NCBI RefSeq assembly: GCF_026552795.1
Contig: NZ_JANFPI010000003.1
Coordinates: 124,001-188,000, forward strand
Length of the DNA: 64,000 bases
Reading direction: 5' to 3'
Source of the DNA: Ectorhizobium quercum
Lineage (GTDB): Bacteria; Pseudomonadota; Alphaproteobacteria; Rhizobiales; Rhizobiaceae
The notes under the pieces are model-generated. The model saw only the letters and a list, made by a program, of their open reading frames with translations, was not told where the DNA came from and did no database searches. Shown piece after piece: positions 1 to 64,000 of the stretch; the stretch's first letter is position 1; every line of letters begins with the position of its first letter. Position numbers and translations under genes: made by a program.

Positions 1-995
1 CGGCTGGCGACGACCTTCGCCACATACGCACCCTGCTGCTTGGCGGCAGGCGCGACGCCGGGCACCGGCTTTCCGTCTTCCGTCACGACCGCGGCCGTAT
101 CGCCGATCACGAAGATCTCCGGCGATCCCGGCACCGTCAGGTCCCTGCCGACGATGGCCCTGCCCGCCCGGTCCGCATCGGCGCCGAGCCACGCGGCGGC
201 CTTCGACGCCTGCACGCCGGCCGCCCAGATCAGCGTGCGGGCCGCGACGAATTCCTCGCCGATCCTGACGCCTTCGGGGCCGCATTCCGTCACCGGCGTG
301 CCGGTGCGAACCTCCACGCCGAGCTTCTCCAGCGCCTGCCTGCCGTAGTCCGACAATTCCTGCGTGAAGACCGGAAGAATGCGCGGGCCGGCCTCGATCA
401 GCATGATCCGCGCGGCGCGGGTATCGATGGCGCGGAACTCGCTGACCAGCGTCCGGTGCGCCAGTTCCGCGATGATGCCGGCCAGTTCCACCCCGGTCGG
501 GCCGCCGCCGATGATGGCGAAGGTCAGAAGCGCCTTGCGCGTTTCGGGATCGTCCTCCAGCTCCGCCCGCTCGAAGGCCAGCAGGATGCGCCGGCGGATG
601 GTCGTCGCGTCCTCCAGCGTCTTGAGACCGGGGGCGACGCCTTCCCATTCGTCATGGCCGAAATAGGCATGCCGCGCGCCGGTGGCGAGCACCAGCGTAT
701 CGTAGGGGATCGACTGGCCGTCCTTCAGCGCCACGCTCTTCCGCTCGCGGTCGACGGCGACGGCCTCGCCGAGCAGGGTGCGGACTTCGGGACGGTTGCG
801 GAACAGGCGGCGGATCGGCCAGGCGATCTCGGAGGTCGCCAGCAGCGTCGTGGCGACCTGATAGAGCAGCGGCTGGAAAAGGTGATGATTGCGCCGGTCG
901 ATGATGGTCACGTCGACGGGCTGGCCCTTGAGGTCGTGAACGAGCTGGAGACCGGCAAAGCCGGCACCGACGACAACCACGCGATGCTTGGACAT
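1..995 (-). CDS. ndh: Type II NADH dehydrogenase (NDH-2), 3' end outside window
   Basis: Single-subunit, non-proton-pumping NADH:quinone oxidoreductase, normally a peripheral inner-membrane flavoprotein. About 331 codons are visible before the window edge; the family is usually around 420-430 residues, so the C-terminal membrane-binding part is missing. The N-terminus MSKHRVVVVGAGFAG holds the FAD dinucleotide fold (GAGFAG at residues 10-15), and a second fold, IIGGGPTGVE near 161-170, should bind NADH. The stretch HHLFQPLLYQVAT near residue 37 is typical of NDH-2 enzymes. It lies downstream of the aldehyde dehydrogenase gene on the same strand, behind a strong hairpin, so it may have its own promoter. 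Identification is from family motifs. A related pyridine-nucleotide-disulfide oxidoreductase is the alternative. Confidence 0.88.
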   Translation of the reverse strand, partial: MSKHRVVVVGAGFAGLQLVHDLKGQPVDVTIIDRRNHHLFQPLLYQVATTLLATSEIAWPIRRLFRNRPEVRTLLGEAVAVDRERKSVALKDGQSIPYDTLVLATGARHAYFGHDEWEGVAPGLKTLEDATTIRRRILLAFERAELEDDPETRKALLTFAIIGGGPTGVELAGIIAELAHRTLVSEFRAIDTRAARIMLIEAGPRILPVFTQELSDYGRQALEKLGVEVRTGTPVTECGPEGVRIGEEFVAARTLIWAAGVQASKAAAWLGADADRAGRAIVGRDLTVPGSPEIFVIGDTAAVVTEDGKPVPGVAPAAKQQGAYVAKVVAS

Positions 996-1029
996 GGCGT
1001 TTCTGGATCTTTCGAAAACGGGATCGTGT

Positions 1030-1061
1030 TGCAGGCCGGCGGTCTTCCCCGCCGGCCTGCA
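1030..1061 (-). terminator. 13-bp perfect stem-loop between aldehyde dehydrogenase and ndh
   Basis: TGCAGGCCGGCGG (1030-1042) pairs perfectly with CCGCCGGCCTGCA (1049-1061) across a 6-nt loop. It starts 24 nt past the aldehyde dehydrogenase stop codon. On the minus strand a short T-rich stretch (CGTTTTC) follows only after a gap of several bases. It is therefore a probable but imperfect intrinsic terminator, or an mRNA-stabilising hairpin. Confidence 0.6.
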
Positions 1062-1084
1062 CGACAGATATCAGGCTTTTCGCC

Positions 1085-2602
1085 TCAGAAGAAGCCGAGC
1101 GGCTTCGTGCCGTAGCTGACCAGAAGGTTCTTGGTCTGCTGGTAGTGGTCGAGTATCATCTTGTGCGTTTCGCGGCCGATACCGGACTGCTTGTAGCCGC
1201 CGAACGACGCATGCGCCGGATAGGCATGATAGCAATTCGTCCAGACCCGGCCCGCCTGAATGCCCCGTCCGGCGCGGTAGGCCGTGTTGGCATTGCGGGT
1301 CCACACGCCGGCGCCGAGGCCGAACTCCGTGTCGTTGGCGATCTCGATGGCTTCCTCGAAGGTCTTGAAGGTCGTGACGGCAAGCACCGGCCCGAAAATC
1401 TCTTCCTGGAAGATGCGCATCTTGTTGTGGCCCTGGAACACCGTCGGCTCGATGTAGAAGCCGGCGCCCAGATCGCCGGGAAGCTGGCCCTTGCCGCCGC
1501 CCGTCAGCACCTTGGCGCCCTCTTCGCGGCCGATGTCGATATAGCCGAGGATCTTCTCGAACTGCTGCTGCGAGGCCTGCGCACCGATCATGGTCGACAG
1601 ATCGAAGGGGTCGCCGCGCTGGATCGACTGGACCCGCTTGACGGCCTTTTCCATGAACGTGTCGAAAATGTCCTCCTGCACCAGCGCCCGGCTCGGGCAT
1701 GTGCAGATCTCGCCCTGGTTCAGGGCGAAGAAGGCGAAGCCTTCCAGCGCCTTCTCGAGATAATCGTCATCCTCGGCCATGACGTCCGAGAAGAAGACGT
1801 TCGGCGACTTGCCGCCCAGTTCCAGCGTGATGTTAGTGACGTTGTCGGCGGCATAGCGCATGATTTCCTTGCCGACCGCCGTGGAGCCGGTGAAGGCGAT
1901 CTTGGCGATGCGCGGGCTCTGCGCCAGCGGCCTGCCGACCTCGACACCCGTGCCGCTCACGATGTTCAGCACGCCCGCCGGCAGAAGATCGGCGATCAGT
2001 TCGACAACGAAGAGAATGGAAGCGGGTGTCTGCTCGGCCGGCTTCATGACGATGGCATTGCCGGCGGCAAGCGCGGGCGCGATCTTCCATGCGGCCATCA
2101 GCAGCGGGAAGTTCCAGGGAATGATCTGGCCGACGACGCCGAGCGGCTCGTGGAAATGATAGGCGACCGTGTCGTGGTCGAGTTCGGAGAGCGTGCCCTC
2201 CTGGGCGCGGATGCAGCCGGCGAAATAGCGGAAATGATCGATGGCGAGCGGAATATCCGCATTCAGCGTCTCGCGCAGCGGCTTGCCGTTGTCCCAGGTT
2301 TCGGCCTCGGCGATCGCCTGGAGATTGTCCTCCAGACGCTGGGCCACGGCCAGCAGAACGCGCGAGCGCTCGACGGCGCTGGTCGTACCCCAGGCATCCT
2401 TGGCCTTGTGCGCCGCATCGAGAGCCAGTTCGACATCCGCCGCGCTGGAGCGGGCGACTTCGCAAAGCACCTGGCCGTTCACCGGCGAAATATTCTGGAA
2501 GTAACGGCCTTCGACAGGCGCGACCCAGGCACCGCCGATGAAGTTATCGTAGCGCGGCTTGAATTTCGGCTGAATGGAGCGAATGAATTCGGGTCTGGTC
2601 AC
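1085..2602 (-). CDS. NAD-dependent aldehyde dehydrogenase (ExaC/AcoD/AldB-like)
   Basis: Oxidises aldehydes such as acetaldehyde to acids with NAD(P)+. The 505-residue length and the opening residues TRPEFI...[14 protein letters not shown] match the ExaC/AcoD group used in ethanol and diol catabolism. ELGGKSPN holds the general-base Glu (about 261), and [11 protein letters not shown] holds the catalytic Cys (about 300). I chose the GTG at 2602 because AGAAGG sits just upstream; an in-frame extension to 2641 has no such site and no family support. A large hairpin lies in the leader, and a dyad that could bind an activator lies further up. In many proteobacteria this family is controlled by an AcoR-type sigma-54 activator, but I do not see that gene or a clear -24/-12 promoter here. 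Confidence 0.92.
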
Positions 2603-2624
2603 GACGTTTTCCTTCTTTCTGTGG

Positions 2625-2667
2625 AAGCGCCGGTCCCGCAACCCCTAGATCCGGGGGACCGGCGCTT
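2625..2667 (-). repeat. 13-bp perfect inverted repeat in aldehyde dehydrogenase leader
   Basis: AAGCGCCGGTCCC (2625-2637) and GGGACCGGCGCTT (2655-2667) form a perfect 13-bp stem with a 17-nt loop. It lies just upstream of the ribosome-binding site of the GTG start at 2602. No T-run follows it on either strand, so it is not a standard terminator. A leader RNA structure or protein-binding site is more likely. Confidence 0.6.
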
Positions 2668-2822
2668 GCGGACAGTGAAGTGTACACATGAAGTAATCCA
2701 TGCCTTAAGACCCGTGAGCGACCTTGAGTGGAAACCGGCTGATCCCCGTCATTTTTGCGCCGCAACGAATGGAGTGAAAATTGACGCATCGCAATATGTG
2801 CGAGGATTTGACGCTCCCCATG

Positions 2823-2840
2823 TGTCGCAGTTTCGCGACA
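2823..2840. promoter_or_regulatory. TGTCGC-N6-GCGACA dyad, possible activator site
   Basis: A perfect 6-bp inverted repeat with a 6-nt spacer lies 221 bp upstream of the aldehyde dehydrogenase start. Position and form would suit an upstream activator site for a Fis-type enhancer-binding protein, but no regulator gene is next to it. It also lies 194 bp upstream of the plus-strand cluster. Confidence 0.35.
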
Positions 2841-2954
2841 GGCAACCGCCGGGCACCATCGGGCCGCACCCGTCTGGCGGCCCCCTCGTTCCCGCAGAAA
2901 AAACGGCTCCCGGCAGGAAACCGCCTTTTTCTTTTCCGGCGGCACGGCCTCGAC

Positions 2955-2983
2955 TTGATTCGGACCCGCGACACCCGTATCTC
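2955..2983 (+). promoter_or_regulatory. Possible promoter of the TelA-like/DUF6384 cluster
   Basis: TTGATT (2955-2960), a 17-bp spacer and TATCTC (2978-2983) form a weak sigma-70-like pair about 50 bp before the ATG at 3034. It is a visual match only. Confidence 0.3.
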
Positions 2984-3033
2984 CTGCATGTATCGTGCCG
3001 ATACCAGGGCCGCCATTTCGAAAGGAAACGCCG

Positions 3034-4215
3034 ATGAATGAGGTCGTTGTCAAATCCCCGCTGCAATATCTCGACAAGGCGATGGGCACCTTGCGCGATC
3101 TCGGACTGGTGAAGGACAAGGCGGAGGAAGCGCCCATCGTCGGGCTTCTGGAAAAGATCGCCGACATCGAGCCGGAGAAGATCGCCGTCATCACCCGCAC
3201 GCTCCAGCAGATGAGCATCTTCAACGAGGTGGTGCGCGAGCAGGTCGCGGAAATGTCGATCGGCCAGCGCTACGAGCAGATTTCCAAGGCCTTCGATTCC
3301 ATTCGCGACGATGCCAAGCGCATGGTCGATCAGGTCGAGGACGGCAAGATCGACGTGTTCGAGCGCGCCACCAACGTCTGGATGAAGATTGCGCGCGGTG
3401 ACATCGCGGCGCGTTTCGACGAGATCAAGGAAACCTATCTCGCCGTCTCGAAGGACACCAAGGCCAATATCGAGCGCGAACAGACCATTCTGGAAGCCTA
3501 TCGCGACTTCCGCGGCGCCCTGAAGCACGGCGAGGTGGCGGCGCTGGAAATCCTGCAGGCCGCCGCAGCGAAACTGGAAGCGGCCAAGGCCGGGCTGGCG
3601 GCCGCGGCCGAGGCCGTGGCAAGCTTCCCGGAAGGGGGCGAGGTTGCCGAGCGCGCGCGCCTCGAACTGGTGCGCGACGAGCATCTGCGCCGGGTGCAGA
3701 ACGAGGAAGGCCGCTATCAGGTGGCCAAGGATCTCGCCGACAACCTGACGATCAGCTACAACACCTCGGAAGTGGTGATGGCCCGCCTCGTGCAGACCAC
3801 CAACGCCAAGGAGCGCGTCTATCAGCAGGCTGTCTCCTTCTTCTCCACCAATGAATCGGTGCTGACGGCGCTGAAGGCCTCCTTTACCGGCCTGTTCGGC
3901 CTGCACGAGGCGACCCGGACGCTGAACGAGATGAAGGAAGGCGTTTCGAAATCGCTCGAAGTGCTGGCCGAGATCGGCGGCAAGGTGCAGGAAGAGGCGC
4001 TGAAGGCCGGCTACGGCCCGACCGTGCGCGCCGACGCCGTGAAGAAGCTGGTCGACAGCGTGGTGAACTTCCAGACCCGCTCGGTCGAGATCATCGCCGA
4101 AATGCGCGAGCTTTCCACGAAGAACAGCGAGGAAATCCGCAATGCCGTCGAGGACGGCAAGAAGCGGATCGCCCGCCTTGCCCAGGAGGGCAATGCACTG
4201 GTGATCGAGGGCTGA
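3034..4215 (+). CDS. Uncharacterised coiled-coil protein, TelA-like
   Basis: A 393-residue, almost entirely helical and charged protein with no signal peptide or membrane segment, so probably cytosolic or bound to a membrane partner. The C-terminal half (TSEVVMARLVQTTNAKERVY, then TNESVLTALKAS) loosely resembles TelA/KlaA 'toxic anion resistance' proteins, themselves of unclear biochemistry. Residues 180-205 are Ala/Lys/Glu-rich. The ATG at 3034 is preceded by AAAGGAAACG; an upstream in-frame ATG at 2995 lacks a site. It is the first gene of a tight three-gene unit with the DUF6384-type gene (16 bp gap) and a second coiled-coil protein. No enzymatic motif is seen and the function is unknown. 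The TelA relation is a guess from pattern. Confidence 0.75.
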   Translation: MNEVVVKSPLQYLDKAMGTLRDLGLVKDKAEEAPIVGLLEKIADIEPEKIAVITRTLQQMSIFNEVVREQVAEMSIGQRYEQISKAFDSIRDDAKRMVDQVEDGKIDVFERATNVWMKIARGDIAARFDEIKETYLAVSKDTKANIEREQTILEAYRDFRGALKHGEVAALEILQAAAAKLEAAKAGLAAAAEAVASFPEGGEVAERARLELVRDEHLRRVQNEEGRYQVAKDLADNLTISYNTSEVVMARLVQTTNAKERVYQQAVSFFSTNESVLTALKASFTGLFGLHEATRTLNEMKEGVSKSLEVLAEIGGKVQEEALKAGYGPTVRADAVKKLVDSVVNFQTRSVEIIAEMRELSTKNSEEIRNAVEDGKKRIARLAQEGNALVIEG

Positions 4216-4231
4216 GGACCGGTTCGCGACC

Positions 4232-5173
4232 ATGAGCGAAAGCACCGCCGCCACGCCGCCCGCGCCCGCCCTGGACGAGCTGATGCTCGCGATGGACGTG
4301 GTCGACACGTTGCGCCATCAGGAAAGCGTGGCGGTGCGGGAGCTGGCGCAGGACGGCCGCGACGAAACGCTGAAGGAACGGCTTCGCCGCATCTATGAAA
4401 GCCAGGGCCTCGAGGTCTCCGACCGCATCCTCGACGAGGGCATCAAGGCGCTGAAGGAAAGCCGTTTCACCTACGAGCCGACGCCGCCGGGCCTTCCCCG
4501 GACGCTCGCCGGCCTGTGGGTGCGGCGGGCCTCCTACGGCAAGGCCTTCGGCGCGCTGGCGCTGGTGGCCGTGCTGTGGGGCGGATGGTCGGTCTGGCAG
4601 GACATCAGGGCCGGGCAGGCCGAGGAGGCCGCCCGTATCGAGCTGGCTGAAACCCTGCCCGCACAGATCGTCGCCGCCGCGAAGGCCGTACAGGCGGAAG
4701 CGCGCACCCCGGACGCGCGCGAGCGGCTGACCGAACTGCAAACCGATGCCGTCACGGCGCTGGAGCGGTCGGATGCGGGCGCGGCGCGCGCCGCCGTCGC
4801 CGGTCTCGAACGGCTGCGCGGCCAGCTCGTCCAGACCTACGAGCTGCGGATCGTCTCCCGGCAGGGCGAGCAGAGCGGCGTATACCGCATTCCCGACGTC
4901 AACACCGGCGCGCGCAATTATTACCTGATCGTCGAGGCCGTGACGCCGGAGGGACGCGTTCTGTCGATGCCAATCATCAACGAGGAGAACGGCCGGACCG
5001 AAACCGTTTCCAGATGGGGCGTCCGCGTGCCGGAACAGACATACGAGGCCGTGCGGCGCGACAAGGTGGATGACGGCATTCTCCAGAACGCCGTTCTGGC
5101 CACCAAACCGCGCGGGGCGCTCGTTCCGGTCTATTCCATGACCGTTTCCGGCGGCGCGATAACGCAATGGTAG
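4232..5173 (+). CDS. DUF6384-type single-pass membrane protein
   Basis: A 313-residue protein with a cytoplasmic helical region (1-100), one hydrophobic segment (about 105-122, GALALVAVLWGGWSVW), a helical Ala/Glu-rich stalk (about 128-205), and a C-terminal domain (about 206-313) with beta-like sequence (SGVYRIPDVN, YYLIVEAVTPEG, VPVYSMTVSGG). That domain probably lies in the periplasm if the N-terminus is inside. I believe it belongs to the DUF6384 family; no function is established for it. It sits between the TelA-like gene and the next coiled-coil gene with gaps of 16 and 7 bp, so the three are almost certainly co-transcribed and may form one membrane-anchored complex. Confidence 0.75.
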   Translation: MSESTAATPPAPALDELMLAMDVVDTLRHQESVAVRELAQDGRDETLKERLRRIYESQGLEVSDRILDEGIKALKESRFTYEPTPPGLPRTLAGLWVRRASYGKAFGALALVAVLWGGWSVWQDIRAGQAEEAARIELAETLPAQIVAAAKAVQAEARTPDARERLTELQTDAVTALERSDAGAARAAVAGLERLRGQLVQTYELRIVSRQGEQSGVYRIPDVNTGARNYYLIVEAVTPEGRVLSMPIINEENGRTETVSRWGVRVPEQTYEAVRRDKVDDGILQNAVLATKPRGALVPVYSMTVSGGAITQW

Positions 5174-5180
5174 GGCGACG

Positions 5181-6578
5181 ATGATCAGCGTATTCGATGC
5201 CTTGAACTCCGTCGAACGTGCCGGCCGCGGCCTGCGGGACGACGAGGAGCGTCTGGACCGGATCGTTCGGACGGCGGAGGCGGAAACCGCCCGCCTTCGG
5301 GCCGAGCAGGCCGATCTCTTCCGCTCGCTTGCCCGCCTTCGCCTCGACGCGCTGCGGCAGGATCAGGTGATCGGGCCGCTCGACGAGGCCGAACGCCGGG
5401 CGCTGGCCGCACTCAAGGACCGGCAGGCCAGACTGGACGCCATCGCGACCCGCCGGCAGGGACTTGCCGACGAACTCTCCGCCGCCCGGGCCGTCCGGGA
5501 GGAAAAGACGCGCCGCCTGACGCAGGCGGCCGATGCGATCGCCGAGCGCCGCGAAGCCACGGAACGCCGCATGGCCGACGATCTCGGCTGGCAGGCGCAG
5601 GCCGCAAGGCTTTCCGGCATACAGGCGCAGGCCGACGCCGCCGAGGAAAAGGCACGGCAGGCCGAGACCGACCGCGACGAGAAATCGAAGCCCTATCTGG
5701 CGGACCCGCTGTTCGTCTATCTCTGGGAGCGCGGCTACGGCACCGCCGCCTACAAGGGCAGCTCCCTCGCCCGGCTCGGCGATAACTATGTGGCGCGTGT
5801 CGTCCAGTACGAGCCGGCCCGGCAGAATTATTTCACGCTGACGGAAATTCCGAAGCGCCTGCGCGAGCATGCCGACCGCCTGAAGGCCGAGGCGGCCGCC
5901 GAGGAGGCGAAGCTGACGGCCATCGAGCGCGAAGCGCTGGAAGCCGACGGCATCGTCGCTCTGGAGGCGGCCCATCGCGACGCGGAAGCCGCGCTGAAGG
6001 AAGCCGGGCAGGTCATTGCCGATCTGGAGACCGAAACCGGCAGGCTGGAAGAAGAGCATGGCGGGCTGGAAGGCGAGACGGGCCCCTGGGGCATGGGCGG
6101 CGTGCTCGGCGATCTTGCCGCTTCCATGCAGCGGGAGGACCTGCGTTCGCTTCTGCGCGAGGCGCTGGACACGCCGACGCCGGACGACGAACGCATCGTG
6201 CGGCGGCTCCAGTCGATCGAGGACGAACTGGCCACGCAGGTCCGTGCCGCCGACGAGGCGCGGAGCGCCATCGTCGAACTGGCCCGCAAGAAAGCCGAAC
6301 TGGATCGCTCCCGCGACGAATTCCGCCGCTACGAACGGCAGGGCGGCGGATTTTCCAACGACAAGCTGATCGGCGACGTGCTGGGCGGCATCATCGGCGG
6401 CGTACTGTCTTCGCGCGAACTGCGCGATGCGCTGCGCAGCGGCTACAGGCCGGGTGGCAGCCGCGCCGGCCTGCCGTCACGCCCCGGCGGCGGCGTGTTC
6501 GGCGGCGGCTCGCGCGGCGGCGGAAGCTCCTCCGGTTCCAAGGGCGGCGGCGGCTTCCGGACGGGTGGCAGTTTCTAG
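5181..6578 (+). CDS. Coiled-coil protein with Gly-rich C-terminal tail, unknown function
   Basis: A 465-residue protein dominated by long Glu/Arg/Ala heptad-like helices (about 1-180 and 225-300). A short aromatic block near 173-215 (YLWERGYG, YVARVVQYEPARQNYFTL) interrupts them and is the only globular-looking part. Near 395-405 a Gly/Ile stretch (GDVLGGIIGG) could touch a membrane. The last 40 residues are Gly/Ser-rich and end RTGGSF, resembling tails seen on some surface or TPM-type proteins. There is no signal peptide. The start at 5181 follows the DUF6384-type stop by 7 bp. No enzyme motif is visible. It is the third member of the uncharacterised trio. Confidence 0.7.
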   Translation: MISVFDALNSVERAGRGLRDDEERLDRIVRTAEAETARLRAEQADLFRSLARLRLDALRQDQVIGPLDEAERRALAALKDRQARLDAIATRRQGLADELSAARAVREEKTRRLTQAADAIAERREATERRMADDLGWQAQAARLSGIQAQADAAEEKARQAETDRDEKSKPYLADPLFVYLWERGYGTAAYKGSSLARLGDNYVARVVQYEPARQNYFTLTEIPKRLREHADRLKAEAAAEEAKLTAIEREALEADGIVALEAAHRDAEAALKEAGQVIADLETETGRLEEEHGGLEGETGPWGMGGVLGDLAASMQREDLRSLLREALDTPTPDDERIVRRLQSIEDELATQVRAADEARSAIVELARKKAELDRSRDEFRRYERQGGGFSNDKLIGDVLGGIIGGVLSSRELRDALRSGYRPGGSRAGLPSRPGGGVFGGGSRGGGSSSGSKGGGGFRTGGSF

Positions 6579-6794
6579 AGTCACGGAATCGCCAAACCGC
6601 TCCACCTCCTTGTTTTCACGCATGTCCGGACGCAGGACCGCGCTTCGCGCTTTTGCCGGAAACGCTTCATGGTCGGGCCCTGTCGCCATCCGCCGCGAAC
6701 AATCGTCCGACCATACATGCAGCGCTGCAACCTTTTCTGGCCTGCCCCGTTTCTTCCGGCAGTTCGACAATCCGCGTTCCCACAGGGGTGACAT

Positions 6795-8282
6795 ATGGCC
6801 GGCCGCACGCTGCTTCAGTTTTTCCACTGGTACTATCCCGATGGCGGGCGACTATGGCAGGAAGTGGCGGAAAAGGCCGAAAGTCTGGCCGCGATGGGCA
6901 TCACCGACGTCTGGCTGCCACCCGCCGGCAAAGGCGCTTCCGGCGGTTACTCGGTCGGATACGATGCCTACGATCTGTTCGATCTCGGCGAGTTCGAACA
7001 GAAGGGCAGCGTCGCCACCAAATATGGCGACCGAGCCGCGCTGGAACATGCCGCCGCCACCCTGCGCTCGAACGGCCTGCGGGTGATCCACGACGTGGTC
7101 TTCAATCACAAGATGGGAGCCGACGAGAAGGAACGGGTGCGGGTGCGCCGCGTCAATCCCGACGACCGGACGGAGATCGACGACGAGACGTTCGAAGCGC
7201 TCGCCTATACACGGTTCGATTTTCCAGGGCGGCAGGGCAAGCATTCGCAATTCGTCTGGGACGCGAAGTGCTTCAGCGGCGTCGATCACATCGAGGACCC
7301 CGACGAGAACGGCATCTTTCGCCTGGTCAACGAATATGGAGACGGCGAATGGAACACCGAGGTCGATGAGGAGAACGGCAATTTCGACTATCTCATGGGC
7401 GCCGATGTCGAATTCCGCAACCGGGCCGTCTACGAGGAGCTGAAATTCTGGGGCCGCTGGATGGCCGAGCAGGTTCCCGTTGACGGTTTTCGCCTGGATG
7501 CGGCCAAGCATATTCCCGCCTGGTTCTTCCGCGACTGGGTCGGCCATATGCGCGACACGGTCAGCCGCGAGCTTTTCGTCGTGGCCGAATACTGGCATCC
7601 GGACATGGATGCGCTGAAGACCTATCTCGATCTGGTCGACCAGCAGCTCATGCTTTTCGACGTCGCCCTGCACCACCGGTTCCACGATGCGGCGCGCGAG
7701 GGCGCCGGTTTCGACCTGCGGACGATCTTCGACGGCTCTCTGGTGTCCGCCGTGCCGGACCACGCCGTGACGCTGGTGGACAATCACGACACGCAGCCGC
7801 TGCAATCGCTGGAAGCGCCGGTGGAGCCCTGGTTCAAGTCGCTGGCCTATGCGCTCATCCTGCTGCGCGAACAGGGCGTCCCTTGCGTCTTCTACCCGGA
7901 TCTTTACGGAGCCAGCTACACCGATACCGGCGGCGACGGCGGCGAACACACAATCGACATGCCGGCCATCGCCTGCCTGCCGAAGCTGATCGAGGCGCGC
8001 CGGCGTTTCGCCAACGGCCCGCAAACCGACCTGTTCGACGACCCGGATTGCATCGCCTTCGTCCGCCACGGCACGGAAGACCATCCGGGCTGCGTCGTCG
8101 TGCTGACGAACGGCGCCGAGACGGCCAAGCCCGTGGAACTGGGCGCCGGGCAGGCGCACACGACGTTCCGCGATTTCCTCGAACACCGCGCCGACGAGAT
8201 CACGACCGACGACGCGGGCCGGGCGGATTTCCCGGTCGGCGGCGGCAGCGTCAGCGTCTGGGTGCGCACGGATGCGCTCTGA
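6795..8282 (+). CDS. Cytoplasmic alpha-amylase (GH13, AmyA-like)
   Basis: Hydrolyses alpha-1,4 bonds in maltodextrin, starch or glycogen. It is 495 residues with no signal peptide, like cytoplasmic AmyA of enteric bacteria (GH13 subfamily 5). All four GH13 regions are present: DVVFNH (100-105); GFRLDAAKH (231-239) with nucleophile D235; VAEYW (263-267) with acid/base E265; and VDNHD (328-332). QFFHWYYP near the N-terminus is typical of the subfamily. The ATG at 6795 has AGGGGTGA upstream. It lies 216 bp after the coiled-coil trio and converges on idnD. No glycogen or maltose gene is nearby, so it stands alone. Residue assignments follow family knowledge. Confidence 0.93.
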
Positions 8283-8306
8283 CGCCGCGCAACTTCTGAG
8301 TATACA

Positions 8307-9338
8307 CTAGAAGGCGAGTTGCACCTTCATCGAGCGGTTGCGGTCGCCGGCAGCCTCGAAGGCGGCCACCGCGTCCTCCAGCGGAAACACGCCGGTCAGC
8401 AGCGGCGTCAGGTCGACCCGACCGCGATTGATGAGATCGACGGCCAGCCCGAATTCCTCGTGGAAGCGGAACGTGCCCTTCATCTCGATTTCCTTCGCAA
8501 CCACCATGTTCTGCGGGATCGCGACGTCGCCGCCGAGCCCGAGCTGCACGAGAACGGATCGCGGACGCAGAACCTCGAGGCCGGAACGCACGGCGCGCTC
8601 GTTGCCGGAGGCTTCGAACTGAACGTCGAAATAGCCCTTGCCCGCGGAATAGGCTGCGAGCTGCTCCGGGTTGGCGGCGACGTCGATAACGCGGTCGGCG
8701 CCGACGGCAAGGGCCTTTTCCAGCACGGCGCCCATCACATCGGTCGCGACGATCTCGCGCGCACCGGCGGCACGGGCGGCGATGATCGCAAGCGCGCCGA
8801 TCGGGCCGCAACCGCTGACCAGCACCCGCTTGCCGAGCAGGGAGCCGGCTCGCGCCACCGCATGCAGCGTCACCGCGAAGGGTTCGGCCATCGCCGCCTC
8901 ATGGATCGACACGCCCGTCTCCACCCTGTGGCACTGCCATTCCTCCGCGACGAGACGCTGGCGGAACGCTCCCTGGATGTGGGGCATGGGCATGGCGCTG
9001 CCGTAGAAGCGCATGTTCAGGCAATGATTCTGCTCGCCCCTCAGGCAATAGTCGCAGGCATTGCACGGGCGGCTCGGCGACACCGCCACGCGGTCGCCCA
9101 CGGCCAGATGCGAAACGCCGGCGCCGAGCGCCGCGACCCTGCCCGCCACCTCGTGACCGAGGATCATCGGCTCGCGCAAGCGCACCGTGCCGAAACCGCC
9201 ATGATTGTAATAATGCAGGTCGGACCCGCAGATCCCGCCCGCCTCGATGGCGACCTCGACCTGTCCGAGACCGGGCGGCTCGACGTCCCGCTCCTCGATG
9301 CGAAGATCCTTCGCGGCATGAATGACGACGGCTTTCAT
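8307..9338 (-). CDS. idnD: L-idonate 5-dehydrogenase (zinc MDR family)
   Basis: Oxidises L-idonate to 5-keto-D-gluconate with NAD(P)+. It is 343 residues, the same length as E. coli IdnD. The catalytic zinc site is visible as C37 (GGICGSD), H62-E63 (LGHEV) and E152. The structural zinc lobe is C92, C95, C98 and C106 (PCNACDYCLRGEQNHC). SGCGPIGAL near 175-183 is the nucleotide fold. It is the second gene of a minus-strand pair behind the 2-hydroxyacid dehydrogenase (12 bp gap), driven from the region with the 18-bp palindrome at 10324. Divergent idnO and the LacI gene complete the pathway module. A sorbitol/xylitol dehydrogenase of the same family is the alternative, but the neighbours favour idonate. 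Confidence 0.87.
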   Translation of the reverse strand: MKAVVIHAAKDLRIEERDVEPPGLGQVEVAIEAGGICGSDLHYYNHGGFGTVRLREPMILGHEVAGRVAALGAGVSHLAVGDRVAVSPSRPCNACDYCLRGEQNHCLNMRFYGSAMPMPHIQGAFRQRLVAEEWQCHRVETGVSIHEAAMAEPFAVTLHAVARAGSLLGKRVLVSGCGPIGALAIIAARAAGAREIVATDVMGAVLEKALAVGADRVIDVAANPEQLAAYSAGKGYFDVQFEASGNERAVRSGLEVLRPRSVLVQLGLGGDVAIPQNMVVAKEIEMKGTFRFHEEFGLAVDLINRGRVDLTPLLTGVFPLEDAVAAFEAAGDRNRSMKVQLAF

Positions 9339-9350
9339 GGTCTCATCTCC

Positions 9351-10298
9351 TCACAATACGGACGTCGGAAGGGCCGACCCGGCGAAATGGGCGGTCAGAT
9401 TGTCGCGAACGAGCCGGCCCATCGCCTTGCGCGTTTCCACCGTGCCGGAAGCGTGGTGCGGCTGAAGCAGGACGTTTTCCAGCGTCAGGAAGCGGGGATC
9501 GAGCTTCGGCTCGCCTTCGAACACGTCGAGCGCGGCAGACCCCAGCGCACCGCTTTCCAGCGCATCGACAAGCGCGTCCTCATCGATGTTCGAAGCGCGG
9601 GAAATGTTGATGAGCATGCCCTCCGGCCCGAGCGCGGCGATCACCTCCTTCGAGACAACGTGACGCGTAACGGCCGACGCGGCCAACGTGACGAACAGGA
9701 AATCGGACCGTTCGGCGAGCGCAACGGGATCGGCAATGAAAGTCATGCCTTCAGCATAGGGCTTTTCCACCACGTCGCTGTAGGCGATATCCATATCGAA
9801 GCCGCGCAGGCGCTTCGCCACTTCGAAACCGATGCGGCCGAGACCGAGCACGCCGGCCCTGCGGCCCCAGACGCGGCGCTTCAGCGGATAAAGACCCTTT
9901 TCCGCCCAGCTTCCGTCCCTCACCCAGCGTTCGGCCCCGACCATGCCACGCGACTGGCACAGCATCATCGCCACGCCGAGATCGGCGACGTCGCCGGTCA
10001 GGACGTCTGGGGTGTTGGTCACGCGGATGCTGCGCTCCCGGCAGGCGTCGAGATCCACCGCATCGTAGCCGACCCCGTAGACGGAGACGATTTCGAGATT
10101 GGGGCAGGCCGTAATCATTTCGCGGCTCGCACCCAGTTCCCCGCGCGTGGCGATGCCGCGGATCGATGAGCCGACCTGCTTCAGAAAGGCCGTCTTGTTC
10201 TCAACCTCGAAATACCGGTGCACGGCGAAGGCCTCGTCGAGGGGTTCCTGATCCCAGGCGGGATAGGGGCCGATCTGAAGAATATCCGGCTTTTTCAA
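9351..10298 (-). CDS. D-2-hydroxyacid dehydrogenase (2-ketogluconate/hydroxypyruvate reductase-like)
   Basis: A 315-residue NAD(P)H-dependent 2-hydroxyacid dehydrogenase. GVLGLGRIGFEVAKRL is the nucleotide fold; the catalytic set is Arg in NISRAS, Glu in DVFEGEP and His in QPHHASG. Next to idnD and idnO it could interconvert 2-ketogluconate or 2,5-diketogluconate and the hydroxy acid. I place the start at the TTG at 10298 because GGAG lies 8 nt upstream and because this start is downstream of the operator at 10324-10341. A start at 10394 would run through that operator and overlap idnO. The first residues are then LKKPDILQIGPYPAWDQ. The substrate is inferred from context only. Confidence 0.85.
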   Translation of the reverse strand: MKKPDILQIGPYPAWDQEPLDEAFAVHRYFEVENKTAFLKQVGSSIRGIATRGELGASREMITACPNLEIVSVYGVGYDAVDLDACRERSIRVTNTPDVLTGDVADLGVAMMLCQSRGMVGAERWVRDGSWAEKGLYPLKRRVWGRRAGVLGLGRIGFEVAKRLRGFDMDIAYSDVVEKPYAEGMTFIADPVALAERSDFLFVTLAASAVTRHVVSKEVIAALGPEGMLINISRASNIDEDALVDALESGALGSAALDVFEGEPKLDPRFLTLENVLLQPHHASGTVETRKAMGRLVRDNLTAHFAGSALPTSVL

Positions 10299-10323
10299 CT
10301 CTAAGTCTCCGTCCTTGACATTA

Positions 10324-10341
10324 TATGTTATCGATAACATA
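10324..10341. promoter_or_regulatory. Perfect 18-bp LacI/GntR-type operator
   Basis: TATGTTATCGATAACATA is fully palindromic and closely resembles operators of the gluconate/idonate regulators GntR and IdnR of E. coli (ATGTTA...TAACAT). It lies between the divergent hydroxyacid dehydrogenase/idnD pair and idnO, 42 bp before idnO's ATG and 25 bp before the TTG at 10298. The LacI protein encoded at 11228 is the natural ligand. One site could control both directions. Confidence 0.85.
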
Positions 10342-10382
10342 AAAGACGCGACTTTTCCTGTCGAGAGCAAGACGAGAGAACT

Positions 10383-11138
10383 ATGGGTACCCAATTATTC
10401 GATCTGACCGGCCGGCGCGCGCTCGTCACCGGTTCGTCGCAGGGCATCGGCCGGGCATTGGCGCGCGGCCTGAAGGAAGCCGGCGCCGCCGTCGTCCTCA
10501 ACGGGCGCGACGAGACGAAACTCCGCAAGGCTGCGGACGCGCTGGGCGACGTGCATGTGCTGGCCTTCGACGTGACCGATCATGCCGCCACCCGCGCCGC
10601 CATCGACGGTTTCGAGGCCGAGGTCGGCCCCATCGACATTCTCGTCAACAATGCCGGCATGCAGCACCGCACGCCGCTCGAGGATTTTCCCGCCGACGCG
10701 TTCGAACGGCTCCTGCGCACCAACATCTCCTCGGTGTTCAACGCCGGGCAGGCGGTGGCCCGCCACATGATCGCGCGCGGTGCGGGCAAGATCATCAACA
10801 TCGCCAGCGTGCAGACGGCGCTCGCCCGCCCCGGCATCGCGCCCTACACGGCGACGAAGGGGGCCGTCGGCAACCTGACGAAGGGCATGGCGACGGACTG
10901 GGCGAAATACGGGCTACAGTGCAACGCCATCGCCCCCGGCTACTTCGATACGCCGCTCAATGCCGCGCTGGTCGACGATCCCGCCTTTTCCGCCTGGCTC
11001 GAAAAGCGCACGCCGGCCGGTCGCTGGGGCAAGGTGGAGGAACTGGTCGGCGCCTGCATCTTCCTGTCCTCCGCGGCATCCTCCTTCGTGAACGGGCACG
11101 TTCTCTACGTCGACGGCGGGATCACGGCCAGCCTGTGA
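10383..11138 (+). CDS. idnO: Gluconate 5-dehydrogenase (SDR family)
   Basis: Reduces 5-keto-D-gluconate to D-gluconate with NAD(P)H, the step after IdnD. It is 251 residues with classic SDR marks: TGSSQGIG (16-23) for cofactor, NNAG (89-92), catalytic S142, Y155 and K159 (YTATK), and the C-terminal DGGI. The N-terminus MGTQLFDLTGRRALVTG is typical of Gno/IdnO enzymes. The ATG at 10383 follows the palindromic operator by 42 bp and a weak GAGAG site. The LacI regulator gene follows 89 bp downstream on the same strand. No gluconate kinase or idonate permease is visible in the window. Confidence 0.88.
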   Translation: MGTQLFDLTGRRALVTGSSQGIGRALARGLKEAGAAVVLNGRDETKLRKAADALGDVHVLAFDVTDHAATRAAIDGFEAEVGPIDILVNNAGMQHRTPLEDFPADAFERLLRTNISSVFNAGQAVARHMIARGAGKIINIASVQTALARPGIAPYTATKGAVGNLTKGMATDWAKYGLQCNAIAPGYFDTPLNAALVDDPAFSAWLEKRTPAGRWGKVEELVGACIFLSSAASSFVNGHVLYVDGGITASL

Positions 11139-11227
11139 ATCCGGCAGCGTCGGAGGGGCGCGCCTGCTTGCCAAACCCGGCGCGCGGATTGTAATGCCAA
11201 GCGTCGACAATCCCGGAGGCGTGTTCC

Positions 11228-12238
11228 ATGACGAGCCGAAAACCGCCGGTCATGGCGGACATAGCCCGCATCGCCGGCGTCTCGTCCATGACGGTTTCGC
11301 GCGCCTTCCGGCGCGACAGCCGCATCAGCCCCGAAACCCGCGATGCGATCCTGAAGGTGGCGGAGGAGATGGGCTACGTCTTCGACGCGACGGCATCGAA
11401 CCTGCGCTCGCAGAAAACGGATTTCGTCGCGGTCACGATCCCCTCGCTCAACAACGCCAACTTCGCCGACACAGTCGAGGGGCTGAGCCGCACGCTCGCG
11501 GAGCGCGGCATGCAGATCCTTCTCGGCCACACGAATTACGACATGCAGGCGGAAGAACAGCTCATCGGGCAATTGCTGCGGCGCAAACCGCAGGCCATCG
11601 TGCTGACCGGTGGCAAGCACACCGAACGCGGCCGCCGACTGCTCGTCAATTCCGGCATTCCGGTGATCGAGACCTGGGACGTTCCGGCCGACCCCATCGG
11701 CTATCATGTCGGCTTTTCGAATGCCGGCGCCGTGCAGCGCATGGTCGATCATTTCGTCGAGGCCGGCTATCGCCGCATCGCCTTCATCGGCGGAGACGCC
11801 AGCCGCGACACGCGCGGCGAGGACCGCCGCCTCGGCTTCATCCGGGCGATGGAACACCACGGGCTGGCTTCCTCCCGCCTGATCGCGGCCGGCCCGCCGC
11901 CCATTTCCATGCGCGAAGGCGCGAGCGCCATGATCAAGCTTCTGGAAACGCGGCCGGACACCGAAGCGGTGATCTGCGTCTCCGACCTTTCCGCCTTCGG
12001 CGCCCTGACGGAATGCCAGCGGCGCGGCATCGCCGTGCCGGAGCAGATCGCCATCGCCGGTTTCGGCAATTACGAGATCGCCGGAATCTGCGTGCCGTCG
12101 CTGACAACCATCGATGCCCGTGCCCGCGAGATCGGCGAGCATGCAGGCGCGCTCGTTCTCGATCTGCTCGACGGAAAGCGGCCGGCCGCCAGCGTTACGC
12201 TGGAGCCGCGCCTCTTGCGTCGCGCCAGCAGCCGATAG
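11228..12238 (+). CDS. LacI-family regulator (GntR/IdnR-like)
   Basis: A 336-residue repressor. The N-terminal helix-turn-helix with hinge helix lies at about 8-60 (MADIARIAGVSSMTVSRAF), followed by a periplasmic-binding-protein-like effector domain (about 62-330). The sequence layout resembles gluconate regulators GntR/IdnR. The probable target is the 18-bp palindrome at 10324, which would let it control both idnO and the divergent dehydrogenase pair in response to idonate, gluconate or a ketogluconate. The ATG at 11228 has GGAGG upstream, separated by CGTGTTCC. It converges on the RraA-type gene with a 79-bp gap in which I see no clear terminator. Confidence 0.88.
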   Translation: MTSRKPPVMADIARIAGVSSMTVSRAFRRDSRISPETRDAILKVAEEMGYVFDATASNLRSQKTDFVAVTIPSLNNANFADTVEGLSRTLAERGMQILLGHTNYDMQAEEQLIGQLLRRKPQAIVLTGGKHTERGRRLLVNSGIPVIETWDVPADPIGYHVGFSNAGAVQRMVDHFVEAGYRRIAFIGGDASRDTRGEDRRLGFIRAMEHHGLASSRLIAAGPPPISMREGASAMIKLLETRPDTEAVICVSDLSAFGALTECQRRGIAVPEQIAIAGFGNYEIAGICVPSLTTIDARAREIGEHAGALVLDLLDGKRPAASVTLEPRLLRRASSR

Positions 12239-12317
12239 AGCGGCTCATATCCGGTCGGAACCGGGCAGCCACCCCATCTCTTCGTTTCGTCGCATTCGCG
12301 CGACGCCAGATGATTTC

Positions 12318-12992
12318 TCATTCCTCGACGACCAGCCCCTTGGCCTTCAGCACGGCTTCGAGCTTGCTGACCTCGACGACCGACTTGCCGGCCTTGTAGG
12401 CCGCAATATAGCCGGCCTCGGCATCCTCGCGCTCCTGGGACAGGCGGGCCACCTCCAGCGCCTCCTCGCGGCGAACGACGACCAGTCCGTCGGCATCGCC
12501 GACCACGATGTCGCCGGGATGGATCAGTTCGCCGCCGACCACGATGGAATCGTTGGTCGAGGTCAGCGTTTCCTTCACCGTGCCCTTGATGCAGAGGCTG
12601 AGCGAGAAGACCGGGAAGCCGAGTTCGCGCAATTGCAGCGAGTCGCGCACGCCGCTGTCCGTCACCAGCCCGCCGATACCCTTGGCGAGGCAGGCATTGG
12701 CGAGAACGTCGCCGAAGGAGCCGGCTTCCTCGTATTCGCCGGCCGAGACGACGATGATGTCGCCCGGCTGGGCATAATTGATGGCAAGCTGCAACATGAT
12801 GTTGTCGCGCGGCGCACAGCGCACCGTGAAGGCCGGCCCGCACAGTTTCATGCGATAGTCGACCGGCTTGATGCGCGACGACAGGGCACCTCTGCGGCCC
12901 TGCGCCTCGTGGATCGTGGCCGGCGAGAAGCGGGCCAGCGCATCGATCTCGGCCTGCGACGGCCGGAACGGCATTTTCTTGATATGGGTCAT
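12318..12992 (-). CDS. RraA-fold aldolase (4-carboxy-4-hydroxy-2-oxoadipate aldolase / oxaloacetate decarboxylase-like)
   Basis: A 224-residue protein of the RraA/MenG-like class II pyruvate aldolase family (LigK, GalC, HMG aldolase). GGLVTDSGVRDS carries the conserved Arg-Asp that binds substrate and divalent metal, and the N-terminal FSPATIHEAQGRRGAL is typical. It could cleave a 4-hydroxy-2-oxo acid to pyruvate plus a second acid, or decarboxylate oxaloacetate. GGGAGGAAAC directly precedes the ATG at 12992. It is the last gene of the minus-strand SDR-ABC transporter operon, 83 bp after the binding-protein gene with a hairpin between. A non-catalytic RraA-like role is less likely given the context. 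The real substrate is unknown. Confidence 0.83.
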   Translation of the reverse strand: MTHIKKMPFRPSQAEIDALARFSPATIHEAQGRRGALSSRIKPVDYRMKLCGPAFTVRCAPRDNIMLQLAINYAQPGDIIVVSAGEYEEAGSFGDVLANACLAKGIGGLVTDSGVRDSLQLRELGFPVFSLSLCIKGTVKETLTSTNDSIVVGGELIHPGDIVVGDADGLVVVRREEALEVARLSQEREDAEAGYIAAYKAGKSVVEVSKLEAVLKAKGLVVEE

Positions 12993-13013
12993 GTTTCCTC
13001 CCACGGTCGTCTG

Positions 13014-13034
13014 CGGCGGGCACTGTGCCCGCCG
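13014..13034 (-). terminator. GC-rich stem-loop after the binding-protein gene
   Basis: CGGCGGGCA (13014-13022) pairs with TGCCCGCCG (13026-13034) across a 3-nt loop; outer ACGGT/ACCGT arms extend it with a bulge. It lies between the binding-protein gene and rraA in one operon and has no T-run, so it more likely stabilises the upstream mRNA than terminates. Confidence 0.5.
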
Positions 13035-13075
13035 ACCGTTTGCCTGATGATTTCGAAAAGGACGTTCGTTTCCGG

Positions 13076-13912
13076 TCAGGGAATCGGATCGAATTCCAGT
13101 TCGGACAGCGACACGACCTTGTCGGTGCGGGTCATCTTGTATTCGGTGTCCTCGCCGAGCCACTTGTCCCAGATCTGGTTCAGTTCGCCCGACGTATCGA
13201 GCTTGCGTAGGATCTCGTTCACTTTCGTCGTCAGCGCCGGCTCGTCCTTCGCCATGCCGACGCCGATCGGCTGGTAGAGCATGGGTTCGGGGATCATGCG
13301 CATCTCCTTGCCCTTGGTCTTCGATTCGTTGACCAGCTTGGTGGTCGTCATCGTGTTGGCGACCATGCCGCGGGCCTTGCCCTGCTGCACGGCGAGATAG
13401 GCCGACGCCGTATCCTGGAAGGTCAGCGGTTCGGACTTGTTGAGCTTGATCGACATTTCGGAGGTCGAGCCCTTGGTGGAGGCCACGCGCTGGCCGACAT
13501 AATCGGCCTTGGTCTGGCCGGCATCGTCGGCGGGTACGATCAGCATTTCCTTGGCGAGATAATAAGGATCGCTGAACTCGATCTGTTCGGCGCGGCCCTG
13601 GGTGTAGGCGAGGTTGGCGACGGTGATGTCCACCCGGCCGAGCTTGACTTCCGGAACGCGGGCTTCGACCGACACCGGCTTGATTTCCACCCTGACGCCC
13701 AGTTCCTTGGCGATGGCGCCGCACAGATCGACGTCGAAGCCGACCATCTCGCGGGTCTTCGGATCGGGCGCGGCAAACGGCGGCACGTCGGCGAAAGTTG
13801 CGCAACGCAGCACCTTGTTCGCCATGATGGTGTCGAGGACATCGGCTTTCGCCTGGGTGGACAGCGCTGCTCCTGCCAGCATGGCACCGAGAATGATATG
13901 TTTGCACTTCAT
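13076..13912 (-). CDS. Polar amino-acid-type ABC transporter substrate-binding protein
   Basis: A 278-residue periplasmic binding protein (SBP family 3). A Sec signal peptide is visible (MKCKHIILGAMLAGAALSTQAKA, cleavage near residue 23). The mature part starts DVLDTIMANKVLRCATFADVPPF and includes MVGFDVDLCGAIAKELGVRV, typical of the family. The ATG at 13912 has AAGGAG upstream. Its partners are the ATPase 46 bp upstream in the operon and two permeases. The ligand cannot be read from sequence; the adjoining SDR and pyruvate aldolase suggest a hydroxylated acid or amino acid that feeds into pyruvate. Confidence 0.9.
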   Translation of the reverse strand: MKCKHIILGAMLAGAALSTQAKADVLDTIMANKVLRCATFADVPPFAAPDPKTREMVGFDVDLCGAIAKELGVRVEIKPVSVEARVPEVKLGRVDITVANLAYTQGRAEQIEFSDPYYLAKEMLIVPADDAGQTKADYVGQRVASTKGSTSEMSIKLNKSEPLTFQDTASAYLAVQQGKARGMVANTMTTTKLVNESKTKGKEMRMIPEPMLYQPIGVGMAKDEPALTTKVNEILRKLDTSGELNQIWDKWLGEDTEYKMTRTDKVVSLSELEFDPIP

Positions 13913-13958
13913 GACTGTTCTCCTTCGTTCTGGTTGATTGGCTGCATGTTGATGACGA

Positions 13959-14722
<764 letters not shown>

Positions 14723-14726
<4 letters not shown>

Positions 14727-15481
14727 GGCTGCTCCGTCGCATTGGAAGTGAGAGGAAGAGGGGCGGCATTGCGGCGCGGACCGAGCCCGGCCCGGCGACG
14801 GGTGATGCGCCGCTCCACGAAATTGGTCAGCCAGGTGAGCGACCAGCACAGCACGTAGTAGGTCATCGCCAGAATCAGGAAGACCTGGAACGGCTGCGTC
14901 AGGAGCATGTTGTTGACCTGGTTCGCCGCGAAGGTGAGATCCGGCACGTTGATGACGTAGCCCAGCGTCGTGTCCTTGATCGTCGCCACGAAGGTCGAGA
15001 GCATGCTGGGGATCATGTTGTAGAGCGCCTGCGGCAGAATGACGAAGCGCATGGCCCCGAAATAGCCGTGGCCGAGGGCGCGGGCCGCATCCATCTGGCC
15101 CTGGCCGAGGGCGACGATGCCTCCCCGGACGACCTCGCTGAGAAAGGCGCCCTGATAGATCACCAGCGTTATCAGCATGGTGAAGAAGCTCGGCACGTCG
15201 GCACCGGTGAGCAGCGGCACGAGGAAGTAGCACCACAGCACCAGCATCAGCAGCGGCACGCCGCGCGTCACATAGACGAGCACCGTCGCCGGCCAGCGCA
15301 CCAGCCGGAACTTGGACAGGCGGGCGAAGGCAAGCAGGATGGAGAAGGGAAAAGCCAGCACGATGGCGAGCGCGGACAGGATCAGCGTGTTGACGAGACC
15401 GCCTAGCGGGCCGTTCGGATATTGACCGATGAGCAGCAGAAGCCAGTATTCGTCGATGATGGAAATCATGTCGAAGATCAT
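14723..15481 (-). CDS. Amino-acid-type ABC transporter permease
   Basis: A 252-residue inner-membrane permease of the HisM/GlnP type. It has about five hydrophobic segments and the cytoplasmic coupling loop [23 protein letters not shown] take the ATG at 15481, which shares one base with the stop of the previous permease and has GGAGG 6 nt upstream; the GTG one codon earlier is too close to that site. The C-terminus (about 30 residues after [14 protein letters not shown]) is an ordinary cytoplasmic tail. It probably pairs with the other permease to make the channel. Confidence 0.88.
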
Positions 15482-16185
15482 CACCGGCCTCCATGCGCCG
15501 GATCGGCGCGCCAGGTCAGATAGGCGCCGAAGCCCATGATGATCAGTGAGAAAAACAGGTAGAGCACCGTGCCCACGAGGTAGATCTCGAAGGTCCGGAA
15601 GCTCAGGTTCTCGATCTCCTTGACCGCATGGCTGAGTTCCGGAGCGCCGATCACGATGGCAAGGCTGCTGTTCTTGAAGAGCGAAACGCTGTGGTTGATC
15701 AGGGCCGGCAAGGCATTGCGCACGCCCTGCGGCACCAGCACGAAACGCATGGCGGAAATGTAGCCGTGGCCGAGCGCCCGCGCGGCCTCCATCTGGCCGG
15801 GGCTGACCGAACGCAGGCCGGAGCGCAGGTCCTCGCTGAAATAGGCCGCCTGACAGAGCCCGAGACCGATGACCGCGAACATCATCTCGGCGGAATGCAT
15901 CGACAGCCAGGCGGAAACGGCGTCCGGCAGGATCGTGTAGATGCCGAAATACCAGAGCATGAGTTGCACCAGCGTCGGCACGTTGCGGTGATAGGACACG
16001 TAGGCCGCGACGACGGCATTGCCGATGCGCCCCGGCGAGAAGCGGATTGCCAGCAGCACGATGGCGAGGCTCATCGCCAGCAGCCAGGAGCCGATGGCGA
16101 TGATGAAGGTCATCTCGATGCCATGCAGCAGCATGCCCACATATTCAGGATTGCCGAGAATGGCGCCGAGATCGAAACCTTTCAC
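15481..16185 (-). CDS. Amino-acid-type ABC transporter permease
   Basis: A 234-residue permease with about five membrane segments and the coupling loop [22 protein letters not shown], which is nearly the same as in its partner. The start is the GTG at 16185, overlapping the SDR stop by 4 bp (GTGA), with GGGGGAGGGG just upstream. It is the second gene of the SDR-permease-permease-ATPase-binding protein-RraA operon. Confidence 0.88.
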
Positions 16186-16949
16186 GACCGCCCCTCCCCC
16201 AAGCCGCCGGGCTGCGGCCGCGCCGTCTGGAGACCGCCCATCACCTGAAGAGTCGGCGTGATCTCCATATGGCCGATATTGACGGCGACCGGCGCGGCGA
16301 TGGCGAAGGCGATGGCTTCCGCGATGTCTGCGGCCTGCGGCAGTTCGAAACCGTCGATGAAGCGCTCGCGGATCGAGGGATCGTCGCCGTGGACATGGTT
16401 GAAAATGTCGGTCGCCACGCGGCCCGGGCAGATCTCCGTCACCCGCACGCGCTTGCCGAACGTGTCGATGCGCAACTGGTTGGACAGCATGCTGACGGCG
16501 GCCTTGGTGGCGTGGTAGGTGGAATTGCCGCCGAAATTGTAGAGACCCGCGATCGAGGAGATGTTGACGACATGGCCGCGGTCGCGCGCCGCCATGCCGG
16601 GCACGATCAGCCGGCAGAGATGCAGCACCGCCCGCAGGTTGACGTCCACGAGAAGATCGATATCGCCGTCCTCGGCCTCGAGGAATTTCTTCGGGCGGTC
16701 GACGCCGGCATTGTTGACCAGAATGTCGAACTCGACCCGGCCGGCCAGCGCCGCCAGGGCGTCGCGGTCGGTGACGTCGATGACGTGGGGAATGCAGCCT
16801 GTCCGTGCCGCAAGCTCTTCCAGCGCGCTGGCGCTGCGGGCGACGGCATGCACCTCGATGTTCTCGCGGCGAAACCGCTCCACGATCGCAGCGCCGATGC
16901 CCCCGGATGCACCGGTCACAAGAGCCGTTTTATAATCGGAAAAAGACAT
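16182..16949 (-). CDS. NAD(P)-dependent short-chain dehydrogenase (serine/3-hydroxy acid dehydrogenase-like)
   Basis: A 255-residue SDR: TGASGGIG cofactor motif (13-20), NNAG (79-82), and the catalytic triad S132, Y145 and K149 (YHATK). GNSTYHATKAAVSMLSNQLR and CPGRVATDIF recall the YdfG group, which acts on serine, allo-threonine and 3-hydroxy acids. The ATG at 16949 is preferred over the GTG at 16955, since AAGGGGATAGG lies at normal spacing. It is the first gene of the ABC transporter operon, so it probably oxidises the imported compound. LysR boxes lie upstream, divergent from the regulator gene at 17211. Confidence 0.85.
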   Translation of the reverse strand: MSFSDYKTALVTGASGGIGAAIVERFRRENIEVHAVARSASALEELAARTGCIPHVIDVTDRDALAALAGRVEFDILVNNAGVDRPKKFLEAEDGDIDLLVDVNLRAVLHLCRLIVPGMAARDRGHVVNISSIAGLYNFGGNSTYHATKAAVSMLSNQLRIDTFGKRVRVTEICPGRVATDIFNHVHGDDPSIRERFIDGFELPQAADIAEAIAFAIAAPVAVNIGHMEITPTLQVMGGLQTARPQPGGLGEGRS

Positions 16950-17028
16950 TCTCACCTATCCCCTTATCGTTGACAGGCAGCTTAGCGAAGCTTTCCGCTT
17001 CTGCCTAAGACGGATTGAATCTGGATGG

Positions 17029-17043
17029 ATAAGGAAGCCTTAT
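17029..17043. promoter_or_regulatory. Perfect LysR-type box ATAAGG-N3-CCTTAT
   Basis: ATAAGGAAGCCTTAT is a perfect 15-bp palindrome containing T-N11-A (17030/17042), the usual core of LysR-type sites. It lies between the divergent SDR operon (start 16949) and the LysR gene (start 17211). Confidence 0.65.
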
Positions 17044-17062
17044 GGAGCTTTTTTGCCTAAAT

Positions 17063-17083
17063 TTACCAAGCGATAACAGGTAA
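17063..17083. promoter_or_regulatory. Second LysR-type dyad TTACC-N11-GGTAA
   Basis: A 5-bp perfect inverted repeat with an 11-nt spacer, 20 bp to the right of the first box. Two spaced dyads, a recognition site plus an activation site, are usual for LysR-family control regions. Confidence 0.55.
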
Positions 17084-17210
17084 TTGGAGTATGATTCCAG
17101 AGTCGCGCCCAGGCGCGGAACAGGCTGCATGCGCCGCCGCTGCGCATCGGGATCGTTGCAAACCGGCCTTCGCCTTGTCACATTCGACCAAACAGCAAGG
17201 GCGGGCCCAC

Positions 17211-18116
17211 ATGGATATCAGGCGTCTCAGATCGTTCATCGTCATCGTGGATACGGGCAGCATCACCCGCGCCGCCGACGTGCTTCACATCGCCCAGCCC
17301 GCCCTCAGCCAGCAGCTCGCCACCCTTGAGGATCACTTCCAGCAGAAATTGCTCATCCGCAGCCAGCAGGGCGTGTCGATGACCGAGGCCGGGCGCGCGG
17401 TCTACCGCCACGCCCAGATCATCCTGAGGCAGATGGACCTGGCGCAGGCCGATGTGAAGGCGGCCGGGGCCTCGCTGGTCGGCCGGGTGTCGGTGGGCCT
17501 CGTGCCGTTCAGCAGTGCGGCAACCCTGTCCGCCGATCTGCTGATCGAGACCCGCAAGCGGCATCCGGGCATCCTGCTGCACCTTACGGAAAGCGTCGGG
17601 CAGACCTACAGCCAGATGATCATGAACGGCCGGCTGGAAATGGCGCTCATCCACGGTTCCGGCCCGATCAAGGGCGTCCGCTTCGAACCGCTCTTCGTCG
17701 AGGACTTCTATCTCGTGGCGCACAGCAGGTTCGGCATCGAGCCGGGCAGCCAGCCGCTGCCCATCGCCGCGATGGAGGACATGCCCCTGCTTCTGCCGCC
17801 ACCCTACAATTTCGTGCGCCGGGCCGTCGATCTGGCGTTCACAAGGGCGCGCGTGTCTCTGAACGTCGTGGCGGAAGTGGAGATTGTCCGCACGTTGGCC
17901 CGCGTCGTCAGCGACGGCATGGGCGCGACGATCATGCCGAAGGCGATCACCGAGCGCCTTCTGGCCGAATCGGGCGAGCCTCTCGTCGCCCGTCCGATCA
18001 CGCCCAAGATCGAGGAAACGCTTTCATTGTGCGTTTCCGACCAGAGCGAGCTGTCGGAACCGGCACTTGCGGTGAAATCCATTCTCATGGAACTCACCGC
18101 CCGCCTCAAGGCGTAA
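17211..18116 (+). CDS. LysR-family transcriptional regulator
   Basis: A 301-residue regulator with the N-terminal winged helix-turn-helix (about 3-60; RLRSFIVIVDTGSITRAADVLHIAQPALSQQ) and a LysR substrate-binding domain (about 90-295). The start at 17211 gives the standard MDIRRLRSFI beginning; a longer in-frame start at 17091 would add about 40 atypical residues. The N-terminus resembles the Nac/Cbl-like group. Being divergent from the SDR-ABC-RraA operon, and with two palindromic boxes in the shared intergenic region, it most likely controls that operon. The inducer is unknown. Confidence 0.9.
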   Translation: MDIRRLRSFIVIVDTGSITRAADVLHIAQPALSQQLATLEDHFQQKLLIRSQQGVSMTEAGRAVYRHAQIILRQMDLAQADVKAAGASLVGRVSVGLVPFSSAATLSADLLIETRKRHPGILLHLTESVGQTYSQMIMNGRLEMALIHGSGPIKGVRFEPLFVEDFYLVAHSRFGIEPGSQPLPIAAMEDMPLLLPPPYNFVRRAVDLAFTRARVSLNVVAEVEIVRTLARVVSDGMGATIMPKAITERLLAESGEPLVARPITPKIEETLSLCVSDQSELSEPALAVKSILMELTARLKA

Positions 18117-18129
18117 GCGCCGGCAGGTT

Positions 18130-19332
18130 TCAGTGCAGGTCGTTGCAGAACTGCGCGATGCGCGCGCAGGCTTCGTCGAGCCGGTCGAGGCTGGTGGCGT
18201 AGGAAATGCGGAAGAACGGGCTCATGCCATAGGCCGCGCCCTGCACGGTGGTGACGTGATGCTCGTCGAGCAGGGCCAGCACGAAATCCGTATCCGTCTC
18301 GATCCTGCGGCCGCCCTTGCTGGTCCTGCCGATCAGTTCCGCGATGTTCGGGAAAACGTAGAACGCGCCCTCCGGCTTGTGGCAGCGGATTCCCTCGATC
18401 TCGCCGAGCCGGGCCACCACGAAATCGCGGCGCTCCCGGTAGATCGCCGCCCGCTCCTTCAGGAGATCCTGCGGCCCGTCGAGCACGGCGGCGACGGCGG
18501 CCTGCGTGATCGTCGAGGTGCCGCCGCTGTTCTGGCCGTTAACGTTGCTGACGGCCTTGATCAGGTCCTTCGGACCGCCGCAGAAGCCGAGACGCCAGCC
18601 GGTCATCGCATAGGCCTTGGACGCGCCGTTGACGGTCAGCACACGGTCGTAAAGGCGCGGCTCGACCTCGGCGATGGTGCAGAATGCGAAGTCGTCATAG
18701 ATCAGGTGCTCGTACATGTCGTCGGTCATGATCCAGACATGCGGATGGCGCAGCATCACCTCGGCGATGGCCTTCATCTCGTCGCGCGAGCAGGCGGCGC
18801 CGGTCGGATTGTTCGGAAAGTTCAGGAACAGCCACTTGGTCTTCGGCGTGATGGCCGCGTCGAGATCCTCGGCGCGCAGCTTGAAGCCGTTCTGTTGCGG
18901 GCAATCGACGGCAACGGGAACGGCGCCGGCAAACCTGACGATATCCGCATAGCTGATCCAGGACGGCGACGGAATGACCACCTCGTCGCCCGGATTGCAG
19001 GTGGCGAGCACGGCGTCGAAGATGATCTGCTTGCCGCCGCCGGCCACGACGATCTGCTCCGGCTGGTAATCCAGATTGTTGTCGCGCCTGAACTTGCGGG
19101 CGATGGCCTCGCGAAGCGCCATCGTTCCGTCCAGCGGCGGATATTTGGTGTCGCCGGCAAGCGCCGCCGCATGGGCCGCCTCGATGGCGTTGGCAGGTGT
19201 GGGGAAATCGGGTTCGCCGGACGACAGGCTGATGACCTTGACGCCCTTGGCCGCAAGATCGCGGGCACGTTGCGTCATGGCAGCGGAAGCGGAGATGGAA
19301 ACGTTTTTCAGACGGTCGGCAATGGCGGGCAT
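18130..19332 (-). CDS. Class I/II pyridoxal-phosphate aminotransferase (AspC-like)
   Basis: A 400-residue fold-type I aminotransferase. The PLP-binding Lys is K239 in NGASKAYAMTGWR; N175 in NFPNNPTG, the Asp/Tyr pair in DDMYEHL, and the Arg near the C-terminus in FRISYA complete the aspartate-aminotransferase signature. The ATG at 19332 gives the usual MPAIADRLKNVSISASAAM beginning; an ATG at 19365 is an alternative, and neither has a strong ribosome-binding site. It lies 52 bp after pxpA and is probably the last gene of the carboxylase operon. It could transaminate the amino acid made by ring opening. Its exact amino donor or acceptor is unknown. Confidence 0.86.
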   Translation of the reverse strand: MPAIADRLKNVSISASAAMTQRARDLAAKGVKVISLSSGEPDFPTPANAIEAAHAAALAGDTKYPPLDGTMALREAIARKFRRDNNLDYQPEQIVVAGGGKQIIFDAVLATCNPGDEVVIPSPSWISYADIVRFAGAVPVAVDCPQQNGFKLRAEDLDAAITPKTKWLFLNFPNNPTGAACSRDEMKAIAEVMLRHPHVWIMTDDMYEHLIYDDFAFCTIAEVEPRLYDRVLTVNGASKAYAMTGWRLGFCGGPKDLIKAVSNVNGQNSGGTSTITQAAVAAVLDGPQDLLKERAAIYRERRDFVVARLGEIEGIRCHKPEGAFYVFPNIAELIGRTSKGGRRIETDTDFVLALLDEHHVTTVQGAAYGMSPFFRISYATSLDRLDEACARIAQFCNDLH

Positions 19333-19384
19333 GAGCGTTGATCTCGGTTGAACGGGGTTGGACATACGGATGCGGGCGCGAAGC

Positions 19385-20152
19385 TCATCGCAGGATGCGG
19401 GAGACGGGCGCGACCTCGCCGCCGGCCGCCTCGATCTCGCTGCGGACGAGGCGCGCAAGGTCGAGCGAGCCGGGCGTGTCGCTATGGACCAGAATGGACC
19501 GCGCCCGCATCGGAATGATCGCACCGTCGATGGCGGCGACGGTGCCTTCGACGAGGAACCGGCGGACACGGGCGCGCACGGATGCCTCGTCCTTGACGAG
19601 CGCGCCCGGCTGGCCACGCGGGACAAGCGTGCCATCGGCCCGATAGGCGCGGTCGGCGAGGAACAGCGTCAGCGTCTTCAGCCCCGCCGCCTGCGCCTCG
19701 GCCTCGATGATGCTGCCGGCCGTGCCGAACACGATCAGTTCCGGATCGATCGTCCTGATCGCCGCCATCATCGAGGCGGCGAGCGCCGCATCGCGATTGA
19801 CCATGTTACCCATCGCCGCGTGGAAGCTCACATGCGAGACCCGCACGCCCTCCGCCCGGGCAATCGCCGTCAGCGCGCCGAGCTGGTAGAGCATCTGCTG
19901 GCGCAGCTCGTCGGCGCCGAACGGCAGTTCGCGGCGCCCAAAGCCCTGCCGGTCCGGCAGGCCGGGATGCGCCCCGATGTCCACGCCGCGGTCGCGGGCC
20001 AGACGCACCATGCGCGCCATCGTATCGGCGTCGCCGGCATGGAAGCCGCAGGCGATGTTGGCCGAAGAGACGACATCCATCATCGCCTCGTCGTCGCAGA
20101 GCCGGTAGGGGCCGAAGCCCTCGCCCATGTCGGAATTCAGGTCGACTTTCAT
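19385..20152 (-). CDS. pxpA: 5-oxoprolinase subunit A / LamB-YcsF family protein
   Basis: A 255-residue LamB/YcsF protein; in E. coli and B. subtilis PxpA works with PxpB and PxpC in ATP-dependent opening of 5-oxoproline (pyroglutamate). MKVDLNSDMGEGFG at the N-terminus, ANIACGFHAGD, and IGAHPGLPD are hallmark sequences. AAGGAG precedes the ATG at 20152. It follows pxpC by 29 bp. Because the operon also encodes biotin carboxylase and biotin carrier protein, the assembled enzyme may be a biotin-dependent carboxylase or lactam hydrolase with a different substrate. The name is by homology only. Confidence 0.88.
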   Translation of the reverse strand: MKVDLNSDMGEGFGPYRLCDDEAMMDVVSSANIACGFHAGDADTMARMVRLARDRGVDIGAHPGLPDRQGFGRRELPFGADELRQQMLYQLGALTAIARAEGVRVSHVSFHAAMGNMVNRDAALAASMMAAIRTIDPELIVFGTAGSIIEAEAQAAGLKTLTLFLADRAYRADGTLVPRGQPGALVKDEASVRARVRRFLVEGTVAAIDGAIIPMRARSILVHSDTPGSLDLARLVRSEIEAAGGEVAPVSRILR

Positions 20153-20181
20153 GACGCTTCTCCTTCCCCTGAAATCTCAGG

Positions 20182-21174
20182 TCATTGCATCGCGACGAGC
20201 GACTGGCGGACCAGACGCAGGGTTTCGCGCACATCCGCGACATAGCCGGCGACGGCTCGTTCGGCGGCCCGGGCCTCGGCATGCGTCACCGGCGTGAACC
20301 GCAGCATCGAACCGATGCGCGCCTGCCCCAGGCGCCAGAGATCCGCCTCCACGACGCCGGCGATCTTCGGATAGCCCCCGGCGGTATTGGCGTCGCTCAT
20401 CTGGACGATCGGCTCGCCGGCCGGCGGCACCTGGATCACGCCGGGCACGACCCCGTGCGAGCGCATTTCGACCGGCGCCACCGGGCGGATCGGATCGCCG
20501 CTCAGGCGATAGCCCGTGCGGTCGCTGCGCGACGAGATCTTCCACGGCTGGTTCCAGAAACGGTCCGCATCCGCGCCGAAGAGATCGTGCTCACCGGCCG
20601 GCAGGGCGCGAATGAGCAGGGCCCCGTCCCCGGCGACCGGAAAGGCTTCTTTCAGGGAGATGGCCGGCGGCACGACGCCGATGCCGCCTTCGGGCACGAA
20701 ACAGCCGGCGGACGCGCCGGCGTCGATCCTGTCGCCCGCTGCCAGGAACCGCCCGTCGACCCCGCCGAAGCCGCCGCGAAGCGAGGTGCTGCGCGAGCCC
20801 ATGACCGGCGCGACATCGACGCCGCCGGCCGGGCACAGATAGGCCCTGGCCTCCTTCAGCGGCGGCGACAATTCCAGCACCTGCCCGGCCGCGACCGCAA
20901 CCGCCCACCAGGGAGCCACGTCGACGCCGTCGAGCCGTGCCCGGCAATCCGCGCCCGTCAGCGCGAAGACACCCGGCGCCGTGAAGCGGACGCGGAACGG
21001 GAAGGTCTGGATTTCCAGACCGGCCATCCCCGGCTCGTTCCCAGCCAGCAGATTGCCGACGGTCAGCGCCAGCGGGTCCATCGCGCCGCTCGCCGTCACC
21101 CCGATATTGCGATAGCCGGGCCGCCCCAGATCCTGAACCGTGTTGAGCGGGCCGGTTTCGACGATCTCGATCAC
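20182..21174 (-). CDS. pxpC: Biotin-dependent carboxyltransferase / 5-oxoprolinase subunit C
   Basis: A 330-residue KipA/allophanate-hydrolase-subunit-2/PxpC protein. The N-terminus VIEIVETGPLNTVQDLGRPGY is characteristic; GASGAMD-like (TASGAMDPLAL) and the later RSHGVVPGVIQVPPAGEPI are family landmarks, including the biotin-carboxyltransferase-like fold. The start is the GTG at 21174, overlapping the pxpB stop by 4 bp. The C-terminal tail (about 300-330, EARAAERAVAGYVADVRE) is helical. In urea amidolyase the matching domain is the carboxyltransferase, which suits the presence of accB and accC in the same operon. Confidence 0.88.
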   Translation of the reverse strand: MIEIVETGPLNTVQDLGRPGYRNIGVTASGAMDPLALTVGNLLAGNEPGMAGLEIQTFPFRVRFTAPGVFALTGADCRARLDGVDVAPWWAVAVAAGQVLELSPPLKEARAYLCPAGGVDVAPVMGSRSTSLRGGFGGVDGRFLAAGDRIDAGASAGCFVPEGGIGVVPPAISLKEAFPVAGDGALLIRALPAGEHDLFGADADRFWNQPWKISSRSDRTGYRLSGDPIRPVAPVEMRSHGVVPGVIQVPPAGEPIVQMSDANTAGGYPKIAGVVEADLWRLGQARIGSMLRFTPVTHAEARAAERAVAGYVADVRETLRLVRQSLVAMQ

Positions 21175-21881
21175 AGCTCGATCCTTTCGGGGCGGAAACG
21201 CACGATGTCGCCCGGCGCCATGACGGCAGGGGAAGCGGCGGCGGGATCGAACATCGTGAGATCGGCGAAGCCGATGGAGTTCCATCCGTTCGGCCCGGTC
21301 AGCACGGCCACGCCCGTCTGCATGCCGCCGATGGTGACGCATCCGCGCGCCATGTTGAGGGAGGGAACGGTCTTGCGCGGCATGTGGATGCGCGGATCGA
21401 GCCCGTGCAGATAGCCGAAGCCGGGCGCGCTTCCCAATGCGAACACGCGGTAGGTGCCTTCATGGTGGATGCGCACCACCTCCCGGTCGCTGAGGCCGCT
21501 CAGGTCGCAGAGCGCGGCGAGATCCGTGGCATGCTCGCCGCCATAGGTGACGGCGATCTCGATTTCCCGACCGGCCAGATCGATGCCCCGCGCGCGCCTC
21601 CATTCATCCTGAAGACCGGCGACGACGGCATCCGGCGCATCCGGCGTTTCCTTGAGGATCACCAGCAGGTTGGTCATGCCCGGCACGACTTCGGCGACAT
21701 CCTCGCGCAGCGCCAGCAGGCGGGAAAGCGCCCATATGCGCCGCTGGTTCGGCAGATCGAACAGGCCCGGCGCTTCCAGCAGGAAGGCCCGTGCGCCGAT
21801 GAAGGAAATCATGGCACGTTCGTCCGCATTCGGCACAACCGATGCCGGCGACGGAAAGACGGCTGTTTTCAATACGCTCAT
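21171..21881 (-). CDS. pxpB: 5-oxoprolinase subunit B (KipI / allophanate hydrolase subunit 1 family)
   Basis: A 236-residue PxpB/KipI protein that normally partners PxpC. YGGEHATDLAALCDLSGLS and YRVFALGSAPGFGYLHGLD are family landmarks, and the C-terminus MAPGDIVRFRP is typical. It overlaps the apo-BCCP gene by 4 bp (ATGA at 21878) and pxpC by 4 bp, so the three are translationally coupled. The first 20 residues (MSVLKTAVFPSPASVVPNAD) are poorly conserved; the ATG at 21810 (MISFIGARAF) is another possible start, but the overlap supports 21881. Confidence 0.87.
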   Translation of the reverse strand: MSVLKTAVFPSPASVVPNADERAMISFIGARAFLLEAPGLFDLPNQRRIWALSRLLALREDVAEVVPGMTNLLVILKETPDAPDAVVAGLQDEWRRARGIDLAGREIEIAVTYGGEHATDLAALCDLSGLSDREVVRIHHEGTYRVFALGSAPGFGYLHGLDPRIHMPRKTVPSLNMARGCVTIGGMQTGVAVLTGPNGWNSIGFADLTMFDPAAASPAVMAPGDIVRFRPERIEL

Positions 21882-22348
21882 CTGGCTTGCTCCATAGTCA
21901 GGATGGTCTCGCCATAACCGACCAGATCGCCGGCCCGGACGTGCAGGTCCCCGGCGACGGCGTCCTCGCCGGCGACGACCGGCAGAAGCACCGGCCCGAT
22001 CTCGATGAAGCCGACGACCGCGCCCCGGCCGAGCCGTTGCCCCTTGCGCGGCGGCGCCGCATCGACGGCGCCCGGATGCACATCCCTGAACCGGCCTGCC
22101 GCGGGCGCCTTCACGCTGCCCGCCGCCCGGGATGCCGGCTCGGCGGCCTGCGAAACGCCCGCTCGGCCCCCGGCCGTCGCAGCGACCACGCCTTCGAGAA
22201 CGATTTTCAGCGTCTGCCCGTCGGCGGCGATGATTTCAAGCTCGCGCGCGCCGGACGTTTCGAGCCATCCACTCAGCAGGGAAACGACGGCGGGATCGGT
22301 CAGGTCGCCGATGGTGTTCCTGTCCTTCGAGCGGTCACGCCTCGGCAT
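21878..22348 (-). CDS. BCCP-like biotinyl/lipoyl-domain protein lacking the biotin lysine
   Basis: A 156-residue second biotin-carboxyl-carrier-like protein. Residues 1-55 resemble the AccB N-terminal region (LTDPAVVSLLSGWLE...LEIIAADGQTLKIV). Residues about 78-156 resemble the biotinyl barrel (VKAPAAGRF...GQRLGRGAVVGFIE...AGDLVGYGETILTME). Where AccB has the hairpin EAMKV, this protein has EIGPV (116-120), so the biotin-accepting Lys is replaced by Pro. It cannot be biotinylated at the normal position. AGGAGGTGG precedes the ATG. It overlaps accC by 14 bp and pxpB by 4 bp. It may be a structural or assembly subunit. Decay is less likely, as the frame is intact and tightly coupled. Confidence 0.8.
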   Translation of the reverse strand: MPRRDRSKDRNTIGDLTDPAVVSLLSGWLETSGARELEIIAADGQTLKIVLEGVVAATAGGRAGVSQAAEPASRAAGSVKAPAAGRFRDVHPGAVDAAPPRKGQRLGRGAVVGFIEIGPVLLPVVAGEDAVAGDLHVRAGDLVGYGETILTMEQAR

Positions 22349-23732
22349 GGTCCACCTCCTTCAGCCGCTTTTCCAGATGGTGGATATCGACGCTTCCCGC
22401 ACCGAAGTCGGGATCGGCGAAAATCCGCTCATGCAGGGGAATGTTGGTGGAGATCCCCTCGATCCGCGTTTCGGACAGCGCCACCCGCATGCGCCGGATG
22501 GCCTCGTCCCGCGTCGGCGCATGGACGATCAGCTTGGCGATCAGGGAATCGTAATAGGGCGAGACCCGGTAGCCGTCGGCAACATGCGTGTCGACACGAA
22601 TGCCAGGACCGGCCGGGAAACGCGCCCGGGCGATGCGGCCGGGCGACGCGGCGAAGGACACCGGGTCCTCGGCATTGATCCGGCATTCGAAGGCATGGCC
22701 CGCGGCCACGCCGCCAAAGCGGGCGGCATCGAGAGGCTCGCCCTGCGCCGCGCGCAACTGCTCATGGACCAGATCGACGCCTGCCGTCATCTCCGTCACC
22801 GGGTGCTCGACCTGAAGGCGCGTGTTCATTTCGATGAAGAAGAATTCGCCGTTCTCATACAGGAACTCGAAGGTGCCGACGCCGCGATAGCCGATCTGGC
22901 GACAGGCTTCGGCACACCGTTCGCCGATCGCCTCCGCGAGCGCCGGGGCGATGCCGGGCGCGGGTGCTTCCTCCACCACCTTCTGGTGACGGCGCTGCAC
23001 CGAACAGTCGCGATGGCCGACCCACACGGCATTGCCGTGCATATCGCACAGGACCTGAAACTCCACATGACGGGGCCGTTCCAGGAACTTTTCCATGTAG
23101 AGTTCCGGCTTGCCGAAGGCACGGCGCGCTTCCTCGCGGGTGATCGCGACGGCATCGGCGATCTCGCCGCCGCCGCGCACGACCCGCATGCCGCGACCGC
23201 CGCCGCCGCCGGCCGCCTTGACGATGACCGGATAACCGATGCCCTCGGCGATGGCCCGCACGGCATCCATGTCGTCCGGCAGAGGCTCGCCCGGACCCGG
23301 CACGCAGGGCACGCCGGCCGCCATCATCGCCCGCTTGGCGGCGATCTTGTCACCCATGATGCGGATAGCCCCGGCCGGCGGTCCCACGAAGACCAGACCG
23401 GCCTTTTCCACGGCCTCGGCGAAATCGGCGTTCTCGGAGAGAAAGCCGTAGCCCGGATGCACGGCCTCGGCACCCGTCACCCGCGCGGCGAGGAGGATCG
23501 CCGCCTGATTGAGATAGCTCCTGCCCGGGGCCGACGGGCCGATACACAACGGACCGCCATCGGCGGGCGCCGGCTGCTCAGCGCCGTCCGCCTCGGAAGC
23601 GATCAGGATCGGCCGCAGGCCGAGTTCGAGACAGGCGCGCCGCACGCGCAGGGCGATCTCGCCGCGATTGGCGATCAGCACGGAACCGAAGCGGCGTCCG
23701 GTCTGCTCGGCCGGGAAGGACGGTCCGGTCAT
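22335..23732 (-). CDS. accC: Biotin carboxylase
   Basis: A 465-residue ATP-grasp biotin carboxylase that carboxylates the biotin of its carrier protein using ATP and bicarbonate. SVLIANRGEIALRV (17-30), HPGYGFLSEN (92-101), the flexible Gly loop AAGGGGGRGM (173-182), the RHVEFQVLCD segment, and EMNTRLQVEHPVTE are diagnostic. It sits in a dedicated operon with pxpABC, separate from the fatty-acid accBC expected elsewhere in the genome, so it probably serves only this system. The ATG at 23732 shares one base with the accB stop; the N-terminal 15 residues are a little longer than usual. Confidence 0.92.
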   Translation of the reverse strand: MTGPSFPAEQTGRRFGSVLIANRGEIALRVRRACLELGLRPILIASEADGAEQPAPADGGPLCIGPSAPGRSYLNQAAILLAARVTGAEAVHPGYGFLSENADFAEAVEKAGLVFVGPPAGAIRIMGDKIAAKRAMMAAGVPCVPGPGEPLPDDMDAVRAIAEGIGYPVIVKAAGGGGGRGMRVVRGGGEIADAVAITREEARRAFGKPELYMEKFLERPRHVEFQVLCDMHGNAVWVGHRDCSVQRRHQKVVEEAPAPGIAPALAEAIGERCAEACRQIGYRGVGTFEFLYENGEFFFIEMNTRLQVEHPVTEMTAGVDLVHEQLRAAQGEPLDAARFGGVAAGHAFECRINAEDPVSFAASPGRIARARFPAGPGIRVDTHVADGYRVSPYYDSLIAKLIVHAPTRDEAIRRMRVALSETRIEGISTNIPLHERIFADPDFGAGSVDIHHLEKRLKEVDHAEA

Positions 23733-24160
23733 CACCCAAGCTCCACGAGAGGCTGGCCGGCATCGACCTCCTGGCCGTCCTGAAAGAGGACCTGCCGGAC
23801 GACGCCCGCAAAGGGCGCGGGAACCGTGGTGAAAACCTTCATCGCCTCGACGATGCAAAGCCCCTGCCCCGCCTCGACGGCATCTCCCGGCTTCACGAGC
23901 GGTTGGGCGCCGGGACTGTTCGACTGATGAGCGATGCCCGAAACGGGCGAGCGGACCAGCTTGCGATGCGCGTCGGCGTCTTCGGGTGCGTCGGCTTCGG
24001 CAGCAGCGATGTCCGCGACCGCCAGCGGCGATGCGGCGGCCGGTCCACCGGACGGCGCGTTGCGAATGATGACGGTCGTGCCATCCTGGCTGACCGTCAG
24101 TTCCGACACATTCGAACTCCCGACAAAGTCAAGAAGTGTTTTGATCTTTTGCAGATCCAT
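23732..24160 (-). CDS. accB: Biotin carboxyl carrier protein
   Basis: A 142-residue BCCP. The N-terminal helix MDLQKIKTLLDFVGSSNVSELTV and a Pro/Ala-rich linker (about 36-65) lead to the C-terminal biotinyl barrel with CIVEAMKV, in which K108 is the biotinylation site. GGGGAG precedes the ATG at 24160, which starts the operon accB-accC-BCCP2-pxpB-pxpC-pxpA-aminotransferase. It delivers carboxybiotin, probably to the PxpB/PxpC carboxyltransferase. The 225-bp region upstream should hold the operon promoter, but I see no convincing -35/-10 pair there. Confidence 0.92.
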   Translation of the reverse strand: MDLQKIKTLLDFVGSSNVSELTVSQDGTTVIIRNAPSGGPAAASPLAVADIAAAEADAPEDADAHRKLVRSPVSGIAHQSNSPGAQPLVKPGDAVEAGQGLCIVEAMKVFTTVPAPFAGVVRQVLFQDGQEVDAGQPLVELG

Positions 24161-24313
24161 GCCGCTCCCCAGGGACACAAGGAAAGCCGGATGGCCCTGC
24201 GGCGCGCGGCCGCCGTCCACCGGTTCGTCTGTGGAAAGACTTACACAACATGGCTTCTGATGGGGGCAGACAAAGTTTGCATATCACCCCTGTCCGGGCC
24301 GCTCCACCCATAT

Positions 24314-24343
24314 GAAAATCCCCGGTGCGCGGGCGCACCGGGG
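24314..24343 (-). terminator. Intrinsic terminator of the peptide ABC operon
   Basis: CCCCGGTGCG (24320-24329) and CGCACCGGGG (24334-24343) form a perfect 10-bp stem with a 4-nt loop. On the minus strand it is followed by ATTTTC. It lies 43 bp after the binding-protein stop. Confidence 0.8.
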
Positions 24344-24385
24344 ACATCGTTCCCGACCTGAACGGCTTTCGTCAGCCTGAGCGGC

Positions 24386-25891
24386 TCACTGGACCGGCTT
24401 CATGTCGAAGGCCCTCACCCAGTCGTCGCCGCGCGCCGCCCATTCGATGCGCTTCGACACGCCATAGGTCGCGGGCATCAGATAGAGGAAGACCGCCGCC
24501 GCCTCGTCGCACATCAGCCTGGTCGCGTCGGCATAGAGCGCGTTGCGGGCGTCCTTGTCGGTCGTCACGCGGGCCTTGTCCAGAATCGCGCCGAATTCGG
24601 CATTGTTCCAGTAGTCGTAGACATTGCCCGGGGCGAACATCGTCAGCATGCCGTCGGCATCGATGGTCGGCCATGCGAGACCCTGCACGGCAAGCTGGGC
24701 GAGGTCGCGGGCGCGCAACTGCTTGTTCATGAAAGCGCCGAACTCGATCTCGGTGATCTTCACCTTCAGGCCGACCTCCTGCAATTGCGATGCGATGATC
24801 TGGGTGACTTCGTCGCCTTGCAGGTAGGTCGCCGTCGGAACCTCGATCTCGATCTCCTGGCTCAGGTCGACGCCGGATTCGGCGAGAAGCTCGCGCGCCT
24901 TTTCCGGATCGTAGGGATAGGGCTTCAAATCCGGATTGTAGCCCACATAGGGCTCGGAAAGGAGCTGGCAATTGGCCACCGTCGCCTTGCCGTCGAAGAT
25001 CGCGGAAACGATGCCTTCCTTGTCGATGGCATAGTTCAGCGCCTGACGGAAGCTGCGATTTTCCATCGGCGTCTTCTGATGGTTGATCTTGGCCAGCATC
25101 ATGCGGATGGAATCGATCGAATCTGCGCTGGCTTCGCCCGAGGCGTTGATCCGCGCGATCTCGGTGGTCGGAACGCCCGTCACCAGATCGATCTCGCCGG
25201 CCATCAGCGCGGCGATGCGGCTGCCGCTTTCCGGGATGGTGCGGAACGTGACCCTGCGGAAATCCGCCGCCTCGCCCCAGTAGTCCGGATTGGCTTCGAG
25301 GGTGATGTGATCGCCGGGCACGTTCTCGGCCACCTTGTAGGGACCGCCGGACATGGTTTCGGTCGCCGGATTGTGGCTCTTCGTCCATTCCGGCGGCAGC
25401 AGGAAGAACATCGAAAGCTGATCGGCGAAGGCCGGATAGGGCTCGGAGGTCTTCACGTCGAGGGTCAGGTCGTCGACGACGACCGCTTCCGAAACCAGCG
25501 AGAACCAGCCGGCGATACGGGCGCCGACATCCTTGTCCAGCACCCGGTCGAGGTTCCACTTCACCGCCGCCGCGTCGAGCTTCTCGCCGTTCGCGAAGGT
25601 TGCGCCGGGCGTGAGCTTGAAGCGCCAGGTGTTGTCGTCAACCATCTCCCAGGACTGCGCCAGCGACGGTTGCAGCTTGAGGTCGGGGCCGCGCAGGATC
25701 AGCGCCGGATAGATGTGGCTGATCACGCTCAGGTCCGAGCCGACCGAGGCCGACATGTGCGGATCGAGCGTATTCACGGCAACGCGCAGCGCAATCGTCA
25801 CCGAATCCGCACTCTGCGCGTTCGCCATCGACGTCGCGAACATGAAGCTGGTGATGCCAGCCAGTAGGAATGCACGGGTATCATGAAGCAT
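24386..25891 (-). CDS. Peptide/dipeptide ABC transporter substrate-binding protein
   Basis: A 501-residue family 5 binding protein (DppA/OppA type). The signal peptide is MLHDTRAFLLAGITSFMFATSMANA. Family landmarks are NTLDPHMSASVGSDLSVISHIYPALI, WRFKLTPGATFANGEKLDA, FRQALNYAIDKEGIV and the C-terminal WNNAEFGAILDKAR. Members bind peptides, opines, nickel, glutathione or other small molecules, so the ligand is open. It is the last gene of the minus-strand transporter operon and is followed by a clear terminator. The hydrolase at the head of the operon hints at a peptide- or amide-like ligand. Confidence 0.9.
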   Translation of the reverse strand: MLHDTRAFLLAGITSFMFATSMANAQSADSVTIALRVAVNTLDPHMSASVGSDLSVISHIYPALILRGPDLKLQPSLAQSWEMVDDNTWRFKLTPGATFANGEKLDAAAVKWNLDRVLDKDVGARIAGWFSLVSEAVVVDDLTLDVKTSEPYPAFADQLSMFFLLPPEWTKSHNPATETMSGGPYKVAENVPGDHITLEANPDYWGEAADFRRVTFRTIPESGSRIAALMAGEIDLVTGVPTTEIARINASGEASADSIDSIRMMLAKINHQKTPMENRSFRQALNYAIDKEGIVSAIFDGKATVANCQLLSEPYVGYNPDLKPYPYDPEKARELLAESGVDLSQEIEIEVPTATYLQGDEVTQIIASQLQEVGLKVKITEIEFGAFMNKQLRARDLAQLAVQGLAWPTIDADGMLTMFAPGNVYDYWNNAEFGAILDKARVTTDKDARNALYADATRLMCDEAAAVFLYLMPATYGVSKRIEWAARGDDWVRAFDMKPVQ

Positions 25892-25922
25892 GGCATATCT
25901 CTCAGGTTGAGGATGGACGGAC

Positions 25923-26827
<905 letters not shown>

Positions 26828-26831
<4 letters not shown>

Positions 26832-27844
26832 GCCTCGGCTCCGTCGCGGGCGGCCAGGGCCGCCGGAAGATCGTACCATGCCGCCACCAGATGGCCCTCG
26901 ACGCTGCCCGGCACCGGCCGCAGCAGCGGCACCTCGTCGAAACAGCGCGGCGTCGCAAACTCGTTGCGCGGCGCGAAAGGGTCTCCTTTCGGCGGCACCA
27001 GCAGGTCGGGCGGCTGCCCGGGGATCTGATAGAGCCGCCGCTGGCTGCGCGCCTGCCCATGCGGAAGCGAACGCAGCAGGCCCCAGGTATAGGCGCTGTG
27101 CGGCTGGTGGAAGATCGCATCAACCGGGCCGCGCTCCATGATCCGGCCGCCATACATGACCTGAACGGTATCCGCGAGGCCGGCGACCACGCCCATGTCA
27201 TGGGTGATCCAGATGACCGTGGTGCCGAACCTGTCCTTGAGATCGCGCACGAGATCGAGAACCTGCGCCTGCACGGTGACGTCGAGAGCGGTGGTGGCCT
27301 CGTCGGCGATCAGCAGGCGGGGATTGCAGGCGATGCCGATGGCGATCATCACCCGCTGCCGCATGCCGCCCGAAAACTGGAACAGATACTGGCCGATCCG
27401 TTCCTCGGGATGGGGAATGCCGACCAGCGCGAGCAGTTCGACGGCGCGCCTGCGGGCCGCGGAACGGGACAGTTTCTGATGCCGGATCAACGGTTCCGTG
27501 AGCTGACGCTCGACGGTCAACACCGGATTGAGCGCCGTCATCGGGTCCTGGAACACGAAGCCGATCCGGCTGCCGCGGATATCGCGCAGCTCGCGCTCGG
27601 ACATCGCGAGCAGGTCGCGGCCCTGAAACAGCACCTGCCCGGCGACCACGCGTCCGGGCGGACAGGGCACCAGTCCCAGCATGGCCAGCGCGTGAACGCT
27701 CTTGCCGGAGCCGCTTTCACCGACGATCCCCAGGGTCTCGCCCTCGTGCAGCATGTAGGACACGTCGTTGACGGCGTGAACCGTGCCGGCCGGCGTGTCG
27801 AACACGACACTGAGATTGCGGACTTCCAGCAGAGGCGTGCCCAT
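26828..27844 (-). CDS. Oligopeptide ABC transporter ATPase (OppD/DppD-like)
   Basis: A 338-residue ATPase: Walker A GESGSGKS near 42-49, Q-loop [12 protein letters not shown], signature [12 protein letters not shown], Walker [14 protein letters not shown]-loop ITHDMGV. The C-terminal extension after [16 protein letters not shown] has a Cys in [10 protein letters not shown], which in relatives can belong to an oligopeptide-ATPase metal site; only one Cys is present in that segment. The ATG at 27844 shares one base with the permease stop. It works with the OppF-like subunit. Confidence 0.91.
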
Positions 27845-28698
27845 CACAGGTTCCTTTGGCGAGGGTCGAAGTAATCGCGAAGCCAGTCGCCGACCAGATT
27901 GACGCTCAGAACCGTCAGGACGATGGCAAGGCCCGGGAAGGTGACGACCCACCATGCGGTCGACATATAGGTCCGTCCGTCCGCGAGCATCCGGCCCCAG
28001 CTCGGCGCCGGCGGTTGCAGGCCGAGGCCCAGAAAGCTCAGCGCCGCATCCATGATGATGATGCGGGCCAGTTCCAGCGTGGCCACGACGACGGCCGGCG
28101 TCAGGATGTTCGGCAGGATGTGGCGGAACATGATCCGCGCGGTCGACGCGCCGATCGCCTGGGTCGAAAGCACGAATTCCCGCTCCCGGACCGACAGGAC
28201 CTGGCCGCGCACGATGCGCGCATAGCGGATCCAGCTCGTCAGGGCGAGAACGATCACCAGATTGGTCATCGACGGCCCGAAGGAGGCGACGACCAGCAGC
28301 GCCAGCAGCATCAGCGGCAGCGCCAGCTGGATGTCGACCAGGCGCATCAGCAACGCATCCAGGAAGCCGCGGAAATAGCCGGCCACGATGCCGAGGACGA
28401 CGCCGGCGATGCCGCCCAGGATCACAGCCATTCCGGCGATGGCGAGCGTCGCGCGGGAGCCGTATATGATCCGGCTGAGAATGTCGCGGCCGAGCTGATC
28501 GGTGCCGAGCGGATGGGGACCGGGGCTGAAAGGCCCGCTCCAGGTCGGCGGCAGCAGCCTCGCCGTCAGGCTGCCCCTGACCGGATCGGGAAGGCCGAGC
28601 CACGGGGCCGTCAGCGCCAGCGCGACGAACAGGATCAGCACGATCCAGCCAACGAGACCGGCACGGGAGCGAAGCACGCTTGAGAGAAAGTGTTTCAC
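27844..28698 (-). CDS. Dipeptide-type ABC transporter permease (DppC-like)
   Basis: A 284-residue permease with an N-terminal OppC segment (RSRAGLVGWIVLILFVALALTAPWL), PLGTDQLGRDILSRIIYGSR, and about six membrane helices; AIGASTARIMFRHILPNILTP is the ATPase-coupling loop. I chose the GTG at 28698, 11 bp after the partner's stop, with AGGA 8 nt upstream. A longer in-frame start at 28746 would overlap the DppB-like gene. It forms the channel with the DppB-like protein. Confidence 0.88.
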   Translation of the reverse strand: MKHFLSSVLRSRAGLVGWIVLILFVALALTAPWLGLPDPVRGSLTARLLPPTWSGPFSPGPHPLGTDQLGRDILSRIIYGSRATLAIAGMAVILGGIAGVVLGIVAGYFRGFLDALLMRLVDIQLALPLMLLALLVVASFGPSMTNLVIVLALTSWIRYARIVRGQVLSVREREFVLSTQAIGASTARIMFRHILPNILTPAVVVATLELARIIIMDAALSFLGLGLQPPAPSWGRMLADGRTYMSTAWWVVTFPGLAIVLTVLSVNLVGDWLRDYFDPRQRNL

Positions 28699-28708
28699 GT
28701 CCAAAATC

Positions 28709-29629
28709 CTACCGGCGCTCGCGAATACGCGGATCGAGGAAACCATAGGTGAGGTCGATCAGCAGGTTGATGGCGACGAAGATGAAGGCGATCAGCATCA
28801 CGCCGGCCTGGATGACGGGGAAATCCTTGGCCTCGATGGCCTGGATGATGAGGCGCCCGATGCCCGGCCAGGCGAAGACCGTTTCCGTGACGACGGACCC
28901 GCCCAGCAACTCGCCCATGACGATCCCGATCATCGTGACGACCGGGATGAGCGCGTTGCGCGCCACATGCCAGACGAAGATCGTTCCCGGCAGGAGCCCC
29001 TTGGCCCGCGCCGTGCGCACATAGTCCTCGCGCAGCACGTCGAGCAGGCTGGAGCGCAGCAGGCGGGCGATCGAGGCGCAGACGAAGATCGCCAGCGTCA
29101 TGGCCGGCAGGACGGTATGGGCCAGCGTGCCCCGTCCGCCGGTCGGCAGCCATCCAAGCTCGACCGAGAAGAACAGGATGAACATGATGCCCAGCCAGAA
29201 CACCGGCGTCGCCTGCCCGAGAAGCGCGAAGACCATGACGATCAGTTCCGCCAGCCTGCCGCGGTTGAGCGCAGCGACCGTTCCCGCGACCAGCCCGAAT
29301 ATCGTGCCCAGCACGATGGCCGAGAACGCCAGTTCCAGCGTCGCCGGCATCCGTTCCAGCACCACTTCCATCGCCGGACGCTGGAACTGGAAGGACATGC
29401 CGAAATCGCCGCGCACGATCATGGTCAGGTAATGTATGTACTGCTCGACCACCGGCCGGTTGAGACCGAGCTGGTCGCGCAGGGCATCGAGCTGGTCGGC
29501 CGTCGCGCCGATCGGCAGAAGCAGCGTCGCCGGATCGCCCAGCACACGCGTGACGAAGAAGACGATGGTCAGGACACCCCACACCGCAATGATGGCCTCG
29601 GCAATCTTGGACAGGAGGTAGCGAACCAT
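28709..29629 (-). CDS. Dipeptide-type ABC transporter permease (DppB-like)
   Basis: A 306-residue permease with the DppB N-terminus MVRYLLSKIAEAIIAVWGVLTIVFF, the periplasmic loop QLGLNRPVVEQYIHYL, and the coupling loop RTARAKGLLPGTIFVWHVARN; ETVFAWPGIGRL is a family landmark. The ATG at 29629 has GGAGAG 6 nt upstream. It follows the hydrolase gene by 17 bp, supporting one operon of hydrolase, DppB, DppC, OppD, OppF and binding protein. Confidence 0.9.
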   Translation of the reverse strand: MVRYLLSKIAEAIIAVWGVLTIVFFVTRVLGDPATLLLPIGATADQLDALRDQLGLNRPVVEQYIHYLTMIVRGDFGMSFQFQRPAMEVVLERMPATLELAFSAIVLGTIFGLVAGTVAALNRGRLAELIVMVFALLGQATPVFWLGIMFILFFSVELGWLPTGGRGTLAHTVLPAMTLAIFVCASIARLLRSSLLDVLREDYVRTARAKGLLPGTIFVWHVARNALIPVVTMIGIVMGELLGGSVVTETVFAWPGIGRLIIQAIEAKDFPVIQAGVMLIAFIFVAINLLIDLTYGFLDPRIRERR

Positions 29630-29646
29630 TCCGGTCTCTCCAGAGC

Positions 29647-30486
29647 TCAAGCCGTGCGGGCGAGGAAATCGCGGACTGCCGCGACGACGGTGGCATTCTT
29701 CTCGACGTGGACGGCATGGTTGGCGCCCTGCACTTCCAGCAGTTCCGCGTTCGGCACGCGCTCGGCGATCAGCCGGGAATGATTGGGGGTGCAGATCCAG
29801 TCCTCGGCGCCGACGATCACCAGCGTCGGCGCCTGGATTTCCGGCAGCCGGTCGCGCAGGTCGTAGCTGCGCTCCTTGAACAGCGCGTTATGGGTCTCGG
29901 CATGCAGGTGCATGGTGCGGGTGCGCTCGAGCGCCGCGTCGGCATCGAAATGCTCGAAATAGAGAGGTTGCAGGGCGAACCAGATCAGCCGCAACTCCGT
30001 ATCGTCGACGACCGTATCCGAAAACAGCTTGCGCAGCATCGCCTCCGAGGCGTTCGGCGCCTTGTGCAGCCGCGCCCGGAAGGTCTCGAACGCATCGTCC
30101 TCGTTGTGATGGCTGGGCGCGGTGCCGCGCAGGATCAGCCGCGAAAGCCCCTGCGGATATTTCACCGCATAGGTCAGCGCGATCATGCCGCCGAAGGAAC
30201 CGCCGAGAACCGTCACCTTGCGGCCGCCGCACAGGGCCTGGCGGAAGGCCTCGACGTCATCCGCCATCTGCTCGAACGTATAAGGCGGCGTCAGGCTGGT
30301 TTCGCCGCAACCGCGCTGGTCGTAGGCGATCAGGCGAAAACGGTCGGAAAGCGCCTGCCAGGCGTTGAATTCGCCCCGGCGATCACCGATCCCCCTCCCG
30401 CCATGCAGCGCGATGATCGGCTCCGCATCCGCGTTCCCGGCTTCGTCGTAAACGAATGTGGCGCCGTTCAGTTCGATCTGTGGCAC
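29647..30486 (-). CDS. Alpha/beta hydrolase (proline iminopeptidase-like)
   Basis: A 279-residue alpha/beta hydrolase of the prolyl-aminopeptidase/amidase group. The nucleophile elbow is GGSFGG (S97), the oxyanion motif HGGRG (28-32), and the catalytic acid and His are D229 (VGAEDW) and H257 (GANHA). No signal peptide, so cytosolic. The GTG at 30486 is chosen because AAAGGAAAGCTC precedes it and the product then starts VPQIELNGATFVYDE, with the domain beginning at once. As first gene of the peptide-type ABC operon it probably hydrolyses the imported compound, an amide, peptide or lactone. Its operator region carries the GntR-type box at 30592. Confidence 0.85.
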   Translation of the reverse strand: MPQIELNGATFVYDEAGNADAEPIIALHGGRGIGDRRGEFNAWQALSDRFRLIAYDQRGCGETSLTPPYTFEQMADDVEAFRQALCGGRKVTVLGGSFGGMIALTYAVKYPQGLSRLILRGTAPSHHNEDDAFETFRARLHKAPNASEAMLRKLFSDTVVDDTELRLIWFALQPLYFEHFDADAALERTRTMHLHAETHNALFKERSYDLRDRLPEIQAPTLVIVGAEDWICTPNHSRLIAERVPNAELLEVQGANHAVHVEKNATVVAAVRDFLARTA

Positions 30487-30576
30487 GAGCTTTCCTTTCA
30501 AAAAGGCCGGGTGCAAGCCCCGCGATCAGAGCATTCCGGCTTGCCTGACCGATGCCCGAGCACATTTCCTAACTTA

Positions 30577-30606
30577 AATATGAAACTGATATGGCGCCAA
30601 TTTCAA
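30577..30606 (-). promoter_or_regulatory. Promoter with GntR-type box for the hydrolase/peptide ABC operon
   Basis: Reading on the minus strand, TTGAAA (30601-30606) and CATATT (30577-30582) are separated by 18 bp. The palindrome TGGCGCCA (30592-30599) lies in that spacer. The 12-mer TGGCGCCAATTT is repeated before hyuA at 31360, which suggests that the GntR protein encoded between them represses both directions. Confidence 0.55.
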
Positions 30607-30663
30607 ACAAAATTTTCCTCACAATGTCGAATTTTTAGGATAAGCACAACAATGCCCAAAAAA

Positions 30664-31296
30664 TCAGCGCGAACCTTCGCTCGGATAGGTCACGTGACTT
30701 GCCGTGATCTCGCGAAGGCGCGCGGCATCACGCAGGCGCAGTGCCTCGACCATCTCGAAATGCTCGCGGGCCGAGCGCTCCAGCCTGGCGGGCGTGTTGT
30801 TGGCGCGCTGCACGGCAATCGGCACCCGCAAGCGCAGGTCCCAGATGATCTCGACCATCACCTCGTTCCTGCACGACCGCAACAGTTCGCGGTGGAACGC
30901 ATGATTGGCCTCGTCCTGCTGAAACACCGTGCCGGCCTTGAGGGAATCGGCGAAAAGCGTTGCCAGATAAGACAATCTGGCCAGGGACTCGTCCCCAATG
31001 TTGGCGACGAGTTCCTCGCAGATCGAGGTTTCCACATAGGCGCGGGCCTGCATGATCTCCTGCACCGCCGCCTCGTCGACCGAAGGCACGTAATAGCCCC
31101 GGTTCGGCACATGCTGCACGATCTTGCGCATCTGCAACTGCTCCAGCGCATGCCTCAGCGACAGCCGGGTGCAACCGTAGCGGTCTTCCAGATCGATCTG
31201 CTTGAGCCACATTCCCGGGGCAAGGGCGCCCCTGTAGATATCGCGCTCGATGATGTCGGCAAGGCTGGTTTGCGCTGATGCGGCGTGCTGCTTCAT
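30664..31296 (-). CDS. GntR-family (FCD-type) transcriptional regulator
   Basis: A 210-residue regulator. The N-terminal winged helix lies at about 10-70 (LADIIERDIYRGALAPGMWL...TRLSLRHALEQLQMRKIV), and the all-helical FCD effector domain at about 75-205. FCD metal-ligand positions such as Asp/His in DEANHAFHREL and the later His in SAREHFEMVEA are visible. It lies between the minus-strand transporter operon and plus-strand hyuA and probably controls both through the shared TGGCGCCAATTT element. Members of this group respond to small organic acids or amino acids. The ATG at 31296 has GAGG upstream. Confidence 0.88.
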   Translation of the reverse strand: MKQHAASAQTSLADIIERDIYRGALAPGMWLKQIDLEDRYGCTRLSLRHALEQLQMRKIVQHVPNRGYYVPSVDEAAVQEIMQARAYVETSICEELVANIGDESLARLSYLATLFADSLKAGTVFQQDEANHAFHRELLRSCRNEVMVEIIWDLRLRVPIAVQRANNTPARLERSAREHFEMVEALRLRDAARLREITASHVTYPSEGSR

Positions 31297-31342
31297 GGGG
31301 GCCTCTTTGGTTATGCCGGCACTCTAGCACACCATCATCGGC

Positions 31343-31372
31343 TTGACATGACCGAATTTTGGCGCCAATTTT
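31343..31372 (+). promoter_or_regulatory. GntR-type box in the hyuA promoter region
   Basis: TTGACA (31343-31348) is a good -35 element on the plus strand. The palindrome TTGGCGCCAA (31359-31368), part of AATTTTGGCGCCAATTTT, lies where a -10 element would be. The 12-mer TGGCGCCAATTT matches the one at 30592. The -10 itself is poor, so the promoter call is tentative; the repeated box is firm. Confidence 0.55.
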
Positions 31373-31455
31373 CGATTGAACGATGCCTCTCACCGCTTTC
31401 ATCTGCACGAAACGCTAGGCCATAGGTCCCGTCCGGCCAACCCGAGGATGCTCCC

Positions 31456-33546
31456 TTGTCTCAAGAACAGCCCAAGCCGTCCCAAGCCCATCTGCGCGTC
31501 GGCGTGGATTCAGGCGGCACCTTCACCGATGTCTGCGTGTTCGACGAGACGACCGGCGACATTTTCGTCTGGAAGGTTTCGAGCACGCCGCACGATCCAT
31601 CGGAAGGCATCGCGACGGGCATCGAACAGGCCCTGAAGGAATTGGGAGGCGGCATCGCCGCGTCCGGCTCCGTCTGCTATTTCGGCCACGGCACCACGGT
31701 CGGCACCAACGCCCTGATCACGGGCCGCGGGGCCGACACCGGGCTCCTGACCACTGCCGGCTTCCGCGACGTGCTCGAAATCCGCCGCCAGAAGCGGCCG
31801 GAACTATACGACCTGCAAACGGTGAAGCCGCCAATCCTCGCCAGCCGCGACAAGCGCCTCGAAGTGCGCGAGCGCATCCTGTTCGACGGCACCGTCGAAA
31901 CGCCGCTGAACGAGGAGGACGTGCGTGAGGCCGTGCGCCGCCTCAGGGCCGAGGGTGTCGGGGCGATTGCCATCTGCACGCTGTTCTCCTTCATCGAGCC
32001 CCGGCACGAGGCGCGCATCCGCGCCATCGTCGAGGAGGAATATCCCGGCGTGTTCATCTCGGTCTCGCACGAGATCGCCCCCGAGTTCCGCGAATACGAG
32101 CGGCTTTCGACCACCGTCGTCAACGCCTATCTGGGGCCGATCATGCGCGCCTATCTGGAGCGGCTCTCGCCCCGGCTGGAAACCATCGGCGTTCAGGCCG
32201 AACCGCACCTGACCCAGAGCAATGGCGGCGTGATCTCGTGCGAGACCGCCAAGGCCCAGCCGGTGCGGACCGTCCTGTCCGGTCCCGCCGCCGGCGTGAT
32301 GGCGGCTCTGACCATCGGCGAGGCGACCGGGCACCACAATCTCGTCACCTTCGACATGGGCGGCACGTCGAGCGACGTGTCGCTGATCGACCAGGGCCGG
32401 CCCCAGATGGCCAACGATATCGAGGTTCACGGCTATCCGCTCAAGGTGCCGATGCTCGACATCCACACGGTCGGCGCCGGTGGCGGCTCGATCGCCCATG
32501 TCGACAACGGCCTGCTGAAGGTCGGCCCGCGGTCGGCGGGTGCTGCACCGGGACCCGTCTGCTACGGGCTGGGCAACGACGAGCCCACCGTCACCGACGC
32601 AAACGTGGTTCTCGGCGTGCTGAACCAGACCCATCTGCTCAACGGCCGCATGGCGATCGACGCCTCGGCCTCGCGGGCGGCGATGGAGCGGCTGGCCGCA
32701 AAGCTCGGCATCGGCGTCATGGAGACGGCGCAGGGCATCATCCGCGTCGTGGTCGCCAACATGGCCAAGGCGATCCGGGTGATCTCCGTCGAGCGCGGCT
32801 ACGATCCGCGCGACTACGTCATGCTGGCCTTCGGCGGCGCCGGCCCGATCCACGCCGCCCGCCTGGCGGCCGAACTGGACATTCCCCGGGTGATGATCCC
32901 GAAACATCCCGGCATCATGTGCGCGATGGGGCTGCTGCAATCCGATCTGCGCACCAATCTGGCCCTGACCAGAATGATGCGCCTCGGCGCGGATTCCCTG
33001 CAAACGCTCGAAGCCGGCTTCGCCCAGCTTGAGGCCAGGGCGGACGACTGGTTCGCCGCCGAACGCATCCCCGCCGACCATCGCCGTCTGCACCGCGCCG
33101 TCGACATGCGCTACGGCGGTCAGGGCTACGAACTGACGGTCGCCTGGCCGGAGCATGTTGCCCCCGGCAACGTCCTCGGCGCGCTGCGCAGGAACTTCGA
33201 GGACGCCCACCGCCAGCTCTACGGCTATGTGGCGGACGGCGAGCCCATCCAGATCACCACCCTGCGGGCTGAGGCGGTCGGCGTCGTCCCCAAGGCCGAG
33301 CTGAAATCCCACCCGCCGGCCACAATCGACGTATCGAACGCCGTCATCGGCACGCGCACCGTCTGGCTTCCCGAAACGGGCGACTTCGTGCCGGTGCCGC
33401 TCTACGACCGCGACCGCCTGCAACCGGGCCATGTCGTCGCCGGCCCGGCCGTGATCGAGCAGATGGATTCCACCACCCTCGTCCTGCCGGCCCAGACCGC
33501 GACCGTGGACGCCTATCTCAACCTGATGCTCGAGGCCCAAGGATGA
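31456..33546 (+). CDS. hyuA: Hydantoinase A / oxoprolinase family protein
   Basis: A 696-residue ATP-dependent hydantoinase/oxoprolinase subunit A (N-methylhydantoinase A type). LRVGVDSGGTFTDVCVFD (13-30) is the N-terminal phosphate-binding motif; FGHGTTVGTNALI, TFDMGGTSSDVSLI and FGGAGPIHA follow in the expected order. It opens cyclic amides such as hydantoins or oxoproline with ATP, together with HyuB. The start is the TTG at 31456 with GAGG 8 nt upstream. It overlaps hyuB by 4 bp. The opine-dehydrogenase-family gene downstream and the GntR box upstream define the operon. The substrate cannot be deduced; it differs from the PxpABC system elsewhere in the window. Confidence 0.9.
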   Translation: MSQEQPKPSQAHLRVGVDSGGTFTDVCVFDETTGDIFVWKVSSTPHDPSEGIATGIEQALKELGGGIAASGSVCYFGHGTTVGTNALITGRGADTGLLTTAGFRDVLEIRRQKRPELYDLQTVKPPILASRDKRLEVRERILFDGTVETPLNEEDVREAVRRLRAEGVGAIAICTLFSFIEPRHEARIRAIVEEEYPGVFISVSHEIAPEFREYERLSTTVVNAYLGPIMRAYLERLSPRLETIGVQAEPHLTQSNGGVISCETAKAQPVRTVLSGPAAGVMAALTIGEATGHHNLVTFDMGGTSSDVSLIDQGRPQMANDIEVHGYPLKVPMLDIHTVGAGGGSIAHVDNGLLKVGPRSAGAAPGPVCYGLGNDEPTVTDANVVLGVLNQTHLLNGRMAIDASASRAAMERLAAKLGIGVMETAQGIIRVVVANMAKAIRVISVERGYDPRDYVMLAFGGAGPIHAARLAAELDIPRVMIPKHPGIMCAMGLLQSDLRTNLALTRMMRLGADSLQTLEAGFAQLEARADDWFAAERIPADHRRLHRAVDMRYGGQGYELTVAWPEHVAPGNVLGALRRNFEDAHRQLYGYVADGEPIQITTLRAEAVGVVPKAELKSHPPATIDVSNAVIGTRTVWLPETGDFVPVPLYDRDRLQPGHVVAGPAVIEQMDSTTLVLPAQTATVDAYLNLMLEAQG

Positions 33547-35207
33547 ACGAAGCTCTTTCCCGGCAGGATGCCGGTGCCGTGCGGATCGATCCCGTCACGA
33601 CAGAGGTGATCGGCAGCGCGCTGATGACCATCGTAGAGGAAATGGGCAAGGCCATCGTCCGCGCCGCCTATTCGACCAACATCAAGGAACGGCAGGACTG
33701 CTCGACGGTGATCTTCGACACGCAGGGCCGCACATTGGCCCAGGCCGAGCGCATTCCCGTGCATCTCGGCTCGCTGCTGGGGATCGCCGAATGGGTCCTG
33801 AAAAACGTCGACCTTTCGACGGTGGAGCCGGGCGACGTCTTCATCGGCAACGACGCCCATACCGGCGGCGGCACGCACCTCAACGACATCGTCTTTCTCG
33901 AACCGGTGTTCTTCGAGGACCGGCTGGTGGCATGGGTCACGAACCTTGCGCACCATTCGGATTTCGTGGACCGCGGCCATGCCCATATCTATCAGGAAGG
34001 CCTGCGCATTCCGCCGATCAGGCTCTATCGCAAGGGCGTGCTGCAACAGGACATCATGGATCTCGTCCTGCTGAACTGCCAGGTGCCGCATGAGCGCATC
34101 AACGACTTCCGCGCCCAGATGGCGGCAAACCGGCTCGGCGTGCAGCGCTATCAGGCCCTGTGCGCGAAATATGGCGAGCAGGTCGTGCGCGCCGCCGGCG
34201 CCGAGGTACTGGACTATGCCGAACGCAAGACCCGCGCCGGCATCCGCACCATTCCCGATGGCGTCTACTTCAACGAATGCCGTTTCGACACGCCGTCCTA
34301 CGACCGGATTCTCGACCTCAAGGTCAGGATCGAGGTCAGCGGCGACGAAATCACCGTCGACCTGCGCGACAACCCCGAACAGGTTCGCGCCGGCATCAAC
34401 ATGGTCTATACGGCCACGCTGGCCACGGTCTATTTTGCCGTGAAATCGCTCGTGGACCCGGATATTCCGGCCAATTCCGGCTTTCATCGGCCGATCCGGG
34501 TGATTGCGGACGAGGGCTCGGTGTTCCACGCCGTATCGCCCGCCGCCGTCTATACCCGCACCGACATCGGCCAGCGTCTGGTGGACATGATCTTCACCGC
34601 GCTGTCCGCCGCGATCCCCGAAAGGATCTGCGCCGCCTGCACCGGCGGCGGCCTGATGACCTTTTCGGGCATTCACCCGCGCACCGGGCGCTTCTATGTC
34701 TACAACGAGATGTGCGGCGGCGGCATGGGCGCCCGCGCGACGCTGGACGGGCTGGACGGCGTGCAGGTCCACACGACCAACACCGCCAATATTCCGATCG
34801 AGGCGCTCGAATTCGAACACCCCGTCATGGTCGAGCGCTACGAACTGGTGCAGGATTCCGGCGGCGCCGGCAAATGGCGCGGCGGCATGACGATGCGCCG
34901 GCAGATCCGCGTGCTGGACCATACGGCGACCGTCAACGCGGGCGGCACCAATTCGATCGTGCCGCCGTGGGGGCTTTTCGGCGCGCAGGGCGGACGCACC
35001 ACCACCGTGGAGCTCGGCGAGGGCGTCGCGCCGCTCAAGAACCGCAACGGCCGCGTCGGACCGGGCCAGACGCTGGCGATGGTGGCCGCGTCGGGCGGCG
35101 GCTACGGCGATCCGAAGGAACGCGACCGGGATATGGTCCGGCGCGATCTGAAGGAAGAGCGCATCTCGCTTCAGGCCGCGCGCGACATCTACGGGCTCGA
35201 CGTCTGA
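33543..35207 (+). CDS. hyuB: Hydantoinase B / oxoprolinase family protein
   Basis: A 554-residue HyuB-type subunit: DPVTTEVIGSALMTIVEEMGKAIVRAA at the N-terminus, then ERQDCSTVIFD, HLGSLLG, FIGNDAHTGGGTHLNDIVFLEPVF, and near the C-terminus YELVQDSGGAGKWRGGMTMRR and SGGGYGDP. All are conserved in N-methylhydantoinase B. The ATG at 33543 overlaps the hyuA stop (ATGA), so the two subunits are made together. The usual length is 500-590 residues, so it is complete. Confidence 0.91.
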   Translation: MNEALSRQDAGAVRIDPVTTEVIGSALMTIVEEMGKAIVRAAYSTNIKERQDCSTVIFDTQGRTLAQAERIPVHLGSLLGIAEWVLKNVDLSTVEPGDVFIGNDAHTGGGTHLNDIVFLEPVFFEDRLVAWVTNLAHHSDFVDRGHAHIYQEGLRIPPIRLYRKGVLQQDIMDLVLLNCQVPHERINDFRAQMAANRLGVQRYQALCAKYGEQVVRAAGAEVLDYAERKTRAGIRTIPDGVYFNECRFDTPSYDRILDLKVRIEVSGDEITVDLRDNPEQVRAGINMVYTATLATVYFAVKSLVDPDIPANSGFHRPIRVIADEGSVFHAVSPAAVYTRTDIGQRLVDMIFTALSAAIPERICAACTGGGLMTFSGIHPRTGRFYVYNEMCGGGMGARATLDGLDGVQVHTTNTANIPIEALEFEHPVMVERYELVQDSGGAGKWRGGMTMRRQIRVLDHTATVNAGGTNSIVPPWGLFGAQGGRTTTVELGEGVAPLKNRNGRVGPGQTLAMVAASGGGYGDPKERDRDMVRRDLKEERISLQAARDIYGLDV

Positions 35208-35253
35208 CGCCGCCGCGCGCATCGCCGCCCGGCAATCGAAAGAGGAACAAGGG

Positions 35254-36300
35254 ATGAAGGTCGCCATACTCGGAGCGGGCGGCGTCGCGCTGGCGACGGC
35301 GGCGATGCTGGACCGGGCAGGACACGAGACCATCGTCTGGTCGCCCTCCGGCGCCGGCACCCGCGGCCTTGAGGGAACGGATCTGGTCGCTTCGGGCGTG
35401 TTCGAGGCGCGCCTGCGCCCTGCCCTTGCCCGCACGGCCGGGGAGGCCGTTTCAGGCGCCGATACGGTGATCGTGGCCCTGCCCGCAAACGGCCATCGCC
35501 TCGTCTTCGATGCCGCCCTGCCGCATTTCCGCTCCGGCCAGACCATCATCATCAGCGCCCAGTTGTCGATGGGCACCCTCTATGTGGAACAGGGCCTGAA
35601 GGCGCGCGGCATCGACGCCACCGTGATCGCCCTTGCGACGACGGTGGTGATGGGGCGCCGCACAGGCCCGGCCAGCGTGGCGATCGGCGGCATTCGCACC
35701 CTTCTGGAAATCGCCGTCCTGCCTGCCGCCCGCGCCGCCGAGGGGCTGCAAATCTGCCGGCACCTGTTCGGCGACCGGTTTCGCCTGGCGCAAAACCTCA
35801 CCGCCATCGCGCTCAGCAATCTCAATCCGCCGATCCATATGGCGAGCGCGCTGTGCAACTTCACCCGAATCGAAAAGGGCGAATACTGGGCCAATTACGA
35901 CGGCATCACGCCGTCGGTCGCCCGGCTGATCGAGGCGCTCGACGCCGAACGTCTCGCCACCGCCGCAGCGCACGGCGTGCGCGTGCGCACCGTCCAGGAG
36001 CATTACAGGCTGACCTTCGGCTTTCCCGAGGGCATGACCCTCGCCGGCATGGCGGCAGCAGTGCATGAAAAACGGAAAGGGCCTCCGGGGCCGACATCGG
36101 TCGAGACGCGCTTCGTCACCGAGGACATTCCCTTCGGCATCATGCAGGTGATCGTTCTGGCGCGGGAAAAAGGCGTTCCCGTGCCCCTGCACGACGCGGG
36201 GGTGGCCCTGTTCTGCGCGCTTTACGGCCGGAACTTCATGGCCGAGAACGACCTGCTGCCGGCGGTCGGCTATTCCCTCGAACCGTCGTCGATGCCGTAG
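35254..36300 (+). CDS. NAD/NADP octopine/nopaline (opine) dehydrogenase family protein
   Basis: A 348-residue opine-dehydrogenase-family enzyme. The N-terminal Rossmann fold is MKVAILGAGGVALATAAMLDRAGHE. The C-terminal octopine-dehydrogenase-type domain holds LSNLNPPIHMASALCN (the conserved Asn/His region) and GEYWANYDGITPSVARLIEALDAER. Members oxidise opines to an amino acid plus a 2-keto acid, or make them. The ATG at 35254 has AGAGGAACAAGGG upstream and follows hyuB by 46 bp, so it is the third gene of the hyu operon. It may act on the ring-opened product. The actual substrate is unknown. Confidence 0.85.
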   Translation: MKVAILGAGGVALATAAMLDRAGHETIVWSPSGAGTRGLEGTDLVASGVFEARLRPALARTAGEAVSGADTVIVALPANGHRLVFDAALPHFRSGQTIIISAQLSMGTLYVEQGLKARGIDATVIALATTVVMGRRTGPASVAIGGIRTLLEIAVLPAARAAEGLQICRHLFGDRFRLAQNLTAIALSNLNPPIHMASALCNFTRIEKGEYWANYDGITPSVARLIEALDAERLATAAAHGVRVRTVQEHYRLTFGFPEGMTLAGMAAAVHEKRKGPPGPTSVETRFVTEDIPFGIMQVIVLAREKGVPVPLHDAGVALFCALYGRNFMAENDLLPAVGYSLEPSSMP

Positions 36301-36321
36301 CGGCAATTGACATTTTCCCTG

Positions 36322-37242
36322 TCAGCCGAGGGCCGGGCTCGCCAGCGCGAAGGTTCGCGGCTGTCCCTGCGGGAACCGCCCCGGCATATCCGCCACCGCG
36401 CCCAGCGACATGGCCGCCAGCGTTTCGACGACCACCAGCCCGGCCTGCGCGAGCGCCGCGTTGAAGGACGGGCTTTCCTGCGGCGTATCGAGACGGACGA
36501 GCTGGCCTTCCAGATCGGCGAAATGCCGGTTGACGACCGCAATGGCATCCTCGTCGCTTTCCGCGACGACCGGACCGATCGCATGTCCCCGCCCGATGGC
36601 CCTGCGGATGGCGAAAGCCTTCAGCCGGCCACCCTCGAAAAGCCCGTAGCCGATATTGTCCGTCAGCAACCGTTGCAGGAGCCGGCCGCGCGAGGCGCCG
36701 AACGCCTTGCGATCGACCTCGATCACGGCCGCCAGTCTGCTGACGTCGAGGCGCCCGATCCGCGCGGGCCGGACAAGCACCGCCGCATCGGCAGGACAAT
36801 GCACCCTTCCCCGGTTGCGATAAACGCGCTGCCCGGTCGGCTGGAAACCGAGACAGGAGAACAGCCGCCGCGAGACCTCCGTCGCGTTCAGCCGGTAAGA
36901 CCGCGCCGGCGACGCTTCGACGAGTTGCCGGATCAGCCAGGGGGCGACGCCCTGCCGCTGGAATCGCGGCGAGACGATCACCGCGCCCAGCGTGGCCAGC
37001 CCGTCGCCGCAGGGCCTATCGCCATAAGGAAAGAGCATGGCCGTCGCGACTACCCGGTCGATTTCATCGAGCGCGGCGCGGCCATGCCCGCAATCGCGCA
37101 GGAAAAGCCATTCGTCCGCGCGGTAGGGCCATCGAACCGTCATCGACAGGGCATGCAGATGGCCGGGGTCCATGTCCGCGATATCCACGGTCCGCAACTC
37201 GAAGCTCTCGACCCTCAGGCGGTCCGGCGCAAACGGCTTCAC
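36322..37242 (-). CDS. GNAT acetyltransferase with C-terminal Acetyltransf_18-like domain
   Basis: A 306-residue two-domain protein. The N-terminal GNAT domain (about 10-145) includes LGAVIVSPRFQRQGVAPWLIRQLVE, whose RFQRQGVA is the acetyl-CoA-binding motif, and FSCLGFQPTG. The C-terminal domain (about 155-290; VDRKAFGASRGRLLQRLL, HAIGPVVAESDEDAI) matches the pattern of the second domain in similar GNATs. A paralogue with the same layout is at 44718. The GTG at 37242 has AGGGGG 6 nt upstream; a later ATG is possible. It is divergent from the ArgE-like deacylase, so acetylation and deacetylation of one compound are paired. The substrate is unknown. Confidence 0.82.
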   Translation of the reverse strand: MKPFAPDRLRVESFELRTVDIADMDPGHLHALSMTVRWPYRADEWLFLRDCGHGRAALDEIDRVVATAMLFPYGDRPCGDGLATLGAVIVSPRFQRQGVAPWLIRQLVEASPARSYRLNATEVSRRLFSCLGFQPTGQRVYRNRGRVHCPADAAVLVRPARIGRLDVSRLAAVIEVDRKAFGASRGRLLQRLLTDNIGYGLFEGGRLKAFAIRRAIGRGHAIGPVVAESDEDAIAVVNRHFADLEGQLVRLDTPQESPSFNAALAQAGLVVVETLAAMSLGAVADMPGRFPQGQPRTFALASPALG

Positions 37243-37359
37243 TTCCTGCCCCCTTGCGTGAGACTGCGCCGATCATCGCAGCCAAGTCCACGGAAACAGA
37301 CCGTAACGATTCCCGCCGGCACATGTTTCCCGAAAGCGCTGATGCTCCACAACAATCTA

Positions 37360-37380
37360 CCGAAAGGCGCCACTTTTCGG
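37360..37380. promoter_or_regulatory. CCGAAA-N9-TTTCGG dyad in GNAT/argE intergenic region
   Basis: A 6-bp perfect inverted repeat with a 9-nt spacer in the 212-bp divergent region, 75 bp before the ArgE-like ATG. A looser copy (CCGAAG-N10-TTTCGG) is at 47012-47033 upstream of the second HAD gene. It may be an operator for an unidentified regulator. Confidence 0.4.
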
Positions 37381-37454
37381 CACACAAACACGCTTCGCCG
37401 TCGTAAGCTCCTTCCGGAAGATTCCTGACGGCGCGCCGAGGCGCGGAGACAGCC

Positions 37455-38579
37455 ATGAACGCAATCGAGATCCTTGAACGACTGGTGGGCTTCCCCTCCG
37501 TGGCCGGCACGCCCAACGGCGCCATCGCCGGCTGGATCGGCGACTATCTGGAAGGTCACGGCGCAAGAGTCTCCCTGCTGCACGGCCCGGAAGGCGACCG
37601 GGCCAACCTCTTCGCCACGCTCGGCCCGGCCGAAGGCGCCGGCTACATCCTGTCCGGTCACATGGACGTCGTGCCGGCCGGCGAGCCGGAATGGTCATCC
37701 GATCCGTTCCGGCTGCGGGCGGACGGCGACCGGCTCTTCGGGCGCGGCACCGCCGACATGAAGGGTTTTCTCGCCGCCGTGCTGGCCGCCGTTCCGGCGC
37801 TCGCGGCCATGCCGCTGAAACGGCCGGTGCATATCGCCTTCTCCTACGACGAGGAGATCGGCTGCCGCGGCGTGCCGCACCTCATCGCACGCCTGCCGGA
37901 CCTGTGTGCCCCGCCCGCCGGCGCCATCATCGGCGAACCGAGCAACATGCAGGCGGTGCGCGCCCACAAGGGCAAGGCCGCCGTGCGGATCACCGCGCGC
38001 GGTCGATCAGGCCATTCCTCGCGGCCCGACCTGGGCGTCAATGCGATCCACCTGATGACCGGCGTGCTGGCGAAGGCGGTCGAAACGGCGACGGCGCTGA
38101 CGCAAGGCCCGTTCGATGCGACGTTCGAACCGCCCTATTCCTCGCTCCAGATCGGCACGGTGACGGGCGGGCAGGCGATCAACATCATTCCCGACACCTG
38201 TTCGGCCGACATCGAGGCGCGGGCGATTTCCGGTGTCTCGCCGGCAACGCTGCTGGAGTCGGTCCGCGCCGCCGTCGAGGCCCTTGCCGCCGCAGGCGCG
38301 GACATCGAATGGACGCCGCTCAGCGAATATCCGGCCCTTTCGCTGCCAGCGGACGCGCCGCTTGCAGCACTCCTGGAAGAACTGACCGGCATGCCGGCGC
38401 TTGCCGCCGTCAGCTACGGCACCGAAGCCGGACTGTTCCAGGGCGCGGGCATCGAGGCCATCATCTGCGGCCCCGGCGATATCGGCCGGGCCCACAGGCC
38501 GAACGAATTCATCCGCACGGGCGAGCTTGCCGCCTGCCAGGCGATGGCCGAGGCGCTCGGCGCACGCTGCACCCTCTGA
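37455..38579 (+). CDS. M20 family deacylase (acetylornithine deacetylase-like)
   Basis: A 374-residue M20 metallohydrolase resembling ArgE. Metal and catalytic sites: H69 and D71 (SGHMDVVP), D101 (GTADMKG), E133-E134 (YDEEIGCRG), E-P in IIGEPSNM, and a C-terminal His in [10 protein letters not shown]. The dimerisation lid lies at about 175-285. It removes the acyl group from an N-acyl amino acid. Outside an arginine operon and next to GNAT, keto-acid and semialdehyde dehydrogenase genes, its likely role is catabolic. The ATG at 37455 has GGAG 6 nt upstream. It opens the plus-strand operon running to 42317. Confidence 0.88.
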
Positions 38580-38602
38580 CCGCTCCCAAAAGGAAACCCC
38601 AG

Positions 38603-39529
38603 ATGACCTTCCTCTTCAATTCCGATGCGAAGCGCGGCGCCATCTTTCAGGAGGCATTCGCCCGCGAACTGCCGCAGCTGCCCTTTTGCATGGACCCGGC
38701 CGATGTCGACCCGGACACGGTGCGTTACCTCATCACCTGGACCGTGCCGCAGGATATCGCCCGCTACCGCAATCTGGAGGTCCTGTTCTCGATCGGCGCG
38801 GGCGTCGACCAGTTCCACATCGACGCCGTGCCCGCGCATGTGAAGGTCGTGCGCATGGTGGACGAGAACATTGCCCTGATGATCCAGGAATATGTCACGC
38901 TCGGGGTTCTGGCCCTGCACCGCAACCTGCCGGCCTATATCGACCAGCAGCACCGCTCGGTCTGGCAGGCAATCCTGCCGCAGGCGCCCGCCGCCGAGCG
39001 GCGCGTCGGCGTTCTGGGCCTCGGCATGCTCGGCCTCGCCTCGCTGGAACGACTTCAGCCGTTCGGCTTTCCACTCGCCGGCTGGAGCCGTTCACCGCGC
39101 GGGATCGACGGCGTAACCTGCCATCACGGACCGGACGGGCTCGAGGCGCTGCTTTCGGCAAGCGACATCCTCGTCTGCCTGCTGCCGCTGACGGACGAAA
39201 CGGCCGGCCTTCTCGATGCCCGCCGCCTTGGCCTGCTGCCGCAGGGCGCCGGACTGGTGCATGCAGGGCGCGGCAGGCAGCTCGACCATGACGCCCTGAT
39301 CGCGGCACTCGACAGCGGCCACCTTTCCGGCGCGGTGATCGACGTGACCGAACCGGAGCCGCTGCCCGCGGACCATCCCTTCTGGTCGCATCCGAAAATC
39401 ATCCTGACACCGCATGTCGCCAGCGTCACCCAGCCCCGCTCGGCGGCGCGCACCGTTATCGAGAACATCCGGCGCTACGAAGCCGGCCTGGAGCCGCACG
39501 GCCTCGTCGACCGCAGCCGCGGCTATTGA
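38603..39529 (+). CDS. ghrA: Glyoxylate/hydroxypyruvate reductase A-like
   Basis: A 308-residue D-2-hydroxyacid dehydrogenase of the GhrA type. The short catalytic N-domain ([16 protein letters not shown]...VRYLITW), GVLGLGMLG as nucleotide fold, Arg in HAGRGRQLD, Glu in VTEPEPLP and His in TPHVASVT make the active site. It reduces glyoxylate, hydroxypyruvate or a related 2-keto acid with NADPH. AAAAGGAAAC precedes the ATG at 38603, 23 bp after the deacylase stop. Confidence 0.87.
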
Positions 39530-39680
39530 AAGACCTGCGTCCCACCATCGGCGGCCGGTGCCGAAGATTGCGCTGTCGGCCGGCCGCAAAACGGGATTTT
39601 CGTCCATCGTCCGCACCGCAGTCGGTCGATGCTGCTTGCCGTCGATGGCTACAATCCAGGCCTATCCAGGAAGGATGCCC

Positions 39681-39806
39681 ATGACGCTCAGCTTCGACCC
39701 CGACAGCCTGCCGGCATCGGCAAGGATTTCGGCCGCGAGGCCTCTCTTGCCAACCGCAAAAGCCAAAGCGTCCTCATCGGACGATCATCGGGGAACCTCT
39801 TCATGA
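39681..39806 (+). pseudogene. Short upstream ORF or frameshifted remnant before ttuC-like gene
   Basis: An ATG at 39681 behind a strong AGGAAGG site opens a 41-codon frame whose stop overlaps the ATG of the next gene (ATGA at 39803). The first 12 codons (MTLSFDPDSLPA) almost all end in G or C. After about 39716 the coding-like bias moves to the frame that runs into the downstream gene (GIGKDFGREASLANRKSQ). This suggests a single-base shift in a formerly longer reading frame, or a leader peptide. No homologue is recognised. The rest of the 273-bp gap (from 39530) holds a GCGGCCGG/CCGGCCGC inverted repeat at 39551-39587 and no other feature. Confidence 0.35.
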
Positions 39807-40843
39807 AGACCTACCGCATCGCACGCATGCCCGGAGACGGCATCGGCCGCAACGTGACGGACGCCGCCTGGGCGGTGCTCGAAGCCGCCGCCAAAGGTGA
39901 CTTCAAGCTGGAAGGCACCGAATTTCCCTGGTCCTGCGCCTTCTACAAGCAAACAGGCGCGATGATGCCGGCCGATGGCATCGAGACGCTGCGCGGCTTC
40001 GACGCCATCCTGCTCGGCGCGGTCGGCTGGCCGGCGGAAGTGCCCGATTCGGTCTCTCTGCACGGCCTGCTGCTGCCGATCCGCAAGGCCTTCGTGCAAT
40101 ATGCCAATATCCGTCCGCACCGGCTGCTGCCCGGCGTGCAGGGACCGCTGAAGTCGGAAGGCTTCGATATCGTCTGCATTCGCGAGAACACCGAAGGCGA
40201 ATATTCCGGCGCCGGCGGCCGCGTGCATCAGGGCACCGCCGACGAGGTGGCGGTCGAAACCTCGATCTTCACCCGCACCGGCGTCGAGCGCATCCTGCGC
40301 TTCGGCTTCGAGCAGGCCCGCAAGCGCCGCGGCAGGCTCGCCTCCGTGACCAAATCCAACGCCCAGAAATATTCGATGGTGTTCTGGGACGAGATCACCC
40401 ACACGCTCGCGGCCGAATATCCCGATGTGGAGGTTTCGAGCTACCATATCGACGCGATGGCGGCGCGCATGGTCATGGCGCCCGAAAGCCTCGATGTGGT
40501 GGTCGCCTCCAACCTCTTCGGCGATATCCTGACCGACCTCGGCGCCGCCATCCAGGGCGGCCTCGGCTTTGCCGCTTCCGCCAACATCAACCCCGACCGC
40601 AGCGCGCCCTCGATGTTCGAGCCGGTGCATGGCTCCGCGCCCGACATCGCCCATCTCGGCATCGCCAATCCGATCGCCGCCATCTGGTCGGGCGCGATGA
40701 TGCTCGACCATCTCGGCGAGGCCGAGGCCGCCCGCCGCGTGATGACCGCGCTGGAGAAGGCGACGGCGCAGGGCATCGGCACCGTGCCGGGCAGGGACAG
40801 GACGGACGCCATCACCGCCACGGTTCTCGCGGCGCTCGACTGA
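39803..40843 (+). CDS. ttuC: Tartrate/isopropylmalate dehydrogenase family protein
   Basis: A 346-residue beta-decarboxylating dehydrogenase of the TtuC/YeaU (tartrate, D-malate) group. RIARMPGDGIGRNVTDAAW at the N-terminus, IRENTEGEYSGAGGR, and DVVVASNLFGDILTDLGAAIQGGLG with the metal-binding Asp, then HGSAPDIA, are diagnostic. It oxidatively decarboxylates D-malate, tartrate or a similar 2-hydroxy acid. The ATG at 39803 has GGGGAAC upstream. It is separated from ghrA by 273 bp containing a possible remnant ORF, and is 16 bp before gabD. The specific substrate is uncertain. Confidence 0.86.
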   Translation: MKTYRIARMPGDGIGRNVTDAAWAVLEAAAKGDFKLEGTEFPWSCAFYKQTGAMMPADGIETLRGFDAILLGAVGWPAEVPDSVSLHGLLLPIRKAFVQYANIRPHRLLPGVQGPLKSEGFDIVCIRENTEGEYSGAGGRVHQGTADEVAVETSIFTRTGVERILRFGFEQARKRRGRLASVTKSNAQKYSMVFWDEITHTLAAEYPDVEVSSYHIDAMAARMVMAPESLDVVVASNLFGDILTDLGAAIQGGLGFAASANINPDRSAPSMFEPVHGSAPDIAHLGIANPIAAIWSGAMMLDHLGEAEAARRVMTALEKATAQGIGTVPGRDRTDAITATVLAALD

Positions 40844-40859
40844 TTTTTGGAGACGTATG

Positions 40860-42317
40860 ATGCAGGCATTGAAGGACAGGGACCTCTTCCGGCAGACGGG
40901 GCTGATCGGCGGCAGATGGACCGCCGCCGCCCCGGGCGGGACCGTCGACGTGACCGATCCGGCAAGCGGCGCGGTGATCGGCACCGTGCCGGACATGGGC
41001 GGTGCGGAAACCCGCGCGGCCATCGAGGCCGCCGATGCCGCCTTCGGCCCGTGGCGGAAGAAGACGCATGCCGAGCGTGCGGCGCTGCTCGAAGCCTGGC
41101 ATGCGCTGATGATCGAGCATGTCGACGATCTCGCCCTGATCCTGACGACGGAGCAGGGCAAGCCGCTGGACGAGGCGAAGGGCGAAATCCGCTACGGCGC
41201 CTCCTTCGTCAAATGGTTCGCCGAGGAAGCCCGCCGCATCGCCGGCGGCACGATCCCCTCCCCGACGCCGGACCGCCGCATCGTCGTGCTCAAGGAGCCG
41301 GTGGGCGTCTGCGGCATCGTCACCCCCTGGAATTTCCCGAACGCCATGATCACCCGCAAGGTGGCGCCGGCGCTCGCCGCCGGCTGCACCGTGGTCATCA
41401 AGCCATCGGAGTTCACGCCCTATTCGGCGCTGGCGCTCGGCGTTCTGGCCGAACGCGCCGGCATTCCGGCCGGCGTCGTCAACATCGTCACCGGCCTGCC
41501 GACCGGGATCGGCGAGGAGATCATGGCCAACGAGACCGTGCGCAAGATTTCCTTCACCGGCTCCACCCGCGTCGGCTCGCTGCTGATGCGCGGCGCCGCC
41601 GCCAGCGTGAAGCGGCTTTCGCTGGAACTTGGCGGCAACGCGCCGTTCATCGTCTTCGACGATGCCGACCTCGATCTCGCCGTCGAGGGCGGGCTCGTCT
41701 CGAAGTTCCGCAACGGCGGCCAGACCTGTGTCTGCGCCAACCGCATTCTGGTGCAGGCCGGCGTCTACGACGCCTTTGCCGAGAAGCTGGCGGCGAAAGT
41801 CAACGCCATGAAGGTCGGGCCGGGTACCGAGGCGGGCGTTTCCATCGGCCCGATGATCAACGAGCCGGCGATTGCCAAGATCCGCGCCCATGTCGAGGAT
41901 GCGCTGGCGAAGGGCGCGACGATCATCACCCGCACGCACGCCTTGCCGGAAGGCCCGCAATACACCGCCCCGGTGGTGCTGACGGGGGCGACGACCGACA
42001 TGCGGCTCGCCAGCGAGGAAACCTTCGGGCCGGTGGCGCCGCTCTTCCGCTTCGAAACGGAAGAGGAAGCGATTGCCATCGCCAACGGCACGCCCTTCGG
42101 CCTCGCCGCCTATTTCTATACGGAAAGCCTGAAACGCGCCTGGCGCGTGGGCGAAGCGCTCGAATTCGGCATGGTCGGCCTCAATACCGGCGCGATCTCC
42201 ACGGAGGTCGCCCCTTTCGGCGGCATCAAGCAATCCGGCCTCGGCCGCGAGGGCGCGCAGGCCGGCATCGAGGAATATCTGGAGATCAAGACCTTCCACA
42301 TCGGCGGACTGGCCTGA
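40860..42317 (+). CDS. gabD: NAD(P)-dependent succinate-semialdehyde dehydrogenase
   Basis: A 485-residue aldehyde dehydrogenase of the GabD group, turning succinate semialdehyde into succinate for the TCA cycle. The Glu base is in LELGGNAPF, the catalytic Cys in GGQTCVCANR (two Cys, CVC, as in many GabD enzymes), and the cofactor loop in FTGSTRVG. KQSGLGREG near the C-terminus is typical. The second of two adjacent ATGs (40860) is preferred since GGAG is 7 nt upstream. It ends the plus-strand operon and is followed by a clear terminator. Its presence suggests that nearby genes yield a C4 semialdehyde, for example from putrescine or GABA. Confidence 0.9.
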   Translation: MQALKDRDLFRQTGLIGGRWTAAAPGGTVDVTDPASGAVIGTVPDMGGAETRAAIEAADAAFGPWRKKTHAERAALLEAWHALMIEHVDDLALILTTEQGKPLDEAKGEIRYGASFVKWFAEEARRIAGGTIPSPTPDRRIVVLKEPVGVCGIVTPWNFPNAMITRKVAPALAAGCTVVIKPSEFTPYSALALGVLAERAGIPAGVVNIVTGLPTGIGEEIMANETVRKISFTGSTRVGSLLMRGAAASVKRLSLELGGNAPFIVFDDADLDLAVEGGLVSKFRNGGQTCVCANRILVQAGVYDAFAEKLAAKVNAMKVGPGTEAGVSIGPMINEPAIAKIRAHVEDALAKGATIITRTHALPEGPQYTAPVVLTGATTDMRLASEETFGPVAPLFRFETEEEAIAIANGTPFGLAAYFYTESLKRAWRVGEALEFGMVGLNTGAISTEVAPFGGIKQSGLGREGAQAGIEEYLEIKTFHIGGLA

Positions 42318-42344
42318 CCCTCCCTCCCGTTTCCCCGGCAGACT

Positions 42345-42374
42345 GAAGGGCCGCGAAAGCAGCCCTTCCTTTTT
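42345..42374 (+). terminator. Intrinsic terminator after gabD
   Basis: GAAGGGC (42345-42351) and GCCCTTC (42362-42368) form a 7-bp stem with a 10-nt loop, followed directly by CTTTTT. It lies in the 139-bp convergent gap and ends the argE-gabD operon. Confidence 0.85.
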
Positions 42375-42456
42375 GCCCGGTTTTCGTGGACGTGCAGAAG
42401 GCAGTTCCGCTGGTGGTGAGGGAATAACCGCTTCGTCCCGCAGCCCCCTCCTTCGA

Positions 42457-43731
42457 TTACCGGATTCTGTCGAGCATCCTGTAATAGAGCCCGACGAGGG
42501 GCAGGAACCAGGGCTTGCCGAAATGGCCGGGCACCGGCGGCCAGTCCAGCCCCTTCAGCGGGTTGGTGTCCGCGCCGCCGAGGATGGCGTCGGCGAGGGC
42601 CATGCCGAGATGGGTGGAAAGCTGCGCGCCGTGGCCGGAATAGCCCATCGCGTACCAGACGCCGTCGTGATAGCCGGCGCGCGGATAGCGATCCTTGGTC
42701 ATGTCGACGAGGCCGCCCCAGCAATACTCGATCGGCACATGCGCAAGCTGCGGGAAGATACAATGCAGGCTTTCCTTCAGGATCGCGCCGCTCTTCGCGT
42801 CGGAACTCTGGTCCGAAGTGGCGGAGAAGCGGGCCCGGCCGCCGAAGATCAGCCGGTTGTCCGGCGCGAGGCGGAAATAATTGCCGATGTTCATCGAATT
42901 GACATAGGTGCGGTTGCCCGGAACCGAGGCGCGCACCTCGTCCTCCGTCAGAGGCCGCGTGGCGATGATGAAGCTGCCGACGGCGATGATGCGGCGGCGG
43001 AAATAATGGAAGTTCGACGGCGTGTAGGCGCCGGTCGCGACCAGCACGTTGTCCGCCGTCACCCGGCCGCGACCGGTCTCCAGTTCGTGCCGGCCGTCCT
43101 TTTGCGCATGCCGCGTCACGGCGGCGTTTTCGAAGATCGTCGCGCCGTGGCGGCTGGCGGCCTCCGCCAGTCCGGCCGCATAGCGGCCCATGTGCATCAT
43201 GGCGCTCTTCTTCGAAAGCATGGCGCCGTAAAAGGTCGATCCGATCTCGTCCTTGAGGTCGGCGGCGGACAACAGCGCCGTGTCGGGGTCGACCTCGGCA
43301 TGCACCGCCTCGAAATTCTTCGCCAGCCCTGCGAAATGCTGCGGCTTCGAGGCGAGCTTCAGCTTGCCGGCCCGGCGGAAATCGCAATCGATTCCTTCCT
43401 CGGCGATCAGCGCTTCCAGCGTGTCGATGGAATCGTCGAACGCCTTGTAGACGGCAATCGCCCGCTCCCTGCCCAGCTCCGCCTTCGCGGCGAGATAGGA
43501 ATGGGCAAGGCCGTTGTTGAGATGGCCGCCATTGCGGCCGGAAGCCCCCCAGCCGATGCGCTCCCCTTCGAGAACCACGACGCGCGCGCCGGCCTTCGCA
43601 AGCTGGCGCGCCGCGCCGAGACCCGTGAAGCCGCCGCCGATGACGGCCACGTCGTAGTGCCCTTCGACAGGACCCTCGACAGCGCCCTGAAAGACGGGCG
43701 CCGTGTCATGCCAATAGGAGACGAACTTCAT
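42457..43731 (-). CDS. FAD-dependent amine oxidoreductase (PuuB/DAO-like)
   Basis: A 424-residue DAO-fold flavoenzyme resembling gamma-glutamylputrescine oxidase. DVAVIGGGFTGLGAARQLAKAGARVVVLEG is the FAD fold (about 27-56), GWGASGRNGGHLNNG is the conserved FAD-linked loop, and CWGGLVDMTKDRYPRAG and MGYSGHGAQLSTHLG complete the signature. It oxidises a primary or secondary amine with release of H2O2. The ATG at 43731 has GGAAGG upstream, and the HAD gene precedes it by 14 bp in a two-gene operon. With gabD and the class III aminotransferase it suggests polyamine-like catabolism, but glutamylputrescine synthase is not seen. Confidence 0.86.
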   Translation of the reverse strand: MKFVSYWHDTAPVFQGAVEGPVEGHYDVAVIGGGFTGLGAARQLAKAGARVVVLEGERIGWGASGRNGGHLNNGLAHSYLAAKAELGRERAIAVYKAFDDSIDTLEALIAEEGIDCDFRRAGKLKLASKPQHFAGLAKNFEAVHAEVDPDTALLSAADLKDEIGSTFYGAMLSKKSAMMHMGRYAAGLAEAASRHGATIFENAAVTRHAQKDGRHELETGRGRVTADNVLVATGAYTPSNFHYFRRRIIAVGSFIIATRPLTEDEVRASVPGNRTYVNSMNIGNYFRLAPDNRLIFGGRARFSATSDQSSDAKSGAILKESLHCIFPQLAHVPIEYCWGGLVDMTKDRYPRAGYHDGVWYAMGYSGHGAQLSTHLGMALADAILGGADTNPLKGLDWPPVPGHFGKPWFLPLVGLYYRMLDRIR

Positions 43732-43745
43732 GGCGCCGCCCTTCC

Positions 43746-44414
43746 TCAGAGGCCGCCGACGGCGGGCAGGCCGGAAATGTCGGCGATCTCGACATAGCCG
43801 TAATAGGGATTGGCCGGCTCGTGGCCGCGGTTGACCCATACCTTGTTCTTGATACCCAGATCGTGGGCGGACATCAGGTCGTAGCGGAAGGAGGACGAGC
43901 AATGCAGGACGTCTTCCGGACCGCAGCCCAGCATGTCGAACATGTATTCGAAGGCCCTGAAGCGCGGCTTGTAGGCCTGCGCCTGCTCGGCGGTGTAGAC
44001 CGCATGGAACGGCGCGCCGAGCTTTTCGACGTTGGAACCGATCTGCGCATCCATCGCATTGGACAGGATGACGAGCGGGATCTCCTTCGCCACCCTGGCA
44101 AGCGCGACCGGAACGTCGGCATGCGGCCCCCAGGTCGGAACGCGGTCGTAGACGAGGCGCGCATCCTCGTCCGTGAAGGAAACGCCGTTGAGCCTGCACG
44201 TCCGCTCCAGCGCATTGTGAATGACCTCGGCATAGGGCTTCCAGTCGCCCAGGATCTCGTCGAGGCGGTAGGCCGAGAAATTCCGGATGAATTTCTGCAT
44301 CTGCGCCTCGTCCAGACGCTCGCCATACAGATCGCGCGCGGCCTCGCCCATCTGGAAATGGATCAGCGTGCCGTAGCAATCGAAGGTAATGTATTTGGGG
44401 CGGAAGATGGTCAT
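43746..44414 (-). CDS. HAD-type hydrolase (haloacid dehalogenase type II-like)
   Basis: A 222-residue HAD hydrolase. The nucleophile is D12 (YITFDCYGTLIHF), motif II is VILSNAMD, and motif III/IV are the Lys in KPRFRAFEYMFD and CSSSFRYDLMSAHDLG. The CYGTL sequence is typical of L-2-haloacid-dehalogenase-type members, whose true substrates are often phosphate esters. It is the first gene of the pair with the amine oxidase. A paralogue lies at 47191. The physiological substrate is unknown. Confidence 0.83.
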   Translation of the reverse strand: MTIFRPKYITFDCYGTLIHFQMGEAARDLYGERLDEAQMQKFIRNFSAYRLDEILGDWKPYAEVIHNALERTCRLNGVSFTDEDARLVYDRVPTWGPHADVPVALARVAKEIPLVILSNAMDAQIGSNVEKLGAPFHAVYTAEQAQAYKPRFRAFEYMFDMLGCGPEDVLHCSSSFRYDLMSAHDLGIKNKVWVNRGHEPANPYYGYVEIADISGLPAVGGL

Positions 44415-44717
44415 GTCGTCGTCATCCTTGCTGGGGGATCGAGGGTGGCCGCAGTCACCAGATCATAGGCTGCTTTACCCGGCCGGCTCACCGCAATTGC
44501 CGCCCGGCGAAGCAGATTGTTCCGTATCCGGCCGCCAGTTTGGCAGAGAGTTGCGCATGCCGCAGCCGACTGCGGTACGATGCGGGCCGCAGCCGGCATA
44601 AGATGCGGCAGCGGGCGAAAGCAACGGCGAAACATATCGAACCGGCACCATTGTCGGGACAATCTTCTTTCCCCGCCGGTCTATCACTGAAGCAGCAGAC
44701 GAGAGAGGAGCTCCGGC
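44415..44717. other. 303-bp divergent intergenic region
   Basis: Separates the HAD/amine-oxidase pair (minus) from the GNAT-aminotransferase genes (plus). It contains the palindrome at 44650-44663, two copies of CCGCAGCCG 27 bp apart (44560 and 44587) with CCGCA/TGCGG inversions around them, and no supported ORF or RNA gene. Confidence 0.5.
44650..44663. promoter_or_regulatory. Perfect palindrome ATTGTC-GG-GACAAT
   Basis: ATTGTCGGGACAAT has perfect 6-bp arms and a 2-nt centre, 54 bp before the GNAT ATG at 44718. It is a probable operator; the regulator is not identified (the Lrp protein at 53220 is one candidate). Confidence 0.45.
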
Positions 44718-45554
44718 ATGCAGGCAGGCCAAATAGAGATCCAGGAATTCCGTCCCGAACACCTCGATGCCGCCGCCGGCCTGTCGCGCCAGGCCGACTG
44801 GCCGCACCGGAAGGAAGACTGGGCGTTCGTCCTGTCCCTGAGCCGGGGTTTCGTCGCCGTCGAAAACGGCCGCGTCGTCGGAACGACGATGGCGACGTTG
44901 TTTGCGGATGCCTGCGCCTGCATCAACATGGTCATCGTCGACCAGTCGATGCGGGGCCACGGCCTCGGCCGGACACTGATGAACACCGCTCTCGAAGCCG
45001 CCGGCCCGCGGGAATGCCGGCTGGTCGCCACGGACGAGGGCCGGCCTCTTTATGAAAAGATGGGCTTCGTCGCAACCGGCGAAGTGCTTCAGCATCACGG
45101 CCATGTCGCGCCGGTCGACAGGCCGGCCGGCGTCGAATGGGCGGATGCCACCATCGCCGCCGAACTCGCCGCGCTCGACCGGCAGGCCTTCGGCGCCGAT
45201 CGCACCGCCCTGTTCGCGGAGCTTGCGCGACAGGGCCGTTTCGCCGTGCTGAGGAAAGACGGCGCCATCGCCGCTTTCGCGGGGCTTCGCGCCTTCGGAC
45301 GCGGAGAAGTGGCCGGCCCCGTGGTCGCGACGGATATCGAAGCGGCCAAGGCCGTGCTTTCCTTCATCTTCGCCGAACGCACCGGCGCTTTCCTGCGGGT
45401 CGACACCGACGCCAAGACCGGGCTCGCCTCCTGGCTTGCCGGACACGGCCTTGCCCATGCCGGCGGCGGCCTGCCGATGCGCCGGGGCGGCGGAGCGCCA
45501 TCCGCCGCCGCGCCGATGACAACCTTTGCCTTGACCAGCCAGGCGCTCGGCTGA
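44718..45554 (+). CDS. GNAT acetyltransferase with C-terminal Acetyltransf_18-like domain
   Basis: A 278-residue two-domain GNAT. The acetyl-CoA motif VDQSMRGHGLGRTLMNTALEAAG is at about 74-96, followed by LYEKMGFVATGEV. The C-terminal domain (about 140-265; ALDRQAFGADRTALFAELA, EVAGPVVATDIEAAKAVLS) matches that of the GNAT at 36322, so the two are paralogues. GAGAGGAGC precedes the ATG at 44718. It lies 15 bp before the class III aminotransferase gene, so one operon. It probably acetylates an amine or amino acid from the same pathway. The substrate is not known. Confidence 0.83.
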   Translation: MQAGQIEIQEFRPEHLDAAAGLSRQADWPHRKEDWAFVLSLSRGFVAVENGRVVGTTMATLFADACACINMVIVDQSMRGHGLGRTLMNTALEAAGPRECRLVATDEGRPLYEKMGFVATGEVLQHHGHVAPVDRPAGVEWADATIAAELAALDRQAFGADRTALFAELARQGRFAVLRKDGAIAAFAGLRAFGRGEVAGPVVATDIEAAKAVLSFIFAERTGAFLRVDTDAKTGLASWLAGHGLAHAGGGLPMRRGGGAPSAAAPMTTFALTSQALG

Positions 45555-45569
45555 TTCCGGAGAGACCCC

Positions 45570-46943
45570 ATGTTGAGCAATTCCCTGATCGAACTGGACC
45601 GCGCCCACCTGGTGCATCCCGTATCCTCGTTCCGCGGCCACGAGAAGCTCGGCGTCCGCGTGCTGAAATCCGCCGCCGGCGCCACCGTGACCGATACGAC
45701 CGGCCACCAGCTCATCGACGGCTTTGCCGGCCTGTGGTGCGTCAACGCCGGTTACGGCCATGACAGCATCGTCGAGGCCGCGGCCCGCCAGATGCGCGAA
45801 CTGCCCTACGCGACCGCCTATTTCGATCTCGGCAACGAGCCGGCCATCCGTCTGGCCTCCGAACTCGCTGACCGCGCACCGGGCGATCTCAACCACGTCT
45901 ATTTCACCCTCGGCGGCTCGGATGCGGTCGACAGCACCATCCGCTTCATCCGCTATTACTGGCATGCGAAGGGTGAGCCGCAACGCGACCAGTTCATCTC
46001 CGTCGAGCAAGGCTATCACGGCTCGACCACCGCCGGCGCGGGCCTGACCGCCCTGCCCGCCTTTCATGCCGGCTTCGGCGTTCCCTATGACTGGCAGCAC
46101 AGGATTCCGTCCCACTACGCCTATCGCAATCCGGCCGGCGAGGACGCGGCGGCGATCATCGCCGCCTCGTTGCAGGCCCTGAAGGACAAGATCGAGGCCA
46201 TAGGCCCGAATCGGGTCGCCGCCTTCTACGTGGAGCCGATCCAGGGCTCCGGCGGCGTGCTGGTGCCGCCGGACGGCTGGGTCAAGGCCATGCGCGAACT
46301 CTGCCGCTCCCACGGCATCCTCTTCGTTGCCGACGAGGTCATCACCGGCTTCGGCCGCACCGGCCCGCTGTTCGCCTGCACGGACGAGGACATCGTTCCG
46401 GATTTCATGACCACGGCCAAGGGCCTGACCTCCGGCTACATTCCGATGGGCGCGGTGTTCATGGCCGATCACGTCTACGAGACCATTGCCGATGGCGCGG
46501 GCGAAGCGGCCGTCGGCCACGGCTACACCTATTCGGCCCACCCGGTCAGCGCAGCCGTCGGGCTTGAAGTGCTGAAACTCTACGAAGGCGGTCTTCTGGA
46601 AAACGGCCGCCGCACCGGCGCCCGCCTCATGGCCGGCCTTCGGGACCTGAAGGACCATCCGCTGGTCGGCGACGTTCGCGGCCGCGGTATGCTGGCCGCC
46701 ATCGAACTCGTCACCGACAAGGAAAGGAAGACCCCGCTTCCGGCCGCCGCCGCCCCTTCCCGCAGGATCTTCGACCGCGCCTGGGAAAACGGCCTCGTCA
46801 TCCGCGCTTTCGGCAACGGCGTGCTCGGCTATGCGCCGCCGCTCTGCTGCACGGATAGCGAAATCGACGCGATCGTCGAACGGACGCTGAAAACCCTCGA
46901 TCAGACGCTGGAAGACCCGGCGGTTCGCGAAGTCATGGCCTGA
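45570..46943 (+). CDS. Class III omega-aminotransferase (PLP-dependent)
   Basis: A 457-residue class III aminotransferase. The PLP-binding Lys is K284 (TTAKGLTSGYIPMGAV) and D255 in FVADEVITGFGRTG binds the pyridine N. GFAGLWCVNAGYGHDSIVEA and YFTLGGSDAVDST are landmarks of the putrescine/beta-alanine/taurine-pyruvate aminotransferase group (SpuC-like). It removes the omega-amino group of a diamine or omega-amino acid, using pyruvate or 2-oxoglutarate. Its product semialdehyde could feed GabD. The ATG at 45570 follows GGAGAG. The next HAD gene is about 250 bp away. Confidence 0.9.
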   Translation: MLSNSLIELDRAHLVHPVSSFRGHEKLGVRVLKSAAGATVTDTTGHQLIDGFAGLWCVNAGYGHDSIVEAAARQMRELPYATAYFDLGNEPAIRLASELADRAPGDLNHVYFTLGGSDAVDSTIRFIRYYWHAKGEPQRDQFISVEQGYHGSTTAGAGLTALPAFHAGFGVPYDWQHRIPSHYAYRNPAGEDAAAIIAASLQALKDKIEAIGPNRVAAFYVEPIQGSGGVLVPPDGWVKAMRELCRSHGILFVADEVITGFGRTGPLFACTDEDIVPDFMTTAKGLTSGYIPMGAVFMADHVYETIADGAGEAAVGHGYTYSAHPVSAAVGLEVLKLYEGGLLENGRRTGARLMAGLRDLKDHPLVGDVRGRGMLAAIELVTDKERKTPLPAAAAPSRRIFDRAWENGLVIRAFGNGVLGYAPPLCCTDSEIDAIVERTLKTLDQTLEDPAVREVMA

Positions 46944-47190
46944 CCGCCCCCACGCCGCACCGCGCCATTCACCCGAAATGTCGCCGCACGCCGCATATTC
47001 GCAATTTTCTGCCGAAGACCCACTCCATTTCGGAGAATCCGGTGTCACGGAAGTGTCAAACTGAAACCCGGAAACGGCTCGAGCCCCCGGAAAACCGGCA
47101 TTCTCACGCATATGAGGGGAAATATCCCCTCGCCAGCAGAATAATATGCCGCACGTCACGCATCGACATGTGGCGACCCGGAGACCGATA

Positions 47191-47904
47191 TTGCCCAGGA
47201 ACCTGAACGAATTCAGATATATGACCTTCGACGTCGTGGGGACGCTGATCGATTTCGAAAGCGGTCTGAGCGGCTGCCTGGCTGAAATCGCCGCAGAGGC
47301 CGGCGTCACGATCGACGCAGAAGAAGCGCTGGCCCTCTACCGCGCCGCCCGTTATTCCGATGCGACGGATCTCTTCCCGGACGATCTCGTGCGCGTCTAT
47401 ACGATCATCGCGCCGCAGCTCGGCCTGCCGGCGGAGAAGGCCTATGGCGAGCGCCTGCGCGATTCCGCCCGCAACTGGAAGGGGTTCGCAGACAGCCGCG
47501 CCGCCCTTGCCGAACTTGCCGGATCCTATCGCCTGATCGCCATGACGAATGCCCGCCGCTGGGCCTTCGACCATTTCTCGAAGGAACTGGGAGAGCCCTT
47601 CCATGCCGCCTTCACGGCGGATGACACGGGCACGGAAAAACCGGACCCGGCCTTCTTCGAGAAGGTCTTCGCCTTCGTCGAAAGCGAGGGGGCGTCGAAG
47701 GACGACATCCTGCACGTCGCCCAGAGCCAGTACCACGACATCGGCATTTCCCGGAAACTCGGCATGACCAATTGCTGGATAGAGCGCCGTCACGCCCAAA
47801 AGGGTTACGGCGGCACGATCGAGCCGGAAGCCTTCACCGAGCCGGACTATCACTTCACCTCGATGGCCGGCCTCGCAGACGCCGTGCGTCAGGCGCGCGG
47901 CTGA
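47191..47904 (+). CDS. HAD-type hydrolase (haloacid dehalogenase type II-like)
   Basis: A 237-residue HAD hydrolase with nucleophile D14 (YMTFDVVGTLIDFE), motif II IAMTNARRWAF, motif III Lys in TEKPDPAFFEKVF, and HVAQSQYHDIGISRKLG near motif IV. The TTG at 47191 is chosen because GGAG lies 7 nt upstream and the protein then begins LPRNLNEF, next to the domain. An in-frame ATG at 47146 has no ribosome-binding site. It precedes the peptide-type ABC importer by 81 bp and is a paralogue of the HAD at 43746. Function unknown. Confidence 0.8.
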   Translation: MPRNLNEFRYMTFDVVGTLIDFESGLSGCLAEIAAEAGVTIDAEEALALYRAARYSDATDLFPDDLVRVYTIIAPQLGLPAEKAYGERLRDSARNWKGFADSRAALAELAGSYRLIAMTNARRWAFDHFSKELGEPFHAAFTADDTGTEKPDPAFFEKVFAFVESEGASKDDILHVAQSQYHDIGISRKLGMTNCWIERRHAQKGYGGTIEPEAFTEPDYHFTSMAGLADAVRQARG

Positions 47905-47921
47905 ACCGCTTCAGCACCGGA

Positions 47922-47947
47922 CAGGGCGTGAATCGGGACACGCCCTG
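47922..47947 (+). terminator. 9-bp stem-loop between HAD and binding-protein genes
   Basis: CAGGGCGTG (47922-47930) pairs with CACGCCCTG (47939-47947) over an 8-nt loop, 17 nt after the HAD stop. No T-run follows, so termination is uncertain. Confidence 0.4.
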
Positions 47948-47985
47948 CCGACATTACCGAACATCAAACAAAAAAGGGGAAAGAC

Positions 47986-49599
47986 ATGAGTGACGATCTG
48001 ACGACCAACTGGACCCGGGCCGACGACGCTGCGGTCGAGCGGGCCATTCGCCGCGGCGCCACCCGGCGCGACCTGTTGCAGATGATGCTGGCCGGCGGTG
48101 TCGCCCTTTCCGCCGGCTCGGCGATTTTCGGCCGCGCCTCGCGCGCCGTGGCCGCCACCCCGGTTTCCGGCGGCACGCTCAAGGCCGCCGGCTGGTCGAC
48201 CTCGACCGCCGACACGCTCGACCCGGCCAAGGCCTCGCTGTCGACGGACTATGTCCGCTGCTGCTCGCTCTACAACCGCCTGACCTTCCTCGACGCCAAC
48301 GGCATTCCGCAGATGGAACTGGCCGAGTCCATCGAATCCGGCGATGCCCGGACCTGGACCGTCAAGCTGCGGTCGGGCGTGACCTTCCACGACGGCAAGG
48401 AACTGACGGCCGAGGACGTCGTCTTCTCGCTGAAGCGGCATCTCGATCCGGCCGCCGGCTCCAAGGTCGCGGCAATCGCGTCCCAGATGACCGGCTTCAA
48501 GGCGGTGGACAAGAACACGGTCGAAATCACGCTCGGCAGCCCGAACGCCGACCTGCCGACCATCCTCGCCATGCACCACTTCATGATCGTCGCCGATGGC
48601 ACGACCGACTTTTCCAAGGGCAACGGCACCGGCGCCTTCAAGCTCGAAACCTTCGATCCGGGCGTGCGCTCGGTCATGTCGAAGAACCCCAACTACTGGA
48701 AGTCCGCCGGCCCGTACGTCGATTCCTTCGAATTCTTCGCCATCGCCGACGACAATGCCCGCGTCAACGCGCTCCTGTCCGGCGACATCCAGCTCGCCGC
48801 CGCGATCAATCCACGCGCGCTGCGCCAGCTCGACGGGCAGGACGGCGTCGTTCTGTCCAAGACGACCTCGGGCAACTATTCCAACCTCAACATCCGCCTC
48901 GACCAGGCGCCGGGCGACAATGCCGATTTCGTCGCCGGCATGAAGTCGATCGTCAACCGCGAGCAGATCGTCAAGGCAGCGCTTCGCGACCTCGGGGAAG
49001 TCGGCAACGACCAGCCCGTGCCGCCGATGAACCCCTACCATAATCCCGATCTGAAGCCGAAAGCCTACGACCCCGACAAGGCGAAATTCCACTTCGAGAA
49101 GGCGGGCCTCATCGGCCAGTCGATCCCGGTCGTCGCTTCCGATGCGGCGGCGTCGTCGGTCGACATGGCCATGATCATCCAGGCGTCCGCCGCCGAGATC
49201 GGCATGAAGCTCGACGTGCAGCGTGTTCCCTCCGACGGCTACTGGAGCAACTACTGGCTGAAGGCGCCGGTCCATTTCGGCAACATCAACCCGCGCCCGA
49301 CCCCGGACATCCTGTTCTCGCTGCTCTACGCCTCCGACGCCCCGTGGAACGAGAGCCAGTACAAGTCGGAGACCTTCGACAGGAAGATGATCGAGGCCCG
49401 CGGCATGCTCGACCTCGAAAAGCGCAAGGAAATCTATTTCGAGCTGCAAACGATGATCGCCGAGGACGCCGGAACCATTATTCCGGCCTTCATTTCCAAC
49501 GTCGACGCCATCAGCGACAAACTGAAGGGCCTTGAAGCCAATCCGCTCGGCGGCATGATGGGCTACGCCTTTGCGGAATACGTCTGGCTCGAAGCCTGA
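47986..49599 (+). CDS. Peptide-type ABC transporter substrate-binding protein with Tat signal
   Basis: A 537-residue family 5 binding protein. Its N-terminus carries a twin-arginine motif (TRRDLLQMMLAGGVALSAG, about 26-44) and an AXA-like site near SRAVAAT, so it is probably exported folded by the Tat system, unlike the Sec-type binding proteins elsewhere in the window. The mature part has DTLDPAKASLSTDYVRCCSLYNRL, WTVKLRSGVTFHDGKELTAEDVV and EQIVKAALRDLG. AAAGGGGAAAG precedes the ATG. It opens the importer operon with two permeases and a fused double ATPase. The ligand is unknown; the aminotransferase and PuuB-like neighbours suggest an amine- or opine-like compound. Confidence 0.9.
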   Translation: MSDDLTTNWTRADDAAVERAIRRGATRRDLLQMMLAGGVALSAGSAIFGRASRAVAATPVSGGTLKAAGWSTSTADTLDPAKASLSTDYVRCCSLYNRLTFLDANGIPQMELAESIESGDARTWTVKLRSGVTFHDGKELTAEDVVFSLKRHLDPAAGSKVAAIASQMTGFKAVDKNTVEITLGSPNADLPTILAMHHFMIVADGTTDFSKGNGTGAFKLETFDPGVRSVMSKNPNYWKSAGPYVDSFEFFAIADDNARVNALLSGDIQLAAAINPRALRQLDGQDGVVLSKTTSGNYSNLNIRLDQAPGDNADFVAGMKSIVNREQIVKAALRDLGEVGNDQPVPPMNPYHNPDLKPKAYDPDKAKFHFEKAGLIGQSIPVVASDAAASSVDMAMIIQASAAEIGMKLDVQRVPSDGYWSNYWLKAPVHFGNINPRPTPDILFSLLYASDAPWNESQYKSETFDRKMIEARGMLDLEKRKEIYFELQTMIAEDAGTIIPAFISNVDAISDKLKGLEANPLGGMMGYAFAEYVWLEA

Positions 49600-49612
49600 T
49601 AAGCTTCCGGGT

Positions 49613-49636
49613 GCCGGGCGCGCCTGTGCGCCCGGC
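49613..49636 (+). terminator. 9-bp GC-rich stem-loop after the binding-protein gene
   Basis: GCCGGGCGC (49613-49621) and GCGCCCGGC (49628-49636) form a perfect stem with a 6-nt loop, 13 nt after the binding-protein stop and 57 nt before the first permease. Without a T-run it more likely protects the 3' end of the binding-protein message or attenuates permease expression. Confidence 0.55.
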
Positions 49637-49693
49637 CGTTCCGCCGTTTATGCGGCCGGTTTCCGGTCCCGGACAGGCTTCAGGAGCATGGGA

Positions 49694-50644
49694 ATGAATC
49701 GACGGATAGTGTCCCTCATCGCCAGACGGGTGGTCATCGCGCTGACGACTCTCCTGATCGTGTCTTTCATCGTCTTCTCCGCCACGAGCCTTCTGCCCGG
49801 CGACACCGCGACGATACTGCTCGGCCAGGCGGCCACGCCGGAAGCCGTCGCCGGCCTGCGCACGGCCATGCACCTCGACGATCCCGCCCTGCTGCGCTTC
49901 GTGCGCTGGCTGTTCGGCCTTCTCCAGGGCGAACTGGGAACGTCCTACGCCAACAACATGGCGATCGCCGATCTGATCGGCCCGCGTTTCGTCAATTCCA
50001 TGAAGCTTGCCGGCATCACCACGCTGATCGCCGTTCCGCTGGCGCTGGCGCTCGGCATCAGCTCCGCCATGCTGCGCGGAACGCCCTACGACCGCATCGT
50101 CACGATCCTCACCATCGGCGTCATCTCGGTGCCCGAATTCATGATCGCGACACTCGCCGTCCTCGTCTTCGCCGTCTATCTCCGGTGGCTGCCGGCCCTG
50201 TCGCTGGTCAGCGAGATCCATTCCGTCTACGACATGCTGCGCGTCTACGCCATGCCCGTCATCACGCTGACCTTCGTGGTCTCCGCGCAGATGATCCGCA
50301 TGAGCCGCGCCGCCGTGATCGAGACGCTGAACACGCCCTATGTGGAAATGGCGCTTCTCAAGGGCGCCTCGCGCACGCGCATCGTGCTGCGGCACGCGCT
50401 GCCCAACGCGCTCGGCCCGATCGTCAACGCGGTGGCGCTGTCGCTTTCCTATCTCGTCGGCGGCGTCATCATCGTCGAGACGATCTTCAACTATCCCGGC
50501 ATCGCCAAGCTGATGGTGGACGGCGTTGCCACGCGCGACCTTCCGCTGATCCAGAGCTGCGCGATGATCTTCTGCTTCGGTTATCTTCTGCTGATCACCA
50601 CCGCGGACATCATCGCCATCATGTCCAATCCGAGGCTGCGCTGA
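49694..50644 (+). CDS. Peptide-type ABC transporter permease (DppB-like)
   Basis: A 316-residue permease: N-terminal MNRRIVSLIARRVVIALTTL, FSATSLLPGDTATILLG, and the coupling loop VEMALLKGASRTRIVLRHALPNA; ETIFNYPGIAKL is a family landmark. There are about six membrane helices. The ATG at 49694 is preferred over the ATG at 49688, because AGGAG is then 7 nt away. It overlaps the next permease by one base (TGATG). Confidence 0.89.
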   Translation: MNRRIVSLIARRVVIALTTLLIVSFIVFSATSLLPGDTATILLGQAATPEAVAGLRTAMHLDDPALLRFVRWLFGLLQGELGTSYANNMAIADLIGPRFVNSMKLAGITTLIAVPLALALGISSAMLRGTPYDRIVTILTIGVISVPEFMIATLAVLVFAVYLRWLPALSLVSEIHSVYDMLRVYAMPVITLTFVVSAQMIRMSRAAVIETLNTPYVEMALLKGASRTRIVLRHALPNALGPIVNAVALSLSYLVGGVIIVETIFNYPGIAKLMVDGVATRDLPLIQSCAMIFCFGYLLLITTADIIAIMSNPRLR

Positions 50645-51510
50645 TGACCGAAGACATCGCCAAGGACCACATCCGCAAGGCATCGCACGGCCCCCGCCTT
50701 GGCTACCGGATCAACGCCGTCGGCGTGCTCGGCTTCCTCATCATCCTCTTCTGGGCCTTCATCGCCGTTTTCGCCCCCTGGCTGATCCCGCATCCGGTGG
50801 GCGAGATCGTCGACTACGACTATTTCGGCCCGATGACCTCCGAGTTCTGGCTCGGCTCCGACTATCTCGGCCGCGACGTCCTCTCGCGCATCCTCATGGG
50901 CGCGCGTTTCACGGTGGGCATCTCGCTGGCGGCGGTCGCCATCGCCTGCGTCTCCGGCGTCGTGCTCGGCATGTCCGCCGCCGTCATCGGCGGGTGGTTC
51001 GATGCAGCACTCAGCCGCTTCCTCGATGCGCTGAACTCCATTCCAAGCAAGCTCTTCGGCCTCGTGGTGGTCGCGGCCGTCGGATCGTCCATCCCGGTGC
51101 TGATCACGACGCTGTCGGTCATCTACACGCCGGGCGCCTACCGCTTCGCCCGCGCGCTCGCCGTCAATATCAACACGATGGATTTCATCACCGTGGCGCG
51201 GGTGCGCGGCGAAAGCATCCTCTACCTCATCGGCTCCGAAATCCTGCCGAACATCATCCGCCCGGTGCTGGCCGATCTCGGCGTGCGCTTCGTCTTCATC
51301 GTGCTGCTTCTGTCCGGCCTGTCGTTCCTCGGTCTCGGCCTTCAGCCGCCGAACGCCGACTGGGGCGCGCTGGTGCGCGAGAACATCGGCGGCCTGCCCT
51401 TCGCGGCGCCCGCCGTGATCCTGCCGTCGCTGGCCATTGCCAGCCTGACGATCAGCGTCAACCTGCTGATCGACAATCTGCCGGAAAAGATCCACGACAG
51501 GAGCGAATAA
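50644..51510 (+). CDS. Peptide-type ABC transporter permease (DppC-like)
   Basis: A 288-residue permease with the DppC landmark EFWLGSDYLGRDVLSRILMGAR, an N-terminal helix (VGVLGFLIILFWAFIAVFAPWL) and the coupling loop TVARVRGESILYLIGSEILPN. LLLSGLSFLGLGLQPPNADWG is conserved. The ATG at 50644 overlaps the preceding stop; longer in-frame starts would run through the other permease. It overlaps the ATPase ATG by one base. Confidence 0.89.
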   Translation: MTEDIAKDHIRKASHGPRLGYRINAVGVLGFLIILFWAFIAVFAPWLIPHPVGEIVDYDYFGPMTSEFWLGSDYLGRDVLSRILMGARFTVGISLAAVAIACVSGVVLGMSAAVIGGWFDAALSRFLDALNSIPSKLFGLVVVAAVGSSIPVLITTLSVIYTPGAYRFARALAVNINTMDFITVARVRGESILYLIGSEILPNIIRPVLADLGVRFVFIVLLLSGLSFLGLGLQPPNADWGALVRENIGGLPFAAPAVILPSLAIASLTISVNLLIDNLPEKIHDRSE

Positions 51511-53165
51511 TGGCCAATCTCGTTGAAATCCGTGGATTGAAGGTCGATGCAACCACCGATTCCGGCCGCCGCATTGAAATCATCAGGGGCGTCGACATCG
51601 ATGTCCCGGAGGGCGAAATCGTGGCGCTGATCGGCGAAAGCGGATCGGGCAAGACCACCATCGCGCTGACCCTGATGGGCTATGCCCGCCCGGGCTGCCG
51701 CATCGCCGGTGGCAGCGTCAGCGTGGCCGGCAAGGATATGGCGACGCTCCCCGAGGCCGAACGCGCGGCCATTCGCGGCACCCGGGTTTCCTACGTGCCG
51801 CAGAGCGCGGCCGCCGCCTTCAACCCGGCGCAGAGGATCATCGACCAGGTGATCGAGATCACCCGCATCCACGATCTGATGCCGCCGGAAGAAGCACGCC
51901 GCAAGGCGGTGGACCTGTTCAGGGCGCTGTCCCTGCCCGATCCCGATACGATCGGCGAGCGCTATCCGCATCAGGTCTCCGGCGGGCAATTGCAGCGCCT
52001 GTCCGCCGCGATGGCGCTGATCGGCGACCCGGCGCTCGTCATCTTCGACGAACCGACGACCGCGCTGGACGTGACGACGCAGATCGAGGTGCTCAGGGCT
52101 TTCAAGTCGGCCATGCGCAACGGCGGCATGGCGGGCGTCTACGTTTCCCACGACCTGGCCGTCGTCGCGCAGATCGCCGACCGGATCGTCGTGCTGAAGG
52201 CAGGGGAGGTGCAGGAAACCGGCACCACGGCCGAAATTCTCGAGAACCCGCGGCATCCCTATACGCGGCAACTGCTCGCTGCCTTCCACCCCCGGCCGCG
52301 CGCCGTCGCACCCGCCGAGGCCGAACGCCCCCGCCCGCTTCTGGAGATCGACAAGCTGGTTGCCGGATACGGCGCCCCCGGCGAGGACGGCCTGCCCATG
52401 ATCCGCGCCGTCGACACGGTGAGCCTTGCGGTCTATCCACGCCGCAACCTCGGCATCATCGGCGAGTCCGGCTGCGGCAAGTCGACGCTCGCGCGCGCCA
52501 TCTCCGGCATTCTTCCGGCCGCCGCCGGCAACATCCTCTTCGAGAACCGCGAGCTGGACCGGGATTCCCGCCGCCGCTCCCGCGACGAACTGCGCCGGCT
52601 GCAAACCGTCTTCCAGTATGCGGATACCGCGCTCAATCCGTCCAAGCCGATCGGCGATATCCTCGGCCGCCCCCTGACCTTCTACCACGGCATGAAGGGC
52701 AAAGCGCGCGACGCGCGGATCGACGAGCTCCTCGACATGGTGAAGCTGCCGCGCTCGATCCGCGATCGCCATCCCGCCGGCCTTTCCGGCGGCCAGAAGC
52801 AGCGCGTCAATTTCGCCCGGGCGCTGGCGGCCGAACCGACCCTGATTATCTGCGACGAGATCACCTCGGCGCTCGACACCGTGGTCGCAGCCGCCGTGAT
52901 CGACCTGCTCGGCGAGCTTCAGCGCGAACTCGGCCTCTCCTACATCTTCATCAGCCACGACCTGTCGGTGGTCGAGACGATCTGCGACGAAATCGTCGTC
53001 ATGTATGGCGGCCGCAAGGTCGAGCACATCACGACCGACGCCATCCACGCGCCGCAGCACCCCTATTCGAAACTGCTGTTCTCCTCCGTGCCGAAGCTCG
53101 ATCCGCACTGGCTCGACACCCTCCGGCAGGATGCCGAACTGGTGCGGGAATATTGCAGGCGCTGA
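51510..53165 (+). CDS. Peptide-type ABC transporter, fused double ATPase
   Basis: A 551-residue protein with two ATPase domains in one chain (DppD plus DppF equivalents). Domain 1 (about 1-265): Walker A GESGSGKTT, signature VSGGQLQRL, Walker B LVIFDEP. Domain 2 (about 278-551): Walker A GESGCGKST, signature LSGGQKQRV, Walker B LIICDE followed by ITSALD, H-loop ISHDLSV. The linker is Pro/Glu-rich (HPRPRAVAPAEAERPRP). The order differs from the other peptide importer here, which has separate ATPases. ACAGGAGCG precedes the ATG at 51510. It ends the operon and converges on the Lrp gene. Confidence 0.91.
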   Translation: MANLVEIRGLKVDATTDSGRRIEIIRGVDIDVPEGEIVALIGESGSGKTTIALTLMGYARPGCRIAGGSVSVAGKDMATLPEAERAAIRGTRVSYVPQSAAAAFNPAQRIIDQVIEITRIHDLMPPEEARRKAVDLFRALSLPDPDTIGERYPHQVSGGQLQRLSAAMALIGDPALVIFDEPTTALDVTTQIEVLRAFKSAMRNGGMAGVYVSHDLAVVAQIADRIVVLKAGEVQETGTTAEILENPRHPYTRQLLAAFHPRPRAVAPAEAERPRPLLEIDKLVAGYGAPGEDGLPMIRAVDTVSLAVYPRRNLGIIGESGCGKSTLARAISGILPAAAGNILFENRELDRDSRRRSRDELRRLQTVFQYADTALNPSKPIGDILGRPLTFYHGMKGKARDARIDELLDMVKLPRSIRDRHPAGLSGGQKQRVNFARALAAEPTLIICDEITSALDTVVAAAVIDLLGELQRELGLSYIFISHDLSVVETICDEIVVMYGGRKVEHITTDAIHAPQHPYSKLLFSSVPKLDPHWLDTLRQDAELVREYCRR

Positions 53166-53219
53166 CGGGTCCTCGCCTGTCCGGGGCATGTCCGCTTCAC
53201 ACCCTTGCGCGACATGCTC

Positions 53220-53699
53220 TCAAAGCGGAAAGAGGCTGGTCAGCGGCATATGCGCCTTGGTGATCGGCGATTTCAGCACCACAAAGCTGAAATACTTGTC
53301 GATGCCGACATCTATGTCGGTGAGGCGCTCCATGATCGACTGGTATTCGACGATGCCGGAGGTGACGAATTTCAGGAGATAATCGTAACCGCCCGAAACG
53401 AGATGGCACTCCACGACCTGATCGATCTTCTCGACCACCGCCAGGAAGCGGGCAAAGTCGATCTGCCGGTGGTTCTTGAGCGTGATTTCGGTGAAAACGG
53501 TCAGCGTCTGGCCCAGCTTGTTGATGTTGATCTGGGCCGAGTAACCCTCGATATAGCCCTCGGCCTGCAACTTCTTCACGCGCATCAGGCACGGGCTCGG
53601 CGACAGATTGACCAGCTCCGCCAGCTCGACATTGGTAATGCGGCCGTTCTTTTGCAGTTCGTAGAGGATCTTGATATCGATCCGGTCGAGCTTCATCAC
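53220..53699 (-). CDS. Lrp/AsnC-family transcriptional regulator
   Basis: A 159-residue Lrp/AsnC protein. The N-terminal helix-turn-helix lies at about 5-50 (LDRIDIKILYELQKNGRITNVELAELVNLSPSPCLMRVKKL) and the C-terminal RAM effector domain at about 65-150. ECHLVSGGYDYLLKF is the typical ligand-binding turn. It is divergent from the DAO-type oxidase gene, and the shared 230-bp region holds several ATG-centred dyads, so it probably regulates that gene in response to an amino acid. The GTG at 53699 or the ATG one codon later could start it. Confidence 0.9.
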   Translation of the reverse strand: MMKLDRIDIKILYELQKNGRITNVELAELVNLSPSPCLMRVKKLQAEGYIEGYSAQININKLGQTLTVFTEITLKNHRQIDFARFLAVVEKIDQVVECHLVSGGYDYLLKFVTSGIVEYQSIMERLTDIDVGIDKYFSFVVLKSPITKAHMPLTSLFPL

Positions 53700-53748
53700 G
53701 CCAGAGGATCCTTTCCACGCTTGTTCGCAGGCACAGCATAAAATTCCG

Positions 53749-53857
53749 ATGCCGGCATGAAAGGCCTATCACATCAGATTTCCCGGCCGACGCAACCGGG
53801 AATTTTTCATGAAGCATAATGATTTGCCCGCACAGGGCGAAACGGCATGAAATGCCG
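53749..53857. promoter_or_regulatory. Repeated GGCATGAAA dyads upstream of the oxidase gene
   Basis: ATGCCGGCAT (53749-53758) and CGGCAT-GAA-ATGCCG (53843-53857) are perfect palindromes. The decamer CGGCATGAAA occurs at 53753 and again at 53843, exactly 90 bp apart, and TTCATGAA lies between (53806-53813). The arrangement suits multi-site binding by an Lrp-type protein. Confidence 0.5.
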
Positions 53858-53929
53858 CAAACCAGCATTCTCTGGCAGCGCCTCGCCGGCAGGCGCGTCT
53901 AGACTAGGCCTATCGTAAGGAGTCCCGCC

Positions 53930-55255
53930 ATGCCTGCGCCGCTGCAAAAGATCGAGACCTCTCCGGCCCTGCCGGCATCCGCCGATGCCGTCATCATCGG
54001 CGGCGGCATCGTCGGGGTCTTCGCCGCCTATTATCTCGCGCGGCGCGGCCAGAAGGTGGCACTGGTCGAAAAGGGGCTGATCGGCGCGGAACAGTCCAGC
54101 CGGAATTGGGGCTGGTGCCGCCAGCAGAACCGCGACGCCCGCGAACTGCCCATCGCGACCGAAAGCCTGGCGCTCTGGGAAGGTTTCGCGGCCGAAAGCG
54201 GGCAGGATACTGGCTTTCGCCGCTGTGGCCTGTTCTATCTCAGCAACGACGAGGCCGAGCTCGAAGGCTGGGCGCGCTGGCGCGACTTCGCCCTCACCGC
54301 CGGCGTGACAACCCACATGCTGGATGCCGAAGCCGCCAGCGAGCGGGGCCGCGCCACGGGCCGGCGCTGGAAGGGCGGCGTCTTCTCGCCGACCGACGGA
54401 ACCGCCGACCCGTCGAAGGCGGCGCCCGCCGTCGCCCGCGCCATCCTGGCGCTCGGCGGCACGGTTCACCAGAATTGCGCGGCGCGCGGGCTCGAAACCG
54501 AAGGCGGGCGCGTCAGCGCGGTGGTCACGGAACAGGGCATGATCCGCACCAGGGTCGCGATCATGTCGGGCGGCGCCTGGGCCTCGTCCTTCTGCCGGCA
54601 GCACGGCATCCGCTTTCCGCAGGCCTCGATGCGTTCCTCGATCCTGTCGGTGACGCCCGGCGCGGAGGGCCTGCCGGATGCACTGCATACGGCGACGGTT
54701 TCCGCAACCCGCCGCGGCGACGGCGGCTATACGCTGGCTGTCAGCGGCCTCGGCAGGCTCGACCCGACGCCGCAGCAGATGCGTTTCGCACCGCAATTCC
54801 TGCCGATGTTCGCCCGGCGCTGGCGCAGCCTGAGGCCGGGCGGGCTGGAAGGCATCCGCGGCGGCCACGAGACGCTGAAACGCTGGCGGCTCGACGCGCC
54901 GACGCCGATGGAGCGCGTGCGCATCCTCGACCCGAAACCGAATGCCGCCGCGATCCGGCTCACCCACGAGCGCGCCCTCGACCTTCTGCCCGGGCTGCGC
55001 GGGACGCAGATCGCCGCCACCTGGGCCGGCTTCATCGACAGCACGCCCGACGGCGTGCCGGCCATCGGCGAGACAGCGGAACTGCCGGGCTTCATCCTCG
55101 CCGCCGGCTTCAGCGGCCACGGCTTCGGCATCGGGCCGGGAGCGGGCCACCTGATCGCCGATCTGGTGACGGGCGACGAGCCCATCGTCGATCCCCGGCC
55201 CTATCGGCCGGGCCGCTTCAACGGCTCGGCCTGGGGAAAGGTCGCGGATTTCTGA
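53930..55255 (+). CDS. FAD-dependent DAO-family oxidoreductase (D-amino-acid dehydrogenase/amine oxidase-like)
   Basis: A 441-residue DAO-fold flavoenzyme. DAVIIGGGIVGVFAAYYLARRGQKVALVEKG (about 19-49) is the FAD fold, SSRNWGWCRQQNRD follows as the conserved FAD-contact loop, and WAGFIDSTPDGVPAIGE with GFSGHGFGIGPGAG is the C-terminal FAD motif. The GWCRQ sequence is found in amine- and amino-acid-oxidising members. AAGGAG precedes the ATG at 53930. It is divergent from the Lrp gene and converges on the iron alcohol dehydrogenase with only 5 bp between stops. The substrate is probably an amino acid or opine-like compound. Confidence 0.85.
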   Translation: MPAPLQKIETSPALPASADAVIIGGGIVGVFAAYYLARRGQKVALVEKGLIGAEQSSRNWGWCRQQNRDARELPIATESLALWEGFAAESGQDTGFRRCGLFYLSNDEAELEGWARWRDFALTAGVTTHMLDAEAASERGRATGRRWKGGVFSPTDGTADPSKAAPAVARAILALGGTVHQNCAARGLETEGGRVSAVVTEQGMIRTRVAIMSGGAWASSFCRQHGIRFPQASMRSSILSVTPGAEGLPDALHTATVSATRRGDGGYTLAVSGLGRLDPTPQQMRFAPQFLPMFARRWRSLRPGGLEGIRGGHETLKRWRLDAPTPMERVRILDPKPNAAAIRLTHERALDLLPGLRGTQIAATWAGFIDSTPDGVPAIGETAELPGFILAAGFSGHGFGIGPGAGHLIADLVTGDEPIVDPRPYRPGRFNGSAWGKVADF

Positions 55256-55260
55256 TCGCC

Positions 55261-56385
55261 TCAGAACGCGGCGCGGTAGACCGCCAGCACGTCGTCCACG
55301 CTCATGTCGCGCGGATTGTTGTCCATCAGGCGGCGGATGGCGTGGGCGTCCGCGGCGAAACGCGCGAGCTGCTCCTCCGTCGCGCCGTGGTGCGACAGCC
55401 GCATCTCGATGCCCAGTCCGGCGCAGAAGCCGTAGGCCGCCTTCAACAGCCCCTCGGCCCTCGCCTGCTCGGCAATGCCGAGCGCATCGGCCACTTCCGC
55501 CGTCTTCTCCTCCGCGGCGGGCGCATTAAAGGCCAGCACATGCGGAAAAATGATGGCGTTCGCCAGCCCGTGCGGCAGATGCAGCAGCGTGCCGAGCGGA
55601 TAGGCCAGCGCATGCCCCCCCGCCGTATTGACCGGGCCGAGACACACACCGCCATAGAAGGAGGCGAGCATCATGCCCTCGCGCGCCTGCGTATCCTTTC
55701 CGTCGCGCACGGCACGGGCGAGATAGCGTCCGACCAGCCCGATGCCGATGCGGGCATAATGATCGATCGCCGGATGCGCCTTGCGGTTCGTGAAAGCCTC
55801 GACGCAATGGGCCATCGCATCGACGCCCGTCGCCGCCGTGACCGCCGGCGGCACCGACCAGGTGAGTTCCGGATCGAGCACAGCCAGATCGGCGATCATG
55901 TACGGGCTTTCGACGGCGATCTTGTTGCCCTTGCCGGGATCGGTGATGAGCGCGCGGATGCCGGCCTCCGAACCGGTTCCGGCCGTGGTCGCCACCTGCG
56001 CCAGACGGGTTCGACGGCCCGCCACCCTGTCGGGGCCGGCAACGTCCGCGAGGCTCTGCTCGCCATCCCAGAGTGCGGCGACCAGCTTGGCGACGTCCAT
56101 GACCGAGCCGCCGCCGAGGCCGACGACGAGATCCGGCCGCGCCTTGCGCGCCGCCTCCATAGCGGCCCCGAAGGCGGCCGTATCCGGCTCGCCGGGAATG
56201 GCGTCGAACAGCGTGACCTGGCCGGACAGCCCGAGGCGGTCGACGAAACGGCCCGTATGCGGCGTGGCGACGACGAAGATGCGGGCGGCATCGCCGGCCC
56301 AGGCCCCGACTTTCGAAACCGCGCCGGCGCCGATCTCGAGGCGGCGCGGCTGGTGCAGGGTGATGATGCGATTGGCGGCCGTCAT
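55261..56385 (-). CDS. Iron-containing alcohol dehydrogenase
   Basis: A 374-residue group III (Fe) alcohol dehydrogenase. GLGGGSVMDVAK (89-100) binds the cofactor. The metal ligands are D189 and H193 (GVDAMAHCVEAF), H258 (GGHALAYPLG) and H272 (LPHGLANAIIFPH). It interconverts an alcohol and an aldehyde or ketone with NAD(P). The ATG at 56385 has GGGAG 9 nt upstream and lies 14 bp after the stop of a 42-codon ORF. It is the last gene of the minus-strand arm of the right-hand island. It may reduce or oxidise a hydroxy-acid intermediate; maleylacetate reductase-like function is an alternative. Confidence 0.89.
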   Translation of the reverse strand: MTAANRIITLHQPRRLEIGAGAVSKVGAWAGDAARIFVVATPHTGRFVDRLGLSGQVTLFDAIPGEPDTAAFGAAMEAARKARPDLVVGLGGGSVMDVAKLVAALWDGEQSLADVAGPDRVAGRRTRLAQVATTAGTGSEAGIRALITDPGKGNKIAVESPYMIADLAVLDPELTWSVPPAVTAATGVDAMAHCVEAFTNRKAHPAIDHYARIGIGLVGRYLARAVRDGKDTQAREGMMLASFYGGVCLGPVNTAGGHALAYPLGTLLHLPHGLANAIIFPHVLAFNAPAAEEKTAEVADALGIAEQARAEGLLKAAYGFCAGLGIEMRLSHHGATEEQLARFAADAHAIRRLMDNNPRDMSVDDVLAVYRAAF

Positions 56386-56399
56386 GAACCTGTTCTCCC

Positions 56400-56528
56400 T
56401 CACAATGCTTCGAGACGGGCCATTGCGGCCCGGATCTTTCCATGCGCGTCCTCCGAAGGCGGAGAGAGGCGCGGGTGGGCGTTCGTCAGCGCGGCGGGCT
56501 CGTTCCAGCGGTCGTGAACAAGGCTCAT
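56400..56528 (-). CDS. 42-residue ORF coupled to pdxA2, unknown
   Basis: An ATG at 56528 overlaps the pdxA2 stop by 4 bp (ATGA) and has GGGAGGG 5 nt upstream, inside pdxA2. It encodes 42 residues starting [19 protein letters not shown] and ending AAMARLEAL, with about three quarters of codons ending in G or C. The stop is directly followed by the ribosome-binding site of the iron alcohol dehydrogenase gene. The layout supports translation. The end ([21 protein letters not shown]) vaguely recalls C-termini of DapA-family proteins, so it could be the stump of a deleted aldolase gene. No function is assigned. Confidence 0.5.
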
Positions 56529-57475
56529 CCGCGCCCTCCCGCGACCAGCTTGCGCGCATAGGCGATAGCCGCATTCATGTTTTCATGATTGGCGATCCCC
56601 TTGCCGGCGATGTCGAAGGCCGTGCCGTGATCGACCGAGGTGCGGTCGATGGGCAGTTCGACGGACACGTTGACCGCCGTATCGAAGGCCACCAGCTTGA
56701 TCGGGATATGCCCCTGGTCGTGGTATTGCGCGACGACCAGATCGAACGCACCGCCATAGGCGCGGTGGAACACGGTGTCGGCGGAGATCGGGCCGTGGGC
56801 GTCGATGCCCTCGGCGCGCGCCGCGGCGACGGCGGGGGCGATCTGCTCGTCGTCCTCCGTGCCGAACAAGCCGTTTTCGCCGCAATGCGGGTTGATCCCC
56901 GCCACCGCGATGCGCGGCCTGTCATAGCCGATGCGCTTCAGATGTGCGTCGCCGGCCCTGATCGTCGCCAGCACCCGCCCCGTGGTCGCGCGGCGGATCG
57001 CCTCCTGAAGCGAGACATGGGTGGAGACGTGGATGACTTTCAGCCGTTCGGAGGCGAGCAGCATGTAGGCGGCCTTCGCGCCGGTCAGGTGGCGCAGCAT
57101 GCCGGTATGGCCGTCATAGTGATGGCCAGCGGCGTTCAGCGCCTCCTTGTTGATCGGCGCGGTGACGATGCAGCCGATCCTGCCGGCCTCGGCGTCGCGC
57201 ACCGCCTTCTCGATGAAGCGGAAGGCCGCGTCGCCTGCCGCCGCCGACAGCCTGCCGAACGGCAGGGGCGCCCCCTCGACCGGCAGATCGACGACACGGC
57301 CCGAAAGATCGATGTCGAGGCCGATCGCCGCTTTCGTCGCCTCGAGCGTCGCGAGATTGCCGTAGATCAGCGTCCGCTCGCGATCCCCGGCCCCCATCTC
57401 CGCAAGCGCCTTCAGGCTGATCTCCGGCCCGACACCCGCAGGATCACCCATCGTAATCCCAATCGTCACACTCAT
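56525..57475 (-). CDS. pdxA2: PdxA2-type 4-phospho-aldonate dehydrogenase (4-hydroxythreonine-4-phosphate dehydrogenase family)
   Basis: A 316-residue PdxA-family dehydrogenase. [20 protein letters not shown] at the N-terminus, [32 protein letters not shown], and [13 protein letters not shown] with its metal-binding His are diagnostic. The genomic setting, sugar-acid rather than vitamin B6 genes, points to the PdxA2 group, which oxidises 4-phospho-D-erythronate, D-threonate or similar. The DUF1537-type kinase that usually makes the 4-phosphate is not in this window. The ATG at 57475 has GGAG 9 nt upstream. It follows the binding-protein gene by about 160 bp, with a hairpin between. Confidence 0.87.
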
Positions 57476-57601
57476 CTCTCACTTCTCCATCAAAACCCGG
57501 AATGCCCGCGCCACCGCGCACGCCGCGACGGGTCGTGCAAAAACAACGGATCGCCGGCGGCGAATGGCGCAAAGCACGGCAGAACCCGCAAGGGAACAAG
57601 A

Positions 57602-57631
57602 CGGGCACCGCGCGCAGGGCGGCGGTGCCCG
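57602..57631 (-). terminator. 10-bp stem-loop after the binding-protein gene
   Basis: CGGGCACCGC (57602-57611) pairs with GCGGTGCCCG (57622-57631) over a 10-nt loop. On the minus strand TCTTGTTC follows, a weak T-tract. It lies 5 nt past the binding-protein stop and 127 nt before pdxA2. Partial terminator or mRNA-stabilising hairpin. Confidence 0.6.
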
Positions 57632-57636
57632 CCTCG

Positions 57637-58416
57637 TCAGTCGTTCATGTCGGGCAGATCGGCGCCGTGCCAGGTCTTGTAGATCGTGTTCAGCTTGCCG
57701 TTCGCCAGATTGTCGGCCACCCAGCCGTCGAGATAGTCCTTGAGTTCGCTCTCTCCCTTGCGCAGCCCGATGGCATAGGGGAACACGTTGATCAGGAACT
57801 TGATTTCCAGCGGATCGTTCGAACGCCTCTCGTTGATCGTCTTGATGACGGACGGGGTATTGGCGGCGAGATCCGCCTGACCAGAGGTCACGGCCGTCAC
57901 CAGCGTGGCGTCGTCGTCGAAACGGACGATCTCCGCCTTGGGAGCGCCTTCCGTCAGGCCGGAATCGGCGGTCGTGCCGCGCGTCACCACCACCCGCTTG
58001 CCGGCGAGATCGTTGAAGCTTTTGACCTTTTCGGAGGCCGGGCCGGCGATGACGATCTGGATCTTACCGTAGGGACGGGAGAAGTCGATGACCTTTTCAC
58101 GTTCCGCGTTCATCGAGAAGGACGAGATGACGACATCGGCCTTGTCGGTGAGCAGGAAGGGGATGCGGTTCGCCCCCGTCACCGGCACGAGTTCGAGCTT
58201 GACGCCGAGGCTTTCGGCCAGAAGATTCGCCGTGTCGACATCGGAGCCGACCGGCTGGAGGCTGGGGCTCATCATGCCGTAGGGCGGCACGCCCATATCG
58301 GTCGCCACGCGGATGACGCCCGCCTTGCGAATGTCGGCAAGCTGGTCCGCCGTGGCGGCGCCTGCGAAGGCAATCCCGAATGCGGTGGCCGCGCCGAGCA
58401 GTTTCACGATCTTCAT
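57637..58416 (-). CDS. Polar amino-acid-type ABC transporter substrate-binding protein
   Basis: A 259-residue SBP family 3 protein. The Sec signal peptide is MKIVKLLGAATAFGIAFAGAATA; the mature part begins DQLADIRKAGVIRVATDMGVPPYGM, and VISSFSMNAEREKVIDFSRPY is a family landmark. GGGAGGAACAT precedes the ATG at 58416. Its permeases and ATPase are not next to it but start the divergent operon at 59606, so the importer is split over two transcripts. The ligand is unknown; the lactonase and PdxA2 neighbours suggest a hydroxy or sugar acid rather than an amino acid. Confidence 0.9.
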   Translation of the reverse strand: MKIVKLLGAATAFGIAFAGAATADQLADIRKAGVIRVATDMGVPPYGMMSPSLQPVGSDVDTANLLAESLGVKLELVPVTGANRIPFLLTDKADVVISSFSMNAEREKVIDFSRPYGKIQIVIAGPASEKVKSFNDLAGKRVVVTRGTTADSGLTEGAPKAEIVRFDDDATLVTAVTSGQADLAANTPSVIKTINERRSNDPLEIKFLINVFPYAIGLRKGESELKDYLDGWVADNLANGKLNTIYKTWHGADLPDMND

Positions 58417-58436
58417 ATGTTCCTCCCTGTGCAAGA

Positions 58437-59363
58437 TCATGTATAGGCAACGCCCTGCACGGCGACGTGCAGGGAATAGATCGAGCGGCTGGCCGCCATG
58501 AACAGCCGGGTGCGATGCCGTCCGCCGAAGCAGAGATTGGCGCAGCGTTCGGGCAGGTGGATGTGGCCGAGGGCCGTGCCGTCGGGCGAGAACACCCGCA
58601 CGCCGAAATTCCCCTCGCCGACGCCCCAGGCCGCCCACAGATTGCCCTCGACATCGCAGCGCATGCCGTCGGGAGCGCCGGTCTTGCCGGCATCGGCGAA
58701 AAGCCGGCGCTCGCCGAGGCTGCACCCGTCCGCCGCCACGTCGAAAACATGGATTCCGCCCCGCGTCTGGACGAGATAGAGCCGGTCCTCCGAGGGCGAG
58801 AAGCAGAGCCCGTTGGGCTGAGGAATGCCTTCGACGACGATATCGATTGCGCCGGTTTGCGGATCGACGCGGTAGACATTGGTCGGCAGTTCCGCCTCGC
58901 CCTTCACGCCTTCGTAATAGTCGCGCAGGCCGAAGGTCGGATCGGAGAACCAGATCGAACCATCCGACTTCACGATGACGTCGTTGGGCGAATTCAGCCG
59001 CTTGCCGCGATAATTGTCGGCGATGACGCGGATCGAGCCGTCGAATTCCGTCCGCACGATGCGCCGCCCCGAATGCTCGCAGGAGACCAGCCGTCCCTGA
59101 CGGTCGCGCGTGTTGCCGTTGGCATGACCGCCCCGCCGGAATTCGCTCACGGCGCCGGTCTCCTCGTCGTAACGCAGGATGCGGTCGTTTGGAATATCGC
59201 TCCACAACAGGCACCGGTGATCGCCGAACCAGACAGGCCCTTCCGCCCAGCGCATGCCGGTATGCAGCCGCTCGATGGCGGCATGCATCACGACCAGATT
59301 GCGGAAACGCTCGTCGAGAATCTCGACCGCGGGATCCGGATAAAACTCAGCGGGCGCCCACAC
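58437..59363 (-). CDS. SMP-30/gluconolactonase-family lactonase
   Basis: A 308-residue six-bladed beta-propeller of the SMP-30/gluconolaconase/LRE family. Metal ligands are visible: Glu in RWAEGPVWFG, Asn in NSPNDVIV, and Asp in GAPDGMRCD; GVRVFSPDGTALGHIHLPERCANLCFGG is the usual closing blade. It hydrolyses a sugar lactone to the acid. The start is the GTG at 59363 with GGGAGGAGG 5 nt upstream, so the protein begins VWAPAEFYPDP. No signal peptide. It is the first gene of the minus arm, with a TGTAA/TTACA dyad just upstream. Confidence 0.88.
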   Translation of the reverse strand: MWAPAEFYPDPAVEILDERFRNLVVMHAAIERLHTGMRWAEGPVWFGDHRCLLWSDIPNDRILRYDEETGAVSEFRRGGHANGNTRDRQGRLVSCEHSGRRIVRTEFDGSIRVIADNYRGKRLNSPNDVIVKSDGSIWFSDPTFGLRDYYEGVKGEAELPTNVYRVDPQTGAIDIVVEGIPQPNGLCFSPSEDRLYLVQTRGGIHVFDVAADGCSLGERRLFADAGKTGAPDGMRCDVEGNLWAAWGVGEGNFGVRVFSPDGTALGHIHLPERCANLCFGGRHRTRLFMAASRSIYSLHVAVQGVAYT

Positions 59364-59385
59364 GGCTTCCTCCTCCCGAATTGGA

Positions 59386-59400
59386 TGTAAATTTGTTACA
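59386..59400. promoter_or_regulatory. TGTAA-N5-TTACA dyad near the lactonase start
   Basis: A 5-bp perfect inverted repeat with a 5-nt spacer, 22 bp before the lactonase GTG. The symmetry and length are those of a dimeric repressor site (for example GntR-family). No regulator gene is in view for this island. Confidence 0.45.
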
Positions 59401-59462
59401 CCACTTTGAACGGCATGCAACACGATTTTGCAAGAAAATCATAATCCATTGATATAAATTGA

Positions 59463-59477
59463 TTTTATAATATAAAA
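59463..59477. promoter_or_regulatory. TTTTATA-A-TATAAAA palindrome in AT-rich control region
   Basis: A perfect 7-bp palindrome around one central base, in the middle of a strongly AT-rich stretch (about 59410-59540) that contrasts with the GC-rich surroundings. It may be overlapping divergent -10 elements, an operator or a nucleoid-protein site. TTGACA at about 59523 is a possible plus-strand -35. Confidence 0.45.
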
Positions 59478-59605
59478 CTTGAAAAATCATCGCACGGCAA
59501 CCGCGTTTTCAAAATATTGATATTGACAATTAATGCCTTTTTGCGCTTCACCTGTTGCCGCTTGGCTGCCGCGCAGGCTGCCGGCGGAGGAGCAGGAGGA
59601 GCAAT

Positions 59606-60289
59606 ATGAACTACAGGTTCGATTTCGAGCCGGTGCTGGCGCGTTGGCCGGCGCTGCTCGAAGGTTTGTGGACCACCATCCAGCTGACTTTCTTCACCAC
59701 GGTCGTCGGCATTCTCGTGGGTTCGGTGTGCGCGGTGCTCTACACCTCCGGCCCGCGCTGGGTGCGGCTGCTGGTGAAGTCGTATGTCGAGATCATCCGC
59801 AACACGCCCCTGCTGATCCAGGCCTATTTCCTGATCTTCGGGCTGGCCTCGTCGGGGCTGCGCCTGCCGATTCTCGTCGGCGCCGTCATCGCGCTGACGG
59901 TCAATGTCAGCGCCTACACGACGGAAATCGTGCGCGCCGGGATCGAAAGCATCAACCGGGGCCAGATCGAGGCGGCGGAGTGCCTCGGGCTGAACCGGCT
60001 CCAGATCTATCTACACGTCATCATCCGCCCGGCGCTGGAACGGGTCTATCCCGCGCTTACCTCGCAATACGTCCTGCTGATGCTTTTCTCGTCCATCGTC
60101 TCGGCCGTCGGCGTGGACGAACTGTTCGGCGTCGCGAACCGCATCCAGTCCGACACCTTCCGGAATTTCGAGGTCTTCGTCGTCGTGGGCGTCATCTACT
60201 TCGTCCTGTCCGTTCTCGTCCGCCTGGCGTTCCACCTCATCGGCCAGCTTCTCTTTCCGCGACGCCGCAGGCTGGGGACTTCGCTATGA
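59606..60289 (+). CDS. Amino-acid-type ABC transporter permease
   Basis: A 227-residue permease of the HisM/GlnP type with about five membrane helices and the coupling loop IEAAECLGLNRLQIYLHVIIRPA. IIRNTPLLIQAYFLIFGL is the conserved channel segment. The ATG at 59606 has AGGAGGAGC 3 nt upstream; in-frame ATGs further left lie in the AT-rich control region's edge and lack a family-like sequence. It is the first gene of the plus arm and overlaps the next permease by 4 bp. Confidence 0.89.
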   Translation: MNYRFDFEPVLARWPALLEGLWTTIQLTFFTTVVGILVGSVCAVLYTSGPRWVRLLVKSYVEIIRNTPLLIQAYFLIFGLASSGLRLPILVGAVIALTVNVSAYTTEIVRAGIESINRGQIEAAECLGLNRLQIYLHVIIRPALERVYPALTSQYVLLMLFSSIVSAVGVDELFGVANRIQSDTFRNFEVFVVVGVIYFVLSVLVRLAFHLIGQLLFPRRRRLGTSL

Positions 60290-60933
60290 ACACCGTTCTC
60301 CTGATGTCGCTGATCGCCGGGCTCGGCAACACGATCGTCCTGTCACTCCTGACATTCCTGTTCGGGGGGCTGGCCGGCGCCCTGATCGCCCTGGCGCGCA
60401 TTTCATCCGTGCCGGCGATCCGCCGGGCGGCTTCGGTCTACATCCAGATCGTCCAGGGGATTCCGCTGCTGGTGCTGATGGGGCTGTGCTTCTTCGGCCC
60501 GAACATCATCGGCATGCGCGGCGTCGCCCCGCTCACCGCGGCGACGCTGGCGATGTCCATCTACACCAGCGCCTATATGGGCGAAATCTGGCGCGGCTGC
60601 CTGCAATCCGTGGCCCGCGCCCAGTGGGAGGCGGCCGAATGCCTGGGGCTCGGCCGGGCCCAGCGCATGTGGCACGTGATCGCGCCGCAGGCGGTGCGCA
60701 TCGCCATCCCGCCGACCGTGGGCTTCATGGTGCAGATCATCAAGAACACCTCCATCGCCTCGCTGATCGTCGGCTTCCCGGAACTGACCTACAACGCCAA
60801 GATCATCAACAATGCCACCTTCGAGCCGTTCCTCTATTTCGGGCTCGCCGGCGCCCTGTACTTCGCGGTCTGCTTCCCCGTTTCGGAACTGTCGCGCGCT
60901 ATGGAAAGGAAACTGAATGTCTCCCGTCGTTGA
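60286..60933 (+). CDS. Amino-acid-type ABC transporter permease
   Basis: A 215-residue permease with about five hydrophobic segments, QIVQGIPLLVLMGLCFFGPN as channel segment and the coupling loop WEAAECLGLGRAQRMWHVIAPQA. The ATG at 60286 overlaps the previous stop (ATGA). It overlaps the ATPase gene by 17 bp. It pairs with the permease before it. Confidence 0.89.
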   Translation: MNTVLLMSLIAGLGNTIVLSLLTFLFGGLAGALIALARISSVPAIRRAASVYIQIVQGIPLLVLMGLCFFGPNIIGMRGVAPLTAATLAMSIYTSAYMGEIWRGCLQSVARAQWEAAECLGLGRAQRMWHVIAPQAVRIAIPPTVGFMVQIIKNTSIASLIVGFPELTYNAKIINNATFEPFLYFGLAGALYFAVCFPVSELSRAMERKLNVSRR

Positions 60934-61642
60934 GATGAAGAATGTCCAGAAGAACTTCGGCGCGTTGCAGGTGCTGAAGGGCATCGACCTCACCGTCGAT
61001 GCCGGCGAGGTGGTCGCCATCATCGGCCAGTCCGGCTCCGGAAAGTCCACGGCGCTGCGCTGCCTCGACCGGCTGGAGACGATCGAAGGCGGCGAACTCA
61101 GGGTCTGCGGCCACGCGCTGCACGACCGGAAGGTCGATCTCGCCCGGTTGCGGCAGGACGTCGGGATCGTGTTCCAGTCCTACAATCTCTTCCCGCACAT
61201 GACGGCCGCCGAAAACGTGATGCTGGCGCTGCGCCTCGTGAAGAAGAAGCCCTTTGCCGAGGCGCGGACGGTCGCGGAAGCAGTCCTGACCCGCGTCGGG
61301 CTGGCCGATCGCATGGACATGTATCCCGAACAGCTTTCGGGCGGACAGCAGCAGCGCGTCGCCATCGCGCGTGGCCTTGCGCTCGCCCCGAAGCTGATGC
61401 TGTTCGACGAAGTGACCTCCGCCCTCGACCCGCAGCTCACCACCGAGGTTCTGAAGGTCATCGAGCAGGTCGCCCGCGACGGCATGACGATGGTGCTCGT
61501 GACCCACGAGATGGACTTCGCCCGCAAGGTCGCAAACCGCGTCGTCTACATGCACAAGGGCCGTGTCAACGTCGACGGGCCGGCCAGCGTTCTCGACGCG
61601 CCGCCGACCGCCGAACTCGCCGACTTTCTGAAAAGTGCCTGA
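60917..61642 (+). CDS. Amino-acid-type ABC transporter ATPase
   Basis: A 241-residue GlnQ/HisP-type ATPase: Walker A GQSGSGKST near 37-45, Q-loop VFQSYNLFPH, signature [12 protein letters not shown], Walker B LMLFDEVTSALDP and H-loop VTHEMDFA. GAAAGGAAACTGA upstream of the ATG at 60917 serves as ribosome-binding site inside the permease gene. It completes the split importer. Confidence 0.92.
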   Translation: MSPVVEMKNVQKNFGALQVLKGIDLTVDAGEVVAIIGQSGSGKSTALRCLDRLETIEGGELRVCGHALHDRKVDLARLRQDVGIVFQSYNLFPHMTAAENVMLALRLVKKKPFAEARTVAEAVLTRVGLADRMDMYPEQLSGGQQQRVAIARGLALAPKLMLFDEVTSALDPQLTTEVLKVIEQVARDGMTMVLVTHEMDFARKVANRVVYMHKGRVNVDGPASVLDAPPTAELADFLKSA

Positions 61643-61715
61643 GAAGCCTTCACCTGCCGGACCAGGCGACGCCGATCACGGACCATGCCTGCGGCTCCAG
61701 ACAACGGAGTACATC

Positions 61716-62603
61716 ATGAACAGAAAAGCCTTCGTGGCCATCGTCACCTGCTTCAACGACGACGAAACGATCAATTTCGAAGCCACCCGCGCCCAGGTGC
61801 GGCGGCAGGTCGAGGCCGGCAACAACATCATGTGCGCCGGCACGAACGGCGACTTCACCGCCCTGACCTTCGAGGAGAAGGTGGCCCTGACGGAAGCCGT
61901 GGTCGACGAGGCCGCGGGCCGGGCGGATGTCATCGTCAATGCCGGCATGCCCGCCACCTTCGAAACGGTGAAGCTTGCCCGTGCCTTCGACCGGATCGGC
62001 GTGAGCGGCATCGCCGTCATCACCCCGTTCTTCATCGCCTGCACGCAGGACGGCCTCATCCGGCATTTCTCGGTCGTGGCGGATGCCGTCGGCACGCCGG
62101 TCTATCTTTACGACATTCCCGCCCGCACCCAGAACCATATCGAGCCGCAAACCGCCAGCGTGCTGGCCGATCACGGCAATATCGCCGGCATCAAGGATTC
62201 CGGCGGCGCGCAGGAAACGCTGGAGGCCTATCTCAAGGTCGGCAGGGAAAAGCCCGGCTTCGAGGTCTATTCCGGGCCCGACCATCTCGTACACTGGTCG
62301 CTGCAAAACGGGGCGGCCGGCTGCATTTCCGGCCTCGGCAACGTCATGCCGCAGGTGCTTTCCGCAATCTTTGCGGCATTCAACCGCGGCGATCAGCAAG
62401 AAGCCGCGCGCCAGCAGGCGATCTACGGCAATTTCCGCAAGGATCTCTATGGGCTCGGCTATCCGCCCGCCCTCGTCAAGCGCGCGCTCTACCTGATGGA
62501 TTCCTCCGTCGGCGCGAGCCGGCAGCCCGCGCTCCTGCCCGACCCCGCGCAGGACGCGCAGATCCTCGCCATCCTCAAGGCCTACGATCTGGTGCAGGCA
62601 TGA
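61716..62603 (+). CDS. DapA-family aldolase/dehydratase (N-acetylneuraminate lyase superfamily)
   Basis: A 295-residue class I Schiff-base lyase of the DapA/NanA superfamily. K160 in GIKDSGG forms the Schiff base and Y132 in VYLYDIPART is the partner Tyr. The GTTGE-like carboxylate loop here is GTNGDF (42-47), unusual for true DapA, which along with the context argues for a 2-keto-3-deoxy acid aldolase or dehydratase. GGAG is 6 nt before the ATG at 61716. It overlaps the next gene by 4 bp. The substrate is unknown. Confidence 0.86.
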   Translation: MNRKAFVAIVTCFNDDETINFEATRAQVRRQVEAGNNIMCAGTNGDFTALTFEEKVALTEAVVDEAAGRADVIVNAGMPATFETVKLARAFDRIGVSGIAVITPFFIACTQDGLIRHFSVVADAVGTPVYLYDIPARTQNHIEPQTASVLADHGNIAGIKDSGGAQETLEAYLKVGREKPGFEVYSGPDHLVHWSLQNGAAGCISGLGNVMPQVLSAIFAAFNRGDQQEAARQQAIYGNFRKDLYGLGYPPALVKRALYLMDSSVGASRQPALLPDPAQDAQILAILKAYDLVQA

Positions 62604-63574
62604 CCGTCCTCCTTACCACCTCGCCCGGCTTCGGGCGCCACGGGCGCGTTCCGGCACGGCTGGCGGAACTCGGCTGGGAACTGATCCGCTGCACCGACAC
62701 CGCCCGCCCCGACGGTGGCGTTTCCGATCACATCGCCAGGGCCGACTACCTCGTCGTCGGCCTCGTGCCGGTGACGGAGGCGACGCTTTCGCAGGCAGGC
62801 CGCCTGAAGGCCGTGCTGAAACATGGCGTCGGTGTCGACAATATCGACATTCCCGCCTGCACCGCCCGCGGCATTCCAGTGGCCAACACCCCCGGCGCGA
62901 ACGCCGATGCGGTGGCGGAACTGGCGCTCGGCCTGATGTTCTCGATGGCGCGCGCCATTCCCGCCAGCCACATCGGCATCGTATCGGGCGGCTGGAACAG
63001 GCAGGTGGGAAGCCAGATCGGCGGAAAGATACTCGGCATCCTCGGCCTCGGCAATATCGGCCGCGCGCTGGCGTTGAAGGCGAAAGCCCTTGGCATGACC
63101 GTCATCGCCACGGACCCTTACGCGGACCGCGCATTCGCCGAGGCCCATTCCATCGGCATCGTCGACCTGCCCGAACTTCTGGCCCGCTCCCACTATCTTT
63201 CGCTGCACGTCTTCGGCGGCGCGGACAATGCGGCGCTGATCGACGCCTCGGCGCTCTCGAAGATGAAACCCGGCGCCCGGCTGCTCAATCTCGCCCGCGG
63301 CGAGGTGACGGATATCGACGCCGTCTACGACGCCCTCCAGTCCGGCCAGCTCGGCGGCGCCGCCTTCGACGCCTACACGGTCGAACCACCGGACAGGAGC
63401 CATCCGATCTTCACCCATCCCAAGGCAGTCTTCATGCCGCATTCGGGCGCCGATACCGTTGAGGCCGTCGAGAATGTCGGGCTGATGAACATCGCGGATA
63501 TCGAAACGCTGATCGCCGGCGGCCGTCCGGCGCGCGTTCTCAATCCGGAGGTTTTCGAAAGGACGGCACCATGA
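62600..63574 (+). CDS. D-2-hydroxyacid dehydrogenase (phosphoglycerate dehydrogenase-like)
   Basis: A 324-residue 2-hydroxyacid dehydrogenase. GILGLGNIGRALALKAKALGMTVIATDPY is the nucleotide fold with a final Asp that favours NAD. The active-site set is Arg in NLARGEVTD, Glu in YTVEPPD, and His in MPHSGADT. KHGVGVDNIDIPAC is typical. It has no C-terminal ACT domain, so it is not a biosynthetic SerA. The ATG at 62600 overlaps the DapA-like stop. Coupled genes on both sides suggest sequential steps. Confidence 0.88.
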   Translation: MTVLLTTSPGFGRHGRVPARLAELGWELIRCTDTARPDGGVSDHIARADYLVVGLVPVTEATLSQAGRLKAVLKHGVGVDNIDIPACTARGIPVANTPGANADAVAELALGLMFSMARAIPASHIGIVSGGWNRQVGSQIGGKILGILGLGNIGRALALKAKALGMTVIATDPYADRAFAEAHSIGIVDLPELLARSHYLSLHVFGGADNAALIDASALSKMKPGARLLNLARGEVTDIDAVYDALQSGQLGGAAFDAYTVEPPDRSHPIFTHPKAVFMPHSGADTVEAVENVGLMNIADIETLIAGGRPARVLNPEVFERTAP

Positions 63575-64000
63575 GCGTTCCGGCCACCGAATTGCGCGAT
63601 TTCGCGGTGGCACTCTTTCGCGCCGCCGGTCTCGGCGAGGCAAAAGCCGCCGCCGTCGGGCACTATCTCGTCGAAGCGGACCTGATGGGACACGACACGC
63701 ACGGCCTCGCGCTCGCGCCGTGGTATCTGCAAGGCATAGCCGATGGCGTCATGACGAAGGACGGCGAACCGGATACGGTTTCCGACCGCGGCGCGGCGAT
63801 CTGCTGGCGCGGCAACCGGCTCCCCGGCGCATGGCTCGTATCTGAGGGGGTGAAGCTCACCTGCGAACGGGCGCGCCGCCACGGAACGGCAACGCTGGCG
63901 ATCGGCGACAGCCACCACATCGGCGCTCTGGCCGCCTATCTGCCGGAGGCCACGGCACAGGGGCTGATGATCTCCATCGCCTCCTCCTCGCCGTCCGGCG
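63571..64000 (+). CDS. Ldh family oxidoreductase (malate/L-lactate/ureidoglycolate dehydrogenase), 3' end outside window
   Basis: The first 143 codons of a MDH/LDH2 (YlbC/AllD/ComC) family NAD(P)-dependent dehydrogenase, whose full length is about 340-360. ELRDFAVALFRAAGLGEAKA, EADLMGHDTHGLALAPWYLQGI and the later ATLAIGDSHHIGALAAYLPEA are the conserved N-terminal blocks; the His in GHDTHG is the family's active-site region. The ATG at 63571 overlaps the preceding stop by 4 bp with AAAGGACGG upstream. It continues the plus arm beyond the window. Confidence 0.88.
   Translation, partial: MSVPATELRDFAVALFRAAGLGEAKAAAVGHYLVEADLMGHDTHGLALAPWYLQGIADGVMTKDGEPDTVSDRGAAICWRGNRLPGAWLVSEGVKLTCERARRHGTATLAIGDSHHIGALAAYLPEATAQGLMISIASSSPSG

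Follow-up and report, generated by a model that had tools for sequence, protein, structure and literature searches.

A PxpABC-type operon of Ectorhizobium quercum with its own biotin carboxylase, biotin carrier and non-biotinylated twin carrier: a candidate biotin-dependent lactam-opening system

The prokaryotic 5-oxoprolinase PxpABC combines the PxpA, PxpB and PxpC families. The B. subtilis complex was reportedly reconstituted from recombinant subunits by Niehaus in 2017, and the plain PxpABC is said there to work without dedicated carboxylase genes. Urea carboxylase and urea amidolyase contain a biotin carboxylase, a carrier and the A-B and C-D subdomains of a carboxyltransferase (CT), and in the CT site of urea carboxylase biotin and urea are in place. 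The use of ATP by PxpABC is called assumed in the accessible part of a 2026 paper (PMC13274462). No paper on a biotin-linked PxpABC was found in a literature search, most subscription journals lying outside its reach; the available text of a report on Lp. pentosus (PMC12427679) mentions both a further copy of BCCP/BC and the genes pxpB/pxpC, and does not join them. In plants, the BADC are BCCP-like proteins that have lost the biotin motif. They are called unique to the plant enzyme in the accessible part of PMC11926652, which argues against the inhibitory role proposed for them.

The window analysed here, a stretch of 64,000 nucleotides from Ectorhizobium quercum, carries at 18130-24160 on the minus strand an operon of seven genes in the order BCCP-AccC-dBCCP-PxpB-PxpC-PxpA-aminotransferase. 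The first five genes overlap by 1 (BCCP/AccC), 14 (AccC/dBCCP), 4 (dBCCP/PxpB) and 4 bases (PxpB/PxpC), and gaps of 29 and 52 bases follow between PxpC and PxpA and between PxpA and the aminotransferase. An earlier, sequence-only reading had the operon and its coordinates right; it spoke of six proteins, having missed the degenerate carrier dBCCP. Pfam matches above the models' own cut-offs were obtained for Biotin_lipoyl, Biotin_carb_N/C, CT_C_D, CT_A_B, LamB_YcsF and Aminotran_1_2. Compared with the plain PxpABC, the operon adds its own BCCP, AccC and dBCCP, and the locus adds an aminotransferase, an SDR oxidoreductase, an RraA-like aldolase and an ABC transporter. Compared with urea carboxylase and urea amidolyase, the biotin carboxylase, carrier and both CT parts are separate proteins, a second, non-biotinylated carrier is present, and the hydrolase candidate is PxpA (LamB_YcsF). 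The parts scored 40.8, 447.6 and 158.7 bits with the urea carboxylase model TIGR02712, whose cut-off is 1303.85 bits. No amidase (allophanate hydrolase) was seen among those window genes that went through the general family scan.

The BCCP (23732..24160) is a biotinylable carrier with the motif EAMK (Biotin_lipoyl, 74.7 bits). The AccC (22335..23732) is a biotin carboxylase paralogue (PRK08591, 623.6 bits against a cut-off of 597) in which the motifs GGGGRG, RDCSVQRRHQK and FIEMNTRLQVEHPVTE were all found. It is 53% identical to the AccC of another AccB-AccC pair in the genome and 48% to the AccC of a third locus, in line with the earlier claim of a dedicated biotin carboxylase and biotinylable carrier in one operon with CT-type PxpBC. 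Neither protein reaches its acetyl-CoA carboxylase equivalog (BCCP, TIGR00531: 96.7 against 115.2 bits; AccC, TIGR00514: 603.9 against 626.5 bits), and no AccA/AccD carboxyltransferase was seen among the window genes scanned for families.

The dBCCP (21878..22348, minus strand) is an AccB-like protein recognised by profile, tree and AlphaFold model, with EIGP where the BCCP has EAMK; it gave no Pfam or NCBIfam match at E 0.001. The best solved match of its AlphaFold model is the E. coli BCCP 4hr7_G (Z 13.6, rmsd 1.4, 77 residues), tied with 1bdo (Z 13.5). The C-terminal domain is thus predicted to have the BCCP fold, the match leaving the N-terminal part uncovered. BCCP and dBCCP were split by the biotin motif, and the group having both (the Twin-clade) was named for that trait; the lack of a lysine at the biotin column in all 94 dBCCP rows is therefore partly a result of the sorting. 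A decaying gene was set aside, since dN/dS is 0.10-0.53 in 14 pairs (BCCP: 0.06-0.34, a value being obtainable for 12 of these pairs). The dBCCP is also retained without a dedicated BCCP and AccC, in Pantoea (L145) and in Rouxiella (L153), in the latter on another contig. Like the plant BADC it is BCCP-like with a lost biotin motif; unlike BADC it is bacterial and lies inside a PxpABC operon, and the likeness is one of fold and motif, binding to BC/BCCP being putative.

PxpB (21171..21881; CT subdomains C and D; TIGR00370, 169.7 bits against 145.55), PxpC (20182..21174; CT subdomains A and B, GTG start; CT_A_B, 277.8 bits) and PxpA (19385..20152; LamB_YcsF), all on the minus strand, occur together as in the prokaryotic 5-oxoprolinase. 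PxpA and PxpB score above the cut-offs of named 5-oxoprolinase models, whereas PxpC misses its equivalog NF045499 (283.8 bits against 500). In PxpA the residues at 109, 163, 165 and 221 are changed. Among the loci listed, K109, E163 and C221 are present in all 62 rows of the plain, Psychrobacter, F and K types and each in only 2 of 63 island rows; the window has S, L and L, and invariance in plain loci is this study's own, unpublished criterion. An island here means at least two of aminotransferase, SDR and RraA in the stretch (L153 was added by hand), and cut stretches place some loci in the other set. PxpB F151 and R174 and PxpC L258 are changed as well. The altered PxpA residues make it probable that the system acts on something other than 5-oxoproline itself. 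The same assembly carries, on another contig, a separate pxpBC pair without carboxylase genes (L043), with pxpA about 4 kb off; together with the lost PxpA residues, this agrees with the earlier view that the operon is not plainly a 5-oxoprolinase. A third locus of the assembly is also of biotin type but built differently.

PxpBC shares homology with the CT domain of urea carboxylase: PxpC matches the structure 3va7 at E 6.6e-30, although its first solved match is the plain E. coli YbgK. Solved relatives of PxpA and PxpB are also known from Pyrococcus horikoshii (PH0986 and PH0987, respectively). Only 5 PxpB and 26 PxpC positions, many of them glycines, are 85% conserved in every group including urea carboxylase, and position 151 of PxpB, a D in urea carboxylase, is S or A in this type, so that the homology is no proof of carboxyltransferase chemistry.

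Within a single PxpBC clade the gene set recurs at no fewer than 84 other loci, arranged in at least 37 gene orders; many loci come from close relatives, and the counts are not independent. Among the 84 listed (the window and the duplicates L193 and L197 excluded; L138, L145, L153 and L199 included), 82 have a dBCCP, 80 a biotinylable BCCP and 70 an AccC, while a dedicated BCCP or AccC was seen in none of the 49 plain loci listed. One of the 14 loci lacking AccC is cut by a contig end, and L138 has neither carrier nor AccC nearby. The dBCCP calls of L047, L072 and L108 are longer carrier-like proteins, and these loci were left in the plain set on the basis of their locus numbers. In the family, 11 of 199 genomes, the window's own included, have a PxpB match of at least 65% identity, and because all 11 loci carry BCCP-AccC-dBCCP-PxpB-PxpC-PxpA, the linkage is not chance; this search covered the 34 best places, with weaker ones left out. 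Of the 586 relatives confirmed in the scan of genome contigs, the best 80 entered the sample, which is therefore biased towards the query. From 63 PF02682 places, 40 of the 43 with frames below 1000 aa besides the window's own were taken (G076, G134 and G158 left out), and 10 of the 19 with frames above 1000 aa (urea carboxylase type).

Three other layouts, named here types F, K and Psychrobacter, also join AccC and BCCP to PxpA, PxpB and PxpC. In type F (at least six loci) AccC and BCCP form one frame and there is no twin carrier; type K (at least three loci; P. aeruginosa PA0492-PA0496 is a likely case) has a short BCCP and no twin carrier; the Psychrobacter-like type (at least nine loci) has a twin carrier, plain-type residues and, in 8 of the 9 loci listed, an Nramp-family transporter. 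With the thresholds applied, no listed locus of these types shows an aminotransferase, an SDR or an RraA. The sequence-only reading had called the substrate and reaction undescribed; this holds for the function and not for the layout. Biotin-linked PxpBC are found on several tree branches, and a common branch for the Twin-clade and Psychrobacter PxpBC was rejected (AU p 0.0018). A FastTree tree hints that the Psychrobacter dBCCP arose separately (support 0.63), whereas holding all dBCCP together is not rejected and scores better (p 0.82); with few columns and long branches, a single or a separate origin is undecided.

The conserved unit extends from the operon as far as the RraA-like gene. The class I aminotransferase (18130..19332, minus strand; closest solved 6f77, aspartate aminotransferase A, E 2.8e-147) is kept in 63 of the 84 loci listed, and its assignment to the operon by the earlier reading is borne out. 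The other partners are an SDR oxidoreductase (16182..16955, minus strand; adh_short, 156.7 bits; 59 loci), a NAC-like LysR regulator (17211..18116, plus strand; PRK11233 NAC, 326.7 bits against 309; 56 loci), an amino-acid ABC transporter (13076..16185, minus strand; binding protein, SBP_bac_3, at 13076-13912 and kept in 50 loci) and the RraA-like aldolase (12318..12992, minus strand; PF03737, 131.9 bits; closest solved 3noj, E 6.2e-50; 46 loci). The two permeases and the ATPase were assigned from reading frames and similarity, L008-L010 being annotated in the same order. The aminotransferase, SDR, RraA and transporter genes reappear in varying arrangements among the clade loci listed. Because the partner models were built from window sequences (for PxpT, from L042) and applied with strict cut-offs, the zero counts in plain loci are biased downwards. 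A dyad ATAAG-N5-CTTAT at 17029..17043, a probable LysR-type site, is the sole exact copy within the window. Its form ATA-N9-TAT, which we take to be a NAC-type site, recurs beside both halves of the gene set, and no copy lies upstream of the window's own BCCP. The non-biotinylated twin carrier, SDR, RraA aldolase, transporter and shared LysR-type site go beyond the earlier reading. The dipeptide-type ABC genes upstream (24386-28746) were rejected as members: they do not adjoin the operon in L008, L009 or L010, and a GC-rich hairpin followed by TTTT separates them from it. The substrate was also sought via the binding protein, whose solved relatives, general amino-acid binders and the cyclohexadienyl dehydratase line, were uninformative.

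We consider it somewhat probable that the operon encodes an enzyme that opens lactams with the help of biotin and feeds a catabolic pathway under nitrogen regulation, with dBCCP as an assembly subunit. AccC would spend ATP to carboxylate the biotin of BCCP, and PxpBC would transfer the carboxyl to the nitrogen in the ring of a lactam resembling 5-oxoproline, a step we infer. PxpA would then hydrolyse the activated ring with release of CO2, and dBCCP may act as a docking subunit that brings carrier and AccC to PxpBC in the manner of plant BADC. The aminotransferase would yield a 2-oxo acid that the RraA aldolase would cleave. The aldol-cleavage step draws on the chemistry of 4-hydroxyglutamate and of the HMG/CHA aldolases. 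Aminotransferase followed by aldolase points to a 4-hydroxylated, perhaps 4-alkyl, 5-oxoproline, which is the least certain step. The biotin route is suggested by the dedicated BCCP and AccC of the clade loci listed against none in plain ones, by the homology of PxpBC to the urea carboxylase CT together with biotin-linked PxpBC on several branches, and by the dBCCP, kept even without BCCP and AccC at the dN/dS given. The shuffled partners, the shared dyad and the PxpA residues also speak for this reading. Against the biotin route stand the loci lacking AccC, L138, the reported activity of plain PxpABC without dedicated carboxylase genes, the missing dyad upstream of the window's BCCP and YbgK as first match of PxpC. 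It is a tentative and rather doubtful extension that PxpBC generally depends on carboxybiotin: the plain PxpABC would borrow the housekeeping AccB/AccC, the ATP being spent by biotin carboxylase, and this lineage would have gained a bacterial docking subunit of BADC type and turned to a new substrate, probably some 4-hydroxylated form of 5-oxoproline.

It is unlikely that PxpBC is instead a true carboxylase with a stable carboxylated product, as allophanate from urea, and that PxpA hydrolyses some other bond, such as one in a hydantoin or a ureido compound. The CT domain is the same as in urea carboxylase and the PxpA and PxpB residues are unlike the 5-oxoprolinase type, but an aminotransferase and a 3noj-type aldolase better suit a glutamate-like product, and PxpA remains a clear LamB_YcsF protein. 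Still less likely is an ordinary ATP-using PxpABC whose neighbouring BCCP and AccC serve another reaction or merely raise the carboxybiotin supply. The 5-oxoprolinase model scores and the 14 loci without AccC would fit it; however, both carriers stay with PxpBC across the many gene orders of the loci listed, and carriers persist in two PxpBC lineages for which a common branch is rejected. That dBCCP is a brake, displacing BCCP from AccC and lowering activity, is very improbable: the same role was proposed for plant BADC, but the accessible text of PMC11926652 argues against it there, and Pantoea and Rouxiella retain dBCCP in the absence of a dedicated BCCP and AccC.

If the biotin-dependent lactam-opening reading is true, biotin chemistry would open lactam rings and provide a concrete mechanism for the ATP use of PxpABC. 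Non-biotinylated carrier subunits would then exist in bacteria, and many genes now named 5-oxoprolinase would receive another substrate and pathway.

The operon at 18130-24160 exists as the sequence-only reading had claimed, and the ends given there were exact. All of the listed genes (accB, accC, pxpABC and an aminotransferase) are present, but one gene had been overlooked. On the minus strand the order is BCCP, AccC, dBCCP, PxpB, PxpC, PxpA and aminotransferase, where dBCCP (21878-22348, minus strand) is a degenerate carrier whose gene overlaps that of AccC by 14 bases and that of PxpB by 4. The observation is thus confirmed and extended beyond its first version. The accompanying interpretation, in which PxpB/PxpC act as a carboxyltransferase using carboxybiotin, is partly supported: PxpBC is accompanied by its own biotin carboxylase and carrier, from which we infer the carboxyl transfer.

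The N-terminal part of dBCCP resembles AccB, and its biotinyl-like domain has EIGP where EAMK is expected. The protein from the window has no match in Pfam or NCBIfam; its counterpart in the Psychrobacter-like locus L042 matches Biotin_lipoyl and also the BCCP model. When the window's dBCCP was modelled with AlphaFold (36-row alignment, mean pLDDT 81.9), the best structural match was E. coli BCCP 4hr7_G (Z 13.6, rmsd 1.4, 77 residues, the N-terminal part lying outside the match), tied with 1bdo (Z 13.5). A lysine at the biotin column is found in 0 of 94 dBCCP rows, which is partly a product of row sorting. The sequences are under evolutionary constraint and share peculiar motifs around GPLLLPV and VGYG. 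The nearest known idea is the plant BADC, described as a protein without biotin motif that interacts with BC and BCCP, is thought to aid assembly and is unique to the plant enzyme (PMC11926652). A literature search for a bacterial BADC-type case found none.

Of 199 genomes from the same family as the window, 11 have a PxpB match of at least 65% identity. Scanning with a PxpC alignment yielded 80 named loci (the best 80 of 586 confirmed relatives); combined with the fetched stretches, and with two duplicates dropped, the clade of the window's PxpBC (Twin clade, support 99.9) comprises 84 further loci. Its hosts include Rhizobiaceae, Acetobacteraceae, Burkholderiales, Methylobacterium, Microvirga, Skermanella, Pseudomonas japonica, Pantoea and others. 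Within the available stretches dBCCP is encoded at 82 of these 84 loci, BCCP and PxpA at 80 each and AccC at 70. Eight loci (L094, L095, L101-L105, L186) carry BCCP, dBCCP and PxpABC with no AccC gene in the available stretch; for L095 and L105, AccC lies elsewhere in the genome. The other partners are an aminotransferase (63), SDR (59), LysR (56), an amino-acid binding protein (50) and RraA (46), arranged in 37 gene orders. With the same models, the 49 plain loci (pxpBC without carboxylase genes) yielded PxpA in 44, RraA in 2 and none of BCCP, AccC, aminotransferase, SDR, LysR or binding protein. At the Pantoea locus L145 dBCCP is present, and the dedicated BCCP and AccC are absent; in Rouxiella L153, dBCCP and PxpA lie on a separate contig. 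In both genomes an AccB-like gene adjoins AccC elsewhere. Only the Propionivibrio MAG locus L138 has no dBCCP among the clade loci, its sole strong AccB-like match adjoining its AccC, and the L199 stretch ends at its contig edge. Thus dBCCP is the most constant partner of clade PxpBC, and the biotin donors (BCCP, AccC) seem replaceable.

The conserved unit extends past the operon. Downstream in the window (12318-18116) are genes for a NAC-like LysR regulator, an SDR, an amino-acid ABC transporter and an RraA-like aldolase, and Shinella sp., R. sophoriradicis and S. chiapasense all carry the full gene row on plasmids. The dyad ATAAG-N5-CTTAT has its sole exact copy in the window at 17029-17043. 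Among LysR/SDR intergenic regions ATA-N9-TAT occurs in 37 of 40 (shuffled mean 1.9, max 6) and the exact dyad in 11 of 40 (shuffled 0); upstream of BCCP the figures are 9 of 61 loci (shuffled mean 1.4, max 6) and 8 of 61 (shuffled mean 0.005, max 1), all these counts being not independent because many regions stem from close relatives. In all nine loci with ATA-N9-TAT before BCCP a LysR gene lies immediately upstream of BCCP; in the window itself no copy lies upstream of BCCP. ATA-N9-TAT is read as a putative LysR site that would join both halves of the gene set in one regulon. On the upstream side (24386-30516) the window holds ABC transporter genes of the peptide/nickel type, including one for a family 5 binding protein, and, at 29647-30516, an alpha/beta hydrolase that comes close to the proline iminopeptidases but scores under that family model's cut-off; these genes are not preserved beside the operon in the compared stretches L008-L010. 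Beyond the aldolase (8307-10394) are L-idonate 5-dehydrogenase-like and 2-hydroxyacid dehydrogenase genes, and S. chiapasense (L010) has the same neighbors plus gluconokinase.

Biotin-linked PxpBC are found on several branches with plain ones interspersed: urea carboxylase, type K, type F, the Psychrobacter-like loci and the Twin clade. A single branch for the Twin clade and Psychrobacter PxpBC was rejected (AU p 0.0018); a single origin of dBCCP was not (p 0.82). The carrier pair may, judging from these trees, have been transferred between PxpBC lineages. Three PxpBC sets are present in the assembly that contains the window (the window's, the plain L043 and the type K L078), a count that is somewhat doubtful because the listed contamination is 8.85%. 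Type K (L078, also L211; L077, L079) encodes PxpA, BCCP, AccC, PxpB and PxpC, with a short BCCP (85-95 aa, EVMK), no twin carrier and PxpBC on a separate deep branch. Type F (L050, L054, L060, L065, L066, L069) encodes PxpA, PxpB-PxpC and a single-frame fusion of AccC with BCCP (583-610 aa in 5 of 6 loci, 888 in L065). For the P. putida 5-oxoprolinase, PMC8453981 gives sizes of 64 and 51 kDa for the polypeptides of component A; as a loose lead, this enzyme is possibly of the biotin-linked type (cf. type F).

The carboxyltransferase domain of urea carboxylase corresponds to PxpBC, here divided over two chains. PxpBC would N-carboxylate a lactam, supplied by its own biotin carboxylase and carrier, after which PxpA would hydrolyze the product; we infer this to be the simplest role for ATP. 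The proposed N-carboxylation parallels the conversion of urea to allophanate by urea carboxylase. Conservation at ≥85% across all groups, urea carboxylase among them, is limited to 5 PxpB and 26 PxpC positions, which show common descent, not the reaction. In PMC13274462, phosphorylation by PxpBC is described as assumed for PxpABC at large. Caprolactamase has a bicarbonate requirement of undecided role, and its authors find the enzyme dissimilar to PxpABC (PMC8453981).

Several residue differences may bear on the substrate. PxpA K109, E163 and C221 are each present in 62 of 62 rows from plain, Psychrobacter-like, F and K loci, are each retained in 2 of 63 island loci (those with at least two of aminotransferase, SDR and RraA) and are mostly retained in clade loci without the island (each 14 of 18). 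PxpB 151 is F in 49/49 plain rows, S/A in 85/85 clade rows and D in 10/10 urea carboxylase rows; R at PxpB 174 is found in 46/49 plain, 10/10 urea carboxylase and 3/65 island rows; PxpC 258 is L in 45/49 plain and Q in 84/85 clade rows. The Psychrobacter-like loci (L042, L120-L127) are plain-type at all these positions and encode AccC and both carriers, with an L042-like transporter in 8 of 9. This transporter belongs to the Nramp family, that of PxpT and YcsG; PMC13274462 states that C. glutamicum needs PxpT to grow on 5-oxoproline and that B. subtilis YcsG is reportedly required as well. The plain-type residues together with the transporter are taken to mean two grades of biotin-linked enzyme, one probably still using 5-oxoproline and another, the island type of the window, with a putative other substrate. 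The Psychrobacter-like loci are candidate biotin-dependent 5-oxoprolinases using 5-oxoproline itself. In the window, the aminotransferase is nearest to aspartate aminotransferase A and the RraA-like aldolase to 3noj (E 6.2e-50, GVRD in both). An aminotransferase followed by a 3noj-type aldolase would cleave a 4-hydroxy-2-oxo acid, and 4-hydroxylated 5-oxoproline is therefore our guess for the island-type substrate.
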